NCBI RefSeq assembly: GCF_009797025.1
Contig: NZ_CP047027.1
Coordinates: 3,720,001-3,784,000 of the forward strand
Reading direction: 5' to 3'
Source: Cellulophaga sp. L1A9
Lineage (GTDB): Bacteria; Bacteroidota; Bacteroidia; Flavobacteriales; Flavobacteriaceae
Length of the DNA stretch: 64,000 nucleotides
How positions within the stretch are numbered: the stretch's first letter is position 1; every line of letters begins with the position of its first letter. Below, piece by piece: positions 1 through 64,000 of this stretch. The position numbers and the translations under genes are program-made. The notes beneath the pieces are model-generated. The model searched no databases, had not been told where the DNA came from, and saw nothing but the letters and a program-made list of their open reading frames with translations.

Positions 1-85
1 AGGAATTTCATATGACGAAGCAGAAAAGTTACTTAAAATACATGGCTCTGTTCACGATGCTACTGAAGCCTATAAAGTAAAGTAA
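1..85 (+). CDS. murQ: C-terminal end of a MurQ-like N-acetylmuramate-6-phosphate etherase (partial)
   Basis: An open frame enters from the left edge and stops at TAA 83-85. The last 27 residues include EAEKLLKIHGSVHDA, which resembles the C-terminal helix of MurQ (EAxxLLxxxGSVxxAL). MurQ cleaves the lactyl ether of MurNAc-6-phosphate during cell-wall recycling. Only the tail is visible, with no sugar-binding residues, so the name rests on this short motif. A strong hairpin terminator follows within 60 bases, consistent with a transcription unit ending here. Confidence 0.45.
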   Translation, partial: GISYDEAEKLLKIHGSVHDATEAYKVK

Positions 86-144
86 TTTATCTTAAAAGGC
101 TATATATTTACTAAAGAGATTATAGTCCTTAATTCATGAGATAG

Positions 145-197
145 ACGTTCATGAAATTTTTACCATGCTCTGGTAAAAGGATTTATGAACGTTTTTT
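145..197 (+). terminator. Long hairpin terminator after the murQ-like gene
   Basis: ACGTTCAT (145-152) pairs with ATGAACGT (185-192). AAAT/ATTT and then TTTTACCA (158-165) with TGGTAAAA (171-178) continue the stem around a 5-base loop. Six T residues (192-197) close the structure. This is a typical intrinsic terminator with two small bulges. Confidence 0.8.
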
Positions 198-567
198 CAC
201 CCTTGAATATTCTTCTAATAGTGTTTTTTACCTTTTAGATTCCGTTGCCTAAAATAGTTTTTTTTAATGGCTGTTATAGCTGTCTATCCTTCAATTAAAA
301 ATCAGAATTTCATACTTTGACAGGGTGGAATCTTATAGAAAATTTCATTTTTTCAAATTTTGACTTTAAAAAGTATATTGAAAGCAAGAAACGGATTGTT
401 TAGCACTAACTAGTGCTGATTTACCTAATAAAATAAGTGTTTTATCGATAAATGACATTAGTGAAAACAGAGGTTTTTTTCGATTTTTCGCCCTTTTTAC
501 AGGCTTTTCGCCATGTTCGTACATAGCGTTACAACGATAAAATGGGTATGAATAATACTATTTTTCA
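198..567. other. Intergenic region upstream of the giant adhesin
   Basis: No gene is evident in this A+T-rich stretch. The one pattern noted is a direct repeat of TTTTCGCC at 485-492 and 505-512. Its centres are 20 bp apart (about two helical turns) and it lies 55-85 bp upstream of the likely -7 element, so it is a possible activator site for the 2855-residue adhesin gene. Confidence 0.4.
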
Positions 568-575
568 TACCTTTG
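568..575 (+). promoter_or_regulatory. Bacteroidota -7 element for the giant adhesin gene
   Basis: TACCTTTG matches the Bacteroidota sigma-A -7 consensus TAnnTTTG exactly. No clear -33 TTG sits at the usual distance, which would suit an activator-dependent promoter. It implies a 5' leader of about 125 bases before the ATG at 705. Confidence 0.55.
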
Positions 576-704
576 CGTTTAAGCTATATATAAGGATTTA
601 AAGTACATTTTAAGGAAAAACAGAAATATTAAGTATAAACAAGTACACATACGATTATTGTTGATCCCAAGTCTTACAATTTTCACAAATAACCTACGTA
701 ACCT

Positions 705-3700
705 ATGCTATCCAAAAAATCAAGAAAATCTTGGTACTTTTTAGTACTACCTGTTTTCTTTTTTGTTTTCTCTTCAATTTTGGCTGAAACCAAAATTTTT
801 AACTATATCGGGGAATTTTCTTCGGATATAGTTTCTTCTATTGAAGAAAGTTTTACAAAAAAGGAAGCTCAAGAACAGAATCAATCACAACTTAATTCTG
901 AACAAACAAACAATGCTCTCGCAGCAGCACCTTTCTTCGCGACCGTTGTAGCAAATGCAGATGAAACTGTTACCTGTACAAATGATGGGGCTACGCTATC
1001 ACGTTTTAATTTGTGTGGTGATTTTGATTCTCGTGTTATTGTTTTAGATCAGGCATATAGTTCGTACAATTGGGAACGCTTAACGGTAGGTTCTTGTCCT
1101 AGTTTTAATGTTGATTTACAATGTCCAACCTATACCTGTTCCACATCATGGGTATCCGCAGGGACTTCTCCTACATTAACGATAGATCCAAGTTCAGTTT
1201 CCGCAGGTACAGGAGCAGAGTTTAGGGTAAGTGTTAATGGAGGTGCTCCATATTATATTAAGGTAAAGAAAAGTACCATTAGTCAGACCTATGTTAAACG
1301 CGATTATATTTGTGGGGTTGCAGGTAGAATTCAAGTAACAAACTTATCTAGTGCTTATGAGTATGCTATTAACGATGGTAGTGGTTTTGGCGCATGGCAA
1401 GGAGCGATATTTGATGACTTAATACCAGGTTCTTATATCGTTAAAGCAAGATTAAAAAACACACCAAATACGTGTGAGTATCCTTACGAATTAATTGAAA
1501 TTGAATCTAAAGAAATAGATATTGACGTTACGGTAGTTGATGCGCAATGTTTTGGAGAAAATGGGAGTATAGCCGTCCAGGTAAATGATGTTCCTGGTCC
1601 TTATAAATATACCTTATTAGATAGTAGTGGGTTCCCTCAGGAATTTACATCCTTTATAGCAAGTGATACCTACAATTTTGCTGCTGTAGGTTTTGGTACC
1701 TATAGTGTACAAGTAGAAACACAACAGTGTAAAGCAGATATAGCAAATGGTATTGCAGCCCCTAGACAAGATGTAGATACCAGCGGAAATCCAATTGTTA
1801 TTGGAGATGGCTTGGTTGCTCTGGCTGCATCAACAGAAGTGAATAGTAGTTTTGGTTGTGCAAATATTACCAGTGTGGATATTATTGTGCGTACCTCGGG
1901 AGGTGCTGCACCGTATACCTATACAGTGAATGGTAGTGCTGCAGTTAGTCCGTCTTACACAGGGCAAACTACGTATACTGTTACTGCTCCAGGTGATTAC
2001 AATTTTTTAATTACGGATTCAAATGGCTGTACCATAACAGCTTCAGCAAACGTAAAAGAATTAACGCCTCCCGTGGTTTCGGCCTCAGGAGTAGATGGCA
2101 CCTGTACTAATGGTGGTGCTAAAATAAATTTCAATGTAACCGATGCTAAAGGGTATAATTTATCTTTTAGAACACAAACAACAGATCCTTGGGTAGCTTC
2201 TACTCAGATTTCTGTTTTAGATGACACCTATAATAACTTAGAAGTTAGGTATGAGCAAGGCAGCTTTTCGTGTACGATGACTTTACCGTCTGTAACCGTA
2301 ACAAGTGATGCGAGTATAACAGGAACAGCAACAAAATTGGGCGACCAAACTTGTGATGGTACTGGAGGAACTAATGAAGGTAGCATACAATTTGGAACAG
2401 CAAGTGGTGGTTCGGGAACAGTTTATGAATATAGTGTAGATGGCGTAAATTTTACAACAACGCAATTATTTTCAAACTTAGCTCCGGGAACGTATACACC
2501 CATCATCAGAGATGATACGGGTTGTAGGTTAGAACTTACTCCAATTGTAATAGATCAAGTAGATCCACCAACAAATTTAGATTTTATTCAAAGTAATATT
2601 AATTGTGGATTAGGAACAACAGATCTTCAATTAACACCAACTAGTGGGGTAGCAATAACAAATTACAGTATCATTAGCCCTAGTACTCTTGATAATGGCA
2701 ATAGTGCTAACTTTACAGGATTAAGTACAACTACAACATATACGTTTAGAATTACCGATGCAAATGGTTGTATTTATACCGAAAGTTTTACTCCTGTAGT
2801 CACTAGTTCTATTAGAGCGCGTGTAAAAGCAGGAGGAGATTTAAAAGTGTGTAACGGTGCTAGTGATGGCAGCGGAGCATTTATTATTGATGGATTTAGT
2901 ACCAATTATACCTACCAAATTAATGCTGAGCCCGTAAGTGCTTTACAAAGTGCTGCGCAAGTAGATATTTCTTCTAGAGGAGCAGGTACGTATACGATTA
3001 CCGTTACAGATGGTGATACAGGATGTACAGATACTGCTTCAGTAACTGTAGAAGAATCTGCAGCAATTACGTTAACACCAACAGTAACAGCAATGAGTTG
3101 TGCTAATGGTAATATAGGCCGTGTAGTGGCAAATACTACAGGAGGTTGGGGTAGCTATAGGTATACTTTAGAAAGTCCGAATGGTACAACAGCAGGACCA
3201 ACGTCTAATAGAACCTTTGGTAACCTTACTCAGCCATCAACACCAACTACACCTTATATTTTATCTGTAGAAGATGCAGAAGGGTGTACCACTACGTTTG
3301 AGTTTCAATTAACGCAACTTGAGTCTCCAACTATTTCTATAGCATCTTCAAGTTTATGTTATGAGCCAGTTGCAGGAGCTTCTGCTACTGTAGCAGCTAC
3401 TGGCGGAGGAGGTAGTTATGAATACAGAATTAATAATGGCACGTATCAAGCGAGTCCAGCTTTCACAAATTTAACACCAGGTACACATACTTTTGAAGTA
3501 AGAGATGTTAATAATTGTACAGATACAATTCAGCTTACCATCAATGCACAATTAAGAGTGAGCATTGCTGTAGAAACAGAAATCCCTTGTGGAGGAGCGC
3601 CAGGAGAAATCCGCGTAAATATTTCTAATGGCTATTTATCCAATGCATCGCCTAAGCAATACCAAGTGAGTGCTGATAATGGAGCTACTTTTGGAGCCTT

Positions 3701-6700
3701 CCAACCATTTACATCAAATTCATTCTTATATCCTGTAACGGCAGGAGGAGATTATATCTTTAGAGTAACAGATAATGAAGCTTGTATTGCGGTCTCTGAA
3801 CCTTTAGAGGTAGAAGATCCTGCAAATATTATAGCAACGCATACGGTTATTCCAGCAAGTTGTGGGGATCCAAATAGTGGAGGAGTACAAATTATTCCTG
3901 ATGCCACAAGTGGAATACCTCCATTTGAAATTGATTTTGGAAACACAGGAACATATACGTCTCAAACCGTATATACAGGATTAACTGCGGGAAGTACGTA
4001 TGATTATACCGTACGTGATGCAAGAGGTTGTGTTACTTTAGGAAACTCAGTAACCATTCCATCAGCAATTAGTGCTGCGCCAAATGCAACAGTAACGGCA
4101 ACTAATACTACTTGTAGCCCTGCTGGAGTTAGTTCAGGAACTATTGAAATTACAGGAGTGACCGATGGTACTCCAGAGTTTACCTATATTGTTTATAATA
4201 GTTTTGGTGTAGAAATTTTAAGAGTAGGACCAACAACAAGTACGGTGGAAACAATTTCGGATCCATTATTAGTTGCCGGAGATTACACGGTTAGAACCGT
4301 AGATGCTTTGGGCTGTAGTGATGTAGATGCGGTAACCATAGAACAATTAGATGTATCTGTGGTGCCCGATCCGGTTCCTGCTCCTGTATGTAATGTAGCA
4401 GGTTTTTCTAATACGGTAACAATTATTGGAGGAACAGGACCATTCTTAATCCGATTGGCTAGTGATACCGCTGCACCAGTTGCTCCAAATGTGCCTCCAA
4501 GGAGACATACATTTAACGGAATGCAATTTGGAGTTACCTATATTGTAGAAATTACAGATACAGCTACGGGATGTATTTATTTTGAAGAAATTCCTCCTAT
4601 CGCAGGACCAACACCTTTAGATATTGTAGCAACATCGCCTACGGCATTTTGTGATGATGCGGGTAATGGTAGAACAGAATTTACAGTAACCGAATTTACA
4701 GGACCTAATATTACGATAGATTTAATAGATCCATTGACAGATACTGTTTTACAAACAGATGCTCAAACAGGATTAACTGGTGGAGTAGGATCTTCATATT
4801 CTGGAGCTTTTGATATTGCGCCAGGCAGATATACCATACGGGTAACCGATGCTGATACGTGTACAGATGCCACGATTATAGATGTTATATTAAACATGCC
4901 TAATCTTGATATTGTTTCCAATATACCAGCAAACTGTAACGCTTTAGGTCAATTGACCGTGCGTGGTAGTGGCGGTGCGGGCGGACCTTATAGTTACGCA
5001 TTTGTACCTGCAGGAACTACACCGAATGCTGGTGATTATACTTCAGCTACTACAGCTGTATTACCAGGGAGTGAACTTGGTATCCCTTATGATATCTGGG
5101 TGATCGATTCTAGAGGATGTACGTTTAACGTATCCGAAGATATCATCTTATTACAACCACCATTACCAGCACCAATAGCAATTGTAAATAATCAGTGTGC
5201 AGCAACAGCTTCATCATTTAATATTACAGTGACTATGCCGGCAGCTACAGATGCACCAAACTTTACCTTAAATGGAGAAAGTCAGTTTGGCGTATTCAAT
5301 GCTACAGATAATGTATGGGAAGCACATTATACGGTAAATACGCCAGGTTCTTATCCTATTAGTGTTGTAGATGCTAATGGATGTACGGGTGTAGGAACTG
5401 CAGATGTTTATGAGTTCTTATCAGGAACAGGTGAGTTTACTGCTATACCATTATGTAATAATAACGACGGTACGATTGAAATAACAACCAATGGAGGTAG
5501 CGGTAATTTTACTTTTGAATTACAAGATGATCTTGGAAATCCTATTGGTAGCGTTCCAGTAAACGCAACAGGAATTTTTGTAAATCAAAGTCCAGGAGAA
5601 TATCGAGTGTTTATTACAGATGATATTGTTGGAGATGGTACCCGTTTGTGTACCACTTTAGTGCCTGTAAATTTAGATATCGCTATTCCTCCAATAATTG
5701 ATAGTCAATTTTCAGATGATATTAGTTGTAGTGGCGCTGATGATGGGAGTATTACCATTATTTTACAAGCAGGAACAGATGTAGACGGGCCTATTGATTA
5801 TATTTTAAGAAATACAGTTACAGCTGCGGAAGTTACTAGAAATAATTCTGGAGTTTTTAATGATCTTACTGATGGCACGTACCAAGTTGAGGTATTGACA
5901 GCACGTAATTGTAGTGTGCTTTCTAGTGTATTTACGATTGTTAATCCAGCTATATTTGAAATTTCAGCGACTAGCACACCTTTTACCTGTGAAATTGGAG
6001 CCAATCGTTTTAGCTCTTCCGAAATTACTGTAGTTATCGATCAAGTGGGTACTGTGGGTAGTGGGTATCAGTATAGTATTTCTGGGTATGAAAATTATCA
6101 AGATTCAAATATTTTTGAAATTATTGATAATGGATCACCACAAGTAATTACCGTGTATGCCATAGACGGTAACGGGTGTAGAGATGAATTTACGCTACCA
6201 GCGATAGCACCACCGTCTGAAGTGCAAAGTGTTTTGGCAGTACAGTCTCCTTTAAATTGTGAGGATCCTGAAACGGTAAGAATTACCATAACAGGTACTA
6301 CGGACTTTACGATAGAAACAACTTCGGCAGTAGCTGTAGCAGATGTTACAAACTCAGGAGGAAATCAATTTGTAGATATTAATTTACCTGCAGCTGGTGA
6401 GTACTTATTTGTAGTACGTGATAATGTTACCGGATGTTTATATCCAATGCCAAGACATGATGTGGTGGATCCAATAAATCCACTTGCAACAATTTCTGAA
6501 GCAAAACCAGTACAATGTTTCGGAGATTCTAATGGAGAACTATTCATTAGTGTCATAAACTATACAGGGGTATATGAGTATACAGTATATAGAAGTGACG
6601 ATTTAACACAGTCAACTCCGATTACAACAGGAACTTTTGATACGGCTAATTTCCCAGATGCTGTAACAGGCGAGGATGCACGTATTACTGGTTTACCAGG

Positions 6701-9272
6701 TGGAAATTTCTATGTAAGGGTTAGAGCATTAGATAATCCTAAATGTATTGATGATAGTAACGTTACTAATATTCGTACGCCTAATGGAACATTATTAGTT
6801 TCAACGGTTGAAATAGATAATGTAAGCTGTACTGATGATACTGGGAAAATCGTAGCAACAGGTGTTGGTGGATGGGATTCTTCTCCTTACAACTATAGAT
6901 TATTAAGAAAAGATGCAGCAGGAACTATAACTATTGGTTCAGATACTTATATTGAAGTAGTAGTCTATGGAACTGCAAATGAATTTACAGATTTACCTAG
7001 TGGTGATTATCGTGTAGAAATTGAAGATGTTGAATTGTGTTCTAACTTCTCTGAAATTACATTGGCACCTGTAGATCCTATTGTTGTAGGCATAAGAGAG
7101 CCGCAAGGTTTAGTTTGTCCAGATGGTAATGATGCTGTTTTGGAAGCTTATGATACCACCACAGGAGATAGTGTAACCGCTACGGCTGGTGCTAGCGGTG
7201 GGGTACCTGGAGCAGGCTATAAATACCAATTACTGTACTTGAATAGTGATGATAATACAGACGTACTTTCAAGAAGTGGTTTGCAAGATACCCCAACGTT
7301 TGATGGTGTTGGTGGCGGATTTATAAGTGAAGGTTGGTATGCAATAGAAGTTTCTTCTAGCTACGAATGTGTTGGTGTATCCATACCTTATTATGTAATA
7401 GCACCACCACCATTGGATCCTAAATTGGTTCAAGTTACCGCACCCGGTTGTGGTGGCGATGGTCAAATGAGGTTAAGTGTAGAAAACCCTCAAGCAGGAT
7501 TTACGTATGAATATCGTTCTATTGATGCCTTAGCAACAGATCCTTTTATTCCAATGTCAGGAACGTCTGTTCTAATTGATGGCGGTCAAGGTTTCTATCA
7601 ATATGATGTGCGTAAAGTTGGTGGAGCAGGAGCTTGTACAAGTTTACGATCTGAAGGAATTACTTTGGTAGATGCTCAGGCAATTGATTTAGTAGCAAAC
7701 TTACCAGATGATATTTCTTGTGCGACAGAAAATGATGGTAGAATAGAATCATTCTCTTCTGGAGGTGTGGGTAATGAAATGTATACTTTATACTTAGGAG
7801 ACCCAACGCCATTAGGATCACCATACACAGGGTTTAATCCTGATCCAGCGGCAACCGTAGTTAGAGCGGCACAAACCGATGGTACTTTTGAAGGCTTAGC
7901 AGATGGCACGTATTACATTGCTGTGGTAAGCGGACTTACCTGTTATGATGTTGAAGGACCATTAGTAATTAGAAGACCGGAAGCTATCGTCTATACTATT
8001 ACGACGACCAATGTATTGTGTAATGGGGATGATAACGGAACCATAACTGTTGAGGTAATTAGTGGTGGTGAAGGCTTATTACAATTTGCTATCAATCCTA
8101 ACTTTAATGAGTTCTTTAGTGATCCAGCAAACCCTGGAGTATATACTTTTGAGAATTTAGCAGCAGGATCTGATTATGAAATCTTAATTCAAGATACGCA
8201 AGGATGTGGTGAGTTAGTATTAGTATCACCAATTACGGAACCTGAGCAGTTAGCTATTTCAGATGTGGTAACACAACCAGAAATATGTTTAAATGCCTAT
8301 GATGGAGAAGCTAGATTAACTATCACAGGAGGTACGCCTTTTACAGATGCACTTACTTTTGCTCAGTATTATGAAACAAGAATAGAAGGTATAAATATTC
8401 CTTTACCAGACCCTGCAGATCCAACAGAAGGATTTGTGCGAAATGACGACTTGATATTCCCTAATTTACAAGGGGGAGAATCATACACTATATATGTTCG
8501 AGATTTCAATAACTGTACAACAGAGAGAGTCGTAAATGTTGGGCTGGGTGTTAATTTAGAATCAGAAGCTATCCCACAATACGGTTGTGAAGGTATTTTC
8601 CCGAACAGTACCGTCACTGTAGAAATGACAGATACGTCAATTGTATCAGAGTTGTTGTTCAGCTTAGATGTGAATGATATGACACTGGCTACAGGTACAA
8701 GAACCTTTGGAGATTTACCAGCAGGAGATCATACAGTATATATTTATCATAGCAATGGTTGTATGGACCAAGTGAGTTTTACTATTGATGAATATTTACC
8801 ATTAACCTTATCGGTTACGAAGACAGGTCCAGATGAAATTACAGCAATTGCCACTGGAGGTTATGGAAATTATGAATATTCTTTCCAAGGGCAAGCTCAG
8901 GGTGCAGACAATACATTTAATCTTATTGTAGATGCTACTGTAGATGTTCGGGTAGAAGATGAAAGAGGTTGTGTGGCTTTAGTGAAAATACCGTTTAACT
9001 TTGATTCTATGGTAGAATTCCCAAATTTCTTTACGCCAAACGGTGATGATAAAGGAGATACCTGGGCACCGTATAATCGTGAGTATTTTCCATACATTGA
9101 TGTGAAAATTTATGATAGATATGGTAGAGTAGTAGCGGTTCTTGATCAGGTCAAATCTTGGGACGGATTATACGAAGGCAATGAATTACCAACAGGAGAT
9201 TATTGGTATGTAGTCAATGCGAATGATGCTGATAAACAACAGTATGTAGGTCATTTTACTTTATACAGATAA
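705..9272 (+). CDS. Giant SprB-like surface adhesin with T9SS type B sorting domain
   Basis: This is a 2855-residue protein with a basic N-terminus and hydrophobic signal segment (about residues 9-27). Its N-terminal region (ETVTCTNDG, FNLCGDF) is of the kind seen on flavobacterial gliding-associated proteins. Most of the length is tandem beta-rich modules of about 80-100 residues, each with a glycine-rich strand, a Y-x-Y/F strand, 'L-x-x-G-x-Y-x-(V/I)-x-V-x-D' and a conserved cysteine (GC), as in SprB repeats. The last 80 residues (FPNFFTPNGDDKGD, KIYDRYGR, GxYWYVV) form a type B CTD. It should cross the outer membrane by T9SS and be held on the surface, possibly as a gliding or adhesion filament. 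No PorP/SprF gene is adjacent, unlike the other two adhesins here. The role is inferred from family features. Confidence 0.85.
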   Translation: MLSKKSRKSWYFLVLPVFFFVFSSILAETKIFNYIGEFSSDIVSSIEESFTKKEAQEQNQSQLNSEQTNNALAAAPFFATVVANADETVTCTNDGATLSRFNLCGDFDSRVIVLDQAYSSYNWERLTVGSCPSFNVDLQCPTYTCSTSWVSAGTSPTLTIDPSSVSAGTGAEFRVSVNGGAPYYIKVKKSTISQTYVKRDYICGVAGRIQVTNLSSAYEYAINDGSGFGAWQGAIFDDLIPGSYIVKARLKNTPNTCEYPYELIEIESKEIDIDVTVVDAQCFGENGSIAVQVNDVPGPYKYTLLDSSGFPQEFTSFIASDTYNFAAVGFGTYSVQVETQQCKADIANGIAAPRQDVDTSGNPIVIGDGLVALAASTEVNSSFGCANITSVDIIVRTSGGAAPYTYTVNGSAAVSPSYTGQTTYTVTAPGDYNFLITDSNGCTITASANVKELTPPVVSASGVDGTCTNGGAKINFNVTDAKGYNLSFRTQTTDPWVASTQISVLDDTYNNLEVRYEQGSFSCTMTLPSVTVTSDASITGTATKLGDQTCDGTGGTNEGSIQFGTASGGSGTVYEYSVDGVNFTTTQLFSNLAPGTYTPIIRDDTGCRLELTPIVIDQVDPPTNLDFIQSNINCGLGTTDLQLTPTSGVAITNYSIISPSTLDNGNSANFTGLSTTTTYTFRITDANGCIYTESFTPVVTSSIRARVKAGGDLKVCNGASDGSGAFIIDGFSTNYTYQINAEPVSALQSAAQVDISSRGAGTYTITVTDGDTGCTDTASVTVEESAAITLTPTVTAMSCANGNIGRVVANTTGGWGSYRYTLESPNGTTAGPTSNRTFGNLTQPSTPTTPYILSVEDAEGCTTTFEFQLTQLESPTISIASSSLCYEPVAGASATVAATGGGGSYEYRINNGTYQASPAFTNLTPGTHTFEVRDVNNCTDTIQLTINAQLRVSIAVETEIPCGGAPGEIRVNISNGYLSNASPKQYQVSADNGATFGAFQPFTSNSFLYPVTAGGDYIFRVTDNEACIAVSEPLEVEDPANIIATHTVIPASCGDPNSGGVQIIPDATSGIPPFEIDFGNTGTYTSQTVYTGLTAGSTYDYTVRDARGCVTLGNSVTIPSAISAAPNATVTATNTTCSPAGVSSGTIEITGVTDGTPEFTYIVYNSFGVEILRVGPTTSTVETISDPLLVAGDYTVRTVDALGCSDVDAVTIEQLDVSVVPDPVPAPVCNVAGFSNTVTIIGGTGPFLIRLASDTAAPVAPNVPPRRHTFNGMQFGVTYIVEITDTATGCIYFEEIPPIAGPTPLDIVATSPTAFCDDAGNGRTEFTVTEFTGPNITIDLIDPLTDTVLQTDAQTGLTGGVGSSYSGAFDIAPGRYTIRVTDADTCTDATIIDVILNMPNLDIVSNIPANCNALGQLTVRGSGGAGGPYSYAFVPAGTTPNAGDYTSATTAVLPGSELGIPYDIWVIDSRGCTFNVSEDIILLQPPLPAPIAIVNNQCAATASSFNITVTMPAATDAPNFTLNGESQFGVFNATDNVWEAHYTVNTPGSYPISVVDANGCTGVGTADVYEFLSGTGEFTAIPLCNNNDGTIEITTNGGSGNFTFELQDDLGNPIGSVPVNATGIFVNQSPGEYRVFITDDIVGDGTRLCTTLVPVNLDIAIPPIIDSQFSDDISCSGADDGSITIILQAGTDVDGPIDYILRNTVTAAEVTRNNSGVFNDLTDGTYQVEVLTARNCSVLSSVFTIVNPAIFEISATSTPFTCEIGANRFSSSEITVVIDQVGTVGSGYQYSISGYENYQDSNIFEIIDNGSPQVITVYAIDGNGCRDEFTLPAIAPPSEVQSVLAVQSPLNCEDPETVRITITGTTDFTIETTSAVAVADVTNSGGNQFVDINLPAAGEYLFVVRDNVTGCLYPMPRHDVVDPINPLATISEAKPVQCFGDSNGELFISVINYTGVYEYTVYRSDDLTQSTPITTGTFDTANFPDAVTGEDARITGLPGGNFYVRVRALDNPKCIDDSNVTNIRTPNGTLLVSTVEIDNVSCTDDTGKIVATGVGGWDSSPYNYRLLRKDAAGTITIGSDTYIEVVVYGTANEFTDLPSGDYRVEIEDVELCSNFSEITLAPVDPIVVGIREPQGLVCPDGNDAVLEAYDTTTGDSVTATAGASGGVPGAGYKYQLLYLNSDDNTDVLSRSGLQDTPTFDGVGGGFISEGWYAIEVSSSYECVGVSIPYYVIAPPPLDPKLVQVTAPGCGGDGQMRLSVENPQAGFTYEYRSIDALATDPFIPMSGTSVLIDGGQGFYQYDVRKVGGAGACTSLRSEGITLVDAQAIDLVANLPDDISCATENDGRIESFSSGGVGNEMYTLYLGDPTPLGSPYTGFNPDPAATVVRAAQTDGTFEGLADGTYYIAVVSGLTCYDVEGPLVIRRPEAIVYTITTTNVLCNGDDNGTITVEVISGGEGLLQFAINPNFNEFFSDPANPGVYTFENLAAGSDYEILIQDTQGCGELVLVSPITEPEQLAISDVVTQPEICLNAYDGEARLTITGGTPFTDALTFAQYYETRIEGINIPLPDPADPTEGFVRNDDLIFPNLQGGESYTIYVRDFNNCTTERVVNVGLGVNLESEAIPQYGCEGIFPNSTVTVEMTDTSIVSELLFSLDVNDMTLATGTRTFGDLPAGDHTVYIYHSNGCMDQVSFTIDEYLPLTLSVTKTGPDEITAIATGGYGNYEYSFQGQAQGADNTFNLIVDATVDVRVEDERGCVALVKIPFNFDSMVEFPNFFTPNGDDKGDTWAPYNREYFPYIDVKIYDRYGRVVAVLDQVKSWDGLYEGNELPTGDYWYVVNANDADKQQYVGHFTLYR

Positions 9273-9290
9273 GCCTTAAATTATAGGAAT

Positions 9291-9324
9291 AAAAAAGACA
9301 TCTAGAAATAGATGTCTTTTTTTT
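9291..9324 (+). terminator. Terminator of the giant adhesin gene
   Basis: AAAAAAGACATCTA (9291-9304), GAAA loop, TAGATGTCTTTTTT and a longer T-run. This is a perfect stem 19 bases after the stop codon. The flanking A and T runs would let it work in both directions. Confidence 0.9.
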
Positions 9325-9334
9325 GTTTTTATAG

Positions 9335-9364
9335 TTTGTTATGTTAAGTATTGTTGTATATTTG
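9335..9364 (+). promoter_or_regulatory. tRNA-Pro promoter
   Basis: TTTG (9335-9338), an 18-base spacer and TATATTTG (9357-9364) match the Bacteroidota -33/-7 pair. It ends 35 bases before the mature tRNA. Confidence 0.6.
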
Positions 9365-9399
9365 CAGTCCGAAAATAAGGATGTTTAAGATATCATTTT

Positions 9400-9474
9400 C
9401 GGGGTGTAGCGTAGCCCGGTTATCGCGCCGCGTTTGGGACGCGGAGGTCGCAGGTTCGAATCCTGCCACCCCGA
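9400..9474 (+). tRNA. tRNA-Pro (UGG anticodon)
   Basis: A 75-base cloverleaf. The acceptor stem CGGGGTG pairs with CACCCCG (9467-9473), followed by discriminator A. The anticodon stem CCGCG/CGCGG encloses loop TTTGGGA with anticodon TGG at 9435-9437. The T-arm GCAGG/CCTGC has loop TTCGAAT. CCA is not encoded. A terminator follows directly. The last 17 bases recur, slightly diverged, at 20693-20709, which marks this gene as the likely integration site of the island downstream. Confidence 0.95.
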
Positions 9475-9547
9475 CAAAAAAGCTTCTGTGAAAACAGAGG
9501 CTTTTTGTCTTTTATACGGTCTCAGAATATTAGAAATGAGAAGCATA
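9458..9547 (+). repeat. Left direct repeat (attL-like) at the 3' end of tRNA-Pro
   Basis: About 90 bases starting in the tRNA T-loop and running through the terminator match 20693-20783. I count five substitutions and one single-base indel. This is the arrangement expected when an element integrates at a tRNA 3' end and restores the gene. The divergence suggests an old event. Confidence 0.75.
9476..9507 (+). terminator. Terminator of tRNA-Pro
   Basis: AAAAAGCTTCTGT, loop GAAA, ACAGAGGCTTTTT form a nearly perfect stem right after the tRNA. A second copy at the right repeat (about 20711-20742) is closer to perfect (ACAGAAGCTTTTTT). Confidence 0.85.
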
Positions 9548-9577
9548 GAAAAACTAGTAGCTATAGAAAGCAAGTAG

Positions 9578-10084
9578 TTTAGTATTCCCAGATTGCAGCT
9601 TATCAAAGACATGTTTGTTTTTAGCTGTTATACGGGACATTCTTATGGAGATGTAATGAATTTAACCAAGGATAATTTGTGTTTGGGAATAGATAGAAAA
9701 TAATTGATCTATTCTCAAAAGAAAAAGACGCGTGTTCCCATTAAAATTCCTTTACTTTCAAAAGCATTGCAGGTTATTGAGAAACACGAGTCATAACGTA
9801 TCCCAAATACAAAAGGCAGGTTATTTCAGACGATCTCTAATCAAAAGCTGAATTCCTATTTAAAGGAAATAGTGGATTTCACAGGAATAAATAAATACCT
9901 TACCTTTCATCTAGCGCAACATACTTTTGCGGCTACGGGTAGCTTAATTACTAGTGTACCAATAGAAACGGTATCTAAATTATTAGGGTATTCAAAAATT
10001 ACCACCACTTAGATTTATGCTAAAGTAATAGAAAGAAAAGTGAGCGAAGATATGCAGAAACTTAAGGAACGCTTTTTAGCTTAA
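9578..10084 (+). pseudogene. Tyrosine recombinase/integrase remnant (C-terminal catalytic domain)
   Basis: One reading frame spells the catalytic half of a Bacteroidota site-specific integrase: DMFVFSCYTGHSYGDV, IPLLSKALQVIEKH, NQKLNSYLKEI, LTFHLAQHTFA, PIETVSKLLGYSKITTT and a final ERKVSEDMQKLKERF. It is interrupted by stops at 9701-9703, 9794-9796 and 10010-10012 (TAG, probably once CAG before IYAKV). The catalytic HxxRH arginine is now Gln (HLAQH). The N-terminal SAM-like domain is missing. It is clearly non-functional and is presumably the enzyme that inserted the island into tRNA-Pro. Confidence 0.85.
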
Positions 10085-10602
10085 AAATAAGATTGTTAAA
10101 TCATTTAAGTTTTAATTCGTTTTTTTGTAGTCAAAGACATTAGTAAGCCAAGTGTATTCTATGAAATTTTTTTGAATTTTCACTGAAATTAATAGCGTTA
10201 ATTATTCTTTTAAAAAGGTTCATGTTTGTTTGATTTTAGTTATTAATTTGAAATAGTGTAAACGTAAAGGGAATGAATTAAAAAGAGTTTCTAGAGCAAA
10301 ATCAAACACAACCGGTAAAAAATATAGATTTATTTTAGAACTTACTCTTATACGATAAAATTATAAGTACAAGTTCTGTTGCAGCAGCTATCGGTAGCGA
10401 GTATTTAGTTGATTATCCTGATATTTGAAGCACTCAATTTTTTCGGATGATATTCCTAATCACGAAAAATTTCCTTTTAACGCAAACTGAAAGTAAAAAA
10501 TTGAATAGTTGTTTTTAGCAATTGCAAATGCTAAGCATATTGTCCGTTCAAGTAGCGCATTAATCATCATAAATTAAGTTTTTATTGATAATTTAAATTT
10601 AA
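10085..10602. other. Intergenic, no gene recognised
   Basis: The stretch is A+T-rich with only short open frames broken by stops. Nothing could be matched to a known family. It may be further decayed island sequence. Confidence 0.4.
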
Positions 10603-11070
10603 ATGAACATGAATATATTTTCTTACATATTGGCTTTATTTACTTCCGTAGGGGCTATGACTATGTTTAGCTTAATAATGAGTGTTATTTCAAACTGTGA
10701 ATTTAGAGAGAATATTTTGCTTTCTAAATTAATGAGTGGCCATTCTCTGAATGAAAAAGAAAGTCTAAAGTATGTAATTTTAGGCTGGTTAGCACATTTT
10801 TTTTTGGGAGGATTCTTTTTAGTGATTTATACTTATTTGTGGTATAATACAGCGTTATTGCAACATGCATTAGGTTCTATTTTATTTGGCATTATTATCG
10901 GTATACTAGGAATATTAGGTTGGACTATGCTTTTTAAAATGGCATCTAATCCTCCGCAAATCAATTATAAAATATATTATATTCAACTCATTGTGGCTCA
11001 CATACATTTTAGTTTGGGTAATTTTCTAATTTTTTCTCTGTTGGGTTATGAGCCGTCTATGCTATTTTAA
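10603..11070 (+). CDS. Small integral membrane protein, unknown function
   Basis: This 155-residue protein has four predicted membrane segments (about residues 5-28, 58-82, 88-115 and 128-148) and few charged residues. The second segment contains WLAHFFLGG and the last contains AHIHFSLGN, so histidines lie in or next to the membrane. I do not recognise the family. It stands alone between the integrase remnant and the IS3 element, with no partner gene. The first ATG (10603) was taken; the second ATG two codons later is an equal alternative. Confidence 0.6.
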   Translation: MNMNIFSYILALFTSVGAMTMFSLIMSVISNCEFRENILLSKLMSGHSLNEKESLKYVILGWLAHFFLGGFFLVIYTYLWYNTALLQHALGSILFGIIIGILGILGWTMLFKMASNPPQINYKIYYIQLIVAHIHFSLGNFLIFSLLGYEPSMLF

Positions 11071-11402
11071 AGCAAAAAAGTCAAATAATTTAAAAAAATT
11101 AAGGTCATATTCTAACATAATGCATTACACGGTCACTGTAAGTCCAATTGAATTATATATTTTAGATCATTTACTTTTTTCAGAGTCCTTTGATTACCTT
11201 TTTTAGTCGACTTTCTTTCTGGATTTGAAGATAGAAAAGGGTTATAAATAGGAATGCAGGACAATCCGTTTTATGTGCCCGCTAATTTTAAATACTGGTC
11301 TTTTACTATCAAAAAGGGAAGGGACTCAAAGAAGACTAAGCGACAAGTTATTGAAATGCAAAACGTATAAAGTTCACTAAAAAGTTGATTGAGCGAATAG
11401 TT
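11071..11402. other. Intergenic between the membrane protein and the IS3 element
   Basis: No gene or clear hairpin is visible. The sequence is A+T-rich and crossed by stops in all frames. Confidence 0.4.
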
Positions 11403-11459
11403 TAGCCCCTAATAAGTTCGGAGTGATCTTTTAAATTTCAAACTTAATATATTTGAGAT

Positions 11460-11771
11460 ATGAAATACAAGAAATGGACCTTAGATCAGAAGTTAGAAAT
11501 TCTCTCTATTTCAGAAGAGATCGGCATCATAGAAGCCTGTCGTAAATACGGAGTTAGTACAGGTACTTTTTATAGTTGGAAGACGAAACATGAGAGTCAA
11601 GGAGAAGCAGGCTTAAAAGTCATCTATGATACTAAAAGTAAAGAACACAAGCAGGCAGAAGAAGAAAACCGAATACTACGTAAGCTTCTAACCAATAAGG
11701 AAATTGAATTAGAAGTACAACGAGAACTTTTAAAAAAAAAGTTTGGAACGTCCGATCCAAGAAAGATTTAG
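11460..11771 (+). CDS. IS3-family transposase OrfA (helix-turn-helix subunit)
   Basis: 103 residues. The N-terminal helix-turn-helix (about 5-50: WTLDQKLEILS, EACRKYGVSTGTFYSWK) binds the element ends. A heptad leucine stretch (about 68-95) should mediate pairing with OrfB. In this family orfA and orfB are normally joined by -1 frameshifting near the end of orfA. An A-rich run at about 11731-11739 could be the slip site. The frame closes with TAG then TGA. Confidence 0.85.
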   Translation: MKYKKWTLDQKLEILSISEEIGIIEACRKYGVSTGTFYSWKTKHESQGEAGLKVIYDTKSKEHKQAEEENRILRKLLTNKEIELEVQRELLKKKFGTSDPRKI

Positions 11772-11774
11772 TGA

Positions 11775-12664
11775 ACTGTTTATAGCAAGCATAAAATTAG
11801 TAAAACCAACATAATTAATATGGTAGGGATGGTTCATAGTAGCTATTACCGTACTCCAAGTTTTGGTAAAAAGGGTAATACTCCTAGTAAACTCACCTAT
11901 CATAAATCTAGAGGTTGGGTTAATCAAGACGCTCTTATTGCTTCTATAAAGAGATTTTAAGTCATGAATTTATAGATTGTGGTTACCGATTAATGACTTC
12001 TTACTTAAAAAAAGAAGCATACCTGATTAATCATAAAAAGCTCTACAGAATTATGAAAGAACAGGGAATGCTAAAACTAGAGAATCGGATAAACAGGAGT
12101 GGTTCTGGGCGTAAATTTGTAAAATTCAGAAAAGTAAATACCTCAAGACCAATGGAATGTTTAGAGATGGATATAAAGATGGTATGGATTCCTAATGTGG
12201 GTAAAAACGCTTATTTATTATCCATCATAGACGTACATACTCGTAGAATATTAAAAGACTATTTTTCTTTTTCTATTAAACAGGATAAGGTGATAGCGTT
12301 TTTATCAGAGTTGTTTGCAGAATACCAATACCCTGATAACGTTGTTATTAGAAGTGACAACGGTAGTCAGTTTATTGCAAATAATGTACGTGAATATCTT
12401 GGACTAATTGGGGTTCAGCAAGAATTTGCACATATAGCCACACCAGAAGAAAATGCGCATATAGAAGCCTATCATGGAATACTAAAAAAAGAAATTTTTA
12501 AAAGAGTGGATTACACATGTTTTGGGCAAATTGAACAAATCTTAAAAAGGTATGTGACTTTTTACAACAATACTAGGTTACATGGGCTCTTAGGGCGTAT
12601 TACACCAATGGAAAAATGGAACGCTGATAAACACCTAATTCTAATGAAAAAAATAACAGCTTAA
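11775..12664 (+). pseudogene. IS3-family transposase OrfB (integrase core), N-terminal frameshift
   Basis: From 11775 one frame reads orfB-like sequence (NMVGMVHSSYYRTPSFGKK, LTYHKSRGWVNQDALIASIK) until a stop at 11958-11960. The match then continues one frame over (KEILSHEF, DCGYRLMTSYLKKEA) into an open stretch from 11993 to 12664. A single-base loss near 11950 explains this. The DDE core is intact: D in LEMDIKMVWI, D in RSDNGSQF and E in ENAHIEAYH. The open part alone (223 residues) lacks the N-terminal helices, so the enzyme is probably dead. Confidence 0.8.
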
Positions 12665-12709
12665 GCTATAATCGAAATTTAAAAGATTACTCTTGTTTTA
12701 TAGGGGTCA

Positions 12710-13146
12710 AAACAAGTGGTTGGATTGTATAAGGGTTAAATTCTACTAATAATTTGATTAGGCGAACGTAAGTCAAAAAGAACTTTCAAAAAAATCAACT
12801 TTAATTACTTTATGGCTTTTGTTCAAGACTACTAAACGCCGCATTTTTCCGGAAAAGTAATGTAAGGAAATGGGGTAAATTTACTAGATAATGACCGCGT
12901 AATCAGGATTTAATAGCTAACTATTTTTGGTAAAAGAGAGGGGTTAATTCTTTAATTTACCGTAAAAGTGTGTCATTTTATTGAGGTTTCAAGCTGATTT
13001 GGCTTAAATTAAAAGGAATAACTAGGGTTAAAAACACTTGAAAAACTGTATTTCAATAAGTTAAAATTTTGTTACATCCCACTGCGTGTCACCTTCTTGC
13101 CATTCGTTACCAGGATTAATTCAGGCTTTTAGTGAATGAATAATAT
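12710..13146. other. Intergenic, nothing recognised
   Basis: No open frame of useful length and no clear hairpin before 13147. It separates the IS3 element from the end of the T9SS cassette. Confidence 0.4.
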
Positions 13147-13178
13147 AAAAGAGCCACTTGTTATCAGGTGGCTCTTTT
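13147..13178 (-). terminator. Terminator of the island T9SS operon
   Basis: AAAAGAGCCACTTG (13147-13160), loop TTAT, CAGGTGGCTCTTTT (13165-13178), with one G-T wobble. It lies 22 bases beyond the stop of the PorE-like gene. The A/T flanks would make it bidirectional. Confidence 0.9.
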
Positions 13179-13200
13179 ACTATTGTATTTGTTAAAGAAT

Positions 13201-15141
13201 TTATTTATCTATCACTATAAACTCTGATCGTCTATTTTCCTGGTGCATTACCTCAGAACAATCTACACCATTAATACAATCATTGAGTAAATTAGACTCT
13301 CCAAATCCATTACTCTTTATCCTCTCTGCTTTTATCCCATTAAGTGTTAAATAAGATTTTGTAGCGTCGGCTCTTTTTTCAGAGAGTTTTTGATTGAATT
13401 TCTCACCTCCACGGGAATCAGAATAAGATTTCACCTGAATATTTAAATCTGGATATAAATTTAAATATTCTACTATTTCATTCAATTTTTCTTCTTGATC
13501 TTTACGTATATTCCATTTATTATAATCAAAGTATAAATTATCTAGCTGCAATAGTTTAAATAAATCATTACCTACAATTGCTTTTTCAATAGGTACAGAG
13601 TTTAGCTTTATGATTAAGTTTAGTTCTTTATCTGTTGGTTTTACTGTAATTGAAGTTGTATCATTTACAAATTCTTCTTTTTTTGTAATTAATTTATAGT
13701 TCCCTTCTTTTAAGGGTAAACTAAAATTGAAGTCTCCATTAACACTTGACACAGTGCTTTTTATTTTCTCATTATTTAAATCAACCAAATCTACATTAAC
13801 AGAAGTAATAATTGAATCTAAATGTTCATGCTTCACAATACCATTAATAATTTTAGTCCTAATTAATTCAAGTCTTTTTGACTGTGTAAAACTATAAATA
13901 TCATCACCTCCTTTACCCCCCTCACGATTAGATGAGAAAAATCCTTTTTGATTATTTATTATAAATCCAAAATCATCAGAAGGACCATTTATTGGTTTAC
14001 CTACATTTTGAACATAAAAATCATTAGATATATTTAGCTTAGTCACAAATACGTCTAAGCCTCCCAAACCTGGGTGCCCATCCGAAGCAAAATACATAAC
14101 ATTATCATCTGTTATAAATGGGAATGTTTCTCTACTCTCTGTGTTAATTGAAGGTCCTAAATTTACCGGAGTACCAAAACTACCTTCAGCCCCAATACTT
14201 ACAACAAAAATATCAGATAACCCTAAAGAACCAGGCATGTCTGATACAAAATATAGTTTTGATTCATCTGAACTCAAAGCTGGGTGAGCAGCAGAATAAT
14301 CATCTCCATTAAAGGGTAACTCTTTAATATTTGTCCATTCATTATTTACAAGATTAGCAGAATAGATTTTAAGTCTACTAACTCCATCTTCATCTCTTTT
14401 AAAATTTTTCTTGTCAAAATTATTTCTTGTAAAGTAGATAGTTTTACCATCTTTAGTGAAAACAGAAGAAGTCTCTTCAGATTTCGAATTTAATAACTTT
14501 GAAAACAATTCTGAATTTGTAAAATCGCCATCGTCAGACTTATCTGTGGCTATATATAAATCATTAAAAGATCCGTTATCCCATAAATGAATATTTTTTT
14601 TAACTAAACCTGTATCCCTCGCTGAAGAAAAAATTAATTTTTCACCATAATAAGAAGGTGAAAAATCTTCGTAACTGCTATTAATAGCACTATTTTTAAT
14701 TGTAAATCTACCTGAATTATTATCTATGTCATTTAAATAATTTGGCTGTGCTTTAAGTAAATTTGCTCGATTATCAGATTTACTTAAATCTAAAAAAGTC
14801 TGTAACCACTTATTAGCCTCATCAAGCTCGCCAGTACTTTTTAAAGTTTGAGCATATTTATAAAAATAAGTTATATCAAAAGATTCATTTGGTAATGAAA
14901 GTTGCTTTCCATACCATTCTGAAGCTCTACCATACTCACCTAAATTATAATATGCATCTCCTAAATTCTTATAAGCATCATAAGAACTATAGTTTTTTGA
15001 AATTAGATATTCATATGCTTCTATTGCATTTTCAAATGCATAGTTATCAAATTGAATTTCTGCTTTTTTTTCAATTTTAGTTTGGCCTTTAAGATATCCA
15101 AACGCAAATAATATATATATAAATATGTAGTTGTATTTCAT
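13201..15141 (-). CDS. PorE-like OmpA-family protein (TPR, beta-propeller, OmpA)
   Basis: 646 residues with a signal peptide (about 1-19). TPR-like helices follow (about 25-125: NLGDAYYNLGEYGRASEWY), then a PD40/WD40-like propeller (about 150-425, with FSSARDTG, YFTRNN, YFVSDMPGSLGLSDIF, YFASDGHPGLGGLDVF). A carboxypeptidase-regulatory-like domain (about 435-515) and a C-terminal OmpA peptidoglycan-binding domain (about 540-646: DSRG, LSEKRA, NRRSEF) complete it. The order matches PorE of the T9SS, which ties the outer-membrane complex to peptidoglycan. It is last in an operon, 12 bases after porP/sprF. The paralogue at 35860 has the same architecture. Confidence 0.85.
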   Translation of the reverse strand: MKYNYIFIYILFAFGYLKGQTKIEKKAEIQFDNYAFENAIEAYEYLISKNYSSYDAYKNLGDAYYNLGEYGRASEWYGKQLSLPNESFDITYFYKYAQTLKSTGELDEANKWLQTFLDLSKSDNRANLLKAQPNYLNDIDNNSGRFTIKNSAINSSYEDFSPSYYGEKLIFSSARDTGLVKKNIHLWDNGSFNDLYIATDKSDDGDFTNSELFSKLLNSKSEETSSVFTKDGKTIYFTRNNFDKKNFKRDEDGVSRLKIYSANLVNNEWTNIKELPFNGDDYSAAHPALSSDESKLYFVSDMPGSLGLSDIFVVSIGAEGSFGTPVNLGPSINTESRETFPFITDDNVMYFASDGHPGLGGLDVFVTKLNISNDFYVQNVGKPINGPSDDFGFIINNQKGFFSSNREGGKGGDDIYSFTQSKRLELIRTKIINGIVKHEHLDSIITSVNVDLVDLNNEKIKSTVSSVNGDFNFSLPLKEGNYKLITKKEEFVNDTTSITVKPTDKELNLIIKLNSVPIEKAIVGNDLFKLLQLDNLYFDYNKWNIRKDQEEKLNEIVEYLNLYPDLNIQVKSYSDSRGGEKFNQKLSEKRADATKSYLTLNGIKAERIKSNGFGESNLLNDCINGVDCSEVMHQENRRSEFIVIDK

Positions 15142-15153
15142 TTTTTTTGGGTT

Positions 15154-16092
15154 TTAGAAAAATCTAGATGTTTTAACTTTTTTAAATTTTGATATTAATT
15201 CATAACGTAAAAAAACTTCGAAAGAACCATCATTAAAGCTAGTGTTGCCTAAGTTAGTTATTTCTTTATCATATGCTAAACCTAACATAAACTGATCAGA
15301 AACTTGAAAGCCAAACAGGCCACTTAAAGCAGCATCCCATCTATATGCCGCACCTAATACAAACTTATCATTAAACATAAAATTAGCTGATACATCTATT
15401 TGTAAAGGAGCTCCATTTACAGCTTTTATAAGGGTTGATGGTTTAAATTTTAAATTAGGATTTAAATTAAATACATATCCAGAAATTAGATATAAATTAA
15501 TTCTCTCTTCAGCAGTGAAAGAATCTACATTACCTGAATTATCAAAATGTTGTGTTTTTAAAAAATTAGGTGCAGATAATCCAAGATAGAATTTGTCTGT
15601 ATGATAATATACACCAGCTCCAAAATTTGGAGAGAAATTTTTATCTACAGTTTCTTCACCACCTAGGTTTAAATCAGGCCTATATGATTGTAATTTATTC
15701 AAATCTATATTTAAAAAATGGCCTCCAGCTTTTAATCCTAAAGAAAGCTTGCCTTTATCAGAAACAGGTATTGTATAAGAAAATGTAGCATCAAAAGTTG
15801 TTTCTTGATTGGTACCATTTCCTATTTGATCATTTACAATGGATAAGCCAAGACCTACTCTTCTTCCAACTGGTGAATGAATATTAAATGTTTGAGTAAC
15901 AGGCGCTCCATCAAGTCCAACCCATTGTGACCTATGCAATGCCCCTATACTTAATACGCCTCTTGCCCCTGTATAAGCAGGGTTAACAGCTAAAGTATTA
16001 TACATATATTGAGTATATTGAGCGTCTTGTTGTGCTTTTATTTCGGTAATAACACTTAATATAATTAGTGTTAATAATATATATTTTTTCAT
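15154..16092 (-). CDS. PorP/SprF family T9SS outer-membrane protein
   Basis: 312 residues with a signal peptide (about 1-20). The hallmark N-terminal block QDAQYTQYMYNTLAVNPAYT comes next, then RSQWVGLDGAPVTQTFN, LSIVNDQIGNGTN and FGAGVYYH, typical of the 14-strand PorP/SprF barrel. SprF-type proteins are needed for secretion or surface attachment of type B CTD proteins. This copy sits 21 bases after one such gene and 12 bases before the PorE-like gene, so it is probably the dedicated partner of the 1232-residue adhesin. It is strikingly similar to the copy at 34901. Confidence 0.9.
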   Translation of the reverse strand: MKKYILLTLIILSVITEIKAQQDAQYTQYMYNTLAVNPAYTGARGVLSIGALHRSQWVGLDGAPVTQTFNIHSPVGRRVGLGLSIVNDQIGNGTNQETTFDATFSYTIPVSDKGKLSLGLKAGGHFLNIDLNKLQSYRPDLNLGGEETVDKNFSPNFGAGVYYHTDKFYLGLSAPNFLKTQHFDNSGNVDSFTAEERINLYLISGYVFNLNPNLKFKPSTLIKAVNGAPLQIDVSANFMFNDKFVLGAAYRWDAALSGLFGFQVSDQFMLGLAYDKEITNLGNTSFNDGSFEVFLRYELISKFKKVKTSRFF

Positions 16093-16113
16093 AATTTTAG
16101 AAATATGTTTTGT

Positions 16114-19100
16114 TTATCTAACAATGTATAAAAAGCCAGATTTTGTTTTTGAGGTTTCTCCATCAACATATTTTAGAATGTAAAAATATACGCCTGATGG
16201 TAGTTGATCTTCTTGATTTACAGTAGCTCTTGCGTTTGAAATACCTCTAAAATCATTAGTTCCATTTTGATATGAACTGTTTTCAAAAACAACTACACCC
16301 CAACGGTTGTAGACTTGGAAATTATTATCTGGATAATTCTCAATGTTTATAATTCTAAAGAAACCTTCATCTATTTGTGGCCCTACAGTCTCATTGTCTA
16401 TAATTATAGTGTCTTCAGCCAATTCTTCTAAAGATGACTGTCTATAATCAACATCTCCTCCTGACACTTGTGTATCTGGTAAAGTCGACGGATCTTCTAT
16501 TTCATCATTAACATCAAAACCATCATTAACATCAGTACCTTCAAAGCCATCGTCTAAACCATCACCATCGGTATCAATATTGGTAACAGAACCTCTATTT
16601 GCTTCAATAATGTCTGATAGTCCATCATTATCTGCATCAGCGTCTAAATAATCTAATATACCATCATCATCTGTGTCAATTAGCATAAGTGCATCTAAGT
16701 AAGCCAAGTCAATCCCTTCTAAATTAACAGCTTCAGTAGGAGCTATATAATTGAATGTCTCTTGAGCTTCTATATTATCTGGAATACCATCATTATCAGC
16801 ATCAATGTCTAAATGATTTGGAATACTATCGTCATCAGTATCCGTTGGATCTGTTAATGGGTTATTGTCACCATCAATATTGGCATCCTCAACAGTATCT
16901 AAAATTCCGTCATTATCATCATCTAAGTCTATTGTATTAGGAACATTATCACCGTCAGTATCAAGTCTGTCATCTGTTGCGTCTAAATAGTCTGGTGTAC
17001 CATCGCCATCAGTATCGTCATTTGTTGGATCACCATCACTATCGGTATCTTCATCTGATGTATTTATTGTGTCAGCATCATCGTCTAAATCTCTATAATT
17101 AACATCTTCTGTTTCATCAGTATCTGGTAAATCATTCAAGGGATCATTGATCTCATCATTTACATCAAAACCATCATTAATATTTGATCCTTCAAAACCA
17201 TCATCTAAACCATCTCCATCAGTATCTACTCCTGTGTAAGTTTGATCTGGAATACCATCAAAATTAAAGTCGTTTCCTTCATTACTATCTGGAACCGAAT
17301 CGTTGTCAGAATCTAGATCAATATAATCAGGGTTATCCTCGCTGTCATGATTATTAGGTATTATACCTCCAAGGTAGGCGCTATTTATTCCGCTGTTAGA
17401 AGCATAGGTGTTTTCTGTATCATTATTTGGTGAAATATAACCTAGAGTAGTTTGTGCTTCAATATTATCAGGAATACCATCATCATCTGAATCTATGTCC
17501 AAACGGTCTTTTTTGCCATCCAAATCAAAATCTTTATCTGCTAATGGGTTTGTTTCTATATTATCAGCAACTCCATTATTATTTATATCTACCATTGTTG
17601 AGGCATCTCCTAAAGTTGGATAATCAACTCTACCATCACCATCAGTATCAACACCACCTGCTTCGGTAATATCTAAGATACCATCGTTATCAGAATCAAT
17701 ATCTAAATGATTTTGGAGACCATCACCGTCAGTATCTAATGTTGTTTCATCTGTGTCTAAAATACCATCATTGTCATCATCCAAATCAATATCATCTTCA
17801 ATGCCATCATTATCACTATCATTACCCACTAGTATTGACGCTGACGGGTTATCCTGAGTATAATTACTATCTATCTGATCTTGTGTGTTATAAACAGTGT
17901 TGGTTAAAATGTTAGAGCTATTATTAGCTGGCAATGCATTGACAGTTGCCGTAATTAATATTGATTGTATTTCTCCCGCTGACATAGTACCAACTGCCCA
18001 ATTTGGACTAATCCAAGTTCCTTTGCTTGGTGCCCCGTCAACTAATGTTAAGCCTGTGGGTAATGAATCTTCAAGATTAAGATTGGTAACATTATCTATA
18101 CCAAGGCTTTCTACTGTAATTGTAAAAGTTACCACATCTCCTTCTTCTACGCTCTGTTGGTCAACCGTTTTGGTAATAACCAATTCTGGCTCACAATAAT
18201 ATATACTGAATGAATTCGAGGTAAAGGCGCAACCACCAGAGGTTACTTCTACATAAACTTCTCCAATGGCTGTAGGTGTATAACTCTGTAAAGTAGCTCC
18301 AATAACTGGTTGATCATTATGATACCATTGATAAGTATCAAATATAGCAGATAATGTTATAGTATTACCTAAACACAAGTCCTCAGTGCTTTCTTTAATT
18401 TCAACAACAGGGACGGTATCAAAGCCAGAAAAATAAGATGCAGTGCCAATAGCTCCATTAAATCCTACATATCCGACTGAAATTGGCCCAGATGATGCAA
18501 CTTTGACATCACCGATTAGATTAGGTACATAAAAAGTTTTCCAATCTGTATTCCCCAAAACAGTTTTAGAAGTAGGTAAGGTTACTACACCATTATTATC
18601 AGTTACAATGATATTGGCATCTGGAGTTGACGTAGATGCCAAAAGTGTAATGCCTCCTGTAACTGTAACATTTGGTAATTGATTTATATTCGCAATATTA
18701 TCCACAATCTGGGGCATTAAGCAATTTACAGGAGAAATAAAATTCATCCCTAGGTTAGGATACCCATCGTCACCTGCAGTTAATTGATAGGCATAGGCGT
18801 TTTTAGAAGTTCTTACGTACATATTATCTCCAGCTACATTACCTGAATAATTAGATCCATCAATGGCGATATATTCTCCTTTATTCAATGTAGCAAAAGG
18901 GGTAGTGCCTTCATTAACAAATACTCTGGTTCTATTTTCTGTTGCAATAACTACGGGAAATTCTAATGCATCACTACCATTCCCACGCATAAAAACATAT
19001 TCCCTACCCAACCTATCAATTGGTACTGACTGGTCCATACCTGCATCTTGGTTATTAACATCTTGAATCAAACCTACCATAAGGTTTCCATTGCTCAATG

Positions 19101-19812
19101 CTATGTTTTTATCTGATACAATACTTGCGCCAATAGTACCAAATCTATTATCTGGATTGCCTGACGAGGGAGCCTCTAAGACAAAAGTTTCATTTGCATT
19201 TAAAGTTATTGTAATAGAATCATCAGTAATACCATCTATATCTGTACCTAAACGAAAAGTACAATCGGTATCATAATCAGATATTACAACAGTTGTATTA
19301 TCTTCTGTGGCCATAATACCCATTGTTATATTGTGATTACTATTACGAGTGCTAGTATCTACATTAGGTATAGCCCCCCATTTAAAATTGGTACCTAAAG
19401 CTGTTCTTCCTTTACTAGTTAAGGATTCTCCCTGTGAAGTTGAATTTCCTCTAAAACTCACATAAAATTCTTGACCTCCAATAGATTGCAATTTAAGTCC
19501 ACTATTTTGTAATACAATACCCGTATTACTTTCAGAAACCATGGTTATATCATTACTATTACCGGGTAAATTGTACTTGTAGGGAGTAGCATTTGATACT
19601 GTTATTGTTGTTATTGGGGTAGGGTTTATTCCTCTATAAATTTCAATATCAAAGGGATCTGTCTCTGGAGTGGATATAAATAATGCTTGGGATGTAAATA
19701 TTGCCGTATTGTCTGATAATTTTAGTGGAGGCAAATAATGAAGGTCACTTAATTGGGCATTTGACCAATTAGTAATGCAGAGGAAAATCAAAAAAAAGTA
19801 TATTTTTTTCAT
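16114..19812 (-). CDS. IgGFc-binding/DUF11/thrombospondin-3 surface protein with type B CTD
   Basis: 1232 residues with a signal peptide (about 1-19). Residues about 140-470 resemble the IgGFc-binding N-terminal domain ([40 protein letters not shown]). An immunoglobulin-like segment and a DUF11 domain (about 545-640: [16 protein letters not shown]) follow. A long run of Ca-binding thrombospondin type 3 repeats (about 670-1120) is rich in DxDxDG and DDDNDGI. The C-terminus ([34 protein letters not shown]) is a type B CTD. It should be a T9SS-exported, calcium-stiffened surface stalk. It leads the three-gene operon on the island, so horizontal acquisition is likely. Confidence 0.85.
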
Positions 19813-20692
19813 ATTTTTAGGTTTAAAAGATTTAGTGTTGTAGATTATATCTACGTAATTTTATTGTAATATGGATTTTATACATAATTTAAAAATTTGT
19901 AAAAATCATTTCGAAAGTAAAATTATATTAAAAAATAATTGTGTACTACAATTTTCGTTAAAAAGGGTTAATATTGGTTAAAATCAATGAAAATGCGGGA
20001 GGCTAGCAGGGTAATAATTTACTTTTGAAGCTGATTTTTTTGGTTTCTCTTTGAAGAATATTATACTATTCCAATAAAGTTAATTTGTGTTATATAGTAT
20101 TTAATTTATTTTTTATAGGTATTTGAATTACATTAGGGAAAGTATTAGTGCCATTTTGTAGGCTTCCCTATAAATAGGAAAGTTCATAATTCGATTTTAC
20201 AATCACTTCATAACATTCTTTGACCGCTAACTAATTAAATTACTACTAAAACTTCTACTACTACAATGAATAGTATATTTGTTGTAGTTGCATCGATTAT
20301 ATTTTGTAGATATTATTTTTTAATGAGGAATTTAAATAACTTATTATTAATTTCAATAGTTTTGGTATACATTTAGTTTACTTAGGCGAACTATACCACA
20401 ACATATTCTATAAATGCCTACTATTTATTTTATTCTCTACACAACGGTTAGCAAATGAATGAGGTAGCTTATGTACGGTTGCCCATGAATTAGAATTTGC
20501 ATCATTTATTGCTTTTCTAAATAAATGATAGTATGTTTAATTTAGACTATAATAATCTATCTTTATAGCAATAAAGAGGAATATAATTTGTTTATAAATA
20601 GTTTGATTTGACTTTAATGTTCAATTAGGTAAATAATACAAAATTAAAAGTGTTTAAAAATATTGTTAATTAGGTGTTTGTTATTTATTTTA
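19813..20692. other. Long A+T-rich intergenic at the right end of the island
   Basis: No coding potential is apparent over 880 bases. It should contain the promoter of the minus-strand T9SS operon. A weak candidate on the minus strand is TACTTTCG (19911-19918 in plus coordinates), one mismatch from TAnnTTTG. Otherwise nothing could be assigned. Confidence 0.4.
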
Positions 20693-20783
20693 GAATCCTC
20701 CCACCCCGAGAAAAAAGCTTCTGTGAAAACAGAAGCTTTTTTGTCTTTTATACGGTTTCAGAATATTAGAAATGAGAAACATA
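20693..20783 (+). repeat. Right direct repeat (attR-like) with tRNA-Pro 3' fragment and terminator
   Basis: GAATCCTCCCACCCCGA reproduces the last 17 bases of tRNA-Pro with one change. A copy of the tRNA terminator and about 40 further bases that match 9508-9547 follow. There is no acceptor 5' half or anticodon arm, so it is not a tRNA gene. It marks the distal boundary of the island. Confidence 0.75.
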
Positions 20784-20911
20784 CGCCTAGTTTGATAGTT
20801 GTACTAAGTTTTTAGTATCACAAAACCTCCTAAGGAATACGATCAGTTGAAGTTGTGAACTAGCGTTAAGTTGAGTTTTAAATATTCTACTTTCCCTATA
20901 ATAGGGTAAAC

Positions 20912-20950
20912 AAAAAAAAGGGTTTTGATTGCGATCAAAACCCTTTTTTT
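20912..20950 (-). terminator. Bidirectional terminator after the antiporter operon
   Basis: Eight A residues, GGGTTTTGAT, loop TGCG, ATCAAAACCC and seven T residues form a perfect stem. It lies just past the stop of the antiporter gene. Confidence 0.92.
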
Positions 20951-20967
20951 ATAAGCTGAATAGTTTT

Positions 20968-22233
20968 CTACTCTTCTTTTATCGTAGGAGCAACCCATTT
21001 TGTGGTTCCTACTTTGTTTATGTTTGCTTTATTAATAGCTGCATTTGCACGCCTCTTATCATAAATCATAGCAAAGGTCATAATTAAACTGGTGGCTATA
21101 ATGACAAATAATAAAATTCCAGAATCAAATCCTTCTACTTTAGCTCCTTCAGGTATCGCATAAAACAATAGCACTGTAATAAGTCCTCTAGGCGCAATGA
21201 ATAATTGTGGTAACATATCCTTCCCCACAAAAATCAACATTAATACAGCTCTTATTGCGTATATAGAGACAATGATTAGGGAGCTTATTATGGCAACATT
21301 AATATTAAAAATAGAAGTAATTGCTATAGTTAAACCAAAGATAACAAAGAAAAAGGTTCTCACTACAAATGCTGTTTCAGCTGTTATCGTATGCAATTCA
21401 TGATAAATATGATGCGCTTTTTTATAGTCTAGGAGCTTAGAAAGGAGCTTGCCTTTGAAAAATAATTTCATATTAGCGATTACCAATCCGAAAATCAAGA
21501 TAATGATTAGCGATGATAAGTGCATTTTTTTGCCTACAGCATATAGAAGTAAAAGAACAGCAATTAATAAAAACAACTTTACTTGACTCTTAATGTTTTG
21601 AAAAATAAGAATTATCGCATAACTGGCGACCAATGAAATTACAATCGTTAACAATAAATTACTAGTAAAGCCAACAAATCCAGTGTCTTCTGCAGGGTTA
21701 AGTTTTCCGGCTAGAAAATAGAACATCATGATCCCGATAATATCTGAAAAAGTACTCTCATAAATATGAAACTCCTTTTTATGTGATTTTAAGTCATTTA
21801 CACTGGGTATAATAATAGCACTAGATAAAATGGATAATGGCGTAGCATACAACCATGCGGAATGCATATTCATATCCGGAATAAATTGATACAGTATCAA
21901 CGCAGCAACCCAAGCAGATAAAAATAAACCTGAAAGAGCCACTACAAAAGACTTTAAAATGGGCATTAATTTTTCACGTTTAAGCTCTAGCTCAAGTGCG
22001 GCTTCTAAAACAATCATGATCAATCCAACAATACCTAATATTTCAAGAATAGGAAAAAAATCAATAGCATCACTATTCACATATTTTAAACCAAATTGTA
22101 AGCCAACCCCTAATACAATGAGCATTAATACTGCAGGGATGTTTGTTTTTTTAGCTATAGAATTGAATAAAAATGATAAAATTATGATTACAGAAACTTC
22201 AATTATAAGATTATAAGAAGATAATATTTCCAT
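20968..22233 (-). CDS. Cation/proton antiporter, CPA1-like
   Basis: 421 residues with about 11-12 membrane segments, typical of the Na+/H+ exchanger fold (PF00999). The E-S-x-x-x-D motif (YESTFSDIIGIMMFY, about residues 157-170) is the ion-binding core signature of CPA antiporters. GLIMIVLEAALELE near residue 75 is a second typical segment. It exchanges a monovalent cation for protons across the inner membrane; Na+ or K+ preference cannot be read. Its ATG overlaps the stop of the MscS-like gene (TAATG), so it is translationally coupled to it. It is last in the three-gene operon, followed by a strong terminator. Confidence 0.88.
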   Translation of the reverse strand: MEILSSYNLIIEVSVIIILSFLFNSIAKKTNIPAVLMLIVLGVGLQFGLKYVNSDAIDFFPILEILGIVGLIMIVLEAALELELKREKLMPILKSFVVALSGLFLSAWVAALILYQFIPDMNMHSAWLYATPLSILSSAIIIPSVNDLKSHKKEFHIYESTFSDIIGIMMFYFLAGKLNPAEDTGFVGFTSNLLLTIVISLVASYAIILIFQNIKSQVKLFLLIAVLLLLYAVGKKMHLSSLIIILIFGLVIANMKLFFKGKLLSKLLDYKKAHHIYHELHTITAETAFVVRTFFFVIFGLTIAITSIFNINVAIISSLIIVSIYAIRAVLMLIFVGKDMLPQLFIAPRGLITVLLFYAIPEGAKVEGFDSGILLFVIIATSLIMTFAMIYDKRRANAAINKANINKVGTTKWVAPTIKEE

Positions 22234-22949
22234 TAGGCAATTGGGGTATTAGTTAAACTTGTTTCTATTTTGTTCGCTGTTAAAAAGGCTATCAAACTTT
22301 CTGCTTGGATTCCTTTTTCTAAGGTGTATTGTAATTTTAAAGTATTAGATCCTTCTTGTTCTTTCAAAACAGGGGTTTCTTTATAATTTAATAAAGGATT
22401 ATCAAAAAGTAAATCAAGTAATTCTTTTTTAGAAAGAAGCGTTCTAATAAATAAAGTTTGTCTTAATACGGTATCGTGTTTTGAGTTTACAGTATATCCG
22501 GATTCGTCTATAGTGGTGTAATTTATAAAACTGTCTCCTTTTTCTGTGTTTACGACAATTCCAAATGGAAGAAACTTTTTTATTTCTCCCGTAGTTTCAT
22601 TTATGGTAACAGAAACCCCTCTTGCTAAAATAGAGTTAATTTTGTATAAAACACCACCTACATAATTCCTTATAAAAGGATAGCCAATGGCGCAGATTAG
22701 AAGTAAAAATATTCCATGAACAATGTAGTTTATTGCAATAAAACCTAATAGAATAAGCAATATGCTTATAGGCTTATACAGGAGTAAAACTTTATTCAAA
22801 ATTGCTAATACGTTTTTATTAACCCTTTGAGTGACTGTGATTTTTTGAATTAAAAATGTAATTAATTTTATAGCCCAATACCCGAAAAATAAAATTAGAA
22901 TTAGGTTTCTTAAACCCAACCAAGTGTAGAATGTAAATATATTTTCCAT
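22233..22949 (-). CDS. Small MscS-like membrane protein
   Basis: 238 residues with three hydrophobic segments (about 10-34, 50-70 and 75-95). A short MscS-like segment follows: an amphipathic stretch FIRNYVGGVLYKIN, then a beta domain (VTINETTGEIKKFLPFGIV, FINYTTIDESG). MscS proteins open under membrane tension. Here the glycine/alanine-rich pore helix of classical MscS is not obvious, so it could be a sensor or regulator rather than an open channel. It starts at the base after the ATPase stop (TAAATG) and overlaps the antiporter start, so all three should be made in fixed proportion. Confidence 0.65.
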   Translation of the reverse strand: MENIFTFYTWLGLRNLILILFFGYWAIKLITFLIQKITVTQRVNKNVLAILNKVLLLYKPISILLILLGFIAINYIVHGIFLLLICAIGYPFIRNYVGGVLYKINSILARGVSVTINETTGEIKKFLPFGIVVNTEKGDSFINYTTIDESGYTVNSKHDTVLRQTLFIRTLLSKKELLDLLFDNPLLNYKETPVLKEQEGSNTLKLQYTLEKGIQAESLIAFLTANKIETSLTNTPIA

Positions 22950-25316
22950 TTAGTTAATTATATCTCTATATTTTAATATTTGATAGATGTCGTGATTTAG
23001 CACAGGATTAAGTTTTAAAAGACCAACATCATTTCTTAAAATTACTTTAGTATTTATCAATCTTTTTAAACTAGATTTTAAGCTAGTTTCGTAAAATTCT
23101 CCCGTGAATTCTTTCAATATTTTTTCACTTATATAGGTATACAGTAAAGTGTATTTAACGATTAAAATTTCTTCTTTTGTGAAAAAATCAGGAAAAGGTA
23201 AATAAGAGTCTTTATATAAAATAGAACCATCTTCTGTCACTGTTGTTCCATAGGTCCAAGCTTGTAATACCTCCCCAATATTATGATCTAATTTTTTGCT
23301 TAATTTGGTTACATTAGCATTAATTTGCGATTCCGTCAAAGGTTCGTTTCCACTATTGATTACGGATCTATGCGTTGCGCTGTGGCGTATTATTACTGCT
23401 TTAAAAATTTCTTCTTGATTGCATTTATTTATATCGATATGTGTGCTAAATACATTAGAAAAATTACACCTTGTATTCAAATGAACAGCCATAGAAGGGT
23501 TTGTTGTTACTATAACCAGTACATTATCAGACTCAGATTCAATAAAATCAATAAGTGCTCTAGTGTTATTTAAAAGGGTGTTTTTATCATCACGCCAAAG
23601 TTCTAAATCATCAATTAGTAAAATCCTTTTTTTAGAAAATGAACTTTTCTTCACTTCATCAAGGGCTTCTTTTAGGTTTTTTGTGGTTTTAATTTTTCTA
23701 CCTTCAATAGTTACACTATCATTAGGGTTCAATTTTATAGTTTTTTGATCTAATAAAACTTCTGTTGAATGATGAATAAAAGTAGTTTTTCCCGAAAGTC
23801 TATTCCCTAAAACAAGAATAGATTTATTAAAACCTTCATTCCATTGTGTTATGGCGTCCTTTAGTTTTGCTTCTTGGCTACTTCTAGAAACCAAAAATAA
23901 ATCACCTATAAATTTTTTATTTAGGAACAACGTGTCGTAATCAGCATTTACCTCTTTATACATTCTTTGGGAAATACAATTTGAGGCTTTGTCTATTTTA
24001 GACTGGGGATCTTCTAAGACAACTTTTTTATAGCTCTGATTAAATTTAGCGATTAACCGTTCAAAAACACTCTTAAAACCAGCAACTAAATTATTTGTTT
24101 CTGAGGTATATTGATTTATAGAATTTTGAATGGTGACTTCAAGAAACTCATCACGGTTATAACAGTTGCTTACTAAAAACTCCGTAGCTAACATTTGCCG
24201 TATTTGAGAAACAATCGTTTTCTGGGTCTCAATATTCTCTAATAAGGATTTTTTAATTTTTTGATAGGATTTTAACTGTATGTCATACACTATTAAATTA
24301 TCATTTTCTTTCCCTAGTTTTAAGCTAGATTTTAAATTTAACAACGATAATTTTATAAAGTGATTTAGATTATTATTCCCATCCCAAAGATCCATTAACA
24401 AGGGGAGGAGGTTGTAATCCATCCATTTTTTGACACTCTTATTAAAGTTTATTTTCTTGTCTAACAAATAACCTTGGTTGGTACCAACAGGGATCGCATA
24501 CGCATCTAAGTTATTTATTTTGTTTTCTATATCTGTTGTAAACTCTTCTTTACTATTTAAATCGGTAGCTGCAATAAGAGCTAAGCAATTTTCTATCCAG
24601 GAAAGTAGTTCTTTACTATCTTCTTTTGCTTCAATTTTAGCAACAGCAGTATTTGAAACTTCTAATAAAACTTCAGATTCTTTAATTACTTGGTCAATTA
24701 CGGTGTGGGTATGTTGATTTATTTCATTAAAAGCGATTATGTTTTTTTCTGTTTTTTTACTTGTAGTTAAAATAAAAGAGAATTGAGCAAGTAAAACCTT
24801 AAACTGTTCTCTGTAAACTTCCCAAGGTGATAAATGATGTTTTGTTTTAGCTTCTATTTTTTTTGATGTAGCTAAAAATTGATGGAGTTGTTTTTCTTCC
24901 TTCCCTATGACAGAAATAAAATAGGAAACTGCATTGGTCAATAGCTCTTTTGATTCATTTAAAAGCTGTTCTAAAGAATCATCAGATGCTTGTTGTTCTA
25001 GATTTTTATGCTTGCCAATTTGTAATTGTAGCAAAACATCACGATGTAAAATAATAAGATCTTTTAAAGGCTCAGAAAGCACATATTGTAATAAATAAGT
25101 GTCTTTTTGATCAATGGCCATTTCCTTGTTTTCAGTATCCGCATAGTTGATATATTGATTGCAAAGTTTAAAAAAATCAAAAGAAATTAAGTTATTGATC
25201 GCAGCTATGGCTGTACTGTTATTTAGTGCGTTTTTATAAGAATCAAATTTTTCGCTTAATGGTTCTAATACAGATTTTACTAAAGGGGCATTAACTACGG
25301 ATTGGTTATTCTGCAT
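22950..25316 (-). CDS. AAA-like P-loop ATPase with long helical N-terminus
   Basis: 788 residues with no signal or membrane segment. Residues 1-490 are charged and helical, with possible coiled coils. Walker A (LVLGNRLSGKTTF) is at about 500 and Walker B (RILLIDDLELW) at about 565. A sensor-like strand LVIVTTNPS lies near 605. The last 80 residues look like a winged helix. The order P-loop/Walker B/sensor/winged helix resembles AAA or STAND-type switches. It is first in an operon with a MscS-like protein and an antiporter, so it may sense a cytoplasmic signal and control ion flux. I know no characterised protein with this layout. Confidence 0.7.
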   Translation of the reverse strand: MQNNQSVVNAPLVKSVLEPLSEKFDSYKNALNNSTAIAAINNLISFDFFKLCNQYINYADTENKEMAIDQKDTYLLQYVLSEPLKDLIILHRDVLLQLQIGKHKNLEQQASDDSLEQLLNESKELLTNAVSYFISVIGKEEKQLHQFLATSKKIEAKTKHHLSPWEVYREQFKVLLAQFSFILTTSKKTEKNIIAFNEINQHTHTVIDQVIKESEVLLEVSNTAVAKIEAKEDSKELLSWIENCLALIAATDLNSKEEFTTDIENKINNLDAYAIPVGTNQGYLLDKKINFNKSVKKWMDYNLLPLLMDLWDGNNNLNHFIKLSLLNLKSSLKLGKENDNLIVYDIQLKSYQKIKKSLLENIETQKTIVSQIRQMLATEFLVSNCYNRDEFLEVTIQNSINQYTSETNNLVAGFKSVFERLIAKFNQSYKKVVLEDPQSKIDKASNCISQRMYKEVNADYDTLFLNKKFIGDLFLVSRSSQEAKLKDAITQWNEGFNKSILVLGNRLSGKTTFIHHSTEVLLDQKTIKLNPNDSVTIEGRKIKTTKNLKEALDEVKKSSFSKKRILLIDDLELWRDDKNTLLNNTRALIDFIESESDNVLVIVTTNPSMAVHLNTRCNFSNVFSTHIDINKCNQEEIFKAVIIRHSATHRSVINSGNEPLTESQINANVTKLSKKLDHNIGEVLQAWTYGTTVTEDGSILYKDSYLPFPDFFTKEEILIVKYTLLYTYISEKILKEFTGEFYETSLKSSLKRLINTKVILRNDVGLLKLNPVLNHDIYQILKYRDIIN

Positions 25317-25901
25317 ATAAAATTATTTCAGAAATTTTTTATATAAATATGAGTTCAATGAATATAAGTATATTTTAAGGTATCGCTTATTTATTCAATA
25401 GCATTTGGTTAGTACTAGGTTTATTTTCATCTTTTTTTAGCAATATTATTGACGGAATCTACTAATTTATGCATAATTAACTAAAATTAGACCAATAGAA
25501 TTTTAATTATATTAGAATAATGGATACCCCGTCCCTTTAAAAAAGGAGTATTTAAACGAATGGTTTAGAGTTTTTTTTCTGGGGCATTTCCGTATCAGTA
25601 TAGAATAGCTGCGTATTTTTTGCCTTTTGTTTTTCTATACTTTTCCATGATGTTGCTTTGAAAATTTTGAAGGTTACTAATCTTTAATAAATAACGCTTT
25701 TCTAACGACTTCGGTATACTAGGGAGGTGTTTTTAATATAAAAATGAGCATTAGCTAATATTAGAGAAGCTTTTTTATTGAAATGAAAGATTCTTATCAC
25801 TTTTGAAAATCTCATTTAAGTTAAAAATAAAAACATATTGAATAAAAGTTAACCTTAATTTTACAGCATCGTAAGTCTCAACCCAAAGTCGCACCACAGC
25901 A
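25317..25901. other. Divergent intergenic between the ATPase operon and the SBF transporter
   Basis: 585 A+T-rich bases without a gene. Promoters for both directions must lie here. A plausible plus-strand -7 is TAATTTTA at about 25857-25864 (one mismatch). No exact TAnnTTTG was seen for the minus-strand operon. Confidence 0.4.
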
Positions 25902-26870
25902 ATGAATATAAAGCTCGATAAATTTGTAGTAAGCATACTTTTTATCATCGGATTAGCCTATGTTTTCCCACAATGGGGAACTGCATCAAGTCCTATTCCT
26001 ATCAATACCATCAGTACGATAGGAATATCCTTAATTTTCTTTTTTTACGGATTAAAATTGAGCCCTACTAAAATTAAAGAGGGACTTAAAAATTGGAAGT
26101 TACATGTGTTAATACAGGGGACTACCTTTCTGTTTTTTCCACTTATAGTACTTTTATTTAAACCTTTGTTACAAACAGCGGAACAAGAATTGTTATGGTT
26201 GGCTATCTTTTTTTTAGCAGCATTACCCTCAACGGTATCTTCTTCTGTAGTTATGGTTTCGGTGGCCAAGGGGAATATTCCTGCCGCTATCTTTAATGCA
26301 AGTATTTCGGGAATAATTGGTATTTTGGTGACACCACTTTGGATGGGAATCTTTGTGAATAGTGCGGATGCTAATTTTGATTTTTCCAGTATTTACCTAC
26401 AGCTTATTGGTCAGATAGTGGTACCTGTGGTTCTTGGATTAATCTTGCAAAAATATTTAGGTGAATTTGCTCAAAAATACAGTAAACAGCTTACGCTTTT
26501 TGATAAGTCTATAATTCTATTGATTATATATAAAAGTTTTGCTTCTTCGTTTGAAGAAAAGATATTCAGTAGTGTCTCTTTAGTAGATTTGTTGGTGTTA
26601 TTAGGGATTATTCTATTGTTATTTGCAGTTGTTTTTTTTGGGATAAAATTTGTTTCCAAGAGATTAGGATTTACTGAAAAAGATCAAATAACGGCTACTT
26701 TTTGCGGGACTAAAAAATCATTAGTTCACGGGACTGTTTTTTCTAAAATTGTGTTTGGGAACATGGCTACTTTAGGGATTATATTGTTGCCTTTAATGAT
26801 TTTTCATGCCACACAAATTTTAATAATAAGCATTATTGCAGGAAAAATGGGAAGAAATAAATCCGCTTAA
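25902..26870 (+). CDS. SBF-like (bile acid:sodium symporter superfamily) transporter
   Basis: 322 residues with about ten membrane segments. FFFYGLKLSPTKIKEGL near residue 50, LAALPSTVSSSVVMVSVAKGN near 107 and CGTKKSLVHGTVFS near 270 fit the YfeH/SLC10A7-like branch (PF13593) rather than true bile-acid carriers. It probably moves an organic or inorganic anion with sodium; the substrate is unknown. It appears to be a single-gene unit between the divergent ATPase operon and the Ig-repeat adhesin. Confidence 0.85.
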   Translation: MNIKLDKFVVSILFIIGLAYVFPQWGTASSPIPINTISTIGISLIFFFYGLKLSPTKIKEGLKNWKLHVLIQGTTFLFFPLIVLLFKPLLQTAEQELLWLAIFFLAALPSTVSSSVVMVSVAKGNIPAAIFNASISGIIGILVTPLWMGIFVNSADANFDFSSIYLQLIGQIVVPVVLGLILQKYLGEFAQKYSKQLTLFDKSIILLIIYKSFASSFEEKIFSSVSLVDLLVLLGIILLLFAVVFFGIKFVSKRLGFTEKDQITATFCGTKKSLVHGTVFSKIVFGNMATLGIILLPLMIFHATQILIISIIAGKMGRNKSA

Positions 26871-27180
26871 TTTAGTCTCTAGTTATTAAAACTTTCAGGG
26901 AGAGCTATACCTTGTATTTCGTCGGTTTATAACTGTGTATAGCGGCTTTTTAGCACCCTATTTTTGTAATATGCTTGTAGGATATATTCTTTTTATAGGT
27001 TAAATGTTGTTCAATGTTAATTTCGCACTCATTTTTAACATGCTTCACAACATTTGTTTTTTTTCTAGCCTAGTTTCCTCTTTTTTTACGTTTGATTTAT
27101 TGCATTTTAGTATTTGAGAGCCAATGTTTACTGCTGTCATTTAGAAGATTTGTAAAAATGCAATTTTAAAAGACATAAGA
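26871..27180. other. Leader region of the Ig-repeat adhesin
   Basis: 310 bases with no gene. ATG at 27157 upstream of the adhesin is followed by an in-frame stop after three codons, so it cannot be the adhesin start. TAGTATTTGAGAG near 27109 resembles but does not match the -7 consensus. Confidence 0.4.
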
Positions 27181-30100
27181 TTGACGGCTCAAAGATCTAT
27201 AATTAGGAAATTAATTTTTCTATGCTTTATTTTATTTTTTACGCAATTTATAGCTGCGCAGACTACTGGTACGTGGACTAATATAGGTTCTGGGGTATGG
27301 GAAGCAACGAGCTCAGACGGGTTAGTTCTTGTTAGAGCAGAACGTACTGGAGGAGCAACAATTACTGGGGTTGAAAGTATGGGTTGTAATTCAGAAGCCT
27401 ATAGTGATCCAAGGATATTAAATAATCCATCATTAGAATTTAATGTAATAAGTTCCGCAGGTTCGATTACGTTTAGTTTTATAGAAATAGCCACAGGCTT
27501 ATCTGTGGATATTCTTAATCCTATATTACATATAGATAGATTAGGTACTGTAGCTGTTGCTGGAAGTGCTTCTGGTATTTTTACTTTAGGGGATGGTACT
27601 TGGACAGAATTAAATTCCAATAATAATTCTTTTCAGTCTACTACAAACTCGGTTGAAGCTAATTTAGGTTTTTTACTGACAGGAGTTGGGGATGAATGTT
27701 CCAGAGCGGCAGGCGGTAGTCTTCAATTAAATGCTATGGTAAGTTCTCTTACTATAGATACAACGGTTAATCTTCCATTCTTAGGGCTTGGTGCTAATGA
27801 CGATACTGTAGAATTTGTTTTATCAAACTTAGTCATCAACCCATGTACTTACGGAGCTATCGTAGGTACTCCAACGGCATTGGATATAGATGGAGATGGT
27901 GTTAATAACAGTTGTGATTTAGATGATGATAATGATGGTATTTTAGATACAGATGAAGGGAAGTGTACACCAACTACGACAGGAAGCTGGACGGCAACAG
28001 GTACTACAGCTTCGTATGATTATGGAAACGGCGTAAAAATTAATATAAGTACTACAAACTCAAATGCTTTTTCTAGTGGTAATTTTACGTCTCCCGCAAC
28101 TAATTTTTGGTCAGAAAATTTAGCAGGAACACTATCCTTAGCAAGTACTTACGTATGGAATAGTACTATGACTGTTAGTTTCGTCGATGCCTTTGATATT
28201 CCTATAGAGGTTGACCAACCAATACTTCATTTAGATCGCATAGGAGGTCAATTTGGCGGTATTCAAAATTCGGCTACAATTACATTATTGAACGGGAATA
28301 CATGGTCTAAGCTATCAGGAACGTTTGATTTTGCGACTACATCAAATACGGTATATGATGGAGGAACGGGACTTGCTTCCTCAGGATATTCTGCAGAAAG
28401 CACACAGAATGACGAAAACGGAACAGCAGCAGGGACACTTAGAATTAACGAAAAAGTGAGCTCGTTTACCTTGCAATTTGTGCAAAGAGGAACTGGCGGT
28501 GTTGGAGATGAAATAGAATTAATTATTGCAGCTTGTAAAGACATAGATTCTGATGCGGATGGGGTTCCAGACCCAATGGATCTCGATACGGATAATGACG
28601 GAATTTATGATGTTGTAGAAGCCGGACATAGACAGGCATATACTTTAGGAAGATTAACGGGTACCGTCGGAACGGATGGTATTGCAGATTCCGTTCAGGC
28701 AAGTGGGAATGAAAACAGTGAAACCGTAAATTATACCTTAGCAGATTCAGAAGCCTCCCCAGACGGAATTCCAGATTTTATGGAGTTAGATTCAGATGGC
28801 GATGTTTGTAATGATACGCAAGAAGCAGGATATACAGACCTAAATGGAGACGGAATTCTAGGAGAATTACCAACTATTGTAGATGCTAATGGTTTAGTTA
28901 CTGGTAGCACTGTTATAGATGGGTATGCAATTCCTTCAAATGCAGATAGTAGTTCAGGAAATACTCAATTTGATTTTCAACAGGAAGGACAAGCAATTTT
29001 AATCCCTAACCCATTAGATCAACCTAAGAATGCGACTACCAACGGAACCAGTCCAGTTACATTTAGTGTAACTGCAACAGGAAATTCATTACAATATCAA
29101 TGGCAAGTAGATGATCAATCTGGAGGAGGTTTTGTAACGATAGATCCTACAAACGCCACAGATATGTATACCGGTAGTGATACGTCTACCTTAACAGTTA
29201 CTGGAGTTACCGCGGCAAATAATGGAGATCAATTTAAAGTTTTAATCACTGACGATTCTTTTGTGTGTACTTCATTACTTTCAAACGAAGCTATTTTAAC
29301 GTTTAATGACACTGCACCAGAAGCCCCAATAGTTACCATTACAGAAGATATTAATAATGATGGGATTATAAACAGCACCGAACTTTTAGGGGATATTGAT
29401 GTTACCATTACCTTGCCACTAGTGGCTGTTGAAAATGATATCCTGACTATTAATGGAGTTTCACAAACGCTTACAGCTACAGCTATTCTAAATGGAGAAG
29501 TAACAACAAGTTTTACAAGTCCTGGAGAGGGTAATACGTTAACCGTTGTCGCATTTATTACGGATAGCGTTACAAATATTGGAATTGAGGGTAACGATTC
29601 AGCCTTAATAGATACAACTGCACCAAATGTACCGGTAGTGACCAGTATTAGCGATGATACAGGAACGAGTAATACAGACGGAATTACAACAGATCAAACC
29701 TTAATAATTAGAGGAACTGCAGATGCTAATAGTTTGGTAGACGTATTTTTAGACGGAACTGTTATCGGTACCACAAACACTAATGCTTTAGGAGTTTGGA
29801 CCTTAGATTACACAGGCACAACAGTTTCAAATGGAGCGCATACTATAACAGCACAAGCCACAGATAATAGTGGGAATGTCAGCGGAATTTCTGTTGATTT
29901 TCCAATTCTTATTGATAATACAAAACCAAATACACCTGTTCTTTACGATATCACGGATGATACAGATGCTACAGTGGGGGGTAATAATGACCAAATTACA
30001 TCGGACAATACTTTGATATTTATAGGGGCTTCTCAGCCAGATAAAATTATTGAAGTATTCTTAGATGGCATTAGTATAGGGTTTACCATGTCAAATACAT

Positions 30101-33100
30101 TTGGACAGGTGACTTTTGATTATACCGGGACTATTATTCCCGATGGGGCCTATATATTAACCGCTCAAGCAATTTCTATTTCTGGGGTTAAGAGTACCGT
30201 TTCTCTAGATTTTCCATTTACGATTGACACTACAGCGCCAGATGCTCCCGTGGTTACTGCAATTACAGATGATAATGGAAGTAGTACATCAGACGGAATC
30301 ACCTCAGACAATACCTTGGTGTTTTCTGGTACGGCAGAAGCCGCTAGTAGTGTAGAAGTCTTTTTAGACGGCACAAGTTTAGGAGCAATAGTGACCAACA
30401 GTACAGGAGTTTGGAGTTACGATTATACAGGAACCACACTAGCGGATGGAGATTATACGCTAACAGCACAAGCAACAGACCTTGCAGGAAACAGCAGTAT
30501 AGTTTCCACAGATTTTGATTTTACGGTGGACACAAGTGCTCCGGCAGCACCTGCAGTTACCGCAATTAGTGATGATACAGGGAGCAATACATCAGACGGA
30601 ATTACCTCAGATAATACCTTGCAAATTACAGGAACTGCAGAAGCCAATAATACTGTAGAGGTTTTTATAGATGGTGTTAGTATTGGAACAGTTCTAGCAG
30701 ATGGAGCGGGAGATTGGACCTTTGATTATTCGGGCACTACTTTAGCTGATGGTAATTATACAATAACTGCACAAACCATAGATTTAGCTGGGAATTCAGG
30801 GCCATTATCTACAGCATTCCCTATAACAATAGATGCAACTGCTCCTATTGTTGTTTTGGAGATTTATGATATTACCTCAGATAATATTGTAAATGCAACT
30901 GAAGCAGCAGGAACTATAAGCATTACAGGGAAAGTAACTGGAGAATTTAATTTAGGAGATTTAGTGACGCTAACTATTAATGGAGTTTCCACAAGCGGAG
31001 CGATTGATGCTTCTGGATATTTTACCATTATAGTATCTGGAAATAATTTAGCACTAGATGCAGATACCACAGTGGCAGGTAGTATTTCTTCTAGTGATAC
31101 GGTAGGAAATATAGGGATAGCAACAAATAACAAGCTGTATGCTGTAAATACAACACTACCAGCACCAATACTTACTATAGACAATATCACGACAGACAAT
31201 ATTATAAATAGTGCAGAAGCAGTTGCTCCTATCACCATTACAGGGCAAGTCACAGGAGATTTTGCCTCGGGTGATCTTGTTAATTTAGTCATCAATGGGG
31301 TTACTACTTCAGGACCTGTTGACGCAATGGGTGTTTTTAGTATTTCTGTAGATGAGAATGATCTGTTAAATGATGCCGATACTACGGTTGATGGATCTAT
31401 TACCACCATTGATAGCGCCGGAAATTCTGGAACTACTGTTGCAGATAAAGCGTATAACATAGATGTGACATCCCCTATAGCTAGCTTAGATATAGATAAT
31501 ATTACTGCAGATAATATAGTAAATGCTTCAGAAGGTTCAAATAATGTTATCATAACCGGATCTGTTTCTGGTGAGTCTACAGCAGGTGATACTGTTAGCT
31601 TGGTTATAAATTCAGTGGCTACAACAGGAACAATTGATGCTCTTGGGTTATTTAGTATTAGTGTTGAAGGAAGCGATTTAGTGTTAGATGCTGATACTAC
31701 AGTAGAAGGTAGTGTAGTAGTTACAGATACTGCCGGTAATTCAACCACTACTACTGCAACAAAATTATATAACGTAGAAACTACCCTCCCAATTCCAACA
31801 TTAATAATAAATGATATTACTAGTGATAATACAATTAATAGTACAGAAGCAATAGCCAATGTTACTATTACAGGAACGGTAGGCGGAGATGCTAATTCAG
31901 GAGATACTGTGACCTTGAATATTAATTCTGTTATACTAACTGGTGCGATTAATGCTTCTGGAATTTTCAGTATTGTAGTTTCAGGAAATGATCTTTTAAT
32001 AGATTCTGATACGACAGTTGAAGGTTCTGTAACAACTACAGATATTTACGGTAATGAAGGCGTTGCAACAACCAATAAATTATATAATATTGATGTGACT
32101 GCTCCTGTAAGTACAAACGTTACATCTATAAGTACAGATACAGGAAGTAATCCTTTGGACGGAATAACCTCAGATAATACGTTGTTTATCAACGGAACAG
32201 CAGAAGTAGATAGTAGTGTAGAAGTGTTTATAGATGCAATAAGCGTAGGTACTACTACAGCAGATGCTTTAGGGAATTGGACCTTTGATTATACCGCTAC
32301 AGTTTTAGCAGATGGAGATTATATCCTTACAGCTCAGGCAACAGATACGGCAGGCAATACAGGTATTATTTCAGCAGATTTTCCAATCACAATTGATACA
32401 ACGTTACCCGCAATAACATTAGTTATTGATGATATTACGGCAGATAATGTAGTGAATGCTACTGAGGCTTCTGGAAGTGTATCAATTACAGGAACTGTAG
32501 GAGGAGATTTTAATACAGGAGATACCGTAACACTTGTAATTAATGGTGTGACAAGTACAGGGACAGTAGATAACTTGGGGATCTTTACGAGTATAGTTGA
32601 CGGTTCAGATTTAGCCCTAGACGCAGATACTACGGTTTCAGGAAGCGTTTCCAGTGTAGATTTGGCAGGCAATCTAGGAACAATCACAGCAGATAAATTA
32701 TATACTTTAGATACCGTCATTCCTGTAATGACTTTAGTAATAAATGATATTACTGCAGATAACACCATCAATGCTAGTGAAGCCTCAGGGACAATAACAA
32801 TTACAGGAACCGTTACAGGCGATTACAATACAGGTGATACTGTTAGCTTAACCATAAACGGAAATACGTATCCTAGCACGCTAAACACGGCAGGAGAATT
32901 TACAACTATAGTGTCTGGTTCAGATTTAGCTTTAGATCCAGATACTACTGTTGCGGGTAGTATAACCAGTTCAGATGCGGCAGGTAATGAAGGAACAGCA
33001 ATACATGATAAAGTATATAGTATCGCTACAAGCCTACCAATTCCTGTACTTACCATCAATGATATTACAGCTGATAATCTTGTTAATGCTAGTGAAGCTT

Positions 33101-34887
33101 CCGGCAATATAACAATTACCGGAACTGTTTCTGGAGATTTTAATTCTGGCGATACAGTTAGCTTAGCGATTAACGGAATAACAACTACAGGACCTGTAAA
33201 TAGTTCAGGTATATTCAGCATTGTTGTGATAGGAGCAGATCTTTCAAATGATGCAGATACTACAGTCAATGGAAGTGTAAGTACAACAGATACTGCAGGA
33301 AATACAGGAGCAGCAACTACAACCAAAAGCTATACCGTAGATGTTACTTTGCCGGTGGCTACAATAATCATAGATAATATTACCGCAGATAATGTAGTCA
33401 ATACGTTGGAAGCAGCAGGGAACGTAACGATTACCGGAACTGTTTCTGGAGATTTTAATTCTGGAGACGTTGTAGACTTGGTTATTAATGGAGTTACAGT
33501 ATCGGGCACAGTAAATGCTTCAGGTGTGTTTAGTATTGTCGGTTTAGGAAACAATTTAGCTTTAGATTCAGATACAACAGTTGATGCTACTTTTTCAACC
33601 ACAGATACTGCTGGTAACCCAGGAAATACTTCAACCATCAAAGTGTATAATGTTGAAGTAGGAATAGTTAATCCGCCAACAATTACAGAAATTAGTACAG
33701 ATACAAATATTCCTACAGACGGAATCACTTCAGATAATACGCTTGATATTTTTGGAACATCAGTACCAAATACGCAAGTAGAACTATTTTTAGATGGCGT
33801 CAGTATCGGAACAGCAACAACAGCTGCTTCTGGAATTTGGGATTTTGATTATACGTCCACTACGCTTTTAGATGGTAGTTATACCCTTACGGCAATAGCT
33901 TCTGATGCCTTTGGAAACGTTAGTAATTCTTCTATAGATTTTATAGTGGTTATTGATACGCAAGCACCTATGATTAATGAAGAAATTACGGATAATCTTA
34001 CCCCTGTAATTACAGGACAGGGTGCTCCGAATGAAACCATTACTATGACAATAGATACGGATGAAGATGGTGTACCAGAAGTAAGCTATACGGTAACTAC
34101 GGATAGTTTAGGAACCTGGTCCTTAGCTACCGAAACTGCGACACCTATTACCGGAATGTTGCCTACTTTAAATTATCCAACAATTCTAACCATAACAGCT
34201 ACAGATATTGCGGGGAACTCCATCATTGGTAATACGACTATTACAGACGATTTTGATGATGATGGGTTAACCAATAGTGAAGAAGCTGCTTTAGGTACGG
34301 ATCCTAACAACCCGGATACGGATGGTGATGGTGTTGAAGATGGTGAAGAGGTTATGGATGATACCAATCCATTAGATGATTGTGACTCGTTGAATGGTAC
34401 ACCGCTACCAACAACGGATTGTGATGCAGACGGCTTGACCAATGCAGAAGAAGAGAATTTAGGAACAGATCCTTTTGATCCTGATAGTGATAATGATGGG
34501 ATTACAGATGGGCAAGAAGTGATAGATACCACAGATCCGTTAGATGCTTGCGATTCTGTTGGCGGTACTCCACCAATAGATGTGGCGTGTGACATTAGTA
34601 TTGCTAGTGATCTTATTACTCCAGATGCTAACGATGGACTATTCCGAATCATTAATATAGAAGCATTTCCAGAAAACACGGTGGAGGTATTTAACCGTTG
34701 GGGAAATAAAGTTTATGGAACAAGTGCTTACAACAATAGTTCAAATTCATTTTCAGGCTTGTCTAATGGACAAGCCGTAATTAAAGCCAACGATTATTTA
34801 CCTGCGGGAACCTATTTTTATGTCATAAAATATATAAAAAGAGGAGAAGCTAAACAGAAATCGGGTTACTTATATATAAATAGATAA
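27181..34887 (+). CDS. Giant Ig-repeat surface adhesin with type B CTD, TTG start
   Basis: 2568 residues. TTG at 27181 is the only sensible start: no in-frame ATG precedes or closely follows it, and the signal peptide (basic RSIIRK, then [17 protein letters not shown]) begins there. The N-terminal 400 residues hold two related beta-sandwich units, each followed by thrombospondin-3 motifs ([22 protein letters not shown]). From about residue 810 come two Ig-like repeat families. One ('GITSDNTL...GTA...VEVFLDG', about 100 residues) has six copies. The other ('DITADN.VN..EA...ITGTV.GDFN.GDTV', about 95 residues) has eight. Order is A1-4, B1-4, A5, B5-8, A6. Further DxDxDG repeats and a type B CTD ([24 protein letters not shown]) end it. 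It is followed by its probable SprF and PorE-like partners. Confidence 0.85.
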
Positions 34888-34900
34888 TACAACGAATGTC

Positions 34901-35857
34901 ATGAAACTTCGTAACTACATAAAGATAATAATGCTCGTAGTGCTTGTGGTACTCCCTCTTTTTGGAAGTCTAAAAGCACAGCAAGATGCTCAGTACACGC
35001 AATATATGTACAATACATTAGCCGTGAATCCTGCCTATGCAGGATCTCGTGGTGCATTGAGTATTGCTGCTTTGCATAGATCACAATGGGTAGGATTAGA
35101 TGGTGCTCCTACCACACAAACCTTAAATATTCATAGTCCAATTTCTACTAATGTAGGAGCGGGGTTATCTATAGTGAATGATGAAATAGGAAATGGGACG
35201 AATCAAGATACTTATTTTGATGCTACTTTTTCATATACCATTTTAACCTCAGAAAGTAATAAACTTAGCTTCGGATTAAAAGCAGGGGGTCATTTTTTAA
35301 ACATCGACTTTAATAAATTAAGAAACTATAATCCGTCTACAGCTCCCGCAGGAGTGGAATCTATTGATAAAAAGTTTTCTCCTAATTTTGGAGCAGGTGT
35401 GTATTTTCATAATGAACGTTTTTACGCGGGACTTTCCATACCTAATTTTTTAGAAACAGAGCATTTTGATAATGCATCAGGATCAGCATCCACCGTAGGT
35501 ACAGAACGTATGAATTGGTATCTAATATCTGGTTATGTGTTTGATTTAAGTTATAATCTAAAATTAAAACCAGCAGTACTGGTAAAAGCAGTAAATGGTG
35601 CTCCTTTGCAAACCGATATTTCGGCGACTATGTTATACAACGAAAAATTTTCATTGGGTGCAGGGTACCGTTTAAATGCAGCTTTAAGTGCTTTAATAGG
35701 TTTTCAGCTCTCCGAACGTTTAATGGTGGGTTTAGCGTATGATAAAGAAACAACAGCTTTGGGAGATACCAGTTTCAACGATGGTTCTTTTGAAGTATTT
35801 ATCCGTTATGAATTTAAGGCTAAAACTAGAAATGCATTAACCCCAAGATTCTTCTAA
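34901..35857 (+). CDS. PorP/SprF family T9SS outer-membrane protein
   Basis: 318 residues with signal peptide (about 1-26) and the PorP/SprF opening block QDAQYTQYMYNTLAVNPAYA, then RSQWVGLDGAPTTQTLN, LSIVNDEIGNGTNQ and FGAGVYFH. It ends RFF, the same as its island paralogue. It begins 13 bases after the adhesin stop and ends 2 bases before the PorE-like gene. The role is inferred as outer-membrane partner for export or anchoring of the 2568-residue type B CTD protein. Confidence 0.9.
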   Translation: MKLRNYIKIIMLVVLVVLPLFGSLKAQQDAQYTQYMYNTLAVNPAYAGSRGALSIAALHRSQWVGLDGAPTTQTLNIHSPISTNVGAGLSIVNDEIGNGTNQDTYFDATFSYTILTSESNKLSFGLKAGGHFLNIDFNKLRNYNPSTAPAGVESIDKKFSPNFGAGVYFHNERFYAGLSIPNFLETEHFDNASGSASTVGTERMNWYLISGYVFDLSYNLKLKPAVLVKAVNGAPLQTDISATMLYNEKFSLGAGYRLNAALSALIGFQLSERLMVGLAYDKETTALGDTSFNDGSFEVFIRYEFKAKTRNALTPRFF

Positions 35858-35859
35858 GT

Positions 35860-37821
35860 ATGAAAAAGACACTATACAACTATCTATTTTGTTTTTTTGG
35901 AATGCTAACATTTAGTTATGCACAAGAAGGTAAATTAAAAAAAGCAGAAGAGAATTTTAATAATCATTCGTATGCCTTAGCAATTAAGAGTTACGAAGAA
36001 TTAATAGCAAAGGGATATACGTCTGATGTGATTTATAAAAACCTTGGTGATGCTAATTTTAATAATGGTGATTATGTAAAAGCGGCAGAATGGTATGAGA
36101 AGCTTTTTGCTTTGAAATCTGATGCTATTGGAGCAGAATACTATTTTAGGTATGCACAGTCCTTAAAATCAACGGAAGCGTATAAGAAGTCAGATACTTA
36201 TATGAGAAAATTCCAAAAAATGAAAGCGACCGATTCAAGGGCTCAGAAATTTTCTGAAAATAGCGATTATTTGGAGCAAATAAGATCAAAAACAAAACGA
36301 TTCACTTTAAAAAAGATCTCTGTCAATTCTAAGAATTCAGAATTTGCACCGTCCGTATATCAAGGTAATTTAGTTTTTGCAAGTGCCAGAGATACTGGTT
36401 TGCTGGTGAATAATATTCATAAATGGACTAATTCGGCCTATTTGAATTTATACCAAGCAGATTCTACCAATGAGGAAGGTACATTTAAAACGCCAGAAGT
36501 TTTTTCTAAAACATTAAATTCTAAAACGCACGAATCGTCAACCGCTTTCACGAAAGAAGGGACTACGGTTTACTTTACTCGAAACAATAGTAAAGACGGC
36601 AATTTTGTAGAAGATGAAGCGGGTTTAAGTCGCCTAAAGATTTATAGTGCTACCTTAGAGAATGGGATTTGGGGAAGTGTTACTGAGCTCCCTTTTAATA
36701 GTAATGAATATTCTACTGCGCATCCTAGTTTGAGTGCCGATGAGAAAACCTTATATTTTGCATCGGATATGTCGCCTAGTTTTGGAGCTTCTGATATTTT
36801 TAAAGTAACACTAAATGAGGATGGTACTTTTGGTACTCCTGAGAATTTAGGAAATACCATCAATACAGAAGCTCGGGAGACCTTCCCTTTCATAGCAGAA
36901 AGCGGAGATCTCTATTTTTCTTCAGATGGACATCCTGGTTTGGGAGGGTTAGATGTCTATACAGTATCGGCTAAAACAGGTGCTATCTCTAATGTAGGAG
37001 TACCTATAAATAGTAAAGAAGATGATTTTTCTATTATTCTAAATGAAGAGAAATTAAACGGATACTTTGCCTCAAATAGAGCAGGAGGTATGGGAGATGA
37101 TGATATTTATGCTTTTAGCTTCGAGAAAATAGAAGAAGAACCAGAAGAAATTGTTTCAAAAATAAACGGTTCTATTATAGATAAAGTAACGGGGGAACAA
37201 CTTCCTTACGGAAAAGTTACCGTGTATGATTATGCCAACAATAATCTGTTTGAAATTAATGCTGATGCGAAAGGAGAATTCTTTTCTCCAATAGAATTTC
37301 CAAGTAAAAAATACCGCTTTGTTGCTGAGGTAGAAGGGTATAATGATGAAACGGTATATCTAATAACTCCCATGGATACCGTTGATGAAACTTTAGAAGA
37401 ATTGAAGTTTATTATTCCAATGGAAAAAGGAGACAAATCTTCTGTAATTGGTGCCGATTTAGTAGAAATTTTAAAGCTTAAAACTATATTTTTTAATACC
37501 AATAGTTCTTATTTAAATCCAGATGCTTATCCAGAACTAGATAAAGTGGTCGCGTATATGGAAGCACATCCTAAAGCTCGTGTTGAGGTAGGGTCACACT
37601 CCGATAGTAGAGATAGTGATCGCTACAACCTATGGCTATCAGATCGTAGAGCTAAATCTACGGTTTCCTATATCATTTCTATGGGGATTTCAGAAAGTCG
37701 TATTACTGGAACTGGTTATGGAGAAACTTTATTGGTGAATAAATGTGATAATGATGTTCCATGTACCGAAGAAGAACATGCATTAAATCGTAGATCAGAA
37801 TTTATAGTTTTTCAAAACTAA
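35860..37821 (+). CDS. PorE-like OmpA-family protein (TPR, beta-propeller, OmpA)
   Basis: 653 residues with a signal peptide (about 1-21), TPR helices (about 25-120: NLGDANFNNGDYVKAAEWYE) and a propeller (about 150-415: FASARDTG, YFTRNN, YFASDMSPSFGASDIF, YFSSDGHPGLGGLDVY). A carboxypeptidase-regulatory-like domain (about 425-515) and an OmpA domain (about 535-653: HSDSRDSDRYN, LSDRRA, NRRSEF) complete it. The architecture matches the T9SS component PorE. It is last in the adhesin-SprF-PorE operon and converges on the AraC gene 27 bases away with no clear terminator between. Confidence 0.85.
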   Translation: MKKTLYNYLFCFFGMLTFSYAQEGKLKKAEENFNNHSYALAIKSYEELIAKGYTSDVIYKNLGDANFNNGDYVKAAEWYEKLFALKSDAIGAEYYFRYAQSLKSTEAYKKSDTYMRKFQKMKATDSRAQKFSENSDYLEQIRSKTKRFTLKKISVNSKNSEFAPSVYQGNLVFASARDTGLLVNNIHKWTNSAYLNLYQADSTNEEGTFKTPEVFSKTLNSKTHESSTAFTKEGTTVYFTRNNSKDGNFVEDEAGLSRLKIYSATLENGIWGSVTELPFNSNEYSTAHPSLSADEKTLYFASDMSPSFGASDIFKVTLNEDGTFGTPENLGNTINTEARETFPFIAESGDLYFSSDGHPGLGGLDVYTVSAKTGAISNVGVPINSKEDDFSIILNEEKLNGYFASNRAGGMGDDDIYAFSFEKIEEEPEEIVSKINGSIIDKVTGEQLPYGKVTVYDYANNNLFEINADAKGEFFSPIEFPSKKYRFVAEVEGYNDETVYLITPMDTVDETLEELKFIIPMEKGDKSSVIGADLVEILKLKTIFFNTNSSYLNPDAYPELDKVVAYMEAHPKARVEVGSHSDSRDSDRYNLWLSDRRAKSTVSYIISMGISESRITGTGYGETLLVNKCDNDVPCTEEEHALNRRSEFIVFQN

Positions 37822-37848
37822 TTTCTTGGAATAAGGAGCAGGTGCAAT

Positions 37849-38835
37849 TTATAGTTGTTTTTTAAACTGTTTAGGGGTAGTTCCTGTTTTCTTTCTGAAA
37901 GCAGCAGTGAAATGAGTTGCATTTTTATACCCCACTTCCTCCGCAATTTGATAGACCATTTTTTGCGAGTTTTCCAATAAAAGCTTGGCATGATCCATTT
38001 TTTCTGTAATCGTATAATCGTGTATACTACAACCAAAAACCCTGATGAATTCCTTATTTAATGCGGGCCCTGTGATTCCCACTTCATCACCTAGTTCTGT
38101 TAGAGTCATGTTCCTATGAATATTGGTTTTAATGAACTTTTTTACGTCATATAAAATATTTAATATCTTGTTTTGAGTTGTTTTATTTGGATTTACCTCA
38201 TTTTTTTTATACAACTCTATTTGTAAGGCAATAAGCTCAAATACCTTTGCTCTTAAATACAAACGATTTGCTTTTTCAACACTATCTTTTTTTTCAATAC
38301 TTAAGAGAATATTTAAAAGCTCTTCGGTTATGGGTAGAATTAGTTTTTCATCGCTTAGTTTTTTGAAATCATAATCGTTTAAAAAGCCATGATTGATTAA
38401 AAAAGTTTTTGGGACCACCACTTTGATTTCTTTAAATTGTTTCTTGCCTAAAATTCTGCTATGACCACTAAAATGATCAATACTCGCCATATAGGATGCT
38501 CTGTTTTCATAAAATATTTGTTGGACCTCATCAATATAAATAATTTTTTCACCCGTAATTAGAAAACAAATTTGCAATATCTCTTTATCTATAACAGGTT
38601 TATACAAGATGTCTTTATGTAGTTGAAATCTACTCATTGTAATTTCAATGTCTTCCGAAATGAAGTAATTTAGAGTACCATTCCCATATTTGGGCAACAG
38701 TTGGTATTGGTGTACACTAACGCCATTACTGGTAAAAGTGTTGGTTTTTATTCCAATTTCATCTTTTAAATACGCAATAGATAAGCGCAAATCATATACG
38801 TCTTCATTATTAAAATCGCGTCTTTTTTTTATCAT
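37849..38835 (-). CDS. AraC-family transcriptional regulator
   Basis: 328 residues. The last 100 residues carry the two helix-turn-helix motifs of AraC (MTLTELGDEVGITGPALNKEF and VYQIAEEVGYKNATHFTAAFRKKTGTTP). The N-terminal 200 residues probably bind a ligand. It is transcribed divergently from a TonB-dependent siderophore receptor with an 82-base shared region, the arrangement seen for PchR/YbtA-type regulators that activate receptor genes when the siderophore is present. The ligand cannot be identified from sequence. Confidence 0.88.
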   Translation of the reverse strand: MIKKRRDFNNEDVYDLRLSIAYLKDEIGIKTNTFTSNGVSVHQYQLLPKYGNGTLNYFISEDIEITMSRFQLHKDILYKPVIDKEILQICFLITGEKIIYIDEVQQIFYENRASYMASIDHFSGHSRILGKKQFKEIKVVVPKTFLINHGFLNDYDFKKLSDEKLILPITEELLNILLSIEKKDSVEKANRLYLRAKVFELIALQIELYKKNEVNPNKTTQNKILNILYDVKKFIKTNIHRNMTLTELGDEVGITGPALNKEFIRVFGCSIHDYTITEKMDHAKLLLENSQKMVYQIAEEVGYKNATHFTAAFRKKTGTTPKQFKKQL

Positions 38836-38866
38836 AACTCGTCGTTTAGAATTGGACAGTACTTTT

Positions 38867-38874
38867 TAAGTTTG
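38867..38874 (+). promoter_or_regulatory. -7 element of the siderophore receptor operon
   Basis: TAAGTTTG matches TAnnTTTG exactly and lies about 43 bases before the receptor ATG. It sits in the 82-base gap shared with the divergent AraC gene. Confidence 0.6.
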
Positions 38875-38884
38875 CAGTCACAAA

Positions 38885-38909
38885 CTTATTTAGACTAATT
38901 AAAAATAAC
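38885..38909 (+). promoter_or_regulatory. Possible Fur-like iron box
   Basis: CTTATTTAGACTAAT followed by TAAAAATAAC resembles one and a half arms of the TTTAGA-n-TCTAAA-like palindrome often seen before Bacteroidota iron genes. It lies just after the predicted transcription start, where repressor binding would block elongation. The second arm is imperfect, so this is tentative. Confidence 0.35.
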
Positions 38910-38917
38910 AAATTATA

Positions 38918-41257
38918 ATGCTTAAAAATTTATTTGCGTTTGTAGCAATTTTCGGAATGATATCTTTTTCTGTAGCTCAAACCAGTTCCGTAAAAGGTAG
39001 CATAGTGAACTCACAAAATAAACCTATTGCAGATGTTACGGTGCTATTAGAACAGACTTCTTATGGGGTTATGACGAATGCTAAAGGACAGTTTAATATT
39101 TCGGCCGTTCCTGCAGGAACGTACACGTTAAATGTATCTTCTATTGGATTTTCTACAGTAAAAAAAGCAATTACTGTTACAGCGAACAAAACCACAAATG
39201 TAGGGATCATAAAGCTTACGGAACATGAAGAAGCACTACAAGAAGTAGTCGTAAATGGGCGACAGAATAAGTATAGTGTAAAAACACCATCCACTTCTTT
39301 ACGTTTAAAAACAGAAATTGTAAACCTACCCCAAAACATTCAAGTGGTAAGTAGTGATTTACTTAAAGACCAACAGGTAACCAATATTATGGATGGTCTA
39401 ATCCGTAATGTGAGTGGCGTTACGATGCTAGAGCATTGGGGGAATTTTGCACGGGTGAATATGCGTGGATTTCGGTTACCAGCTTTTAGAAACGGAGTGA
39501 ATATTCAAGATACTTGGGGGCCGCTATCTGAAGATATGAGTAGCGTAGCGCGTATAGAATTTGTTAAGGGACCTGCCGGATTCATGATGTCTGCCGGAGA
39601 ACCTGGCGGATTTTATAATGTAGTTACTAAAATGCCAACCGTAAATCCGGTTGCTGAAGTTTCTGTAGCAGCAGGTAGTTTTGATAGTTATAGAGCTACG
39701 GCAGATTTTGGAGGGAAACTTACAGAAAACGGGAAGTTGCTTTACCGATTAAATGGAATGTACCAAACAGCAGATTCTCATAGAGGAGGAGAAGACGCAG
39801 AACGTTTCGGAATCTCCCCGTCCATAACCTACAATATTTCTGATAAAACATCCTTAACAACACAGTTAAGTATACAAGACGCAGAAAGTTATTTAGGTTC
39901 TGCTTACGTTTTTGCTCCTGTAGATGGTGGTTATGGTAGTTTAGATCGTGATTTTAAGTTTACAGATTCAAATTATCCAGCAACCGACATTCAAGAAACC
40001 TCTTTGTTTACAAACTTTAACCACGATTTCTCTAAGAACTGGAGTATAGCATCACAATTTGCTTATATGCGCTATGATCAGGTGGGAAATTCTATATGGC
40101 TTTGGAGTTTAGATTCCGATACCGGAGACGCTGCTCGTTACATGAGTATTTGGGATGCTTTATCTGTTGGAAAATATTTTCAGACCTATGTAAACGGAAA
40201 ATTTGATACCGGAAGTGTGAGTCATAAAATTTTAGGAGGATATGATTTTAGTCAGAAAGAATATTGGGCAGATTTTAGCCAGTTCGCTGTTATTGATATA
40301 GACGAGCCCTTTAATATTTATAATCCGAGGTATGGCAATTCTGTTTTACCAAATTTTGATAGATCAGTAGATTTAAAATTTAGAGATGGTGTTTACAATT
40401 ATGGTACTACCGTTAGCGCATTCTACTTTCAGGACGAAATAGGCTTTTTTCAGGATAAGCTTAGACTTACATTGGCTGGGAGATATACTAATTTAAAGAC
40501 AATTGGAAAAGACGAGAGCGATGAAAAATTTACCCCTAGAGTAGGATTAAGTGTAGATGTATTACCAACATTAAAAGCCTATGCTTTGTATGACCAATCT
40601 TTTCAAGGGCAGACAGGAATTAGTGCCGCAGGAGATTATTTTGATCCTGAGGAGGCTAATGATATTGAAGCAGGTATGAAGAAAACTTTCTTTGACGGAC
40701 GTTTAAAAACCTCTTTAGGAGTATATCAAATTACAAAAGAGAATGTATTGGTAACGGATCCTGATAACGTAAATTTTTCTATTCAGTTAGGGGAAATACA
40801 ATCAAAGGGTGTCGAATTTGATTTGCAAGGGGAAATTACTCCGGAATTGAACATCATTTTAAATTATGCCAATACCAATGTTGAAATCACAGAAGATACC
40901 GATCCAGATAATGTGGGAACAAGAGTAGCAGGGCATGCAAAACATATGACCAACGGATGGTTAAATTATAGTTTTCCAGAAACTTCAAAATTAAAAGGTT
41001 TTGGAGCATCACTAGGATACCAATACCAAATAGACCGTTCTACTTGGGCCTGGGGAGCAGGTAACCAAAGTGATTTACCTGATTATTTCAGACTAGATGG
41101 TGGACTTTCATGGCAAAATAGCAAGCTCAGAATACAAGCAAATGTGAATAATATTTTGAATGAATATTTATATTCAGGCTCTAACTACGGCACCTATTTA
41201 TACTGGCAATCGGAACCAGGAATTAACGGAAGAGTAACAGTAACTTATTCATTTTAA
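38918..41257 (+). CDS. TonB-dependent siderophore receptor
   Basis: 779 residues with a signal peptide (about 1-20) and an N-terminal carboxypeptidase-regulatory-like domain (about 24-95) common in Bacteroidota. A plug domain (about 110-250: NLPQNIQVVSSDLLKDQQ, MRGFRLPAFRNGVNI, IEFVKGPAGFMMSAGEPGG) and a 22-strand barrel ending VTVTYSF follow. Plug motifs match the FhuA/FpvA-like siderophore receptor subfamily rather than SusC. It imports ferric siderophore using TonB energy. It leads an operon with a DUF4198-like protein, two small membrane proteins and a PepSY protein. Confidence 0.92.
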   Translation: MLKNLFAFVAIFGMISFSVAQTSSVKGSIVNSQNKPIADVTVLLEQTSYGVMTNAKGQFNISAVPAGTYTLNVSSIGFSTVKKAITVTANKTTNVGIIKLTEHEEALQEVVVNGRQNKYSVKTPSTSLRLKTEIVNLPQNIQVVSSDLLKDQQVTNIMDGLIRNVSGVTMLEHWGNFARVNMRGFRLPAFRNGVNIQDTWGPLSEDMSSVARIEFVKGPAGFMMSAGEPGGFYNVVTKMPTVNPVAEVSVAAGSFDSYRATADFGGKLTENGKLLYRLNGMYQTADSHRGGEDAERFGISPSITYNISDKTSLTTQLSIQDAESYLGSAYVFAPVDGGYGSLDRDFKFTDSNYPATDIQETSLFTNFNHDFSKNWSIASQFAYMRYDQVGNSIWLWSLDSDTGDAARYMSIWDALSVGKYFQTYVNGKFDTGSVSHKILGGYDFSQKEYWADFSQFAVIDIDEPFNIYNPRYGNSVLPNFDRSVDLKFRDGVYNYGTTVSAFYFQDEIGFFQDKLRLTLAGRYTNLKTIGKDESDEKFTPRVGLSVDVLPTLKAYALYDQSFQGQTGISAAGDYFDPEEANDIEAGMKKTFFDGRLKTSLGVYQITKENVLVTDPDNVNFSIQLGEIQSKGVEFDLQGEITPELNIILNYANTNVEITEDTDPDNVGTRVAGHAKHMTNGWLNYSFPETSKLKGFGASLGYQYQIDRSTWAWGAGNQSDLPDYFRLDGGLSWQNSKLRIQANVNNILNEYLYSGSNYGTYLYWQSEPGINGRVTVTYSF

Positions 41258-41270
41258 CACGATATAAATT

Positions 41271-41987
41271 ATGAAAAAATCAATTGCAACTTTAGTAATA
41301 CTACTTTTTGTTACCGCACAAAGTTTTGCCCATTATTTGTGGATCGAAGCAAATCCGCAAGGTGAAAAAGGAAAAAAACAGGAAGTAAGAGTCTACTTTG
41401 GAGAATATACCTACGGTGTGGTAGAAAAAGTAAATGGAGAAGCATTCCCCAACGTAAAAGATTTTACACTTTGGATTGTAGACGGTCAAGGAATAAAAAG
41501 CGAATTGTCTGTACGCGCTAAAGAAGACTATTATGTAGGCTATTTTACACCAAAGCAAGAGGGAGTATATACCGTAGTTTTAAATAATGATGCTATTAAT
41601 GTAATTGATTATACCGAGTATGATTTCGGAATTTTTAAAACACATTACAATGCTATCGCAAAAATAGTTATAGGAAAAGCGAAAGGTGAAACAGCAATCT
41701 TAAACAGCTCAGGAATAACAGTTAAAGATGTTTCCGAGAATAAAGAAGAAGTAAAATTACAAGTCTTATTTAAAAATAAGCCTTTAGCAAAAAATGAATT
41801 TAAAGTATATGTGGCCGATTTGTGGACTAAAACTTTAGAAACCGATGAAAATGGGTATGTGCAATTTAAAAAGCCATGGGATACTAAATACATCATCGAA
41901 ACTACTTTTGAGGAACGCGTTCCAGGTACCTATAAAGGGGATGCCTATGAGTTTATTTGGCACTGTGCAACGTATTGTATTCAATAG
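41271..41987 (+). CDS. DUF4198-like periplasmic protein of the iron locus
   Basis: 238 residues with a signal peptide (about 1-20) directly followed by HYLWIEANP, the start typical of DUF4198/NikM-like metal-associated proteins. A second beta domain (about 150-225) ends HCATYCIQ, offering His and Cys residues. It starts 13 bases after the receptor gene. The family often accompanies metal or siderophore uptake; a periplasmic metal- or siderophore-handling role is inferred. Confidence 0.75.
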   Translation: MKKSIATLVILLFVTAQSFAHYLWIEANPQGEKGKKQEVRVYFGEYTYGVVEKVNGEAFPNVKDFTLWIVDGQGIKSELSVRAKEDYYVGYFTPKQEGVYTVVLNNDAINVIDYTEYDFGIFKTHYNAIAKIVIGKAKGETAILNSSGITVKDVSENKEEVKLQVLFKNKPLAKNEFKVYVADLWTKTLETDENGYVQFKKPWDTKYIIETTFEERVPGTYKGDAYEFIWHCATYCIQ

Positions 41988-42019
41988 CATTATTTGAGTG
42001 AGTTAGTTTATTTTTTCTC

Positions 42020-42060
42020 AAACAACTCTGAATGAGCTCATGCGTTCAGGGTTGTTTTAA
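42020..42060 (+). terminator. Hairpin inside the iron operon (possible attenuator)
   Basis: AAACAACTCTGAA (42020-42032) pairs with TTCAGGGTTGTTT (42045-42057) around a 12-base loop, with one mismatch. A short T-run follows. Placed between the DUF4198-like gene and the small membrane proteins, it may reduce downstream transcription. Confidence 0.6.
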
Positions 42061-42072
42061 TGTTTTTAATTT

Positions 42073-42405
42073 ATGATTTCAACAGCAATTTTTCTTGTTT
42101 TCATTTCATTCTATATGTTTTACAACACCTCCGGTAGAGCTGTAAAGTATGTTGGTTTCGGTTTTGAAAATTGGATAGAAACCCATCAAATTTTAGGAAA
42201 ATTAATAGCTACTCTTTTAATAGCTATTGCAATTTTTTTACATATTCATTTGTTTGGCATAGGTGGAGGAATTCTTATTTTCCTAATAACGCTGATGCTC
42301 TTTGGAAGTAGTATTATTTTGTTGACTCCTTTACATTTAATCACGTATAAAATTGCATTTCTAATTTTCACTCCCTGTATCTGTTTTGAAACTTTTCTTT
42401 TATAA
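42073..42405 (+). CDS. Small membrane protein, DUF3325-like
   Basis: 110 residues with three hydrophobic segments (about 3-18, 42-65 and 68-108). Position and size match the DUF3325 proteins that occur with a DUF3649-like protein and a PepSY protein beside TonB-dependent siderophore receptors. The sequence itself is too featureless for a firm match. It begins 12 bases after the hairpin and is followed at 5 bases by the next small membrane gene. Confidence 0.6.
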   Translation: MISTAIFLVFISFYMFYNTSGRAVKYVGFGFENWIETHQILGKLIATLLIAIAIFLHIHLFGIGGGILIFLITLMLFGSSIILLTPLHLITYKIAFLIFTPCICFETFLL

Positions 42406-42410
42406 GTACT

Positions 42411-42710
42411 ATGCCAGCAAATAAAAAATATCTATCCTCTAATTGGCAGCGCTTTGCTAAAATTACAGCTGGAATAATTGGAGGGTATTTAGTGACCATT
42501 TCTTTTCATATAGCGCTTGCCTATGTTATAGAGCATACTGCACTACTAATCACGGCCACTTTTACGGGGTTCATTCTTTGGGTGGTGCTTATGATTGTTG
42601 CTTTTTTAGCTAAAAATGGTTGGAGAATATGGGCAATTTATCTTTTAATCACTTTAGTATTTTCCTTTTTAATTTACATAGGTAAACTCTATAATCCAAT
42701 TATATCCTAA
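42411..42710 (+). CDS. Small membrane protein, DUF3649-like
   Basis: 99 residues with three membrane segments (about 17-40, 45-65 and 70-92) and a basic N-terminus (NWQRFAKITAGIIGGY). It lies between the DUF3325-like gene and the PepSY gene, whose start overlaps its stop by one base (TAATG), which implies coupled translation. It is probably a structural partner of the PepSY protein in reductive release of iron from siderophores. Confidence 0.65.
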   Translation: MPANKKYLSSNWQRFAKITAGIIGGYLVTISFHIALAYVIEHTALLITATFTGFILWVVLMIVAFLAKNGWRIWAIYLLITLVFSFLIYIGKLYNPIIS

Positions 42711-44269
42711 TGAAAAACCGCACCTATAATATTCTTTTTCATACCCATACTGTTAGTGGTATCGTAATCAGTGTAGCCTTATATGTGATTTTTTTTGCAG
42801 GTTCTTTTTCTTTTTTTAGGGATGAAATTGTGAATTGGGAACGAAATGATATCGTGGAAATCACAGATGATATTAACTTTAATGTAGATGCTGTTCTAGA
42901 TACGATCAATAAAAATCACAATTTGTACGGCAGAGATGTTGAGCTAAAAAAATATTTCATTGAACAACAAGTCGGTGTCTCCATTGCGGCATCAAAAGAT
43001 TCCCTAGCACCAGAAAAAACTAAAACTGCACATTTCTTTTATCTAGATACCAAAGACTTTAAAGAAAATACCTATTCAGAATCGTATTCATTGGGAGAGT
43101 TTTTATATCGATTACATTTCTTTGCTCAAATACCCTATCCCATCGGATATTATTTATCGGGCTTTGTCGCCTTATTTTTCCTATTTGCCATTATCACAGG
43201 AGTACTAGTACATTGGAAGAAAATAATAACTAATTTTTATGTTTTTAGACCTTTAGAAAAACTAAAAACCATGTGGACAGATGCACATACTACTTTGGGA
43301 ATGTTAGGGCTCCCATTTCAATTTGTGTATGCGGTCACCGGGGCGTTTTTTATGATAAAATTGCTTTTAGTCGCACCTAATGTTTTAATTATGTATAATG
43401 GTGATCAAGCAAAGTTCTATGAAGAACTAGGTTATGCACACCCTAGTTTTGAACCAGAGCATAAAAAATTACAGTCAGATGTTTCTGTAGTTGCTTATAT
43501 GAAAGAGATCCAAGAGAAATGGAGCGATTTTGAAATTACAGAAGTGCATATTTTTAATTATGGCGATGAAAATATGCATGTTTTGCTTAGTGGGCATTTG
43601 GCCTATACAGATCGTTTTAATGGCATAGGAGAGGTTATCTACAATGCTAAAACGGGAAAAATAGTTTCAGAGAAAAATCCAATTACCGAGCAAAGCTACG
43701 TAGAAGCCGTTAAAAATATCTTGTATAGAATTCACTATGGAGATTATGGTGGCCTGGCATTAAAATTACTGAGCATGTTATTGGGTTTTGTTACGTGTTT
43801 TGTAATTATATCTGGAGTTATGATTTGGTTGGTTGCTCGGGATAAAAAAAATATACCAGAAAAAAAACGACGTTTTAATGAGCGGGTTGTTCAAATTTAT
43901 CTCGCTATTTGTTTAAGTATGTTCCCTATTACAGCCTTGAGTTTCATAGCGGTTAAAGTATTTGCCCCTGCGAGTCAGTCTTTTGTCTATACTTTTTATT
44001 TTGTGGGATGGCTACTACTAACACTGCTATTTATCTTTAAAAAAGATAATGCGTTTACAAACAAAACTTCGTTGCTTTTAGGAAGTGTTTTTGGGGTGTT
44101 AGTACCAGTTAGTAATGGTGTTGTATCGGGCAATTGGCTTTGGGTCAGTCTTAAAAATGGAAATTCTTCCTCTTATACTGTAGATTTAATGTGGTTGCTA
44201 ATTGCTGTTTTTGGGTTTTTGGTAGTGTATAAAATGAATAAGAATACACAAAAAGAGAAAAGGAGCTAA
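42710..44269 (+). CDS. PepSY-associated membrane protein (putative ferrisiderophore reductase)
   Basis: 519 residues. The first membrane helix follows FHTHTVSGIVISVALYVIFF. A periplasmic segment comes next, then helices near 150-175, 205-225, 350-375, and a cluster of four at 390-510. Conserved histidines in or near helices (HTHT, H-x-x-x-x-L near 140, WTDAHTTLGMLGLP) could hold haem, as in FoxB/FhuF-like siderophore reductases with PepSY-TM domains. It ends the iron operon. Confidence 0.82.
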   Translation: MKNRTYNILFHTHTVSGIVISVALYVIFFAGSFSFFRDEIVNWERNDIVEITDDINFNVDAVLDTINKNHNLYGRDVELKKYFIEQQVGVSIAASKDSLAPEKTKTAHFFYLDTKDFKENTYSESYSLGEFLYRLHFFAQIPYPIGYYLSGFVALFFLFAIITGVLVHWKKIITNFYVFRPLEKLKTMWTDAHTTLGMLGLPFQFVYAVTGAFFMIKLLLVAPNVLIMYNGDQAKFYEELGYAHPSFEPEHKKLQSDVSVVAYMKEIQEKWSDFEITEVHIFNYGDENMHVLLSGHLAYTDRFNGIGEVIYNAKTGKIVSEKNPITEQSYVEAVKNILYRIHYGDYGGLALKLLSMLLGFVTCFVIISGVMIWLVARDKKNIPEKKRRFNERVVQIYLAICLSMFPITALSFIAVKVFAPASQSFVYTFYFVGWLLLTLLFIFKKDNAFTNKTSLLLGSVFGVLVPVSNGVVSGNWLWVSLKNGNSSSYTVDLMWLLIAVFGFLVVYKMNKNTQKEKRS

Positions 44270-44323
44270 CTAGATTTTTCAATCTCTTATTAAAAAGTGT
44301 AATTTTAGAGAAATTTACCTTTT

Positions 44324-44977
44324 ATGACTATTCATAATTTTGAAACTAAAAATTCAATTTTAAACAAATTTATCGCAGAACTACGTGATGTTACCATACA
44401 AAAAGACAGTATGCGTTTTCGAAAAAATATTGAACGCGTAGGAGAGGTGCTGAGTTATGAATTAAGTAAGACCTTAGAATACACAGATCAGTCAACGACA
44501 ACTCCGTTAGGAGAAAAGACAATAGCTTTAGCGGCTTCAGATATTGTGATCTGTTCTATTCTTAGAGCAGGATTACCTTTCCATCAAGGGATTTTAAATT
44601 ATTTTGATGATGCTGAAAATGGATTTATTTCGGCATATAGACATCATGAAGGAGATTCTGATGATTTTGAAGTTATTGTCAATTATTTTGCAGCTCCAAA
44701 TTTAGAGGGCAAGATATTATTGCTTGTAGATCCAATGCTCGCGACAGGCAGAACCTTGGAAAACGTTTTAAAAGGATTAAAAGGGTATGGCACCCCGAAA
44801 GAAATTCATATTGTTTCGGTAATAGGTTCTGAAGAAGGAATCACCTATGTAAATTCAGTCTTTCCGGAAAGCACCCAATTGTGGATCGCTGCTGTAGATA
44901 AAAAACTGAATGCTAAAGGTTATATTATTCCAGGTCTTGGCGATGCTGGCGATTTAGCTTACGGAGCAAAACTTTAG
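44324..44977 (+). CDS. upp: Uracil phosphoribosyltransferase
   Basis: 217 residues. It converts uracil and PRPP to UMP in pyrimidine salvage. The PRPP-binding loop LLVDPMLATGRTLENVL (about 132-148), SILRAGLPFHQG (about 70) and the C-terminal GLGDAGDLAYGAK uracil-binding loop are all present. It is cytosolic and stands alone, 54 bases after the PepSY gene in the same direction. Confidence 0.95.
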   Translation: MTIHNFETKNSILNKFIAELRDVTIQKDSMRFRKNIERVGEVLSYELSKTLEYTDQSTTTPLGEKTIALAASDIVICSILRAGLPFHQGILNYFDDAENGFISAYRHHEGDSDDFEVIVNYFAAPNLEGKILLLVDPMLATGRTLENVLKGLKGYGTPKEIHIVSVIGSEEGITYVNSVFPESTQLWIAAVDKKLNAKGYIIPGLGDAGDLAYGAKL

Positions 44978-45183
44978 TTTTTTCTGAATTTAGATTTCGG
45001 CATACTAATCAATATTTATTATTGGAGTAAGAGCAATAACTAAAGGAACCGCGGTAAGTTTTCTAAAACCTAAATTGGCGGATACAGAAGCGGCTTAAAG
45101 GTTTTTGTGACACAAATTAGCGCTACAGGAATGTGTTTTTTCTGAGCATTAAGCTATGAATATGCGCTTTTTAAATATCGTTT

Positions 45184-46143
45184 TTATTCGGTTTGTGGCC
45201 ATGCATTTTTAAGAAAGTCAAGATCTTTCTTTATGCGTTTAAAGACTTCAGTTTTAGGGAGTGTTATTTCTTTTTTTCCATGTTCTGCACCTCCTAAATC
45301 ATATTCACAATGTAATGAAATGGGAATATTTGTGAGGCCATATTTTTTAAGCAATAAGAAGTAGCTTTTAAAATCTACCATCCCTTCTCCTAAAGGAACA
45401 TTTATTGGAGTCCATACACCATTTTCTTGTCCCCATTTAAAATCTTTAATAACAATACATTTTATATGTTTATGCAACAGGCGTAAGCCTAAAGGCCAAT
45501 TAGTACCACCTTCTACTACTGCATGCCGGATATCATATTGTGAGGCTATAAACTCTGGATTTCTATCTTTTATTATTTGATAGATGTCCCATATCGGAGC
45601 ACCTACATGAATTCCTGCATGGTTTTGATAAGAACCCGTAATGTTCAGTTTTTTATTTAGAATTTCAAGTTGTTCAAACTGGAGTATAAAATTTTCAATA
45701 CTTTCAGGGATAGAAATAGTTTCAGGATATTCTAACCATCCCATCCTATAATTATTAAAACCCAAGGTGCTAGCTGTTTCCAGAATATTATAAGTTTCTG
45801 GAGCGGTAGCATCTGTAATATTGGTGGTAATTAATGTAGTAGATAGGCCAACTGCCCGCATGGCTTTTGCTACTTTCGGCAAATCGGTTGCCACATTTTC
45901 GGGAGCTACATGCCCGCCTTTTCTAACGGTTATATCTAATCCGTTAAACCCCATGTCTAAAGCAGCTTCAGACATTTCTGTATATTTTAAAAACTGTAAA
46001 TGTTTAGAAAACAAATGTACGTTTAGTGGTTTACTTGATACAGGCGTACTTATTTTTTCTGAGCTATTCATTCCTAGTAGAGGAATGGCAGCAATACCCA
46101 TTGCAGATAATTTTAAAAATTCTTCGCGAGATAAATTATTCAT
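45184..46143 (-). CDS. Sugar phosphate isomerase/epimerase-like TIM-barrel protein
   Basis: 319 residues. The N-terminus SREEFLKLSAMGIAAIPLLGMN resembles an export leader with a single arginine, so it may be a degenerate Tat-type signal. Residues 45-310 fit the AP-endonuclease-2-like TIM barrel (GFNGLDITVRKGGHV, SQYDIRHAVVEGG, CIVIKDFKWG, PISLHCEYDLGG), with Asp, Glu and His in the usual metal positions. The substrate is unknown. Its start is 166 bases from the ATG of the divergent Nramp-like gene, so the two may share regulation. Confidence 0.8.
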   Translation of the reverse strand: MNNLSREEFLKLSAMGIAAIPLLGMNSSEKISTPVSSKPLNVHLFSKHLQFLKYTEMSEAALDMGFNGLDITVRKGGHVAPENVATDLPKVAKAMRAVGLSTTLITTNITDATAPETYNILETASTLGFNNYRMGWLEYPETISIPESIENFILQFEQLEILNKKLNITGSYQNHAGIHVGAPIWDIYQIIKDRNPEFIASQYDIRHAVVEGGTNWPLGLRLLHKHIKCIVIKDFKWGQENGVWTPINVPLGEGMVDFKSYFLLLKKYGLTNIPISLHCEYDLGGAEHGKKEITLPKTEVFKRIKKDLDFLKNAWPQTE

Positions 46144-46193
46144 ATAATTTTAGGTGTAATTTTAAGATTATAATTGTAATTCATAGCAAAAAC

Positions 46194-46223
46194 TTGAAAA
46201 TGTCAATAATATGTCTATTTTTG
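46194..46223 (+). promoter_or_regulatory. Promoter of the Nramp-like gene
   Basis: TTG (46194-46196), a 19-base spacer and TATTTTTG (46216-46223) match the Bacteroidota promoter well. Because it overlaps the 5' end of the longest open frame (from 46211), the true start must be further downstream, most likely ATG 46310. Confidence 0.65.
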
Positions 46224-46309
46224 GTGAACCAATGTGGATAACCAATTTAGGTATTTTTTGTGAATCTAACTCATTTACGCATAACAATATCCATTTAAAA
46301 CAATCATGT

Positions 46310-47584
46310 ATGGACAAGTTGTCTAACAAACCATCACTTTTAAAAAAGATTTTAGCATTAGTATTAGCCTTTGGACCAGGGATTTTTGCCATTGGGTATA
46401 CCATTGGTACAGGGAGTGTAACCTCTATGATTGTTGCAGGAAGTACTTATGGTATGCAACTGCTTTGGGTATTACTTTTAAGTTGTATTTTCTCGGGTAT
46501 CTTAATGTATGCTTATGGGAATTTTGCCTTAGTAACAGGAGAAACAGCACTGTATGCCTTTAAGAAGCATTTGAAATACGGAAAGCTTATAGCCATCCTA
46601 ATTATAGTCGGAATTTCCTTAGGGCAATGGAATTCTTTAATGGGTATTCTAGGGATCTCCTCAAATATAATTTTTGAAATTATCGTCATTTATTTTCCAA
46701 ATTTATCTGGCAGTAGGTATGAAGTAGTACTCATTGTTGCTTTAATTGTGATTGCCATTATGTATAGCCTCTTACTGGTAGGGAAATATACCTTTTTTGA
46801 AAAAATACTTGTCATTTTTGTAACGATTATGGGGTTATCCTTTATCATATCTTTATTTATGGTATACCCATTACCAATTGAGGTAGCCCAAGGATTAATA
46901 CCCAGTATTCCACAAGTAGAAGGTGGTAAAATGATGGTTGCTGCATTTGTGGGGACAACCATGGCTGCAGCAACGTTCTTATCAAGACCTTTATTTGTAA
47001 AAGGGAAAGGGTGGAACATGAGCAATAGAGAACAACAAAAGAAAGATGCTATTATTGCCGCAATTTTAGTATTCATTATAAGTGGCTCGGTAATGGCAGT
47101 AGCCTCTGGTGCTTTATTCCATCAAGGTAAACCTGTAACTCAAGTTTTAGATATGGTTAATACTTTAGAACCTGTCGCAGGAAAATTTGCTTTAACACTC
47201 TTCTTTTTTGGGACACTAAGTGCCGGACTTTCATCAATTTTTCCATGTTTGTTAATTGCTCCTATTTTGTTAGCAGATTATCAATCGGGAGAATTAGATA
47301 CCACATCAAAACAATTTAAAATTGTAACAGGAATAGCGTCTTGTTTTGCATTAATTGTCCCAATTTTTGGCGCAAATCCTATACAAATGCAGATATTATC
47401 ACAAGTATTTAACGTGTTTGTGCTTCCTTTAGTTATTCTAGGGATTATTTTATTAGTAAATAATAAGGGCTTAATGAAAGAATATAAAGCAGGATTGGGC
47501 CTAAACATTGGGCTATTCGCAGCCTTATTCTTTGCCTGTGTAATCTCCTACAATGGGGTAGTAGCCTTGTTCGATTTTTTCTAA
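46310..47584 (+). CDS. Nramp-superfamily transporter lacking the canonical metal motifs
   Basis: 424 residues from ATG 46310 (an upstream ATG at 46211 overlaps the promoter and would add an unlikely hydrophilic leader). About eleven membrane segments begin with GPGIFAIGYTIGTGSVTSM. In Mn/Fe Nramps this helix carries DPGN and helix 6 carries MPH. Here the matching places read IGTG/GTGS and TTMAAATFL, so the Asp, Asn and Met that bind transition metals are missing. Overall it is Nramp-like (COG1914), but it probably carries another ion or solute. It is a single gene with its own promoter and terminator, divergent from the TIM-barrel gene. Confidence 0.82.
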   Translation: MDKLSNKPSLLKKILALVLAFGPGIFAIGYTIGTGSVTSMIVAGSTYGMQLLWVLLLSCIFSGILMYAYGNFALVTGETALYAFKKHLKYGKLIAILIIVGISLGQWNSLMGILGISSNIIFEIIVIYFPNLSGSRYEVVLIVALIVIAIMYSLLLVGKYTFFEKILVIFVTIMGLSFIISLFMVYPLPIEVAQGLIPSIPQVEGGKMMVAAFVGTTMAAATFLSRPLFVKGKGWNMSNREQQKKDAIIAAILVFIISGSVMAVASGALFHQGKPVTQVLDMVNTLEPVAGKFALTLFFFGTLSAGLSSIFPCLLIAPILLADYQSGELDTTSKQFKIVTGIASCFALIVPIFGANPIQMQILSQVFNVFVLPLVILGIILLVNNKGLMKEYKAGLGLNIGLFAALFFACVISYNGVVALFDFF

Positions 47585-47638
47585 AAAATTCATTTGAGTT
47601 AATTTCTAGTTTTTTAAAGTTAATACCTTATTAAAACA

Positions 47639-47678
47639 CAGCCTATTTTTAATTTTTGAAAATAGGCTATGTTTTTTT
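47639..47678 (+). terminator. Terminator of the Nramp-like gene
   Basis: AGCCTATTTTT (47640-47650) pairs with GAAAATAGGCT (47658-47668), and a run of seven T residues follows at 47672-47678. Confidence 0.85.
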
Positions 47679-47708
47679 GTAGTATTAGCCGTAATCGTAT
47701 GCAGCCTT

Positions 47709-48140
47709 ATGAGAGTTTATTTAGCCGATGATGATCAAGATGACCGTCAGTTTTTTTCAGATGCTTTACAAGAATTGCCTATACATATTGAGTTAACAAC
47801 ATTTCAAAATGGGGTAGACTTAATGGCAGATTTGTTTTCTAAGGAATCTTTGCCCCAAGCAATATTTTTAGATTTAAAAATGCCGATGATGGATGGTTTT
47901 GAATGTCTTGCAGATATTAAGGCAGAAGAAAAATTTAAAGGTATAGATGTTGTTATTTATTCCACATCTTTTAACGATTGGGAGGTTGAAAAACTGCAAG
48001 TAATGGGAGCGAACAGCTACCTGCAAAAGCCTAGTTCTTTTAATCAATTAAAAACAGTGCTTTATCAATGTTTAGAAACAATCAAGACTAATTTAGGGAA
48101 GTCAGACGATAAGCGACTTCAATTTACGGTGTTGAAGTAA
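47709..48140 (+). CDS. Stand-alone response regulator receiver protein
   Basis: 143 residues consisting only of a CheY-like receiver: acidic pocket D7-D9, phosphoacceptor D55 (IFLDLKMPMMDG), T86 and K107 (YLQKPSS). No output domain is present, so it must act by protein contact, as in a phosphorelay or a Rcp1-like light or redox path. No histidine kinase lies in the window. Confidence 0.9.
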   Translation: MRVYLADDDQDDRQFFSDALQELPIHIELTTFQNGVDLMADLFSKESLPQAIFLDLKMPMMDGFECLADIKAEEKFKGIDVVIYSTSFNDWEVEKLQVMGANSYLQKPSSFNQLKTVLYQCLETIKTNLGKSDDKRLQFTVLK

Positions 48141-48151
48141 AAAATGAATTT

Positions 48152-48313
48152 ATGAATAAAATACTTTGGGGTATAATTATAGTACTTTTTATAGGATGGA
48201 TTCTTGGTTTTTTAGTATTTAAAATTTTAGGAGGGATCATTCATATCCTTTTAGTGCTCGCTATAGTTTTAATTATTTACAATTGGTTTACTGGAATAAA
48301 GGAAAAAGGTTAA
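48152..48313 (+). CDS. Small two-helix membrane protein, lmo0937/DUF5670-like
   Basis: 53 residues from ATG 48152 to TAA 48311. Two hydrophobic helices (about 4-22 and 25-46) are joined by KILGG and followed by IYNWFTGIKEKG. This pattern (W-x-I in helix 1, a GG turn, H-I/L-L-L-V-x-A-x-V-L) matches the small lmo0937-type membrane proteins often linked to stress. It lies 11 bases after the receiver gene and 30 bases before the DUF808 gene, so it is probably co-transcribed. Confidence 0.7.
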   Translation: MNKILWGIIIVLFIGWILGFLVFKILGGIIHILLVLAIVLIIYNWFTGIKEKG

Positions 48314-48343
48314 TTTGCAACCTGAAATTTATACACGACAACT

Positions 48344-49216
48344 ATGGCATCAGGTTTTTTTGCATTATTAGACGACATCGCAGCTTTAATGGATGACGTT
48401 GCTGTAATGAGTAAAATTGCAACAAAAAAAACAGCAGGCATTTTAGGCGATGATTTGGCCGTAAATGCAGAAAAAGCTTCGGGCTTTATGTCCGACAGAG
48501 AAATACCGGTATTATGGGCAATTACTAAAGGCTCATTTTTAAATAAATTAATTATCCTGCCTTTCGCTTTTCTATTAAGTGCATTTCTACCCGCAGCAAT
48601 TACTGTTATTTTGGTTTTAGGAGGCATCTATTTGGCCTATGAAGGGGCTGAAAAAATACTAGAATTTTTAGGGGTGCTGAAACATCATGAAAAGAAGAAT
48701 CTAGATATAGATATGACCAATGAAGAGATTCTTGCATTGGAGAAAGATCGAGTGAAAGCAGCCATTGTTACCGATTTTATTCTTTCCGTAGAAATTGTCA
48801 TAATCGCATTAGGAACCGTTACTGAAAAAGAAATTTCTATCCAAATTATGGTAGTGACCATCATTGCTATCTTAGCAACAGTAGGAGTTTATGGTATTGT
48901 GGCGCTCATTGTAAGAATGGATGAATTTGGTATGCGATTAATCAACCTTAATGAACAAGAGGATAGTTTTTCTGATAAGGTAGGTCACCTCTTAGTAAAT
49001 GCTTTGCCATGGGTGATTAAAACACTAGCTGTAGTGGGTACAATTGCGCTACTATTGGTGGCAGGCGGAATCTTTGTTCACAACATACACTGGCTACATG
49101 ATCATTTTAACATGGTTCCGGGTATGGTAAAAGAATTTGTAGTAGGACTAGTGTTTGGAGCGATAACGGTGCTATTTGTTCAAATTTTTAAAAAACTGTT
49201 TAAAAAGAAAAAATAA
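48344..49216 (+). CDS. DUF808 (YedI-like) membrane protein
   Basis: 290 residues. The opening MASGFFALLDDIAALMDDVA, then KTAGILGDDLAVNAEKASGF and EIPVLWAITKGS, is the DUF808 signature. About six membrane helices follow, with a basic C-terminus (KLFKKKK). The function is unknown in any organism I can recall. It lies downstream of the small membrane protein and 10 bases before the hydrolase start. Confidence 0.9.
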   Translation: MASGFFALLDDIAALMDDVAVMSKIATKKTAGILGDDLAVNAEKASGFMSDREIPVLWAITKGSFLNKLIILPFAFLLSAFLPAAITVILVLGGIYLAYEGAEKILEFLGVLKHHEKKNLDIDMTNEEILALEKDRVKAAIVTDFILSVEIVIIALGTVTEKEISIQIMVVTIIAILATVGVYGIVALIVRMDEFGMRLINLNEQEDSFSDKVGHLLVNALPWVIKTLAVVGTIALLLVAGGIFVHNIHWLHDHFNMVPGMVKEFVVGLVFGAITVLFVQIFKKLFKKKK

Positions 49217-49226
49217 AACATACAAT

Positions 49227-49967
49227 ATGGAGAAACCAACAGCCTTTACAACGTCTAAAAAAGCAATTGTGTTTCTTCATTATTTTGGTGGTGATGCAGG
49301 GAGTTGGCAATGGGTGTGTAAACATCTAGAAAAAGAATTTAAATGCTTCCCTTTAAATCTTCCAGGATTCGATGGTACCTCGGTTTCAGAAACTCCTACT
49401 ATTTCTAGTTTTTCAAAATATATTAATGATGAAATTGTTGCACTAAATCTTAAAGATTATATCCTCGTAGGACACTCTATGGGAGGTAAATTAGCATTAA
49501 GTGCGGCCCTACAGAATGTAGATAACCCTCCTCGTAAAATTGTATTAATTGCACCTTCTCCTCCTACAACAGAAGACATGTCTGCTGAAGAAAAAGAGCG
49601 TATGCTAAAGCACCCAGATAGGGCAGAAGCTATACAAACAGTAAAAAATGGAACCGTCAAGACCTTGAAAAAAGAACGTTTTGACTATGCGGTAAACTCG
49701 CAATTGCGCATAGCAGAGGTTTCTTGGCAATGGTGGTTAAACACGGGAATGAATAATTCTATCGCCACACACGTAAAAAATTTAGAGACTCCGGTAAGCG
49801 TTATTTTTTCTACGGATGATCCTGTTATTACAGAAGAAGCTATACAAAAAGAGGTGTTGCCTTATCTTAAAAAAGCAACACCCATTCCTTTAAAAGGTAT
49901 CGGTCATTTGGTGCCTCTAGAGGCACCAAAAAAATTAGCACTTCTTTTAAAACAAATTATAGCTTAA
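49227..49967 (+). CDS. Alpha/beta hydrolase
   Basis: 246 residues from ATG 49227. An in-frame ATG at 49176 would overlap the end of DUF808 and add a lysine-rich leader, so the later start fits better. The nucleophile elbow is GHSMGGKLAL (Ser about 85), the oxyanion strand is FLHYFGGDAGSW and the catalytic His is in GIGHLVPLE near the end. It is cytosolic, with esterase- or peroxidase-like members in the same fold; the substrate is unknown. Its stop overlaps the stop of the convergent SDR gene. Confidence 0.85.
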   Translation: MEKPTAFTTSKKAIVFLHYFGGDAGSWQWVCKHLEKEFKCFPLNLPGFDGTSVSETPTISSFSKYINDEIVALNLKDYILVGHSMGGKLALSAALQNVDNPPRKIVLIAPSPPTTEDMSAEEKERMLKHPDRAEAIQTVKNGTVKTLKKERFDYAVNSQLRIAEVSWQWWLNTGMNNSIATHVKNLETPVSVIFSTDDPVITEEAIQKEVLPYLKKATPIPLKGIGHLVPLEAPKKLALLLKQIIA

Positions 49968-50773
49968 AAGGCAGACTCTACTGCTCCGCCATCCACGCGT
50001 ATATTTGCTCCGTTGATATACGTGGCATGATCAGAACATAAAAATGCGATGGTAGACCCAACTTCTTCTGGTTTTCCCCTGCGTTCCATGGCAATGTGTG
50101 GTCTTTTGTTTTTTACGAACCATTCAACCGCTTCTTCTATGGAACAATTACGTTCTTCAGCTAAATCTTCCATCATGGCATCGGTCATTGGTGTTTTTAC
50201 ATATGCGGGAGATACACAATTAAATAATATATTTTCTTTAGAATAAGAACGTGATAAGCATTTAGATAAGTTGATGATTCCTGCTTTACATGCATTGTAC
50301 GGACTCTCTTCTTCATAGGGTTGGTATGCATTTTCTGATGATATCATAATCATTCTACCCCAATTAAGTGCTTGCATTTGCGGAATGAAGGCTCTAGCGA
50401 TACGCACAGCACCCATTAAATCTACTTCTATGGTTTGCATCCAGTCGTCATCAGAAAGACTTAAGAAATCTCCTGCAGCACCTCTTGCCCCTGCAGCATT
50501 GACTACGATATGCGCCCCTCCAAAATCATCTTCAATTTTTTTGGCTAAGGCTTTAACTTCTTCATTTTTAGTAATATCTGCAGTAATTCCAAATATTTTA
50601 GCGTCCTTTCGAGTTTCTTTTAATTCTTTGATAGTATCATCTAACGCCTCTTGATCTCTATCGGATAGTATGATGGTAACTCCTTCATCGACTAGAAAAC
50701 TAGCGGTAGATTTTCCTATTCCTGAATCTGCACCTGTAATCAGTGCTATTTTTCCTTCTATATTAAATTTCAT
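49964..50773 (-). CDS. Short-chain dehydrogenase/reductase
   Basis: 269 residues. The NAD(P)-binding motif TGADSGIGKS is at about 13-22, NAAGARG lies near 92, the catalytic Ser is in MISSENA and Tyr/Lys in YNACKAGI. The C-terminus GANIRVDGG is typical. It reduces or oxidises an alcohol/ketone; the substrate is unknown. It is transcribed toward the hydrolase gene with stops overlapping by four bases. Confidence 0.9.
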   Translation of the reverse strand: MKFNIEGKIALITGADSGIGKSTASFLVDEGVTIILSDRDQEALDDTIKELKETRKDAKIFGITADITKNEEVKALAKKIEDDFGGAHIVVNAAGARGAAGDFLSLSDDDWMQTIEVDLMGAVRIARAFIPQMQALNWGRMIMISSENAYQPYEEESPYNACKAGIINLSKCLSRSYSKENILFNCVSPAYVKTPMTDAMMEDLAEERNCSIEEAVEWFVKNKRPHIAMERRGKPEEVGSTIAFLCSDHATYINGANIRVDGGAVESAF

Positions 50774-50884
50774 AAGCTTTTTTTTTATATTGCTCTAAGG
50801 TAGAGTGATATAGAAAAACATACTAGCTTAGAAACAAGCGATGTTAACACAATAGGTTTTGCGTTAATTTCTCAAGGGATTGGG

Positions 50885-51552
50885 TTATTTGTTGCGCTGA
50901 AAAAGTTCTTTTTCAGTAAGCTTTCTAAATGCGTACTTATAGCCTTCAAAAGTAGCTATCGCATAAAATAATACATCAATAGGACTGAAAGTTTCCGACA
51001 TGATTGGAATTGCTTGCGCATAGTCAAAAAGGACTAATGTTTCTAAATAACCTAACTCTTCATAAGTAGCAATTGCCCCAATAATACTAAAGAAGTTTCC
51101 GAGAGCACAACTTAATAAAGCTATTCCACCACCTAATAATCCAAATTTCAGATCAATTCCTTTGCCAAAATATACTGTGGCAAGACCTACCAAAGCACCA
51201 ATACCTATGGCCATAAAGCCAATTTGATATCCGGTAGCAGTAGTGATGATAGCCCATAATAAAGCACCTATTATTCCCGCACAAAATCCACCAAAGATAG
51301 CTGCTGGTAAATTTTGTTCCGCTTTTATTTTCGCTAGATTTTCATCCGAAACCAATGTTATAATATCTTCCCGCTGTAAATGCTCTTCGTCATTTAAGCG
51401 CTCTTCAATACTAGTATCTAGAATATAACTTGAACATGTAGGAGCAAAATCTGCTTTTAAACCGGTAAGGTTACAAAGCATTCCTTGTTGCATATCTAAG
51501 CTGCGGTTGGTGCATTTTTTGCAAAAAAAACTAAGTGCTCTTCTCTAGTCAT
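50885..51552 (-). pseudogene. Cys-rich-headed membrane protein with 5' homopolymer frameshift
   Basis: The open frame from 51493 encodes 202 residues (MQQGMLCNLTGLKADF, then four membrane segments). The family normally starts with MTREEHLxFCKKCxNR, a Cys motif that pairs with the CNLTG and TC pattern downstream. That start exists at ATG 51552 and reads MTREEHLVF. It then meets a run of eight T residues (A run 51523-51530 on the plus strand) that throws the CKKCTNRSLD part out of frame. One T more or two fewer would restore a 220-residue protein. It may be a true frameshift, a slippage switch or a sequencing error. Confidence 0.7.
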
Positions 51553-51562
51553 AGGAAGGATT

Positions 51563-52051
51563 TTATTGAATGAGACGTGGGGTTAGTACAGATAAATCCT
51601 TATTATGAAGGTTACCAAAAAAAACGAGCGTTTTCTTTTTGTAGCATAACTTAATTTTCTTAATGTTATTTTTTTTGATGTTTTTGAGCTGCTCTTTATT
51701 AATGATATAGCTTATTTTGGTAATCCAACATTTTGATATGTTGGAAAAATCTGATTGTATTTCATCATTATCAGAGCTAATCATAAAAATACTTTGTCCA
51801 TCACAAAACATTAGTTTACTACCTTTTGTGGTTTTAATATTACTATGAGAAAGCACGGTAGTGTTTAAAAAGTAGTATCCGGCTAAATTTTGAGAGCTTG
51901 TCCAAATTTGGCCATCGCTTGACTCTGCTATTTTAATACCGGGTATGTTTTGTATTGATTTTTCTGTAATAGTATCTACATGATTTCGTTCTAAAGCACG
52001 CACATTACCAAATGCGGCTAGAACTTTATCCATTTTTTTAAAAAATTTCAT
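51563..52051 (-). CDS. Hypothetical protein (possible PH-like fold)
   Basis: 162 residues with no signal or membrane segment. The middle (KLMFCDGQSIFMISSDNDE) and C-terminal third (KISYIINKEQLKNIKK, LCYKKKTLVFFGN) alternate short beta strands and lysine-rich turns. I do not recognise a family. It ends 11 bases before the start of the frameshifted Cys-headed gene in the same direction, so the two are probably co-transcribed. Confidence 0.6.
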   Translation of the reverse strand: MKFFKKMDKVLAAFGNVRALERNHVDTITEKSIQNIPGIKIAESSDGQIWTSSQNLAGYYFLNTTVLSHSNIKTTKGSKLMFCDGQSIFMISSDNDEIQSDFSNISKCWITKISYIINKEQLKNIKKNNIKKIKLCYKKKTLVFFGNLHNKDLSVLTPRLIQ

Positions 52052-52755
52052 TAAGTGAGTTGGGTTGAAAGGTGGTTGATGTATTGTGTTATGTCGTAAT
52101 CAAATTTTTTACATGAATTTTTTTTTTAGTAATTGGTTTGTCCGTATTTAATAATATAATTAGTCGAGTTTAATGTGCTCCTTGTAATTTTATGAGATTG
52201 CAATCATTGCATATTTAAATAAAAAAAAGAATGAGTAACCGTATTAGATAAGCAATAATTTGGGCCATAAACTTATCTTTTTATGGAATATTTTTTAGTA
52301 CAACTACAAACACAAAGGTTTTTAGGGGGAGTTGAACGAATACAATTAGCGATTTGTGTCATTAAAATAATTAGTTGATAATATTTTAAGTAATTTCTTA
52401 CGAATTATATGTCTAATATAAAATTTTGTGAGAAATTAAACAATTGCAATACTCGTGAGTATTTTCTGTATACTTCTTATTTAATCGATGAAGTGCTTTT
52501 TTTATCGATTAAAAGATGTTGAGGCTGAATTATTTAAAGATGATTTTCTTTTTTTTATAGAAAATAGAAAATACTCTAATCCTATCTGCTGATTGTGAAG
52601 AAGCATGTAGGGTATATTTGTAAGAAAATTAAAAATAAAATAACTAGTCTTCCAAAAAGGTCTAAGAGCTATTTAAGGTACTACAAGAGCTTGTTTTCTT
52701 GAAAATGTTTTCATCGGGAATTTTTTTTACAGACCCCAAAAGTTTCTAACTCGTC
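52052..52755. other. Intergenic, nothing recognised
   Basis: A+T-rich, with stops in all frames. It should contain the promoter of the minus-strand 162-residue gene. No hairpin or known motif was seen. Confidence 0.4.
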
Positions 52756-53065
52756 ATTCATTATATTTAGTGAAACATTTTTTCGCTTCAACCCGATATC
52801 CTAAAACTTTTTTAAATCTTCCGCTTCAACATGGCCTTTCGTTATCCTTAATTGTTGACTTAGTTTAATTAAAACGTTTAACTAGCGGACTTCAATAGTC
52901 TTTGGCTTCTTAGGGCATCGAGTGTCTTAGATGGTATCTCATTCGATTTGGTGCCCAGCATATGCACAGCGGTATCACTTTAACGTAATTAGGAAGCAAT
53001 TTCCAAATGTTCGGCGCTACCAATCGCAGCTTCTATTGCTTTCGGAAGATAAAAAAGGATACCAT
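52756..53065 (-). pseudogene. Remnant of an AhpD/carboxymuconolactone-decarboxylase-like gene
   Basis: On the minus strand two shifted frames read DTAVHMLGTKSNEIPSKTLD plus ALRSQRLLKSAS, then NVLIKLSQQLRITKGHVEAE plus DLKKF, a stop, and DIGLKRKNV. This fits the second half of a carboxymuconolactone-decarboxylase/AhpD-type protein (aHtxxgxkxGl...alr...trGxVsdxDlxxfxxaGl). At least one frameshift and one stop interrupt it. The start and the catalytic CxxC region are not recognisable. Confidence 0.45.
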
Positions 53066-53222
53066 TTTTCTAGTTAAATTAGTGCCCTAGTGTACCCTTC
53101 TCTACAAACTGTAGCATATTCTGTACCTTGATTCTCTTAAGTATTTTGGGTGGTCAAGGTACAGCGCTATGTTTTAATGGGATGAATTTACTAGTTTTTA
53201 TACTTTTTAAGAGATTATTACT

Positions 53223-55241
53223 TTACCAAATAGTAATTCTGTCCTCTTCAGGAAGAAACATTTTATCACCAAGATTTACATCAAATGCATTGTAAAAAGG
53301 AGTGGTATTCATTAAAGGTCCATTCACACGCCAAATAGGTGGGGAGTGTGGGTTGTTATTGATCCATAAACGAAGAAACTCTTCTTTCATTTTTACTTTC
53401 CAAATTCTAGCAATAGACAAAAAGAAACGCTGGTCTGGAGTGAACTTGCCAATTTTTGTGGAATCCTGTCCTTCTTGTGTCATTTTAAAAGCATCATACG
53501 CTACAGCTATTCCGGCAATATCGGCAGTGTTTTCTCCAACAGTCATGGCACCCTTAATAGGTAAACTGTCCAAAACAGTAAACGTGCTGTACTGATCAAT
53601 TACTTGTTGTATTCTTGACTTAAACTTTGAATAATCGTCTTTAGTCCACCAATTTTTTACGTTGCCATCTTTGTCATATTGTGCACCTTGGTCATCAAAC
53701 GTATGTGTTATTTCATGTCCTATTACCATCCCGATTCCCCCGTAGTTAAGGGCATCATCTGCCTCATTATCAAAATAAGGCGACTGTAGTATACCAGCCG
53801 GAAAGACAATTTCATTTGCAGAAGGATTATTGTAGGCTGTAACGGTTGATGGTGTTGTATACCATTCTGATTTATCTACGGGCTTGCCCAATTTTGCAAG
53901 TTCGCGTTGATATGAGGCTGCAGCGGCAGATGTACTATTTTCAAAATAGGTATCTCTAGCGATATGCACTGCGCTGTAATCTTTCCATTTGTCAGGATAG
54001 CCTATCTTCTTAGTCATAGCAAACAATTTTTCTTTTGCTTTTATTTTTGTGCCATCACTCATCCATTCCAGGTTATCTATTCGTACAGCGTATGCTTTTT
54101 GTATGTTATTCACCAAATCTAACATTCGTTTTTTAGCATCCTCAGGAAAATATTTTTTCACATATAGTTGTCCTAAGGCTTCACCTAGATAATTGTCAAC
54201 CGCACTTGCCATTATTTCACCACGAGATTTTTGCACGGCTTGGCCAGAGATAACTTTAGTAAACGTAAAAGTAGCATCAACAAAAGGTTTGCTTAAGTCA
54301 GACGCATATTTGTCTATAGCATTTGCTTTTAAATACAATTTCCAGTTATGGATAGGAGTAGCATTTAAATGCTCATTAAGTTTATTATAGTAGGCAGGTT
54401 GCCCAACATCTATAGAATCTGTTTCAGCGCCTAAATGTTGAAGGAAATTGTCCCAACCAATATTAGGTTGCGATTTTTCAAGATCTGCTATGGCCATTTT
54501 ATTGTAATTAGCAATCACATCGCGGCGTTCTACTCTTGTTCTATGCGATTCGGCAAGTTGCTTGTCTATAGCGTAAACCATATCGGCATCATTTTTTGCC
54601 GTTTCAGCATTGCTGCCTGTAAGTTCAAATAATGTGGCAAGGTATGTCTTATAAGCTTCTTGTATAGCGACCGTTGATGAATCTGATTTGAAGTAATAAT
54701 CCCTATCGGGTAAACCAAGACCTGTTTGGTAGGCGTGCGCAATATTCATGCTGCTATTTTTATCATCGGGTCCCACACCAAAGGCCATAATAGAACTGTT
54801 ACCAACTTTAATTTGATTTGCTACAAATGCCATTAAAGACGGTAGATCACTAATAGTTTCAATAGAGGTTAGTATGGGTTGAATGGGATTATAACCTCGT
54901 TTTTCAATGGTGACAGTATCCATACCTGACGCATAAAAATCACCAACCTTTTGCTCTATACTTCCTTCTGGATGTAGCTCTTTTGAAACACTATCCAATA
55001 TTCCCTGTAGACGCAAGCGCTGAGGATAATTCATAAACATATAGGCGCCAACTCCTGCTTGAGAAGCGGGTATGGGTATAGAATCGTACCATTTCCCATT
55101 TGCATAACGATAAAAGTTATCGCCAGGCTTTAATGTGGTGTCTATACCTGTGATTTCAATAATTTTTTTTTCTGGAGCACTTGTTTTTTTACATGATGCC
55201 AAGGTAAGTAGCGTAATAAGAAAGATTATTATGTATTTCAT
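53223..55241 (-). CDS. M13-family (neprilysin-like) zinc metallopeptidase, lipoprotein
   Basis: 672 residues with a lipoprotein signal (LITLLTLASCKK, Cys about 17). The HExxH zinc motif is in VIGHEITHTFDD (about 507) and the third ligand in ENTADIAG (about 568). NAFD and the C-terminal CxxW-like end (here DRITIW) fit M13 peptidases such as PepO. It probably degrades peptides in the periplasm or at the surface. It appears monocistronic. Confidence 0.93.
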   Translation of the reverse strand: MKYIIIFLITLLTLASCKKTSAPEKKIIEITGIDTTLKPGDNFYRYANGKWYDSIPIPASQAGVGAYMFMNYPQRLRLQGILDSVSKELHPEGSIEQKVGDFYASGMDTVTIEKRGYNPIQPILTSIETISDLPSLMAFVANQIKVGNSSIMAFGVGPDDKNSSMNIAHAYQTGLGLPDRDYYFKSDSSTVAIQEAYKTYLATLFELTGSNAETAKNDADMVYAIDKQLAESHRTRVERRDVIANYNKMAIADLEKSQPNIGWDNFLQHLGAETDSIDVGQPAYYNKLNEHLNATPIHNWKLYLKANAIDKYASDLSKPFVDATFTFTKVISGQAVQKSRGEIMASAVDNYLGEALGQLYVKKYFPEDAKKRMLDLVNNIQKAYAVRIDNLEWMSDGTKIKAKEKLFAMTKKIGYPDKWKDYSAVHIARDTYFENSTSAAAASYQRELAKLGKPVDKSEWYTTPSTVTAYNNPSANEIVFPAGILQSPYFDNEADDALNYGGIGMVIGHEITHTFDDQGAQYDKDGNVKNWWTKDDYSKFKSRIQQVIDQYSTFTVLDSLPIKGAMTVGENTADIAGIAVAYDAFKMTQEGQDSTKIGKFTPDQRFFLSIARIWKVKMKEEFLRLWINNNPHSPPIWRVNGPLMNTTPFYNAFDVNLGDKMFLPEEDRITIW

Positions 55242-55845
55242 GGGTTAGATAATTTCTCTTAAAAGTAAGCATATTAAAATGTAAACCGTATTGATGTGTA
55301 TTTTTTAGCACATTAGTATTTAACGATAAACTTCATTACAAATACCTTAAAAAGTATACGCGTATTATTAAAAAGTTGCATCAATAGAAACCTGTTTTAT
55401 AGGACAGGTATATAAAACAGCTACAATATAGTAACATGACCTGAAGCCACATTAAAAAATTAGATGGGCTTTTCACTAATGCGGATGCCTTATGGTTAAG
55501 CCGGAATCTAGCTATTGTTTACCTGAAGAGAAGTCTATAACCGTAATCATAGGAACGGGCATCGGTATTTCTATATTAAGCGCATTGTCACTTGGACTGA
55601 ATTATTTTGGAACGTAAGAGAAAAAACAAATACTATAGAGAAGTTTTTCGTGTTGCAATCGGTTTTCGGCACCCTTTCTAGTTTCCTTTACTGCACATAA
55701 AACACTAGAAATGATGATGGTGGAAACTTTTTATTTTCTAAAACCGAATGCACTCTTCTTTTTAAACTGTAGCGATTCTATATACGAATCAACTCCATCG
55801 TAGTTTCTGGTTTTCATTTGCGTTCGATGATCAATGTATTTTAAC
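55242..55845. other. Intergenic upstream of topoisomerase III
   Basis: No gene is supported. A short frame at about 55500-55616 ends with a hydrophobic stretch (TVIIGTGIGISILSALSLGL), but it has no credible start, so it is at most a remnant of a membrane protein. Confidence 0.35.
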
Positions 55846-55853
55846 TATTTTTG
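55846..55853 (+). promoter_or_regulatory. -7 element of topB
   Basis: TATTTTTG matches TAnnTTTG. Transcription would start about 5-7 bases on, nearly at the ATG (55862), so the mRNA may be leaderless or almost so. Confidence 0.5.
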
Positions 55854-55861
55854 TTTCTGTA

Positions 55862-58165
55862 ATGAAAGTATGTATCGCCGAAAAGCCAAGTGTTGCCCGT
55901 GAAATTGCTGCCGTTTTAGGAGCAAATGTAAAATGTGATGGCTATTATGAAGGTAATGGTTATGCCGTAACTTATACATTTGGTCATTTGTGTACACTAT
56001 TTGAGCCTAATGATTATAAACCACATTGGAAAAGTTGGGACCTTAATAACCTTCCAATGTTACCAGATAAGTTTAGAACAAAAGTAGTGGACAACGCAGG
56101 GATTCAAAAGCAATTTAATATTGTAAAAAAGTTATTTGACAAAGCTACTTTAGTAATCAATTGTGGTGATGCTGGGCAAGAGGGAGAATTAATACAACGT
56201 TGGGTCATAGACCAAGCAGCTTATAAAGGGGAAGTACAACGTTTATGGATTTCCTCCTTAACCACTGAAGCCATAAAAGAAGGTTTTAAAAAATTACAAC
56301 CTTCCTCCAAATACGACAATTTATATTACGCAGGATTTTCTAGAGCTATTGGCGATTGGCTTTTGGGAATGAATGCTACACGTTTATATACCGTTAAACA
56401 CGGTGGCTATAAGCAAATGTTATCCGTAGGTAGGGTGCAAACCCCTACATTGGCAATGATTGTTAACCGCTATAAGGAAATTGAAAACTTTAAGCCTGAA
56501 CCTTATTGGGAGTTACAGACGTTGTATCGAGATACCTTATTTAACTGTGAAAAAGGACGATTTTTAAAAAAAGAAGAGGGAGAAGCTTTTGCTAAACAAG
56601 TAAAAGAGAGCGATTTTGAAATCGTATCCATAACCAAGAAAAAGGGAAAGGAATATGCCCCTAAACTTTTTGATCTTACAGGGTTGCAGGTATATTGTAA
56701 TACTAAATTTGGCTTTTCGGCAGATGAAACCTTAAAAATGGTTCAGAAGTTATACGAACAAAAGGTCGTAACTTATCCTAGGGTGGATACAACATTTTTA
56801 CCGAATGATGTTTACCCTAAAGTCCCAGGGATTTTACAAAAATTAACAAAATATCAAAAGCTTACTGAGCCTATTTTAGGAGGGAAGATAAAAAAGTCTG
56901 CTAAAGTATTTAATGACAAGAAAGTAACGGACCACCATGCTATTATTCCAACAGGGGTACAAATGAATTTGCAGCAGAACCAACAAAAGGTGTATGATAT
57001 TATTACCAAACGTTTTATAGGTGTTTTTTATCCCGATTGTACAGTATCTAACACAACGGTATTAGGAAATGTAGATACCGTAACATTTAAAACAACCGGA
57101 AAAGAAATTTTAGAAAAAGGGTGGAGGCTTGTCTTTGAAAACCCAGAAGCAAAAACTACAAGTGAAAAAGGAATATTACCTTCTTTTATAAAAGGGGAGA
57201 AGGGACCACATGAACCTTCTTTTTTAGAAAAAGAAACAAAGCCACCAAATCAATTTACAGAAGCTACTTTATTGCGTGCTATGGAAACAGCAGGTAAGCA
57301 AGTAGACGATGATGAAATGAGAGAATTGATGAAGGAAAACGGTATAGGTAGACCTTCAACTAGGGCTAATATTATAGAAACACTATTTAGAAGAAAATAT
57401 ATTGAACGGAATAAAAAGCAACTATTACCTACGCAAACAGGAATACAGCTTATTGGTACTATAAAAAACAAATTGTTAACCTCGGCCGAGCTTACAGGTT
57501 TATGGGAAAAACAATTGAAAGAGATTGAAAATGGAAGTTTTCATGCAGGTGTTTTTATCAATAATATGAAACAAATGATAGATGATTTGGTGTATGAAGT
57601 CCGCCTCGAAAAAAGGCATACTAAAATTTCCCATACCACCACTGCAGTAGTGCCAAAGTTGATAAAAGAAAATAAAAAAGGAGTAGTACATGGAAAATCC
57701 TGCCCTAAATGTAAAAAAGGAACGCTTTTAAAAGGAAAAACGGCTTACGGATGCAGCGCTTACAAAGCAGGATGTGCCTTAGTGCTCCCTTTTACTTTCC
57801 AAGAGAAAAAAATATCTGAGAAACAATATTTGCGTTTATTAGAAAAAGGATGTACTGTAAACCTCAAAGGCTTTAAAACAACCAATGGTCCTAAAGAAGG
57901 TTTATTGCGTTTTAACGAGCAATTTGAATTGCAGTTAGAAGAAAAGAAGTCTGCCACAAAATCAAAACCAGACACTATCCCTAACCCTATACCTTGTCCT
58001 TTGTGTAAAAAAGGAACCGTCATTAAAGGTAAAACAGCATACGGGTGTAGTGATTATCAAAACGGGTGTAAGTTTAGGTATCCTTTTGATGTTTTACGAG
58101 AAAAAGCAAAGGGGACTCCCTTAACCAAAGCATTGGTTGTTGAGTTACTCAACCAACAGGGCTAA
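55862..58165 (+). CDS. topB: DNA topoisomerase III (type IA)
   Basis: 767 residues. The TOPRIM domain opens the protein (MKVCIAEKPSVAREIAAVLG, with NCGDAGQEGELIQRW near 100). The active-site tyrosine is in TYPRVDT (about Y304). Domain II/IV motifs MLSVGRVQTPTLAMIVNRY and GIGRPSTRANIIE are present. Two C-terminal zinc-ribbon-like repeats (about 613-640 and 711-740, CPKCKKGT and CPLCKKGT, each with KGKTAYGCS) replace the usual longer tail. It decatenates DNA by single-strand passage. In Bacteroidota such genes are found both as housekeeping copies and on conjugative elements, but no other transfer genes are near. Confidence 0.93.
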   Translation: MKVCIAEKPSVAREIAAVLGANVKCDGYYEGNGYAVTYTFGHLCTLFEPNDYKPHWKSWDLNNLPMLPDKFRTKVVDNAGIQKQFNIVKKLFDKATLVINCGDAGQEGELIQRWVIDQAAYKGEVQRLWISSLTTEAIKEGFKKLQPSSKYDNLYYAGFSRAIGDWLLGMNATRLYTVKHGGYKQMLSVGRVQTPTLAMIVNRYKEIENFKPEPYWELQTLYRDTLFNCEKGRFLKKEEGEAFAKQVKESDFEIVSITKKKGKEYAPKLFDLTGLQVYCNTKFGFSADETLKMVQKLYEQKVVTYPRVDTTFLPNDVYPKVPGILQKLTKYQKLTEPILGGKIKKSAKVFNDKKVTDHHAIIPTGVQMNLQQNQQKVYDIITKRFIGVFYPDCTVSNTTVLGNVDTVTFKTTGKEILEKGWRLVFENPEAKTTSEKGILPSFIKGEKGPHEPSFLEKETKPPNQFTEATLLRAMETAGKQVDDDEMRELMKENGIGRPSTRANIIETLFRRKYIERNKKQLLPTQTGIQLIGTIKNKLLTSAELTGLWEKQLKEIENGSFHAGVFINNMKQMIDDLVYEVRLEKRHTKISHTTTAVVPKLIKENKKGVVHGKSCPKCKKGTLLKGKTAYGCSAYKAGCALVLPFTFQEKKISEKQYLRLLEKGCTVNLKGFKTTNGPKEGLLRFNEQFELQLEEKKSATKSKPDTIPNPIPCPLCKKGTVIKGKTAYGCSDYQNGCKFRYPFDVLREKAKGTPLTKALVVELLNQQG

Positions 58166-58347
58166 TTAGTAATCATCCTCATTTAAAAGAAGCGCATTAA
58201 AATAGTCTTATTTACCTAGTACTTCAGTAGAAAAGTAAACCGGAATAATTATGCATTACTAAGTGAGCAACCTATAGCATACTGCATTTATACCTATGTC
58301 TTCATTTTAGTCTAAACCTGTTTTTAAGGTCAATTTTCTTGCCGAAT

Positions 58348-58896
58348 TTATTCCCAGTTGGTAATTAATTCATTCAATCCAATTTTAATTCCGTCATAAA
58401 AGTTGCCGTTCTTAAATTCAGGTACTATGGTATTCGTAATTATTTCATTACAAATTCTATCCGTTAAAACCTCTCGAGTTCCAGATCCCGTTGCAATTCC
58501 TATCTGTTTGCAAGGCTTACATATAATTATTACCATACCATTATTTTTATCATTACTGCCAACTCCCCAAGCTTGTCCTAAATCTGTTCCGTATTCTTGG
58601 ATATTATCATAAGGTGTTAAGCGCTCTATAGTAACCACTACAATTTGTCTATTAGTTTCATTTTCATAATCATAAAGTAGTGTGTACAATTCCGAACGTT
58701 GCGATTCGGTAAAAACTTGTCCGTAGTCATTTATAATTCCAATAGGCTCTGGAAAAGGGGATTTTTCTATCTCTGAAAAATCATATTCAGGAGTAGGATT
58801 TTCAGTTTCAGTTTCTTGAGCAGTGGCTTTATATGAAAATACATTTAAAGCTAGAAAAAGGAGTAGTAGTTTAGATGCTATTCTTATGTTCTGCAT
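58348..58896 (-). CDS. TPM-domain protein (exported)
   Basis: 182 residues with a signal peptide (about 1-26, ending ATAQ). The TPM domain (about 50-180) shows INDYGQVFTESQRSELYTLL, RQIVVVTIERLTPYDN, AQAWGVGSNDKNNGMVIIIC and a basic turn before the last helix. The family (PF04536) has roles in photosystem repair and membrane-protein phosphatase activity. Here it is alone and small, without the usual C-terminal membrane helix or glycine-rich tail, so it should be free in the periplasm. Confidence 0.88.
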   Translation of the reverse strand: MQNIRIASKLLLLFLALNVFSYKATAQETETENPTPEYDFSEIEKSPFPEPIGIINDYGQVFTESQRSELYTLLYDYENETNRQIVVVTIERLTPYDNIQEYGTDLGQAWGVGSNDKNNGMVIIICKPCKQIGIATGSGTREVLTDRICNEIITNTIVPEFKNGNFYDGIKIGLNELITNWE

Positions 58897-59221
58897 AAAA
58901 TATAATGGTTTTTTTTAGTTAATTAGTTAGTGTTAAGAAGCTTTGAAATAGAGGGTAATATGCTGTGTATTCAAGACAATAATTATACCATGGTTGAGCT
59001 GTACGGTAATTTCAATGTTACATGTTGAACAAAACAATGGCAAAAATACCTATTGATTCACTTCTTCCTAAAGGCGCCTTGTAAAATCTACATTTTTTTT
59101 TATTCTTCTAAAGACTTCTTTATTTTTTCTACCATTAAATCTAACTAAAATAAATTCAAATGGAGTTATTTTCTTTACAGGATCAATTTATGAGAAATTT
59201 TTTTATAAGCTCCTTTTGAAA
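58897..59221. other. Intergenic between the TPM gene and the cassette-like tract
   Basis: No gene is apparent. It is A+T-rich, and from about 59222 the sequence changes character to a G+C-richer, hairpin-forming repeat. Confidence 0.35.
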
Positions 59222-59454
59222 TTACCTATAACAACATTTGATTTTAGTGTAGATCGGAGGCAAGGAAGCCTATTTGTTTCCGCCTTAGCACGTCACAAAA
59301 GCTTTTTGTTTTGCCTGCCTGCCGGCGAGGCTGGTTTTGGTTTATTTTTAGTTTCCAGAGCAAAATCAGAAAGATTTTGCTGACATAGTAAATATACATA
59401 AAACATTAAATTAATCACCATACCCCGTATTACTTCCTAGGTTTTGTTAGCAAC
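59222..59454. repeat. attC-like structured repeat A
   Basis: This noncoding element ends with GTTAGCAAC (59446-59454). It contains GCCTGCCTGCCGGCGAGGC (hairpin-forming, 59312-59330), AAAATCAGAAAGATTTTGC (59362-59380) and CTAGGTTTTGTTAGCAAC. The blocks at 59291-59313, 59362-59400 and 59437-59454 recur in the same order in the repeat at 63561-63880. It lies directly downstream of the 181-residue gene, as an attC site would. The left edge is uncertain. Confidence 0.55.
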
Positions 59455-59465
59455 TAGCTATTTCG

Positions 59466-60011
59466 TCAGAGTTTGCCGTAAACAACTTTCAATTCCATTC
59501 CGATGATCTTTTCTAAATCGGTAAAAAAATGACTTTTGAATTTACCCCAATTCCAAAAAATAAGCCCGAAATCCCCAAATCCCCAATTTGGCTCAAAATT
59601 GAACTTAGTTATTGAGTTTTCGGATGAGCAATTAGAGCATTTTACTAAGTCTGATTTTAATTTCTCGTACCAATTATCCAATGCATTTCCCCAATCTTCC
59701 TCAATTTGGTTTTGTCCACAATTAGGGCAGTGAACACCTTCAAGTCCATTTCCACTGTTATGGAAAACTCTTCTTTCAGTTATTATTTCGACTCCATTTA
59801 CTTTTGAGTCCAAAAATCCTTCGTATTGTTTTTCAAGAACTGAACCAAAATTTTCTGCGGGTTTGTGACCAGTAGAACCTAAAACACAATCTGATAGTTC
59901 TTTTTGAATAATTTTCTTTTCCGCTAAATAGCTAACAATTCTTTCCGCCAATTCTTGAGAATCCCTCGGATTAGTTTTTTCTGAAACTATTGATATATAA
60001 TGGTCACTCAC
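59466..60011 (-). CDS. Hypothetical zinc-ribbon protein in a cassette-like setting
   Basis: 181 residues, soluble. The N-terminal 80 residues are mixed alpha/beta. A two-knuckle zinc ribbon (about 95-132) reads CPNCGQNQ ... CSNCSS, followed by a Trp/Phe-rich C-terminus (NWGFGDFGLIFWNWGKF). I do not recognise the function. It is bracketed at 11-12 bases on both sides by the inverted pair GTTAGCAAC (59446-59454) and GTTGCTAAC (60024-60032), the tight packing of a gene cassette. It has no obvious promoter of its own. Confidence 0.65.
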   Translation of the reverse strand: MSDHYISIVSEKTNPRDSQELAERIVSYLAEKKIIQKELSDCVLGSTGHKPAENFGSVLEKQYEGFLDSKVNGVEIITERRVFHNSGNGLEGVHCPNCGQNQIEEDWGNALDNWYEKLKSDLVKCSNCSSENSITKFNFEPNWGFGDFGLIFWNWGKFKSHFFTDLEKIIGMELKVVYGKL

Positions 60012-60023
60012 TTTTTTAAGCTT

Positions 60024-60165
60024 GTTGCTAACGTGTTTGTGTATGAAAAGTTACGTTTTTGTGAGCGAGGATTTTCCGTAGGAAAATCAGACGTAACAAA
60101 AAAGCAACGATCTTTGTTTAAGCACTAATTTAGCGATTTTTTACCCCAGTTCTTTGTTAGGTATA
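60024..60165. repeat. attC-like structured repeat B
   Basis: The element begins GTTGCTAAC and ends GTTAGGTATA (60156-60165), resembling the outer ends of integron attC sites (xxxAAC ... GTTxxx). Inside, TTACGT (60051-60056) pairs with ACGTAA (60091-60096). The perfect hairpin GATTTTCC-GTA-GGAAAATC sits at 60070-60088. It lies between the 181-residue gene and the nucleoside transporter unit. Cruciform potential and end structure are read directly; an integron relationship is inferred. Confidence 0.6.
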
Positions 60166-60256
60166 GTTTATTCTTTATTTAATAAAATTAAGAATTATTT
60201 TTCTTCTTAAAAGATTAATGTATTGGTTCTTTGAAAGGTGGTTTTTACATAGCACC

Positions 60257-60660
60257 TTAATCTAGTGGCAATTTTTTGACTATTCCATTAGGTTCATTTT
60301 CATCTCCCTTATACCATTCTAAGTACAATTGATTTTCGATCCATACATTTTCATAAAATGGAGCGTATTTCTTGTTAACTCTAAATATTTTTGGGATTTA
60401 CTTATGTTGTCATTGATTAAACTAAGTAGGCTTAAGTTATTGTAAATTTTTGCATGAGATGAAGTCCGATGAATTTTAATGTTTAAATCTCAATTAGATA
60501 TCCTCTCCATCTAATTTGGATAACTGGTCAGAATTTCTTTGTCATGGAATAATTGATTTTGATTGTCAAGATCTTGAAATAAATTAATTCCATTTTTAGC
60601 ATCTGGTGGTAATTCTTCGGAACTTGACTCGTGGTCAATAAAAGTTTGAATTTATGCATG
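60257..60660 (-). pseudogene. Decayed open frame, unknown protein
   Basis: Minus-strand fragments separated by stops and shifts read like protein: FIDHESSSEELPPDAKNGIN, LFQDLDNQNQLFHDKEILTS and, at the end, KKYAPFYENVWIENQLYLEW plus YKGDENEPNGIVKKLPLD and a stop (60257-60259). The final 40 codons are open and acidic, like a real C-terminus. The family is not recognised. It sits downstream of the transporter, inside the same bracketed unit. Confidence 0.35.
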
Positions 60661-60678
60661 TCTATAATTTGGAAATCC

Positions 60679-61938
60679 TTAATGGTTTATTTTTCCAATA
60701 TCTTCAGGATTGTGCTTGTGTTTGAACAGAAACGCAAAGAATATGGCTATAATTAATGAATAAATAGCAAAAGAATTCCAAATATCCATCCAAATAAAGT
60801 CGCCCTCATTACTTGTGAAAAAATTTCCGATAATGATTCCACTTACCCATGATCCTACTATGGCTCCAAATCCATTGGTCATCATCATGAATAGACCTTG
60901 GGCACTTGATCTGATATTAGAATCACATTGTGTTTCAACAAACAGAGAGCCTGAAATATTAAAAAAGTCAAAAGCCATACCGTAAATGATACATGATAGA
61001 ATAATCATCCATAGTCCTCCTCCAGAAGGATCTCCATAAGCAAATAGGGCAAATCGTAATACCCAGGCAATCATACTGATTAACATGACTTTTTTGATGC
61101 CAAATTTCTTTAAAAAGAATGGAATTGCTAGTATGAATAACGCTTCAGAGATTTGCGATATTGACATGATAATTGTTGAATACTTTACTACGAACGAATC
61201 AACATATTGTGGTACTTTTTCAAATTCTGATAAGAATCTATCTCCATACATGTTAGTCAATTGCAAAGCTGCTCCCAATAACATTGAAAAAATAAAGAAT
61301 AGGGCCATTTTGTAATTTTTGAACAACTTGAAAGCGTTCAAACCAAGCATTTCAATAAGTGTAGCACCTTTTTTTCCTTGGTTTTGAGGTTTACATTGTG
61401 GCATTGTAAATGAATAAACCGCCAAAATGAATGATGCAACTGCTGAAATATAAAATTGGTTAGCTGATGCTTTCGAACCTGTTAAATTAGTAAACCACAT
61501 TGCTGCGATGAATCCAATGGTTCCCCAAACGCGAATAGGAGGAAATTCCTTGATAACATCATACTTGCTGTTTTTTAGAATAGTGTACGAAATTGAATTC
61601 ATTAAAGCAATGGTTGGCATATAGCAAATCATAGCCAGTAAAATAACTGTAATAAATAAGGTAGGATCGTCAACTTGCGGTAAATATAGCATTGCTACAC
61701 CTCCGAATAAATGAAGTATTCCATACAATTTTTCTGCGTTAAGCCACCTATCTGCGATTATCCCCGAAAGGGTAGGCATAAACAAAGATGAGATTCCCAA
61801 TGTTGAGAAGACAGCACCAAATTCTTGTGGCGACCAGCCTTTGTTTCCAAACCAATAGTTCGCAATTGTTATTAACCAGGCTCCCCAGATAAAAAACTGA
61901 AGGAAATTTAATAGTGTTAAGCGAACTTTTATTCTCAT
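60679..61938 (-). CDS. Nucleoside:H+ symporter, NupG-like (MFS)
   Basis: 419 residues with twelve membrane segments. The start RLTLLNFLQFFIWGAWLITI, then GIADRW (loop 2-3), VWGTIGFIAA and NISGSLFVETQC, matches the NupG/XapB nucleoside:proton symporter family (PF03825). It imports nucleosides, which could feed upp-type salvage. The gene and a decayed frame lie between the inverted repeats GTTAGGTATA (60156-60165) and TATACCTAAC (62015-62024), so it looks like part of the cassette-like tract. Confidence 0.88.
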   Translation of the reverse strand: MRIKVRLTLLNFLQFFIWGAWLITIANYWFGNKGWSPQEFGAVFSTLGISSLFMPTLSGIIADRWLNAEKLYGILHLFGGVAMLYLPQVDDPTLFITVILLAMICYMPTIALMNSISYTILKNSKYDVIKEFPPIRVWGTIGFIAAMWFTNLTGSKASANQFYISAVASFILAVYSFTMPQCKPQNQGKKGATLIEMLGLNAFKLFKNYKMALFFIFSMLLGAALQLTNMYGDRFLSEFEKVPQYVDSFVVKYSTIIMSISQISEALFILAIPFFLKKFGIKKVMLISMIAWVLRFALFAYGDPSGGGLWMIILSCIIYGMAFDFFNISGSLFVETQCDSNIRSSAQGLFMMMTNGFGAIVGSWVSGIIIGNFFTSNEGDFIWMDIWNSFAIYSLIIAIFFAFLFKHKHNPEDIGKINH

Positions 61939-61994
61939 AGTGATCTAAATATAGATAGATTTTAACAAGTTAAGATTGAGTATATCCAGATCCT

Positions 61995-62002
61995 CAAATT
62001 TA
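61995..62002 (-). promoter_or_regulatory. -7 element of the NupG-like gene
   Basis: CAAATTTA on the plus strand is TAAATTTG on the minus strand, an exact TAnnTTTG. It gives a leader of about 50 bases. No clear -33 TTG was found. Confidence 0.45.
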
Positions 62003-62014
62003 TCTCTATCTAAT

Positions 62015-62050
62015 TATACCTAACGGTTTAGCTCGTATGTTTGGTTATTA
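62015..62050. repeat. Left part of attC-like repeat D
   Basis: TATACCTAACGG then GTATG and GGTTA reproduce the spacing of repeat B (CTAACG ... GTATG ... GTTA). The first ten bases are the exact inverse of the end of repeat B. The right half of such an element appears only at 63561-63880, after the IS110-type gene, which suggests that the insertion split it. Confidence 0.45.
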
Positions 62051-62388
62051 GTTTGAAGATAACATTTTTTTATCAATCAAGGAGACAATAAATGAGAGAG
62101 ATTTAGAGGCTGAGCTAGATACAATTTTATTGATATCGTTGCATAGATTAACTACTCTCCTTAAGCTACTACTTTTATAAAAATAGTAGCTTGGATACAA
62201 ACAAAAGCTAAAATAGGAGGGACAGAGAGTTCTCGGCTTGATACATTGTAAAGTGATATCGTTTCATAGAAACCCCGCCCTTCTATTATTTTCTTGGAAT
62301 CTGAACAGTACCTAGGTCCTTTAGATAGAGATCGAATCAAGTGCGAGCAAAGATGATAAAGAGAATTACAGCTTAAAAAACCGAAGAA
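62051..62388 (+). ncRNA. Candidate IS110 bridge-RNA region (5' noncoding end)
   Basis: About 340 noncoding bases precede the IS110-type transposase. Members of the IS110 group encode a structured guide (bridge) RNA here. Local pairing is visible, for example AAAATAGTAGCTT with AAAGCTAAAAT around 62178-62214, but I cannot define ends or guide loops. The element boundary is also uncertain. This is position-based inference only. Confidence 0.25.
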
Positions 62389-63476
62389 ATGGAAAAGTAT
62401 TTAAAATAGAGTCTGGGTATCGATGTTTCTAAATTGAACTTGTCATTATCACTAGGTGTTCTAAATGAAAAGCTGGTGAAGGAGTTCGACTCCCATCCCG
62501 ATGTTTCAAATGATCTAAAGGGTTATAAGGTACTCTTAAAATGGTTGAAAGCATCAGTTGATAGTGAGGTGTTGCTATTGGTGGTGATGGAAGCTACCGG
62601 AGTATATCATCAAGGTATTGCGCATTATCTATACGAACAGGGATATAGCGTTTGTATAATGCAATCGGGTCGTGTAAAGCGGTACGCACAGAGTTTGGAC
62701 CAACGTTCAAAAACGGATGCACTTGACAGTAGAATGCTCAGTATGCTTGGTCTAGAAAGAAACATCCGTCTTTGGCACCCGCCCAGTGAGGAGTTGCAGG
62801 AGCTAAAAGGGCTGAGCAGGGAACGCAGTTCATTGCTGAACGTTAGAACGATGGAGACCAATCGACAAGTCACTATCGCATCGAGCGTTCATAGCAATGC
62901 AAGGGCATTAAAAAGGCATAAGATCAGGTTAAAGCTTCTCAATACCCAGATAGCGGCAGTCGAAGAAGAGATGCGAATGCTGATCTCTAAAAATGAAGTA
63001 TTGAAAAGGAAGTATTGAAAAGGAAGCTTGATTATTTGATAAGCATCCCTGGTGTATCGTTTATATCGGCAGCTACGATTATTGGAGAAACTTTAGGCTT
63101 CGAATCGATAGTCAATGCCAAGCAGTTGGCGAACTACGCCGGTTATGATGTGGTATTGAGGGAATCGGGGAACTTCAAGGGAAAGACCAGAATTAGTAAA
63201 AAAGGGAACAGCCATATAAGGGCGGTATTGCACATGCCTTCGATGACCTGTGTACGCTGTAACCCAACTTTGAAACAGTTCTACAATAGACTGAAGCCGA
63301 ACAAGGCAAAGCCCTTAGTAGCACTTGTAGTGGAGCAGAGAAAACTATTGATTTTAATGTACACCTTATGGAAGAATGAAGAAGTCTATGATGCTAAATT
63401 TGAAATAAAAAAGCAGCAAAAGCATGAAGCTCTTGTTGCGCGGGATAACAGTTTGATAAATCAACCTGTTTCCTAA
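62389..63476 (+). pseudogene. IS110-family transposase, inactivated
   Basis: The natural start is ATG 62389 (MEKYLK), but codon 7 is TAG (62407-62409). The frame then resumes with SLGIDVSKLNLSLSLG, the first catalytic Asp of the RuvC-like DEDD domain (EATGVYH, SKTDALDSRML follow). Near 63000 a 14-bp unit, GAAGTATTGAAAAG, is duplicated in tandem (62995-63008 and 63009-63022), shifting the frame. The C-terminal Transposase_20 domain (ISIPGVSFISAATIIGE, YAGYDVVLRESG, RISKKGNSHIRAVLH) continues one frame over to 63476. Each lesion is small, so inactivation looks recent. Full length would be about 355 residues, normal for IS110. Confidence 0.85.
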
Positions 63477-64000
63477 ATTATTAAAGAAAAAACTTGTTTT
63501 TTAACACAGTACCTATACGTAGTGGGGGAGCGGGAATGCAATTCCCGTTGCGCCACGCCCCGTAGCAAAAACTTTTTGTTTTGTTTTATTGGTCTCAAAT
63601 TAGGGTCTAAAACCCTGCAATTTATTGCAGTACTTTAGTGATACGAAAAAATCTAGCGCTTCAGGATTATAATTCACAAGCAATTACAAAGATTTAACGC
63701 GGTATTGGAACGTTAAGGACTTTAGTCCTTAGTAAACAAACCCCTGCACTTCTAGTGCAGGGTGGTTTAGTTTTTCTTTTCCAAAGCTAAATCCATAAGA
63801 TTTTGCGACTTTATAAATATACACAGACCTTTCGGTTATACCCAAAACTCCGCATTGCGTTTAGGTTTTGTCAGCAAAAGTCGTGACCCGCAAGAGTAAT
63901 CATAGGGCACTTTACACAGCTTAACCAACGATTGCACAACGATTCAATTAAGCTTACGTTTCGATTACGAAAATTGGCACCTTACGAAACCTATCTAGGT
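63477..64000. repeat. Hairpin-rich noncoding tract, including the right part of attC-like repeat D
   Basis: No gene is present. Several small palindromes occur: CGGGAAT-GCA-ATTCCCG (about 63531-63547) nested in GGGGGAG...CGCCACGCCCC, AGGACTTTAGTCCTT near 63717-63731, and CCCTGCACT-TCT-AGTGCAGGG (about 63744-63764). The blocks CGTAGCAAAAACTTTTTG (63561), AAATCCATAAGATTTTGCG (63789) and TTAGGTTTTGTCAGCAAAAG (63861-63880) repeat those of element A in the same order. This suggests an attC-like element enlarged by REP-like hairpins. Confidence 0.5.

Follow-up and report, generated by a model that had tools for sequence, protein, structure and literature searches.

Gliding flavobacteria carry many paralogous operons for T9SS adhesins, and we know of no settled account of how their variety came about. 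In Cellulophaga sp. L1A9, one such operon lies between two direct repeats beside a tRNA-Pro gene, which raises the question of whether it came from elsewhere and, if so, on what vehicle. We analyzed 64,000 nucleotides around this gene (here called the window), part of a complete 5.07-Mb chromosome (G000), and compared them with 17 other genomes of the genus (18 in total). The original prediction, made from the letters of the DNA, described the interval as a tRNA-Pro genomic island with a T9SS surface-protein module as its main cargo.

The tRNA-Pro(UGG) gene, the integration target, was located with ARAGORN at 9400 to 9475 on the plus strand, and all 76 of its bases are identical in the loci of G001, G014, and G017. 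An attL-like repeat (9455 to 9547, plus strand) starts inside this gene and covers the tRNA 3' end, the terminator, and approximately 40 bp further; its attR-like partner lies at 20690 to 20783 (plus strand). The 90-bp repeat claimed for the tRNA 3' end and terminator is therefore real, with 93 aligned bases, 87 of them identical, and one 1-base gap, and its start within the tRNA gene marks an insertion at the tRNA 3' end. The tRNA terminator hairpin falls within the repeat, as would be expected if the pair were a chance match or a common terminator repeat and there were no island at all. However, a whole-genome search of the complete genome returned only two full copies; the remaining two matches were a 34-bp inverted terminator match within the right copy and a 23-bp stretch at the genome's other tRNA-Pro gene. 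The local alignment score of the pair (75) also lay far above the scores of 200 shuffled pairs (at most 15.5) and of comparisons with windows drawn at random from that sequence (up to 600 windows; at most 16.5), and in other genomes copies of the tRNA end come after the same right end. The repeat is not scattered through the genome, and the copy number and scores rule out a chance or scattered terminator repeat, leaving that explanation virtually no probability.

Between the repeats, on the minus strand, lies the operon that had been predicted, consisting of a CTD adhesin, a PorP/SprF protein, and a PorE-like OmpA protein. The T9SS-secreted adhesin (16114 to 19812) combines an IgGFc_binding head, DUF11, a stalk of aspartate-rich repeats (recognized by eye), and a CHU_C signal, which scored 73 bits against PF13585 (cut-off, 27). 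With the models for the two signal types, it reached 22.8 bits for type B (TIGR04131; cut-off, 35) and 25.3 bits for type A (TIGR04183; cut-off, 23). The PorP/SprF outer-membrane partner (15154 to 16092) follows directly downstream, with 315 bits to PF11751 and 282 bits to TIGR03519 (cut-off, 91). The third gene (13201 to 15141) encodes an OmpA-type protein with TPR, PD40 propeller, CarboxypepD_reg, and OmpA domains in the same order as in PorE. We call it PorE-like only, because it scored 318 bits against an NCBIfam PorE cut-off of 600 and showed no lipobox cysteine by eye at the end of its signal peptide; its best NCBIfam model was CHU_0125 (406 bits; cut-off, 620). The L1A9 genome contains 14 PorP/SprF genes, and a paralogous operon with the same gene order lies within the window at 27181 to 37821. 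As a sign of foreign origin, GC content and codon usage gave a weak signal: GC3 was lower in the cargo PorP (0.134) and OmpA (0.165) genes than in the paralogous operon (0.241 and 0.239), but the GC content of the interval was not clearly deviant.

Among the 17 other genomes, only G004 held a full-length match to the operon, with 88% protein identity for the adhesin and 98% for PorP. The best PorP in the other 16 genomes reached at most 74% in protein and, among those compared, at most 73% in DNA. At the DNA level, the cargo PorP gene was 98.4% identical to that of G004, compared with 78% between the PorP of the paralogous operon and its G004 counterpart, which was assigned by tree rather than by synteny. 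Synonymous distances between G000 and G004 were 0.040 for PorP and 0.063 for OmpA versus 1.4 to 2.4 for six core genes (TPR, LytTR, two histidine kinases, FIST, and a transporter), values that are imprecise near saturation and were not computable for a seventh core gene. We compared 76 PorP sequences chosen from the genome matches, leaving out partial copies and most matches below approximately 58% identity. As a horizontal origin would predict, the cargo PorP paired with that of the distant species G004 alone (SH-aLRT of 97 in a quick tree without bootstrap). The PorP of the paralogous operon served as a control: it was 97% identical in protein to that of G013 and followed the species order in the tree.

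The two copies of the operon also occupy different sites. The G004 copy has a TPR gene on one side and STAS and LytTR genes on the other, a site that was unoccupied in all seven genomes checked, where the TPR gene adjoins the STAS or LytTR gene without the operon. Could the operon nevertheless be ancestral and lost in the relatives, with nothing having moved? The genus has many adhesin operons of this kind, as the 76 PorP sequences attest, and since no near relative holds this one, repeated loss could account for its distribution. However, the synonymous distances for PorP and OmpA (0.04 and 0.06) and for core genes come from the same pair of genomes, and the differing, elsewhere unoccupied sites speak against loss as well. 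Together with the PorP tree, they rule out vertical inheritance followed by loss, which we regard as most improbable. From these comparisons, transfer of the operon between species is clear, so that operons of this kind move as modules, which bears out the suggestion that surface modules are swapped.

Searches of wider collections gave little indication of a carrier. With the cargo PorP as the query, tblastn found nine plasmid records and one phage record, all below 40% identity, and thus no recent carrier in those collections. In a protein search with candidates limited to 8,000, the 120 listed of 7,604 matches included one cluster at 98% (two members), the others being at most 75% identical. 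Beside the G004 copy itself, we saw no integrase, IS, or tRNA-Pro gene (ORFs of at least 90 amino acids by eye over 38 kb, and ARAGORN); the nearest tRNA gene, for tRNA-Arg, is approximately 9 kb away. This lack of element marks suggests that the operon can also move and settle without a tRNA-Pro element.

How, then, did it come to lie beside tRNA-Pro in L1A9? We used a TPR gene found in 15 of the 18 genomes as a gauge of kinship; its DNA identity to G000 was 89% in G013, the nearest relative, 77% in G005 and G016, and 72% in G004. Both genes flanking the interval are common to four relatives (G005, G016, G013, and G001), and in all three of the complete intervals with both flanks (G005, G013, and G001) the operon is absent. 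In G005, 2.1 kb separate the tRNA from the exchanger gene; the region of the integrase remnant and 155-amino-acid ORF (window positions 9400 to 11395) is present at 90% identity and is followed by the right flank, without the operon. The same distance is 5.1 kb in G013, with a transposase gene and glycosyltransferase-like genes (by eye), and approximately 0.97 kb in G001. In G016, a contig break interrupts the interval; on its tRNA side is the start of another integrase (by eye), and beyond it come a right end, a copy of the tRNA end, the integrase remnant also seen in G005, and finally the right flank. No match above 74% to the cargo PorP was found anywhere in the G016 genome. The operon is missing from every complete interval, but each holds other sequence between the tRNA and the exchanger gene, and none is a clean empty site.

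The integrase pseudogene predicted just inside the tRNA end was confirmed at 9542 to 10081 (plus strand). It is a C-terminal part of a tyrosine integrase, approximately 180 of 403 residues (about residues 222 to 401), with four in-frame stops; intact relatives lie at 7681 to 8892 in locus L143 and 363 to 1568 in locus L214. There is no functional integrase next to the tRNA, and because the one present is partial and carries four stops, the interval is a remnant rather than a working element. N-terminally truncated remnants with shared stops lie at the same tRNA locus in G005 and G016, both without the operon, and those of G000, G005, and G016 have a common truncation and at least two common stop-codon sites. 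Since these remnants share their truncation and stops, the integrase was probably already dead when the operon came in; the exception would be a later loss of the operon from the line of G005 and G016. The same dead copy in relatives without the operon makes the pseudogene unlikely as the operon's vehicle. Farther to the right is an ORF of 155 amino acids (10603 to 11070, plus strand), a membrane protein by eye with no match in Pfam or NCBIfam, whose region is 91 to 100% identical in 150-bp bins in G005 and G016. No conjugation or mobilization genes were seen among the ORFs of at least 50 amino acids in the interval, six of which were searched against Pfam and NCBIfam.

The middle of the interval points to more than one element. 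In locus L214, positions 1819 to 2403 are a conserved stretch downstream of intact integrases, and pieces of it lie in the window on both sides of an IS3-family insertion sequence with OrfA and a split OrfB (11398 to 12714, plus strand). The left piece (11167 to 11397, plus strand) is a copy of this post-integrase leader of tRNA-Pro elements, 84% identical to L214 1819 to 2052. The right piece (12712 to 13108, plus strand), approximately 90 bp from the operon, is a second, diverged copy, 69% identical to L214 1998 to 2403. The two overlap over 54 bp of the conserved stretch and are only 70% alike there, so that two different element copies meet at the IS3. The IS3 has inverted ends and seven full copies in the genome, four of them with target duplications of 5 to 6 bp; its split OrfB scored 152 bits versus an NCBIfam IS3 cut-off of 160. 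The copy in the window has the genes and inverted ends of the family but no target duplication, which fits rearrangement. As judged from these pieces, the interval is at least two element copies joined at the IS3 and not one element. Because leader sequence also lies to the right of the IS3, the operon is placed between the leader and the right end of one element family.

That right end is a recurring structure. At 20519 to 20690 (plus strand) lies a conserved end of tRNA-Pro elements, approximately 170 bp long, with seven further occurrences across the 18 genomes at 82 to 86% identity: contigs C16 and C19 of G004; C6, C13, C14, and C16 of G016; and C2 of G017. Two of the seven are partial, at contig starts, and three further matches were short and weak. 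A copy of the tRNA-Pro 3' end comes directly after the right end on C6 and C16 of G016 and C16 of G004. On C13 and C14 of G016, the contig start holds a 139-bp match to the right end and, after it, an intact integrase of 401 amino acids, 88% identical to a G014 integrase located approximately 200 bp from tRNA-Pro. On C19 of G004 and C2 of G017, the right end is preceded by a small ORF and by another tyrosine recombinase, which is XerC/D-like. In the window, a second remnant, which matches the last 79 residues of this recombinase and contains stops, lies at 20300 to 20524 (minus strand), beyond a 48-bp sequence (20153 to 20200) that is probably an IS-end remnant and has matches of 44 to 48 bp at five other places in the genome and near several contig starts of G016. 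Among 40 integrase matches listed, at least four besides the G000 and G005 remnants lie within 250 bp of a copy of tRNA-Pro(UGG): two in G014 and one each in G017 (a gene with one stop) and G009 (a partial match). The ends of the interval in the window are common to elements with an intact integrase, and in one draft genome (G016) related elements probably stand in tandem. By eye, the listed ORFs of the related element loci L143, L210, L211, L214, and L215 included no T9SS operon.

We propose that the interval is a layered remnant of integrative elements targeted to tRNA-Pro(UGG). A first element would have left its dead integrase beside the tRNA. A second would have brought the operon as cargo, its leader (12712 to 13108) and right end (20300 to 20783) surviving on either side, and later IS3 activity may have joined both elements and deleted the integrase of the second. 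Delivery of the operon by a tRNA-Pro element is likely from its position, and we give the layered account as a whole, with the operon as cargo of the second element, a probability of roughly 0.6. With a dead integrase and a right end in decay, any carrier would be old. What stands of the island prediction is a tRNA-Pro island in which a horizontally acquired operon, absent from relatives, lies within element-derived borders; a single element with the pseudogene as its vehicle does not.

The pattern of identity between G000 and G004 bears directly on this proposal. In 150-bp bins, a recently shared block covering the stalk, T9SS signal, PorP, and nearly all of OmpA (13260 to 17820, minus strand) is approximately 93 to 99% identical to G004, with a drop close to the OmpA stop. 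For the adhesin head, identity is 69 to 85%, except in one patch at 93 to 100% (19014 to 19463, minus strand), and the signal peptides and promoter regions of the two copies differ. Judged by the bins, the part that runs from the stalk through the T9SS signal and shuttle to the anchor has been shared recently, and the head has a different past. Either the head was replaced after transfer of the whole, or the shared part was inserted beneath a head that was already in place. Neither head is close to another compared paralogue. When the G004 head was compared by DNA in seven segments, three resembled a G017 paralogue more than G000, among them the signal peptide of 19 codons; another three were closer to G000, and the remaining one was equally close to both. 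Identity that ends inside genes on both sides looks like recombination, not insertion of a whole element.

It is possible, then, that the operon was acquired horizontally with the tRNA-Pro element as a bystander, entering an old element graveyard by homologous recombination (through transformation or transduction) or beside the IS3. High identity to G004 stops within genes (the adhesin N terminus and OmpA C terminus), no marks of an element are visible at the G004 copy, and the IS3 without target duplication is 0.5 kb from the operon. The neighborhood recombines as well. In the SprB-type gene to the left of the tRNA (705 to 9272), dS per 300 codons ranges from 0.22 to 0.73 for G005, from 0.12 to 0.85 for G016, and from 0.49 to 0.86 for the sister G013. 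The distances to G005 and to G016 each fall below that to G013 in 9 of 10 segments, the reverse of core genes, which marks cross-species recombination; the exchanger gene on the right follows the species order. Even the dead stretch at 9476 to 11276, 85 to 100% identical per bin to G005 or G016, was apparently exchanged as a remnant, because it is more alike than the synonymous sites of core genes. Elsewhere in G000, near 385 to 406 kb, the DNA identity of other PorP genes to G005 or G016 reaches 95%, compared with approximately 86% for the vertical PorP and 91% to the sister. By these measures, the island operon is not alone: several sequences have been exchanged between species. However, the leader at 12712 to 13108, to the right of the IS3, and the right end come from one element family, and the operon is thus enclosed by element parts rather than next to them. 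We consider acquisition with the element as a bystander the less likely reading, at clearly lower odds than the layered remnant.

If we return to delivery by a tRNA-Pro element, complemented by recombination, a broader picture can be drawn. T9SS operons for adhesin, shuttle, and anchor could be plug-in surface cassettes that circulate among Cellulophaga species, in some cases carried by tRNA-Pro elements and in others moved by recombination. Stalk, export signal, shuttle, and anchor would make up a constant chassis, and the variable head would be the part exchanged, since it, unlike the chassis parts, does not have to fit the others. We offer this tentatively, at somewhat less than even odds. 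A secreted adhesin gains a cell little when the shuttle that fits it is missing, and if for this reason the operon is the unit of exchange, a single event is enough to alter the surface repertoire. The pattern of a constant chassis and variable head also predicts which parts must coevolve.

Comparison with known systems separates what is familiar here from what is new. Flavobacterium johnsoniae has five operons of a type B substrate, SprF-like shuttle, and PorE homologue, including Fjoh_3952-3950, according to the available part of PMC12618676. In the portions of the literature considered here, export of the type B substrates tested depends on the cognate PorP/SprF shuttle, and the PorE homologue is presumed to fasten the complex to the cell wall (PMC12618676, PMC9143113). 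As far as that account extends, the Cellulophaga operon agrees in gene order and partner families, with the shuttle directly downstream of the substrate and the PorE-like gene next (PMC12618676). By analogy, it would work in the same way, with its own shuttle for export and the PorE-like protein as a putative cell-wall anchor. The three genes may travel as a unit because an adhesin without its shuttle may not reach the surface. If the dependence seen in F. johnsoniae holds, and assuming that the host provides the T9SS core, the operon would be the smallest unit that gives a new host a new surface adhesin. Porphyromonas gingivalis offers three corresponding proteins in PG1035-PorP-PorE, in which, in the available sections of PMC9143113, an outer-membrane barrel links a surface protein to a peptidoglycan-binding periplasmic protein. 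There, PorE is a lipoprotein (PMC9143113), whereas the window protein has no lipobox cysteine by eye.

The mobile setting has its own parallels. The 10K island of Riemerella anatipestifer, as presented in the accessible portion of PMC6764341, similarly joins a tRNA gene (tRNA-Arg), a tyrosine integrase, and a 53-bp repeat ending in a terminator-like hairpin (by eye). Its integrase works, unlike the dead one in the window, and T9SS occurs once in that paper, within a reference title (PMC6764341). Surface proteins of P. gingivalis, in the abstract of PMC5266723, are likewise mosaic and depart from the strain phylogeny. That exchange takes place within one species and, by the same abstract, does not involve shuttle-plus-anchor operons moving between sites (PMC5266723). 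By title and opening of the abstract, we found no description, among the open-license papers listed, of a T9SS adhesin operon as the cargo of an island or element, nor is one given in the available parts of PMC12635249, PMC5524665, PMC5714932, and PMC5395568. Mobility of the F. johnsoniae operons is not mentioned in the available text of PMC12618676, and the word "horizontal" is absent from its main text. For the Cellulophaga operon, passage between species and a position within an island are both documented here. The type of operon is already known from F. johnsoniae; its mobility is the new part.

A gene for an SprB-type T9SS protein of 2,855 amino acids (705-9272) adjoins the tRNA-Pro gene. 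Its synonymous sites are nearer to those of G005 and G016, two genomes from the Cellulophaga baltica side of the genus, than to those of the sister species; this holds for 9 of 10 segments with each of the two genomes and suggests that the gene was replaced through recombination. To the right of the tRNA, the dead remnant DNA (9476-11276) of strain L1A9 is 85 to 100% identical per bin to that of the same two genomes, although core genes compared between L1A9 and these genomes have dS values of about 1 to 2. This stretch seems to have passed between species already as a remnant.

Related tRNA-Pro elements with an intact integrase were found in G016 (L214 and L215, on contigs C13 and C14), where they probably form a tandem array. 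Two integrases lie about 18 kb apart on C14. By eye, the cargo of these elements includes genes for an ABC transporter, a peptidase, and a surface lipoprotein-like protein. The recombinase gene that marks the right end in related elements adjoins one for a small cysteine-containing protein (L211, 2487-2837; L210, 9902-10249), which has no Pfam family.

The genome has seven full copies of the IS3 element, 99% alike, one of them at 11398-12714; four of the seven have target duplications of 5 to 6 bp. A 48-bp sequence (20153-20200), probably an IS end, is matched five more times elsewhere in the L1A9 genome, and in G016 it has matches close to the starts of several contigs. Split transposase ORFs (62434-63476) are, by eye, presumably IS110-like.

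A second adhesin-PorP/SprF-OmpA operon (27181-37821) has the same gene order as the island operon; its PorP agrees with the species order and served as a control. Within another genome of the genus (G015), three PorP genes (L120, L129, and L233) are mutually 97 to 99.5% identical, which indicates that adhesin operons there were recently duplicated or underwent conversion.
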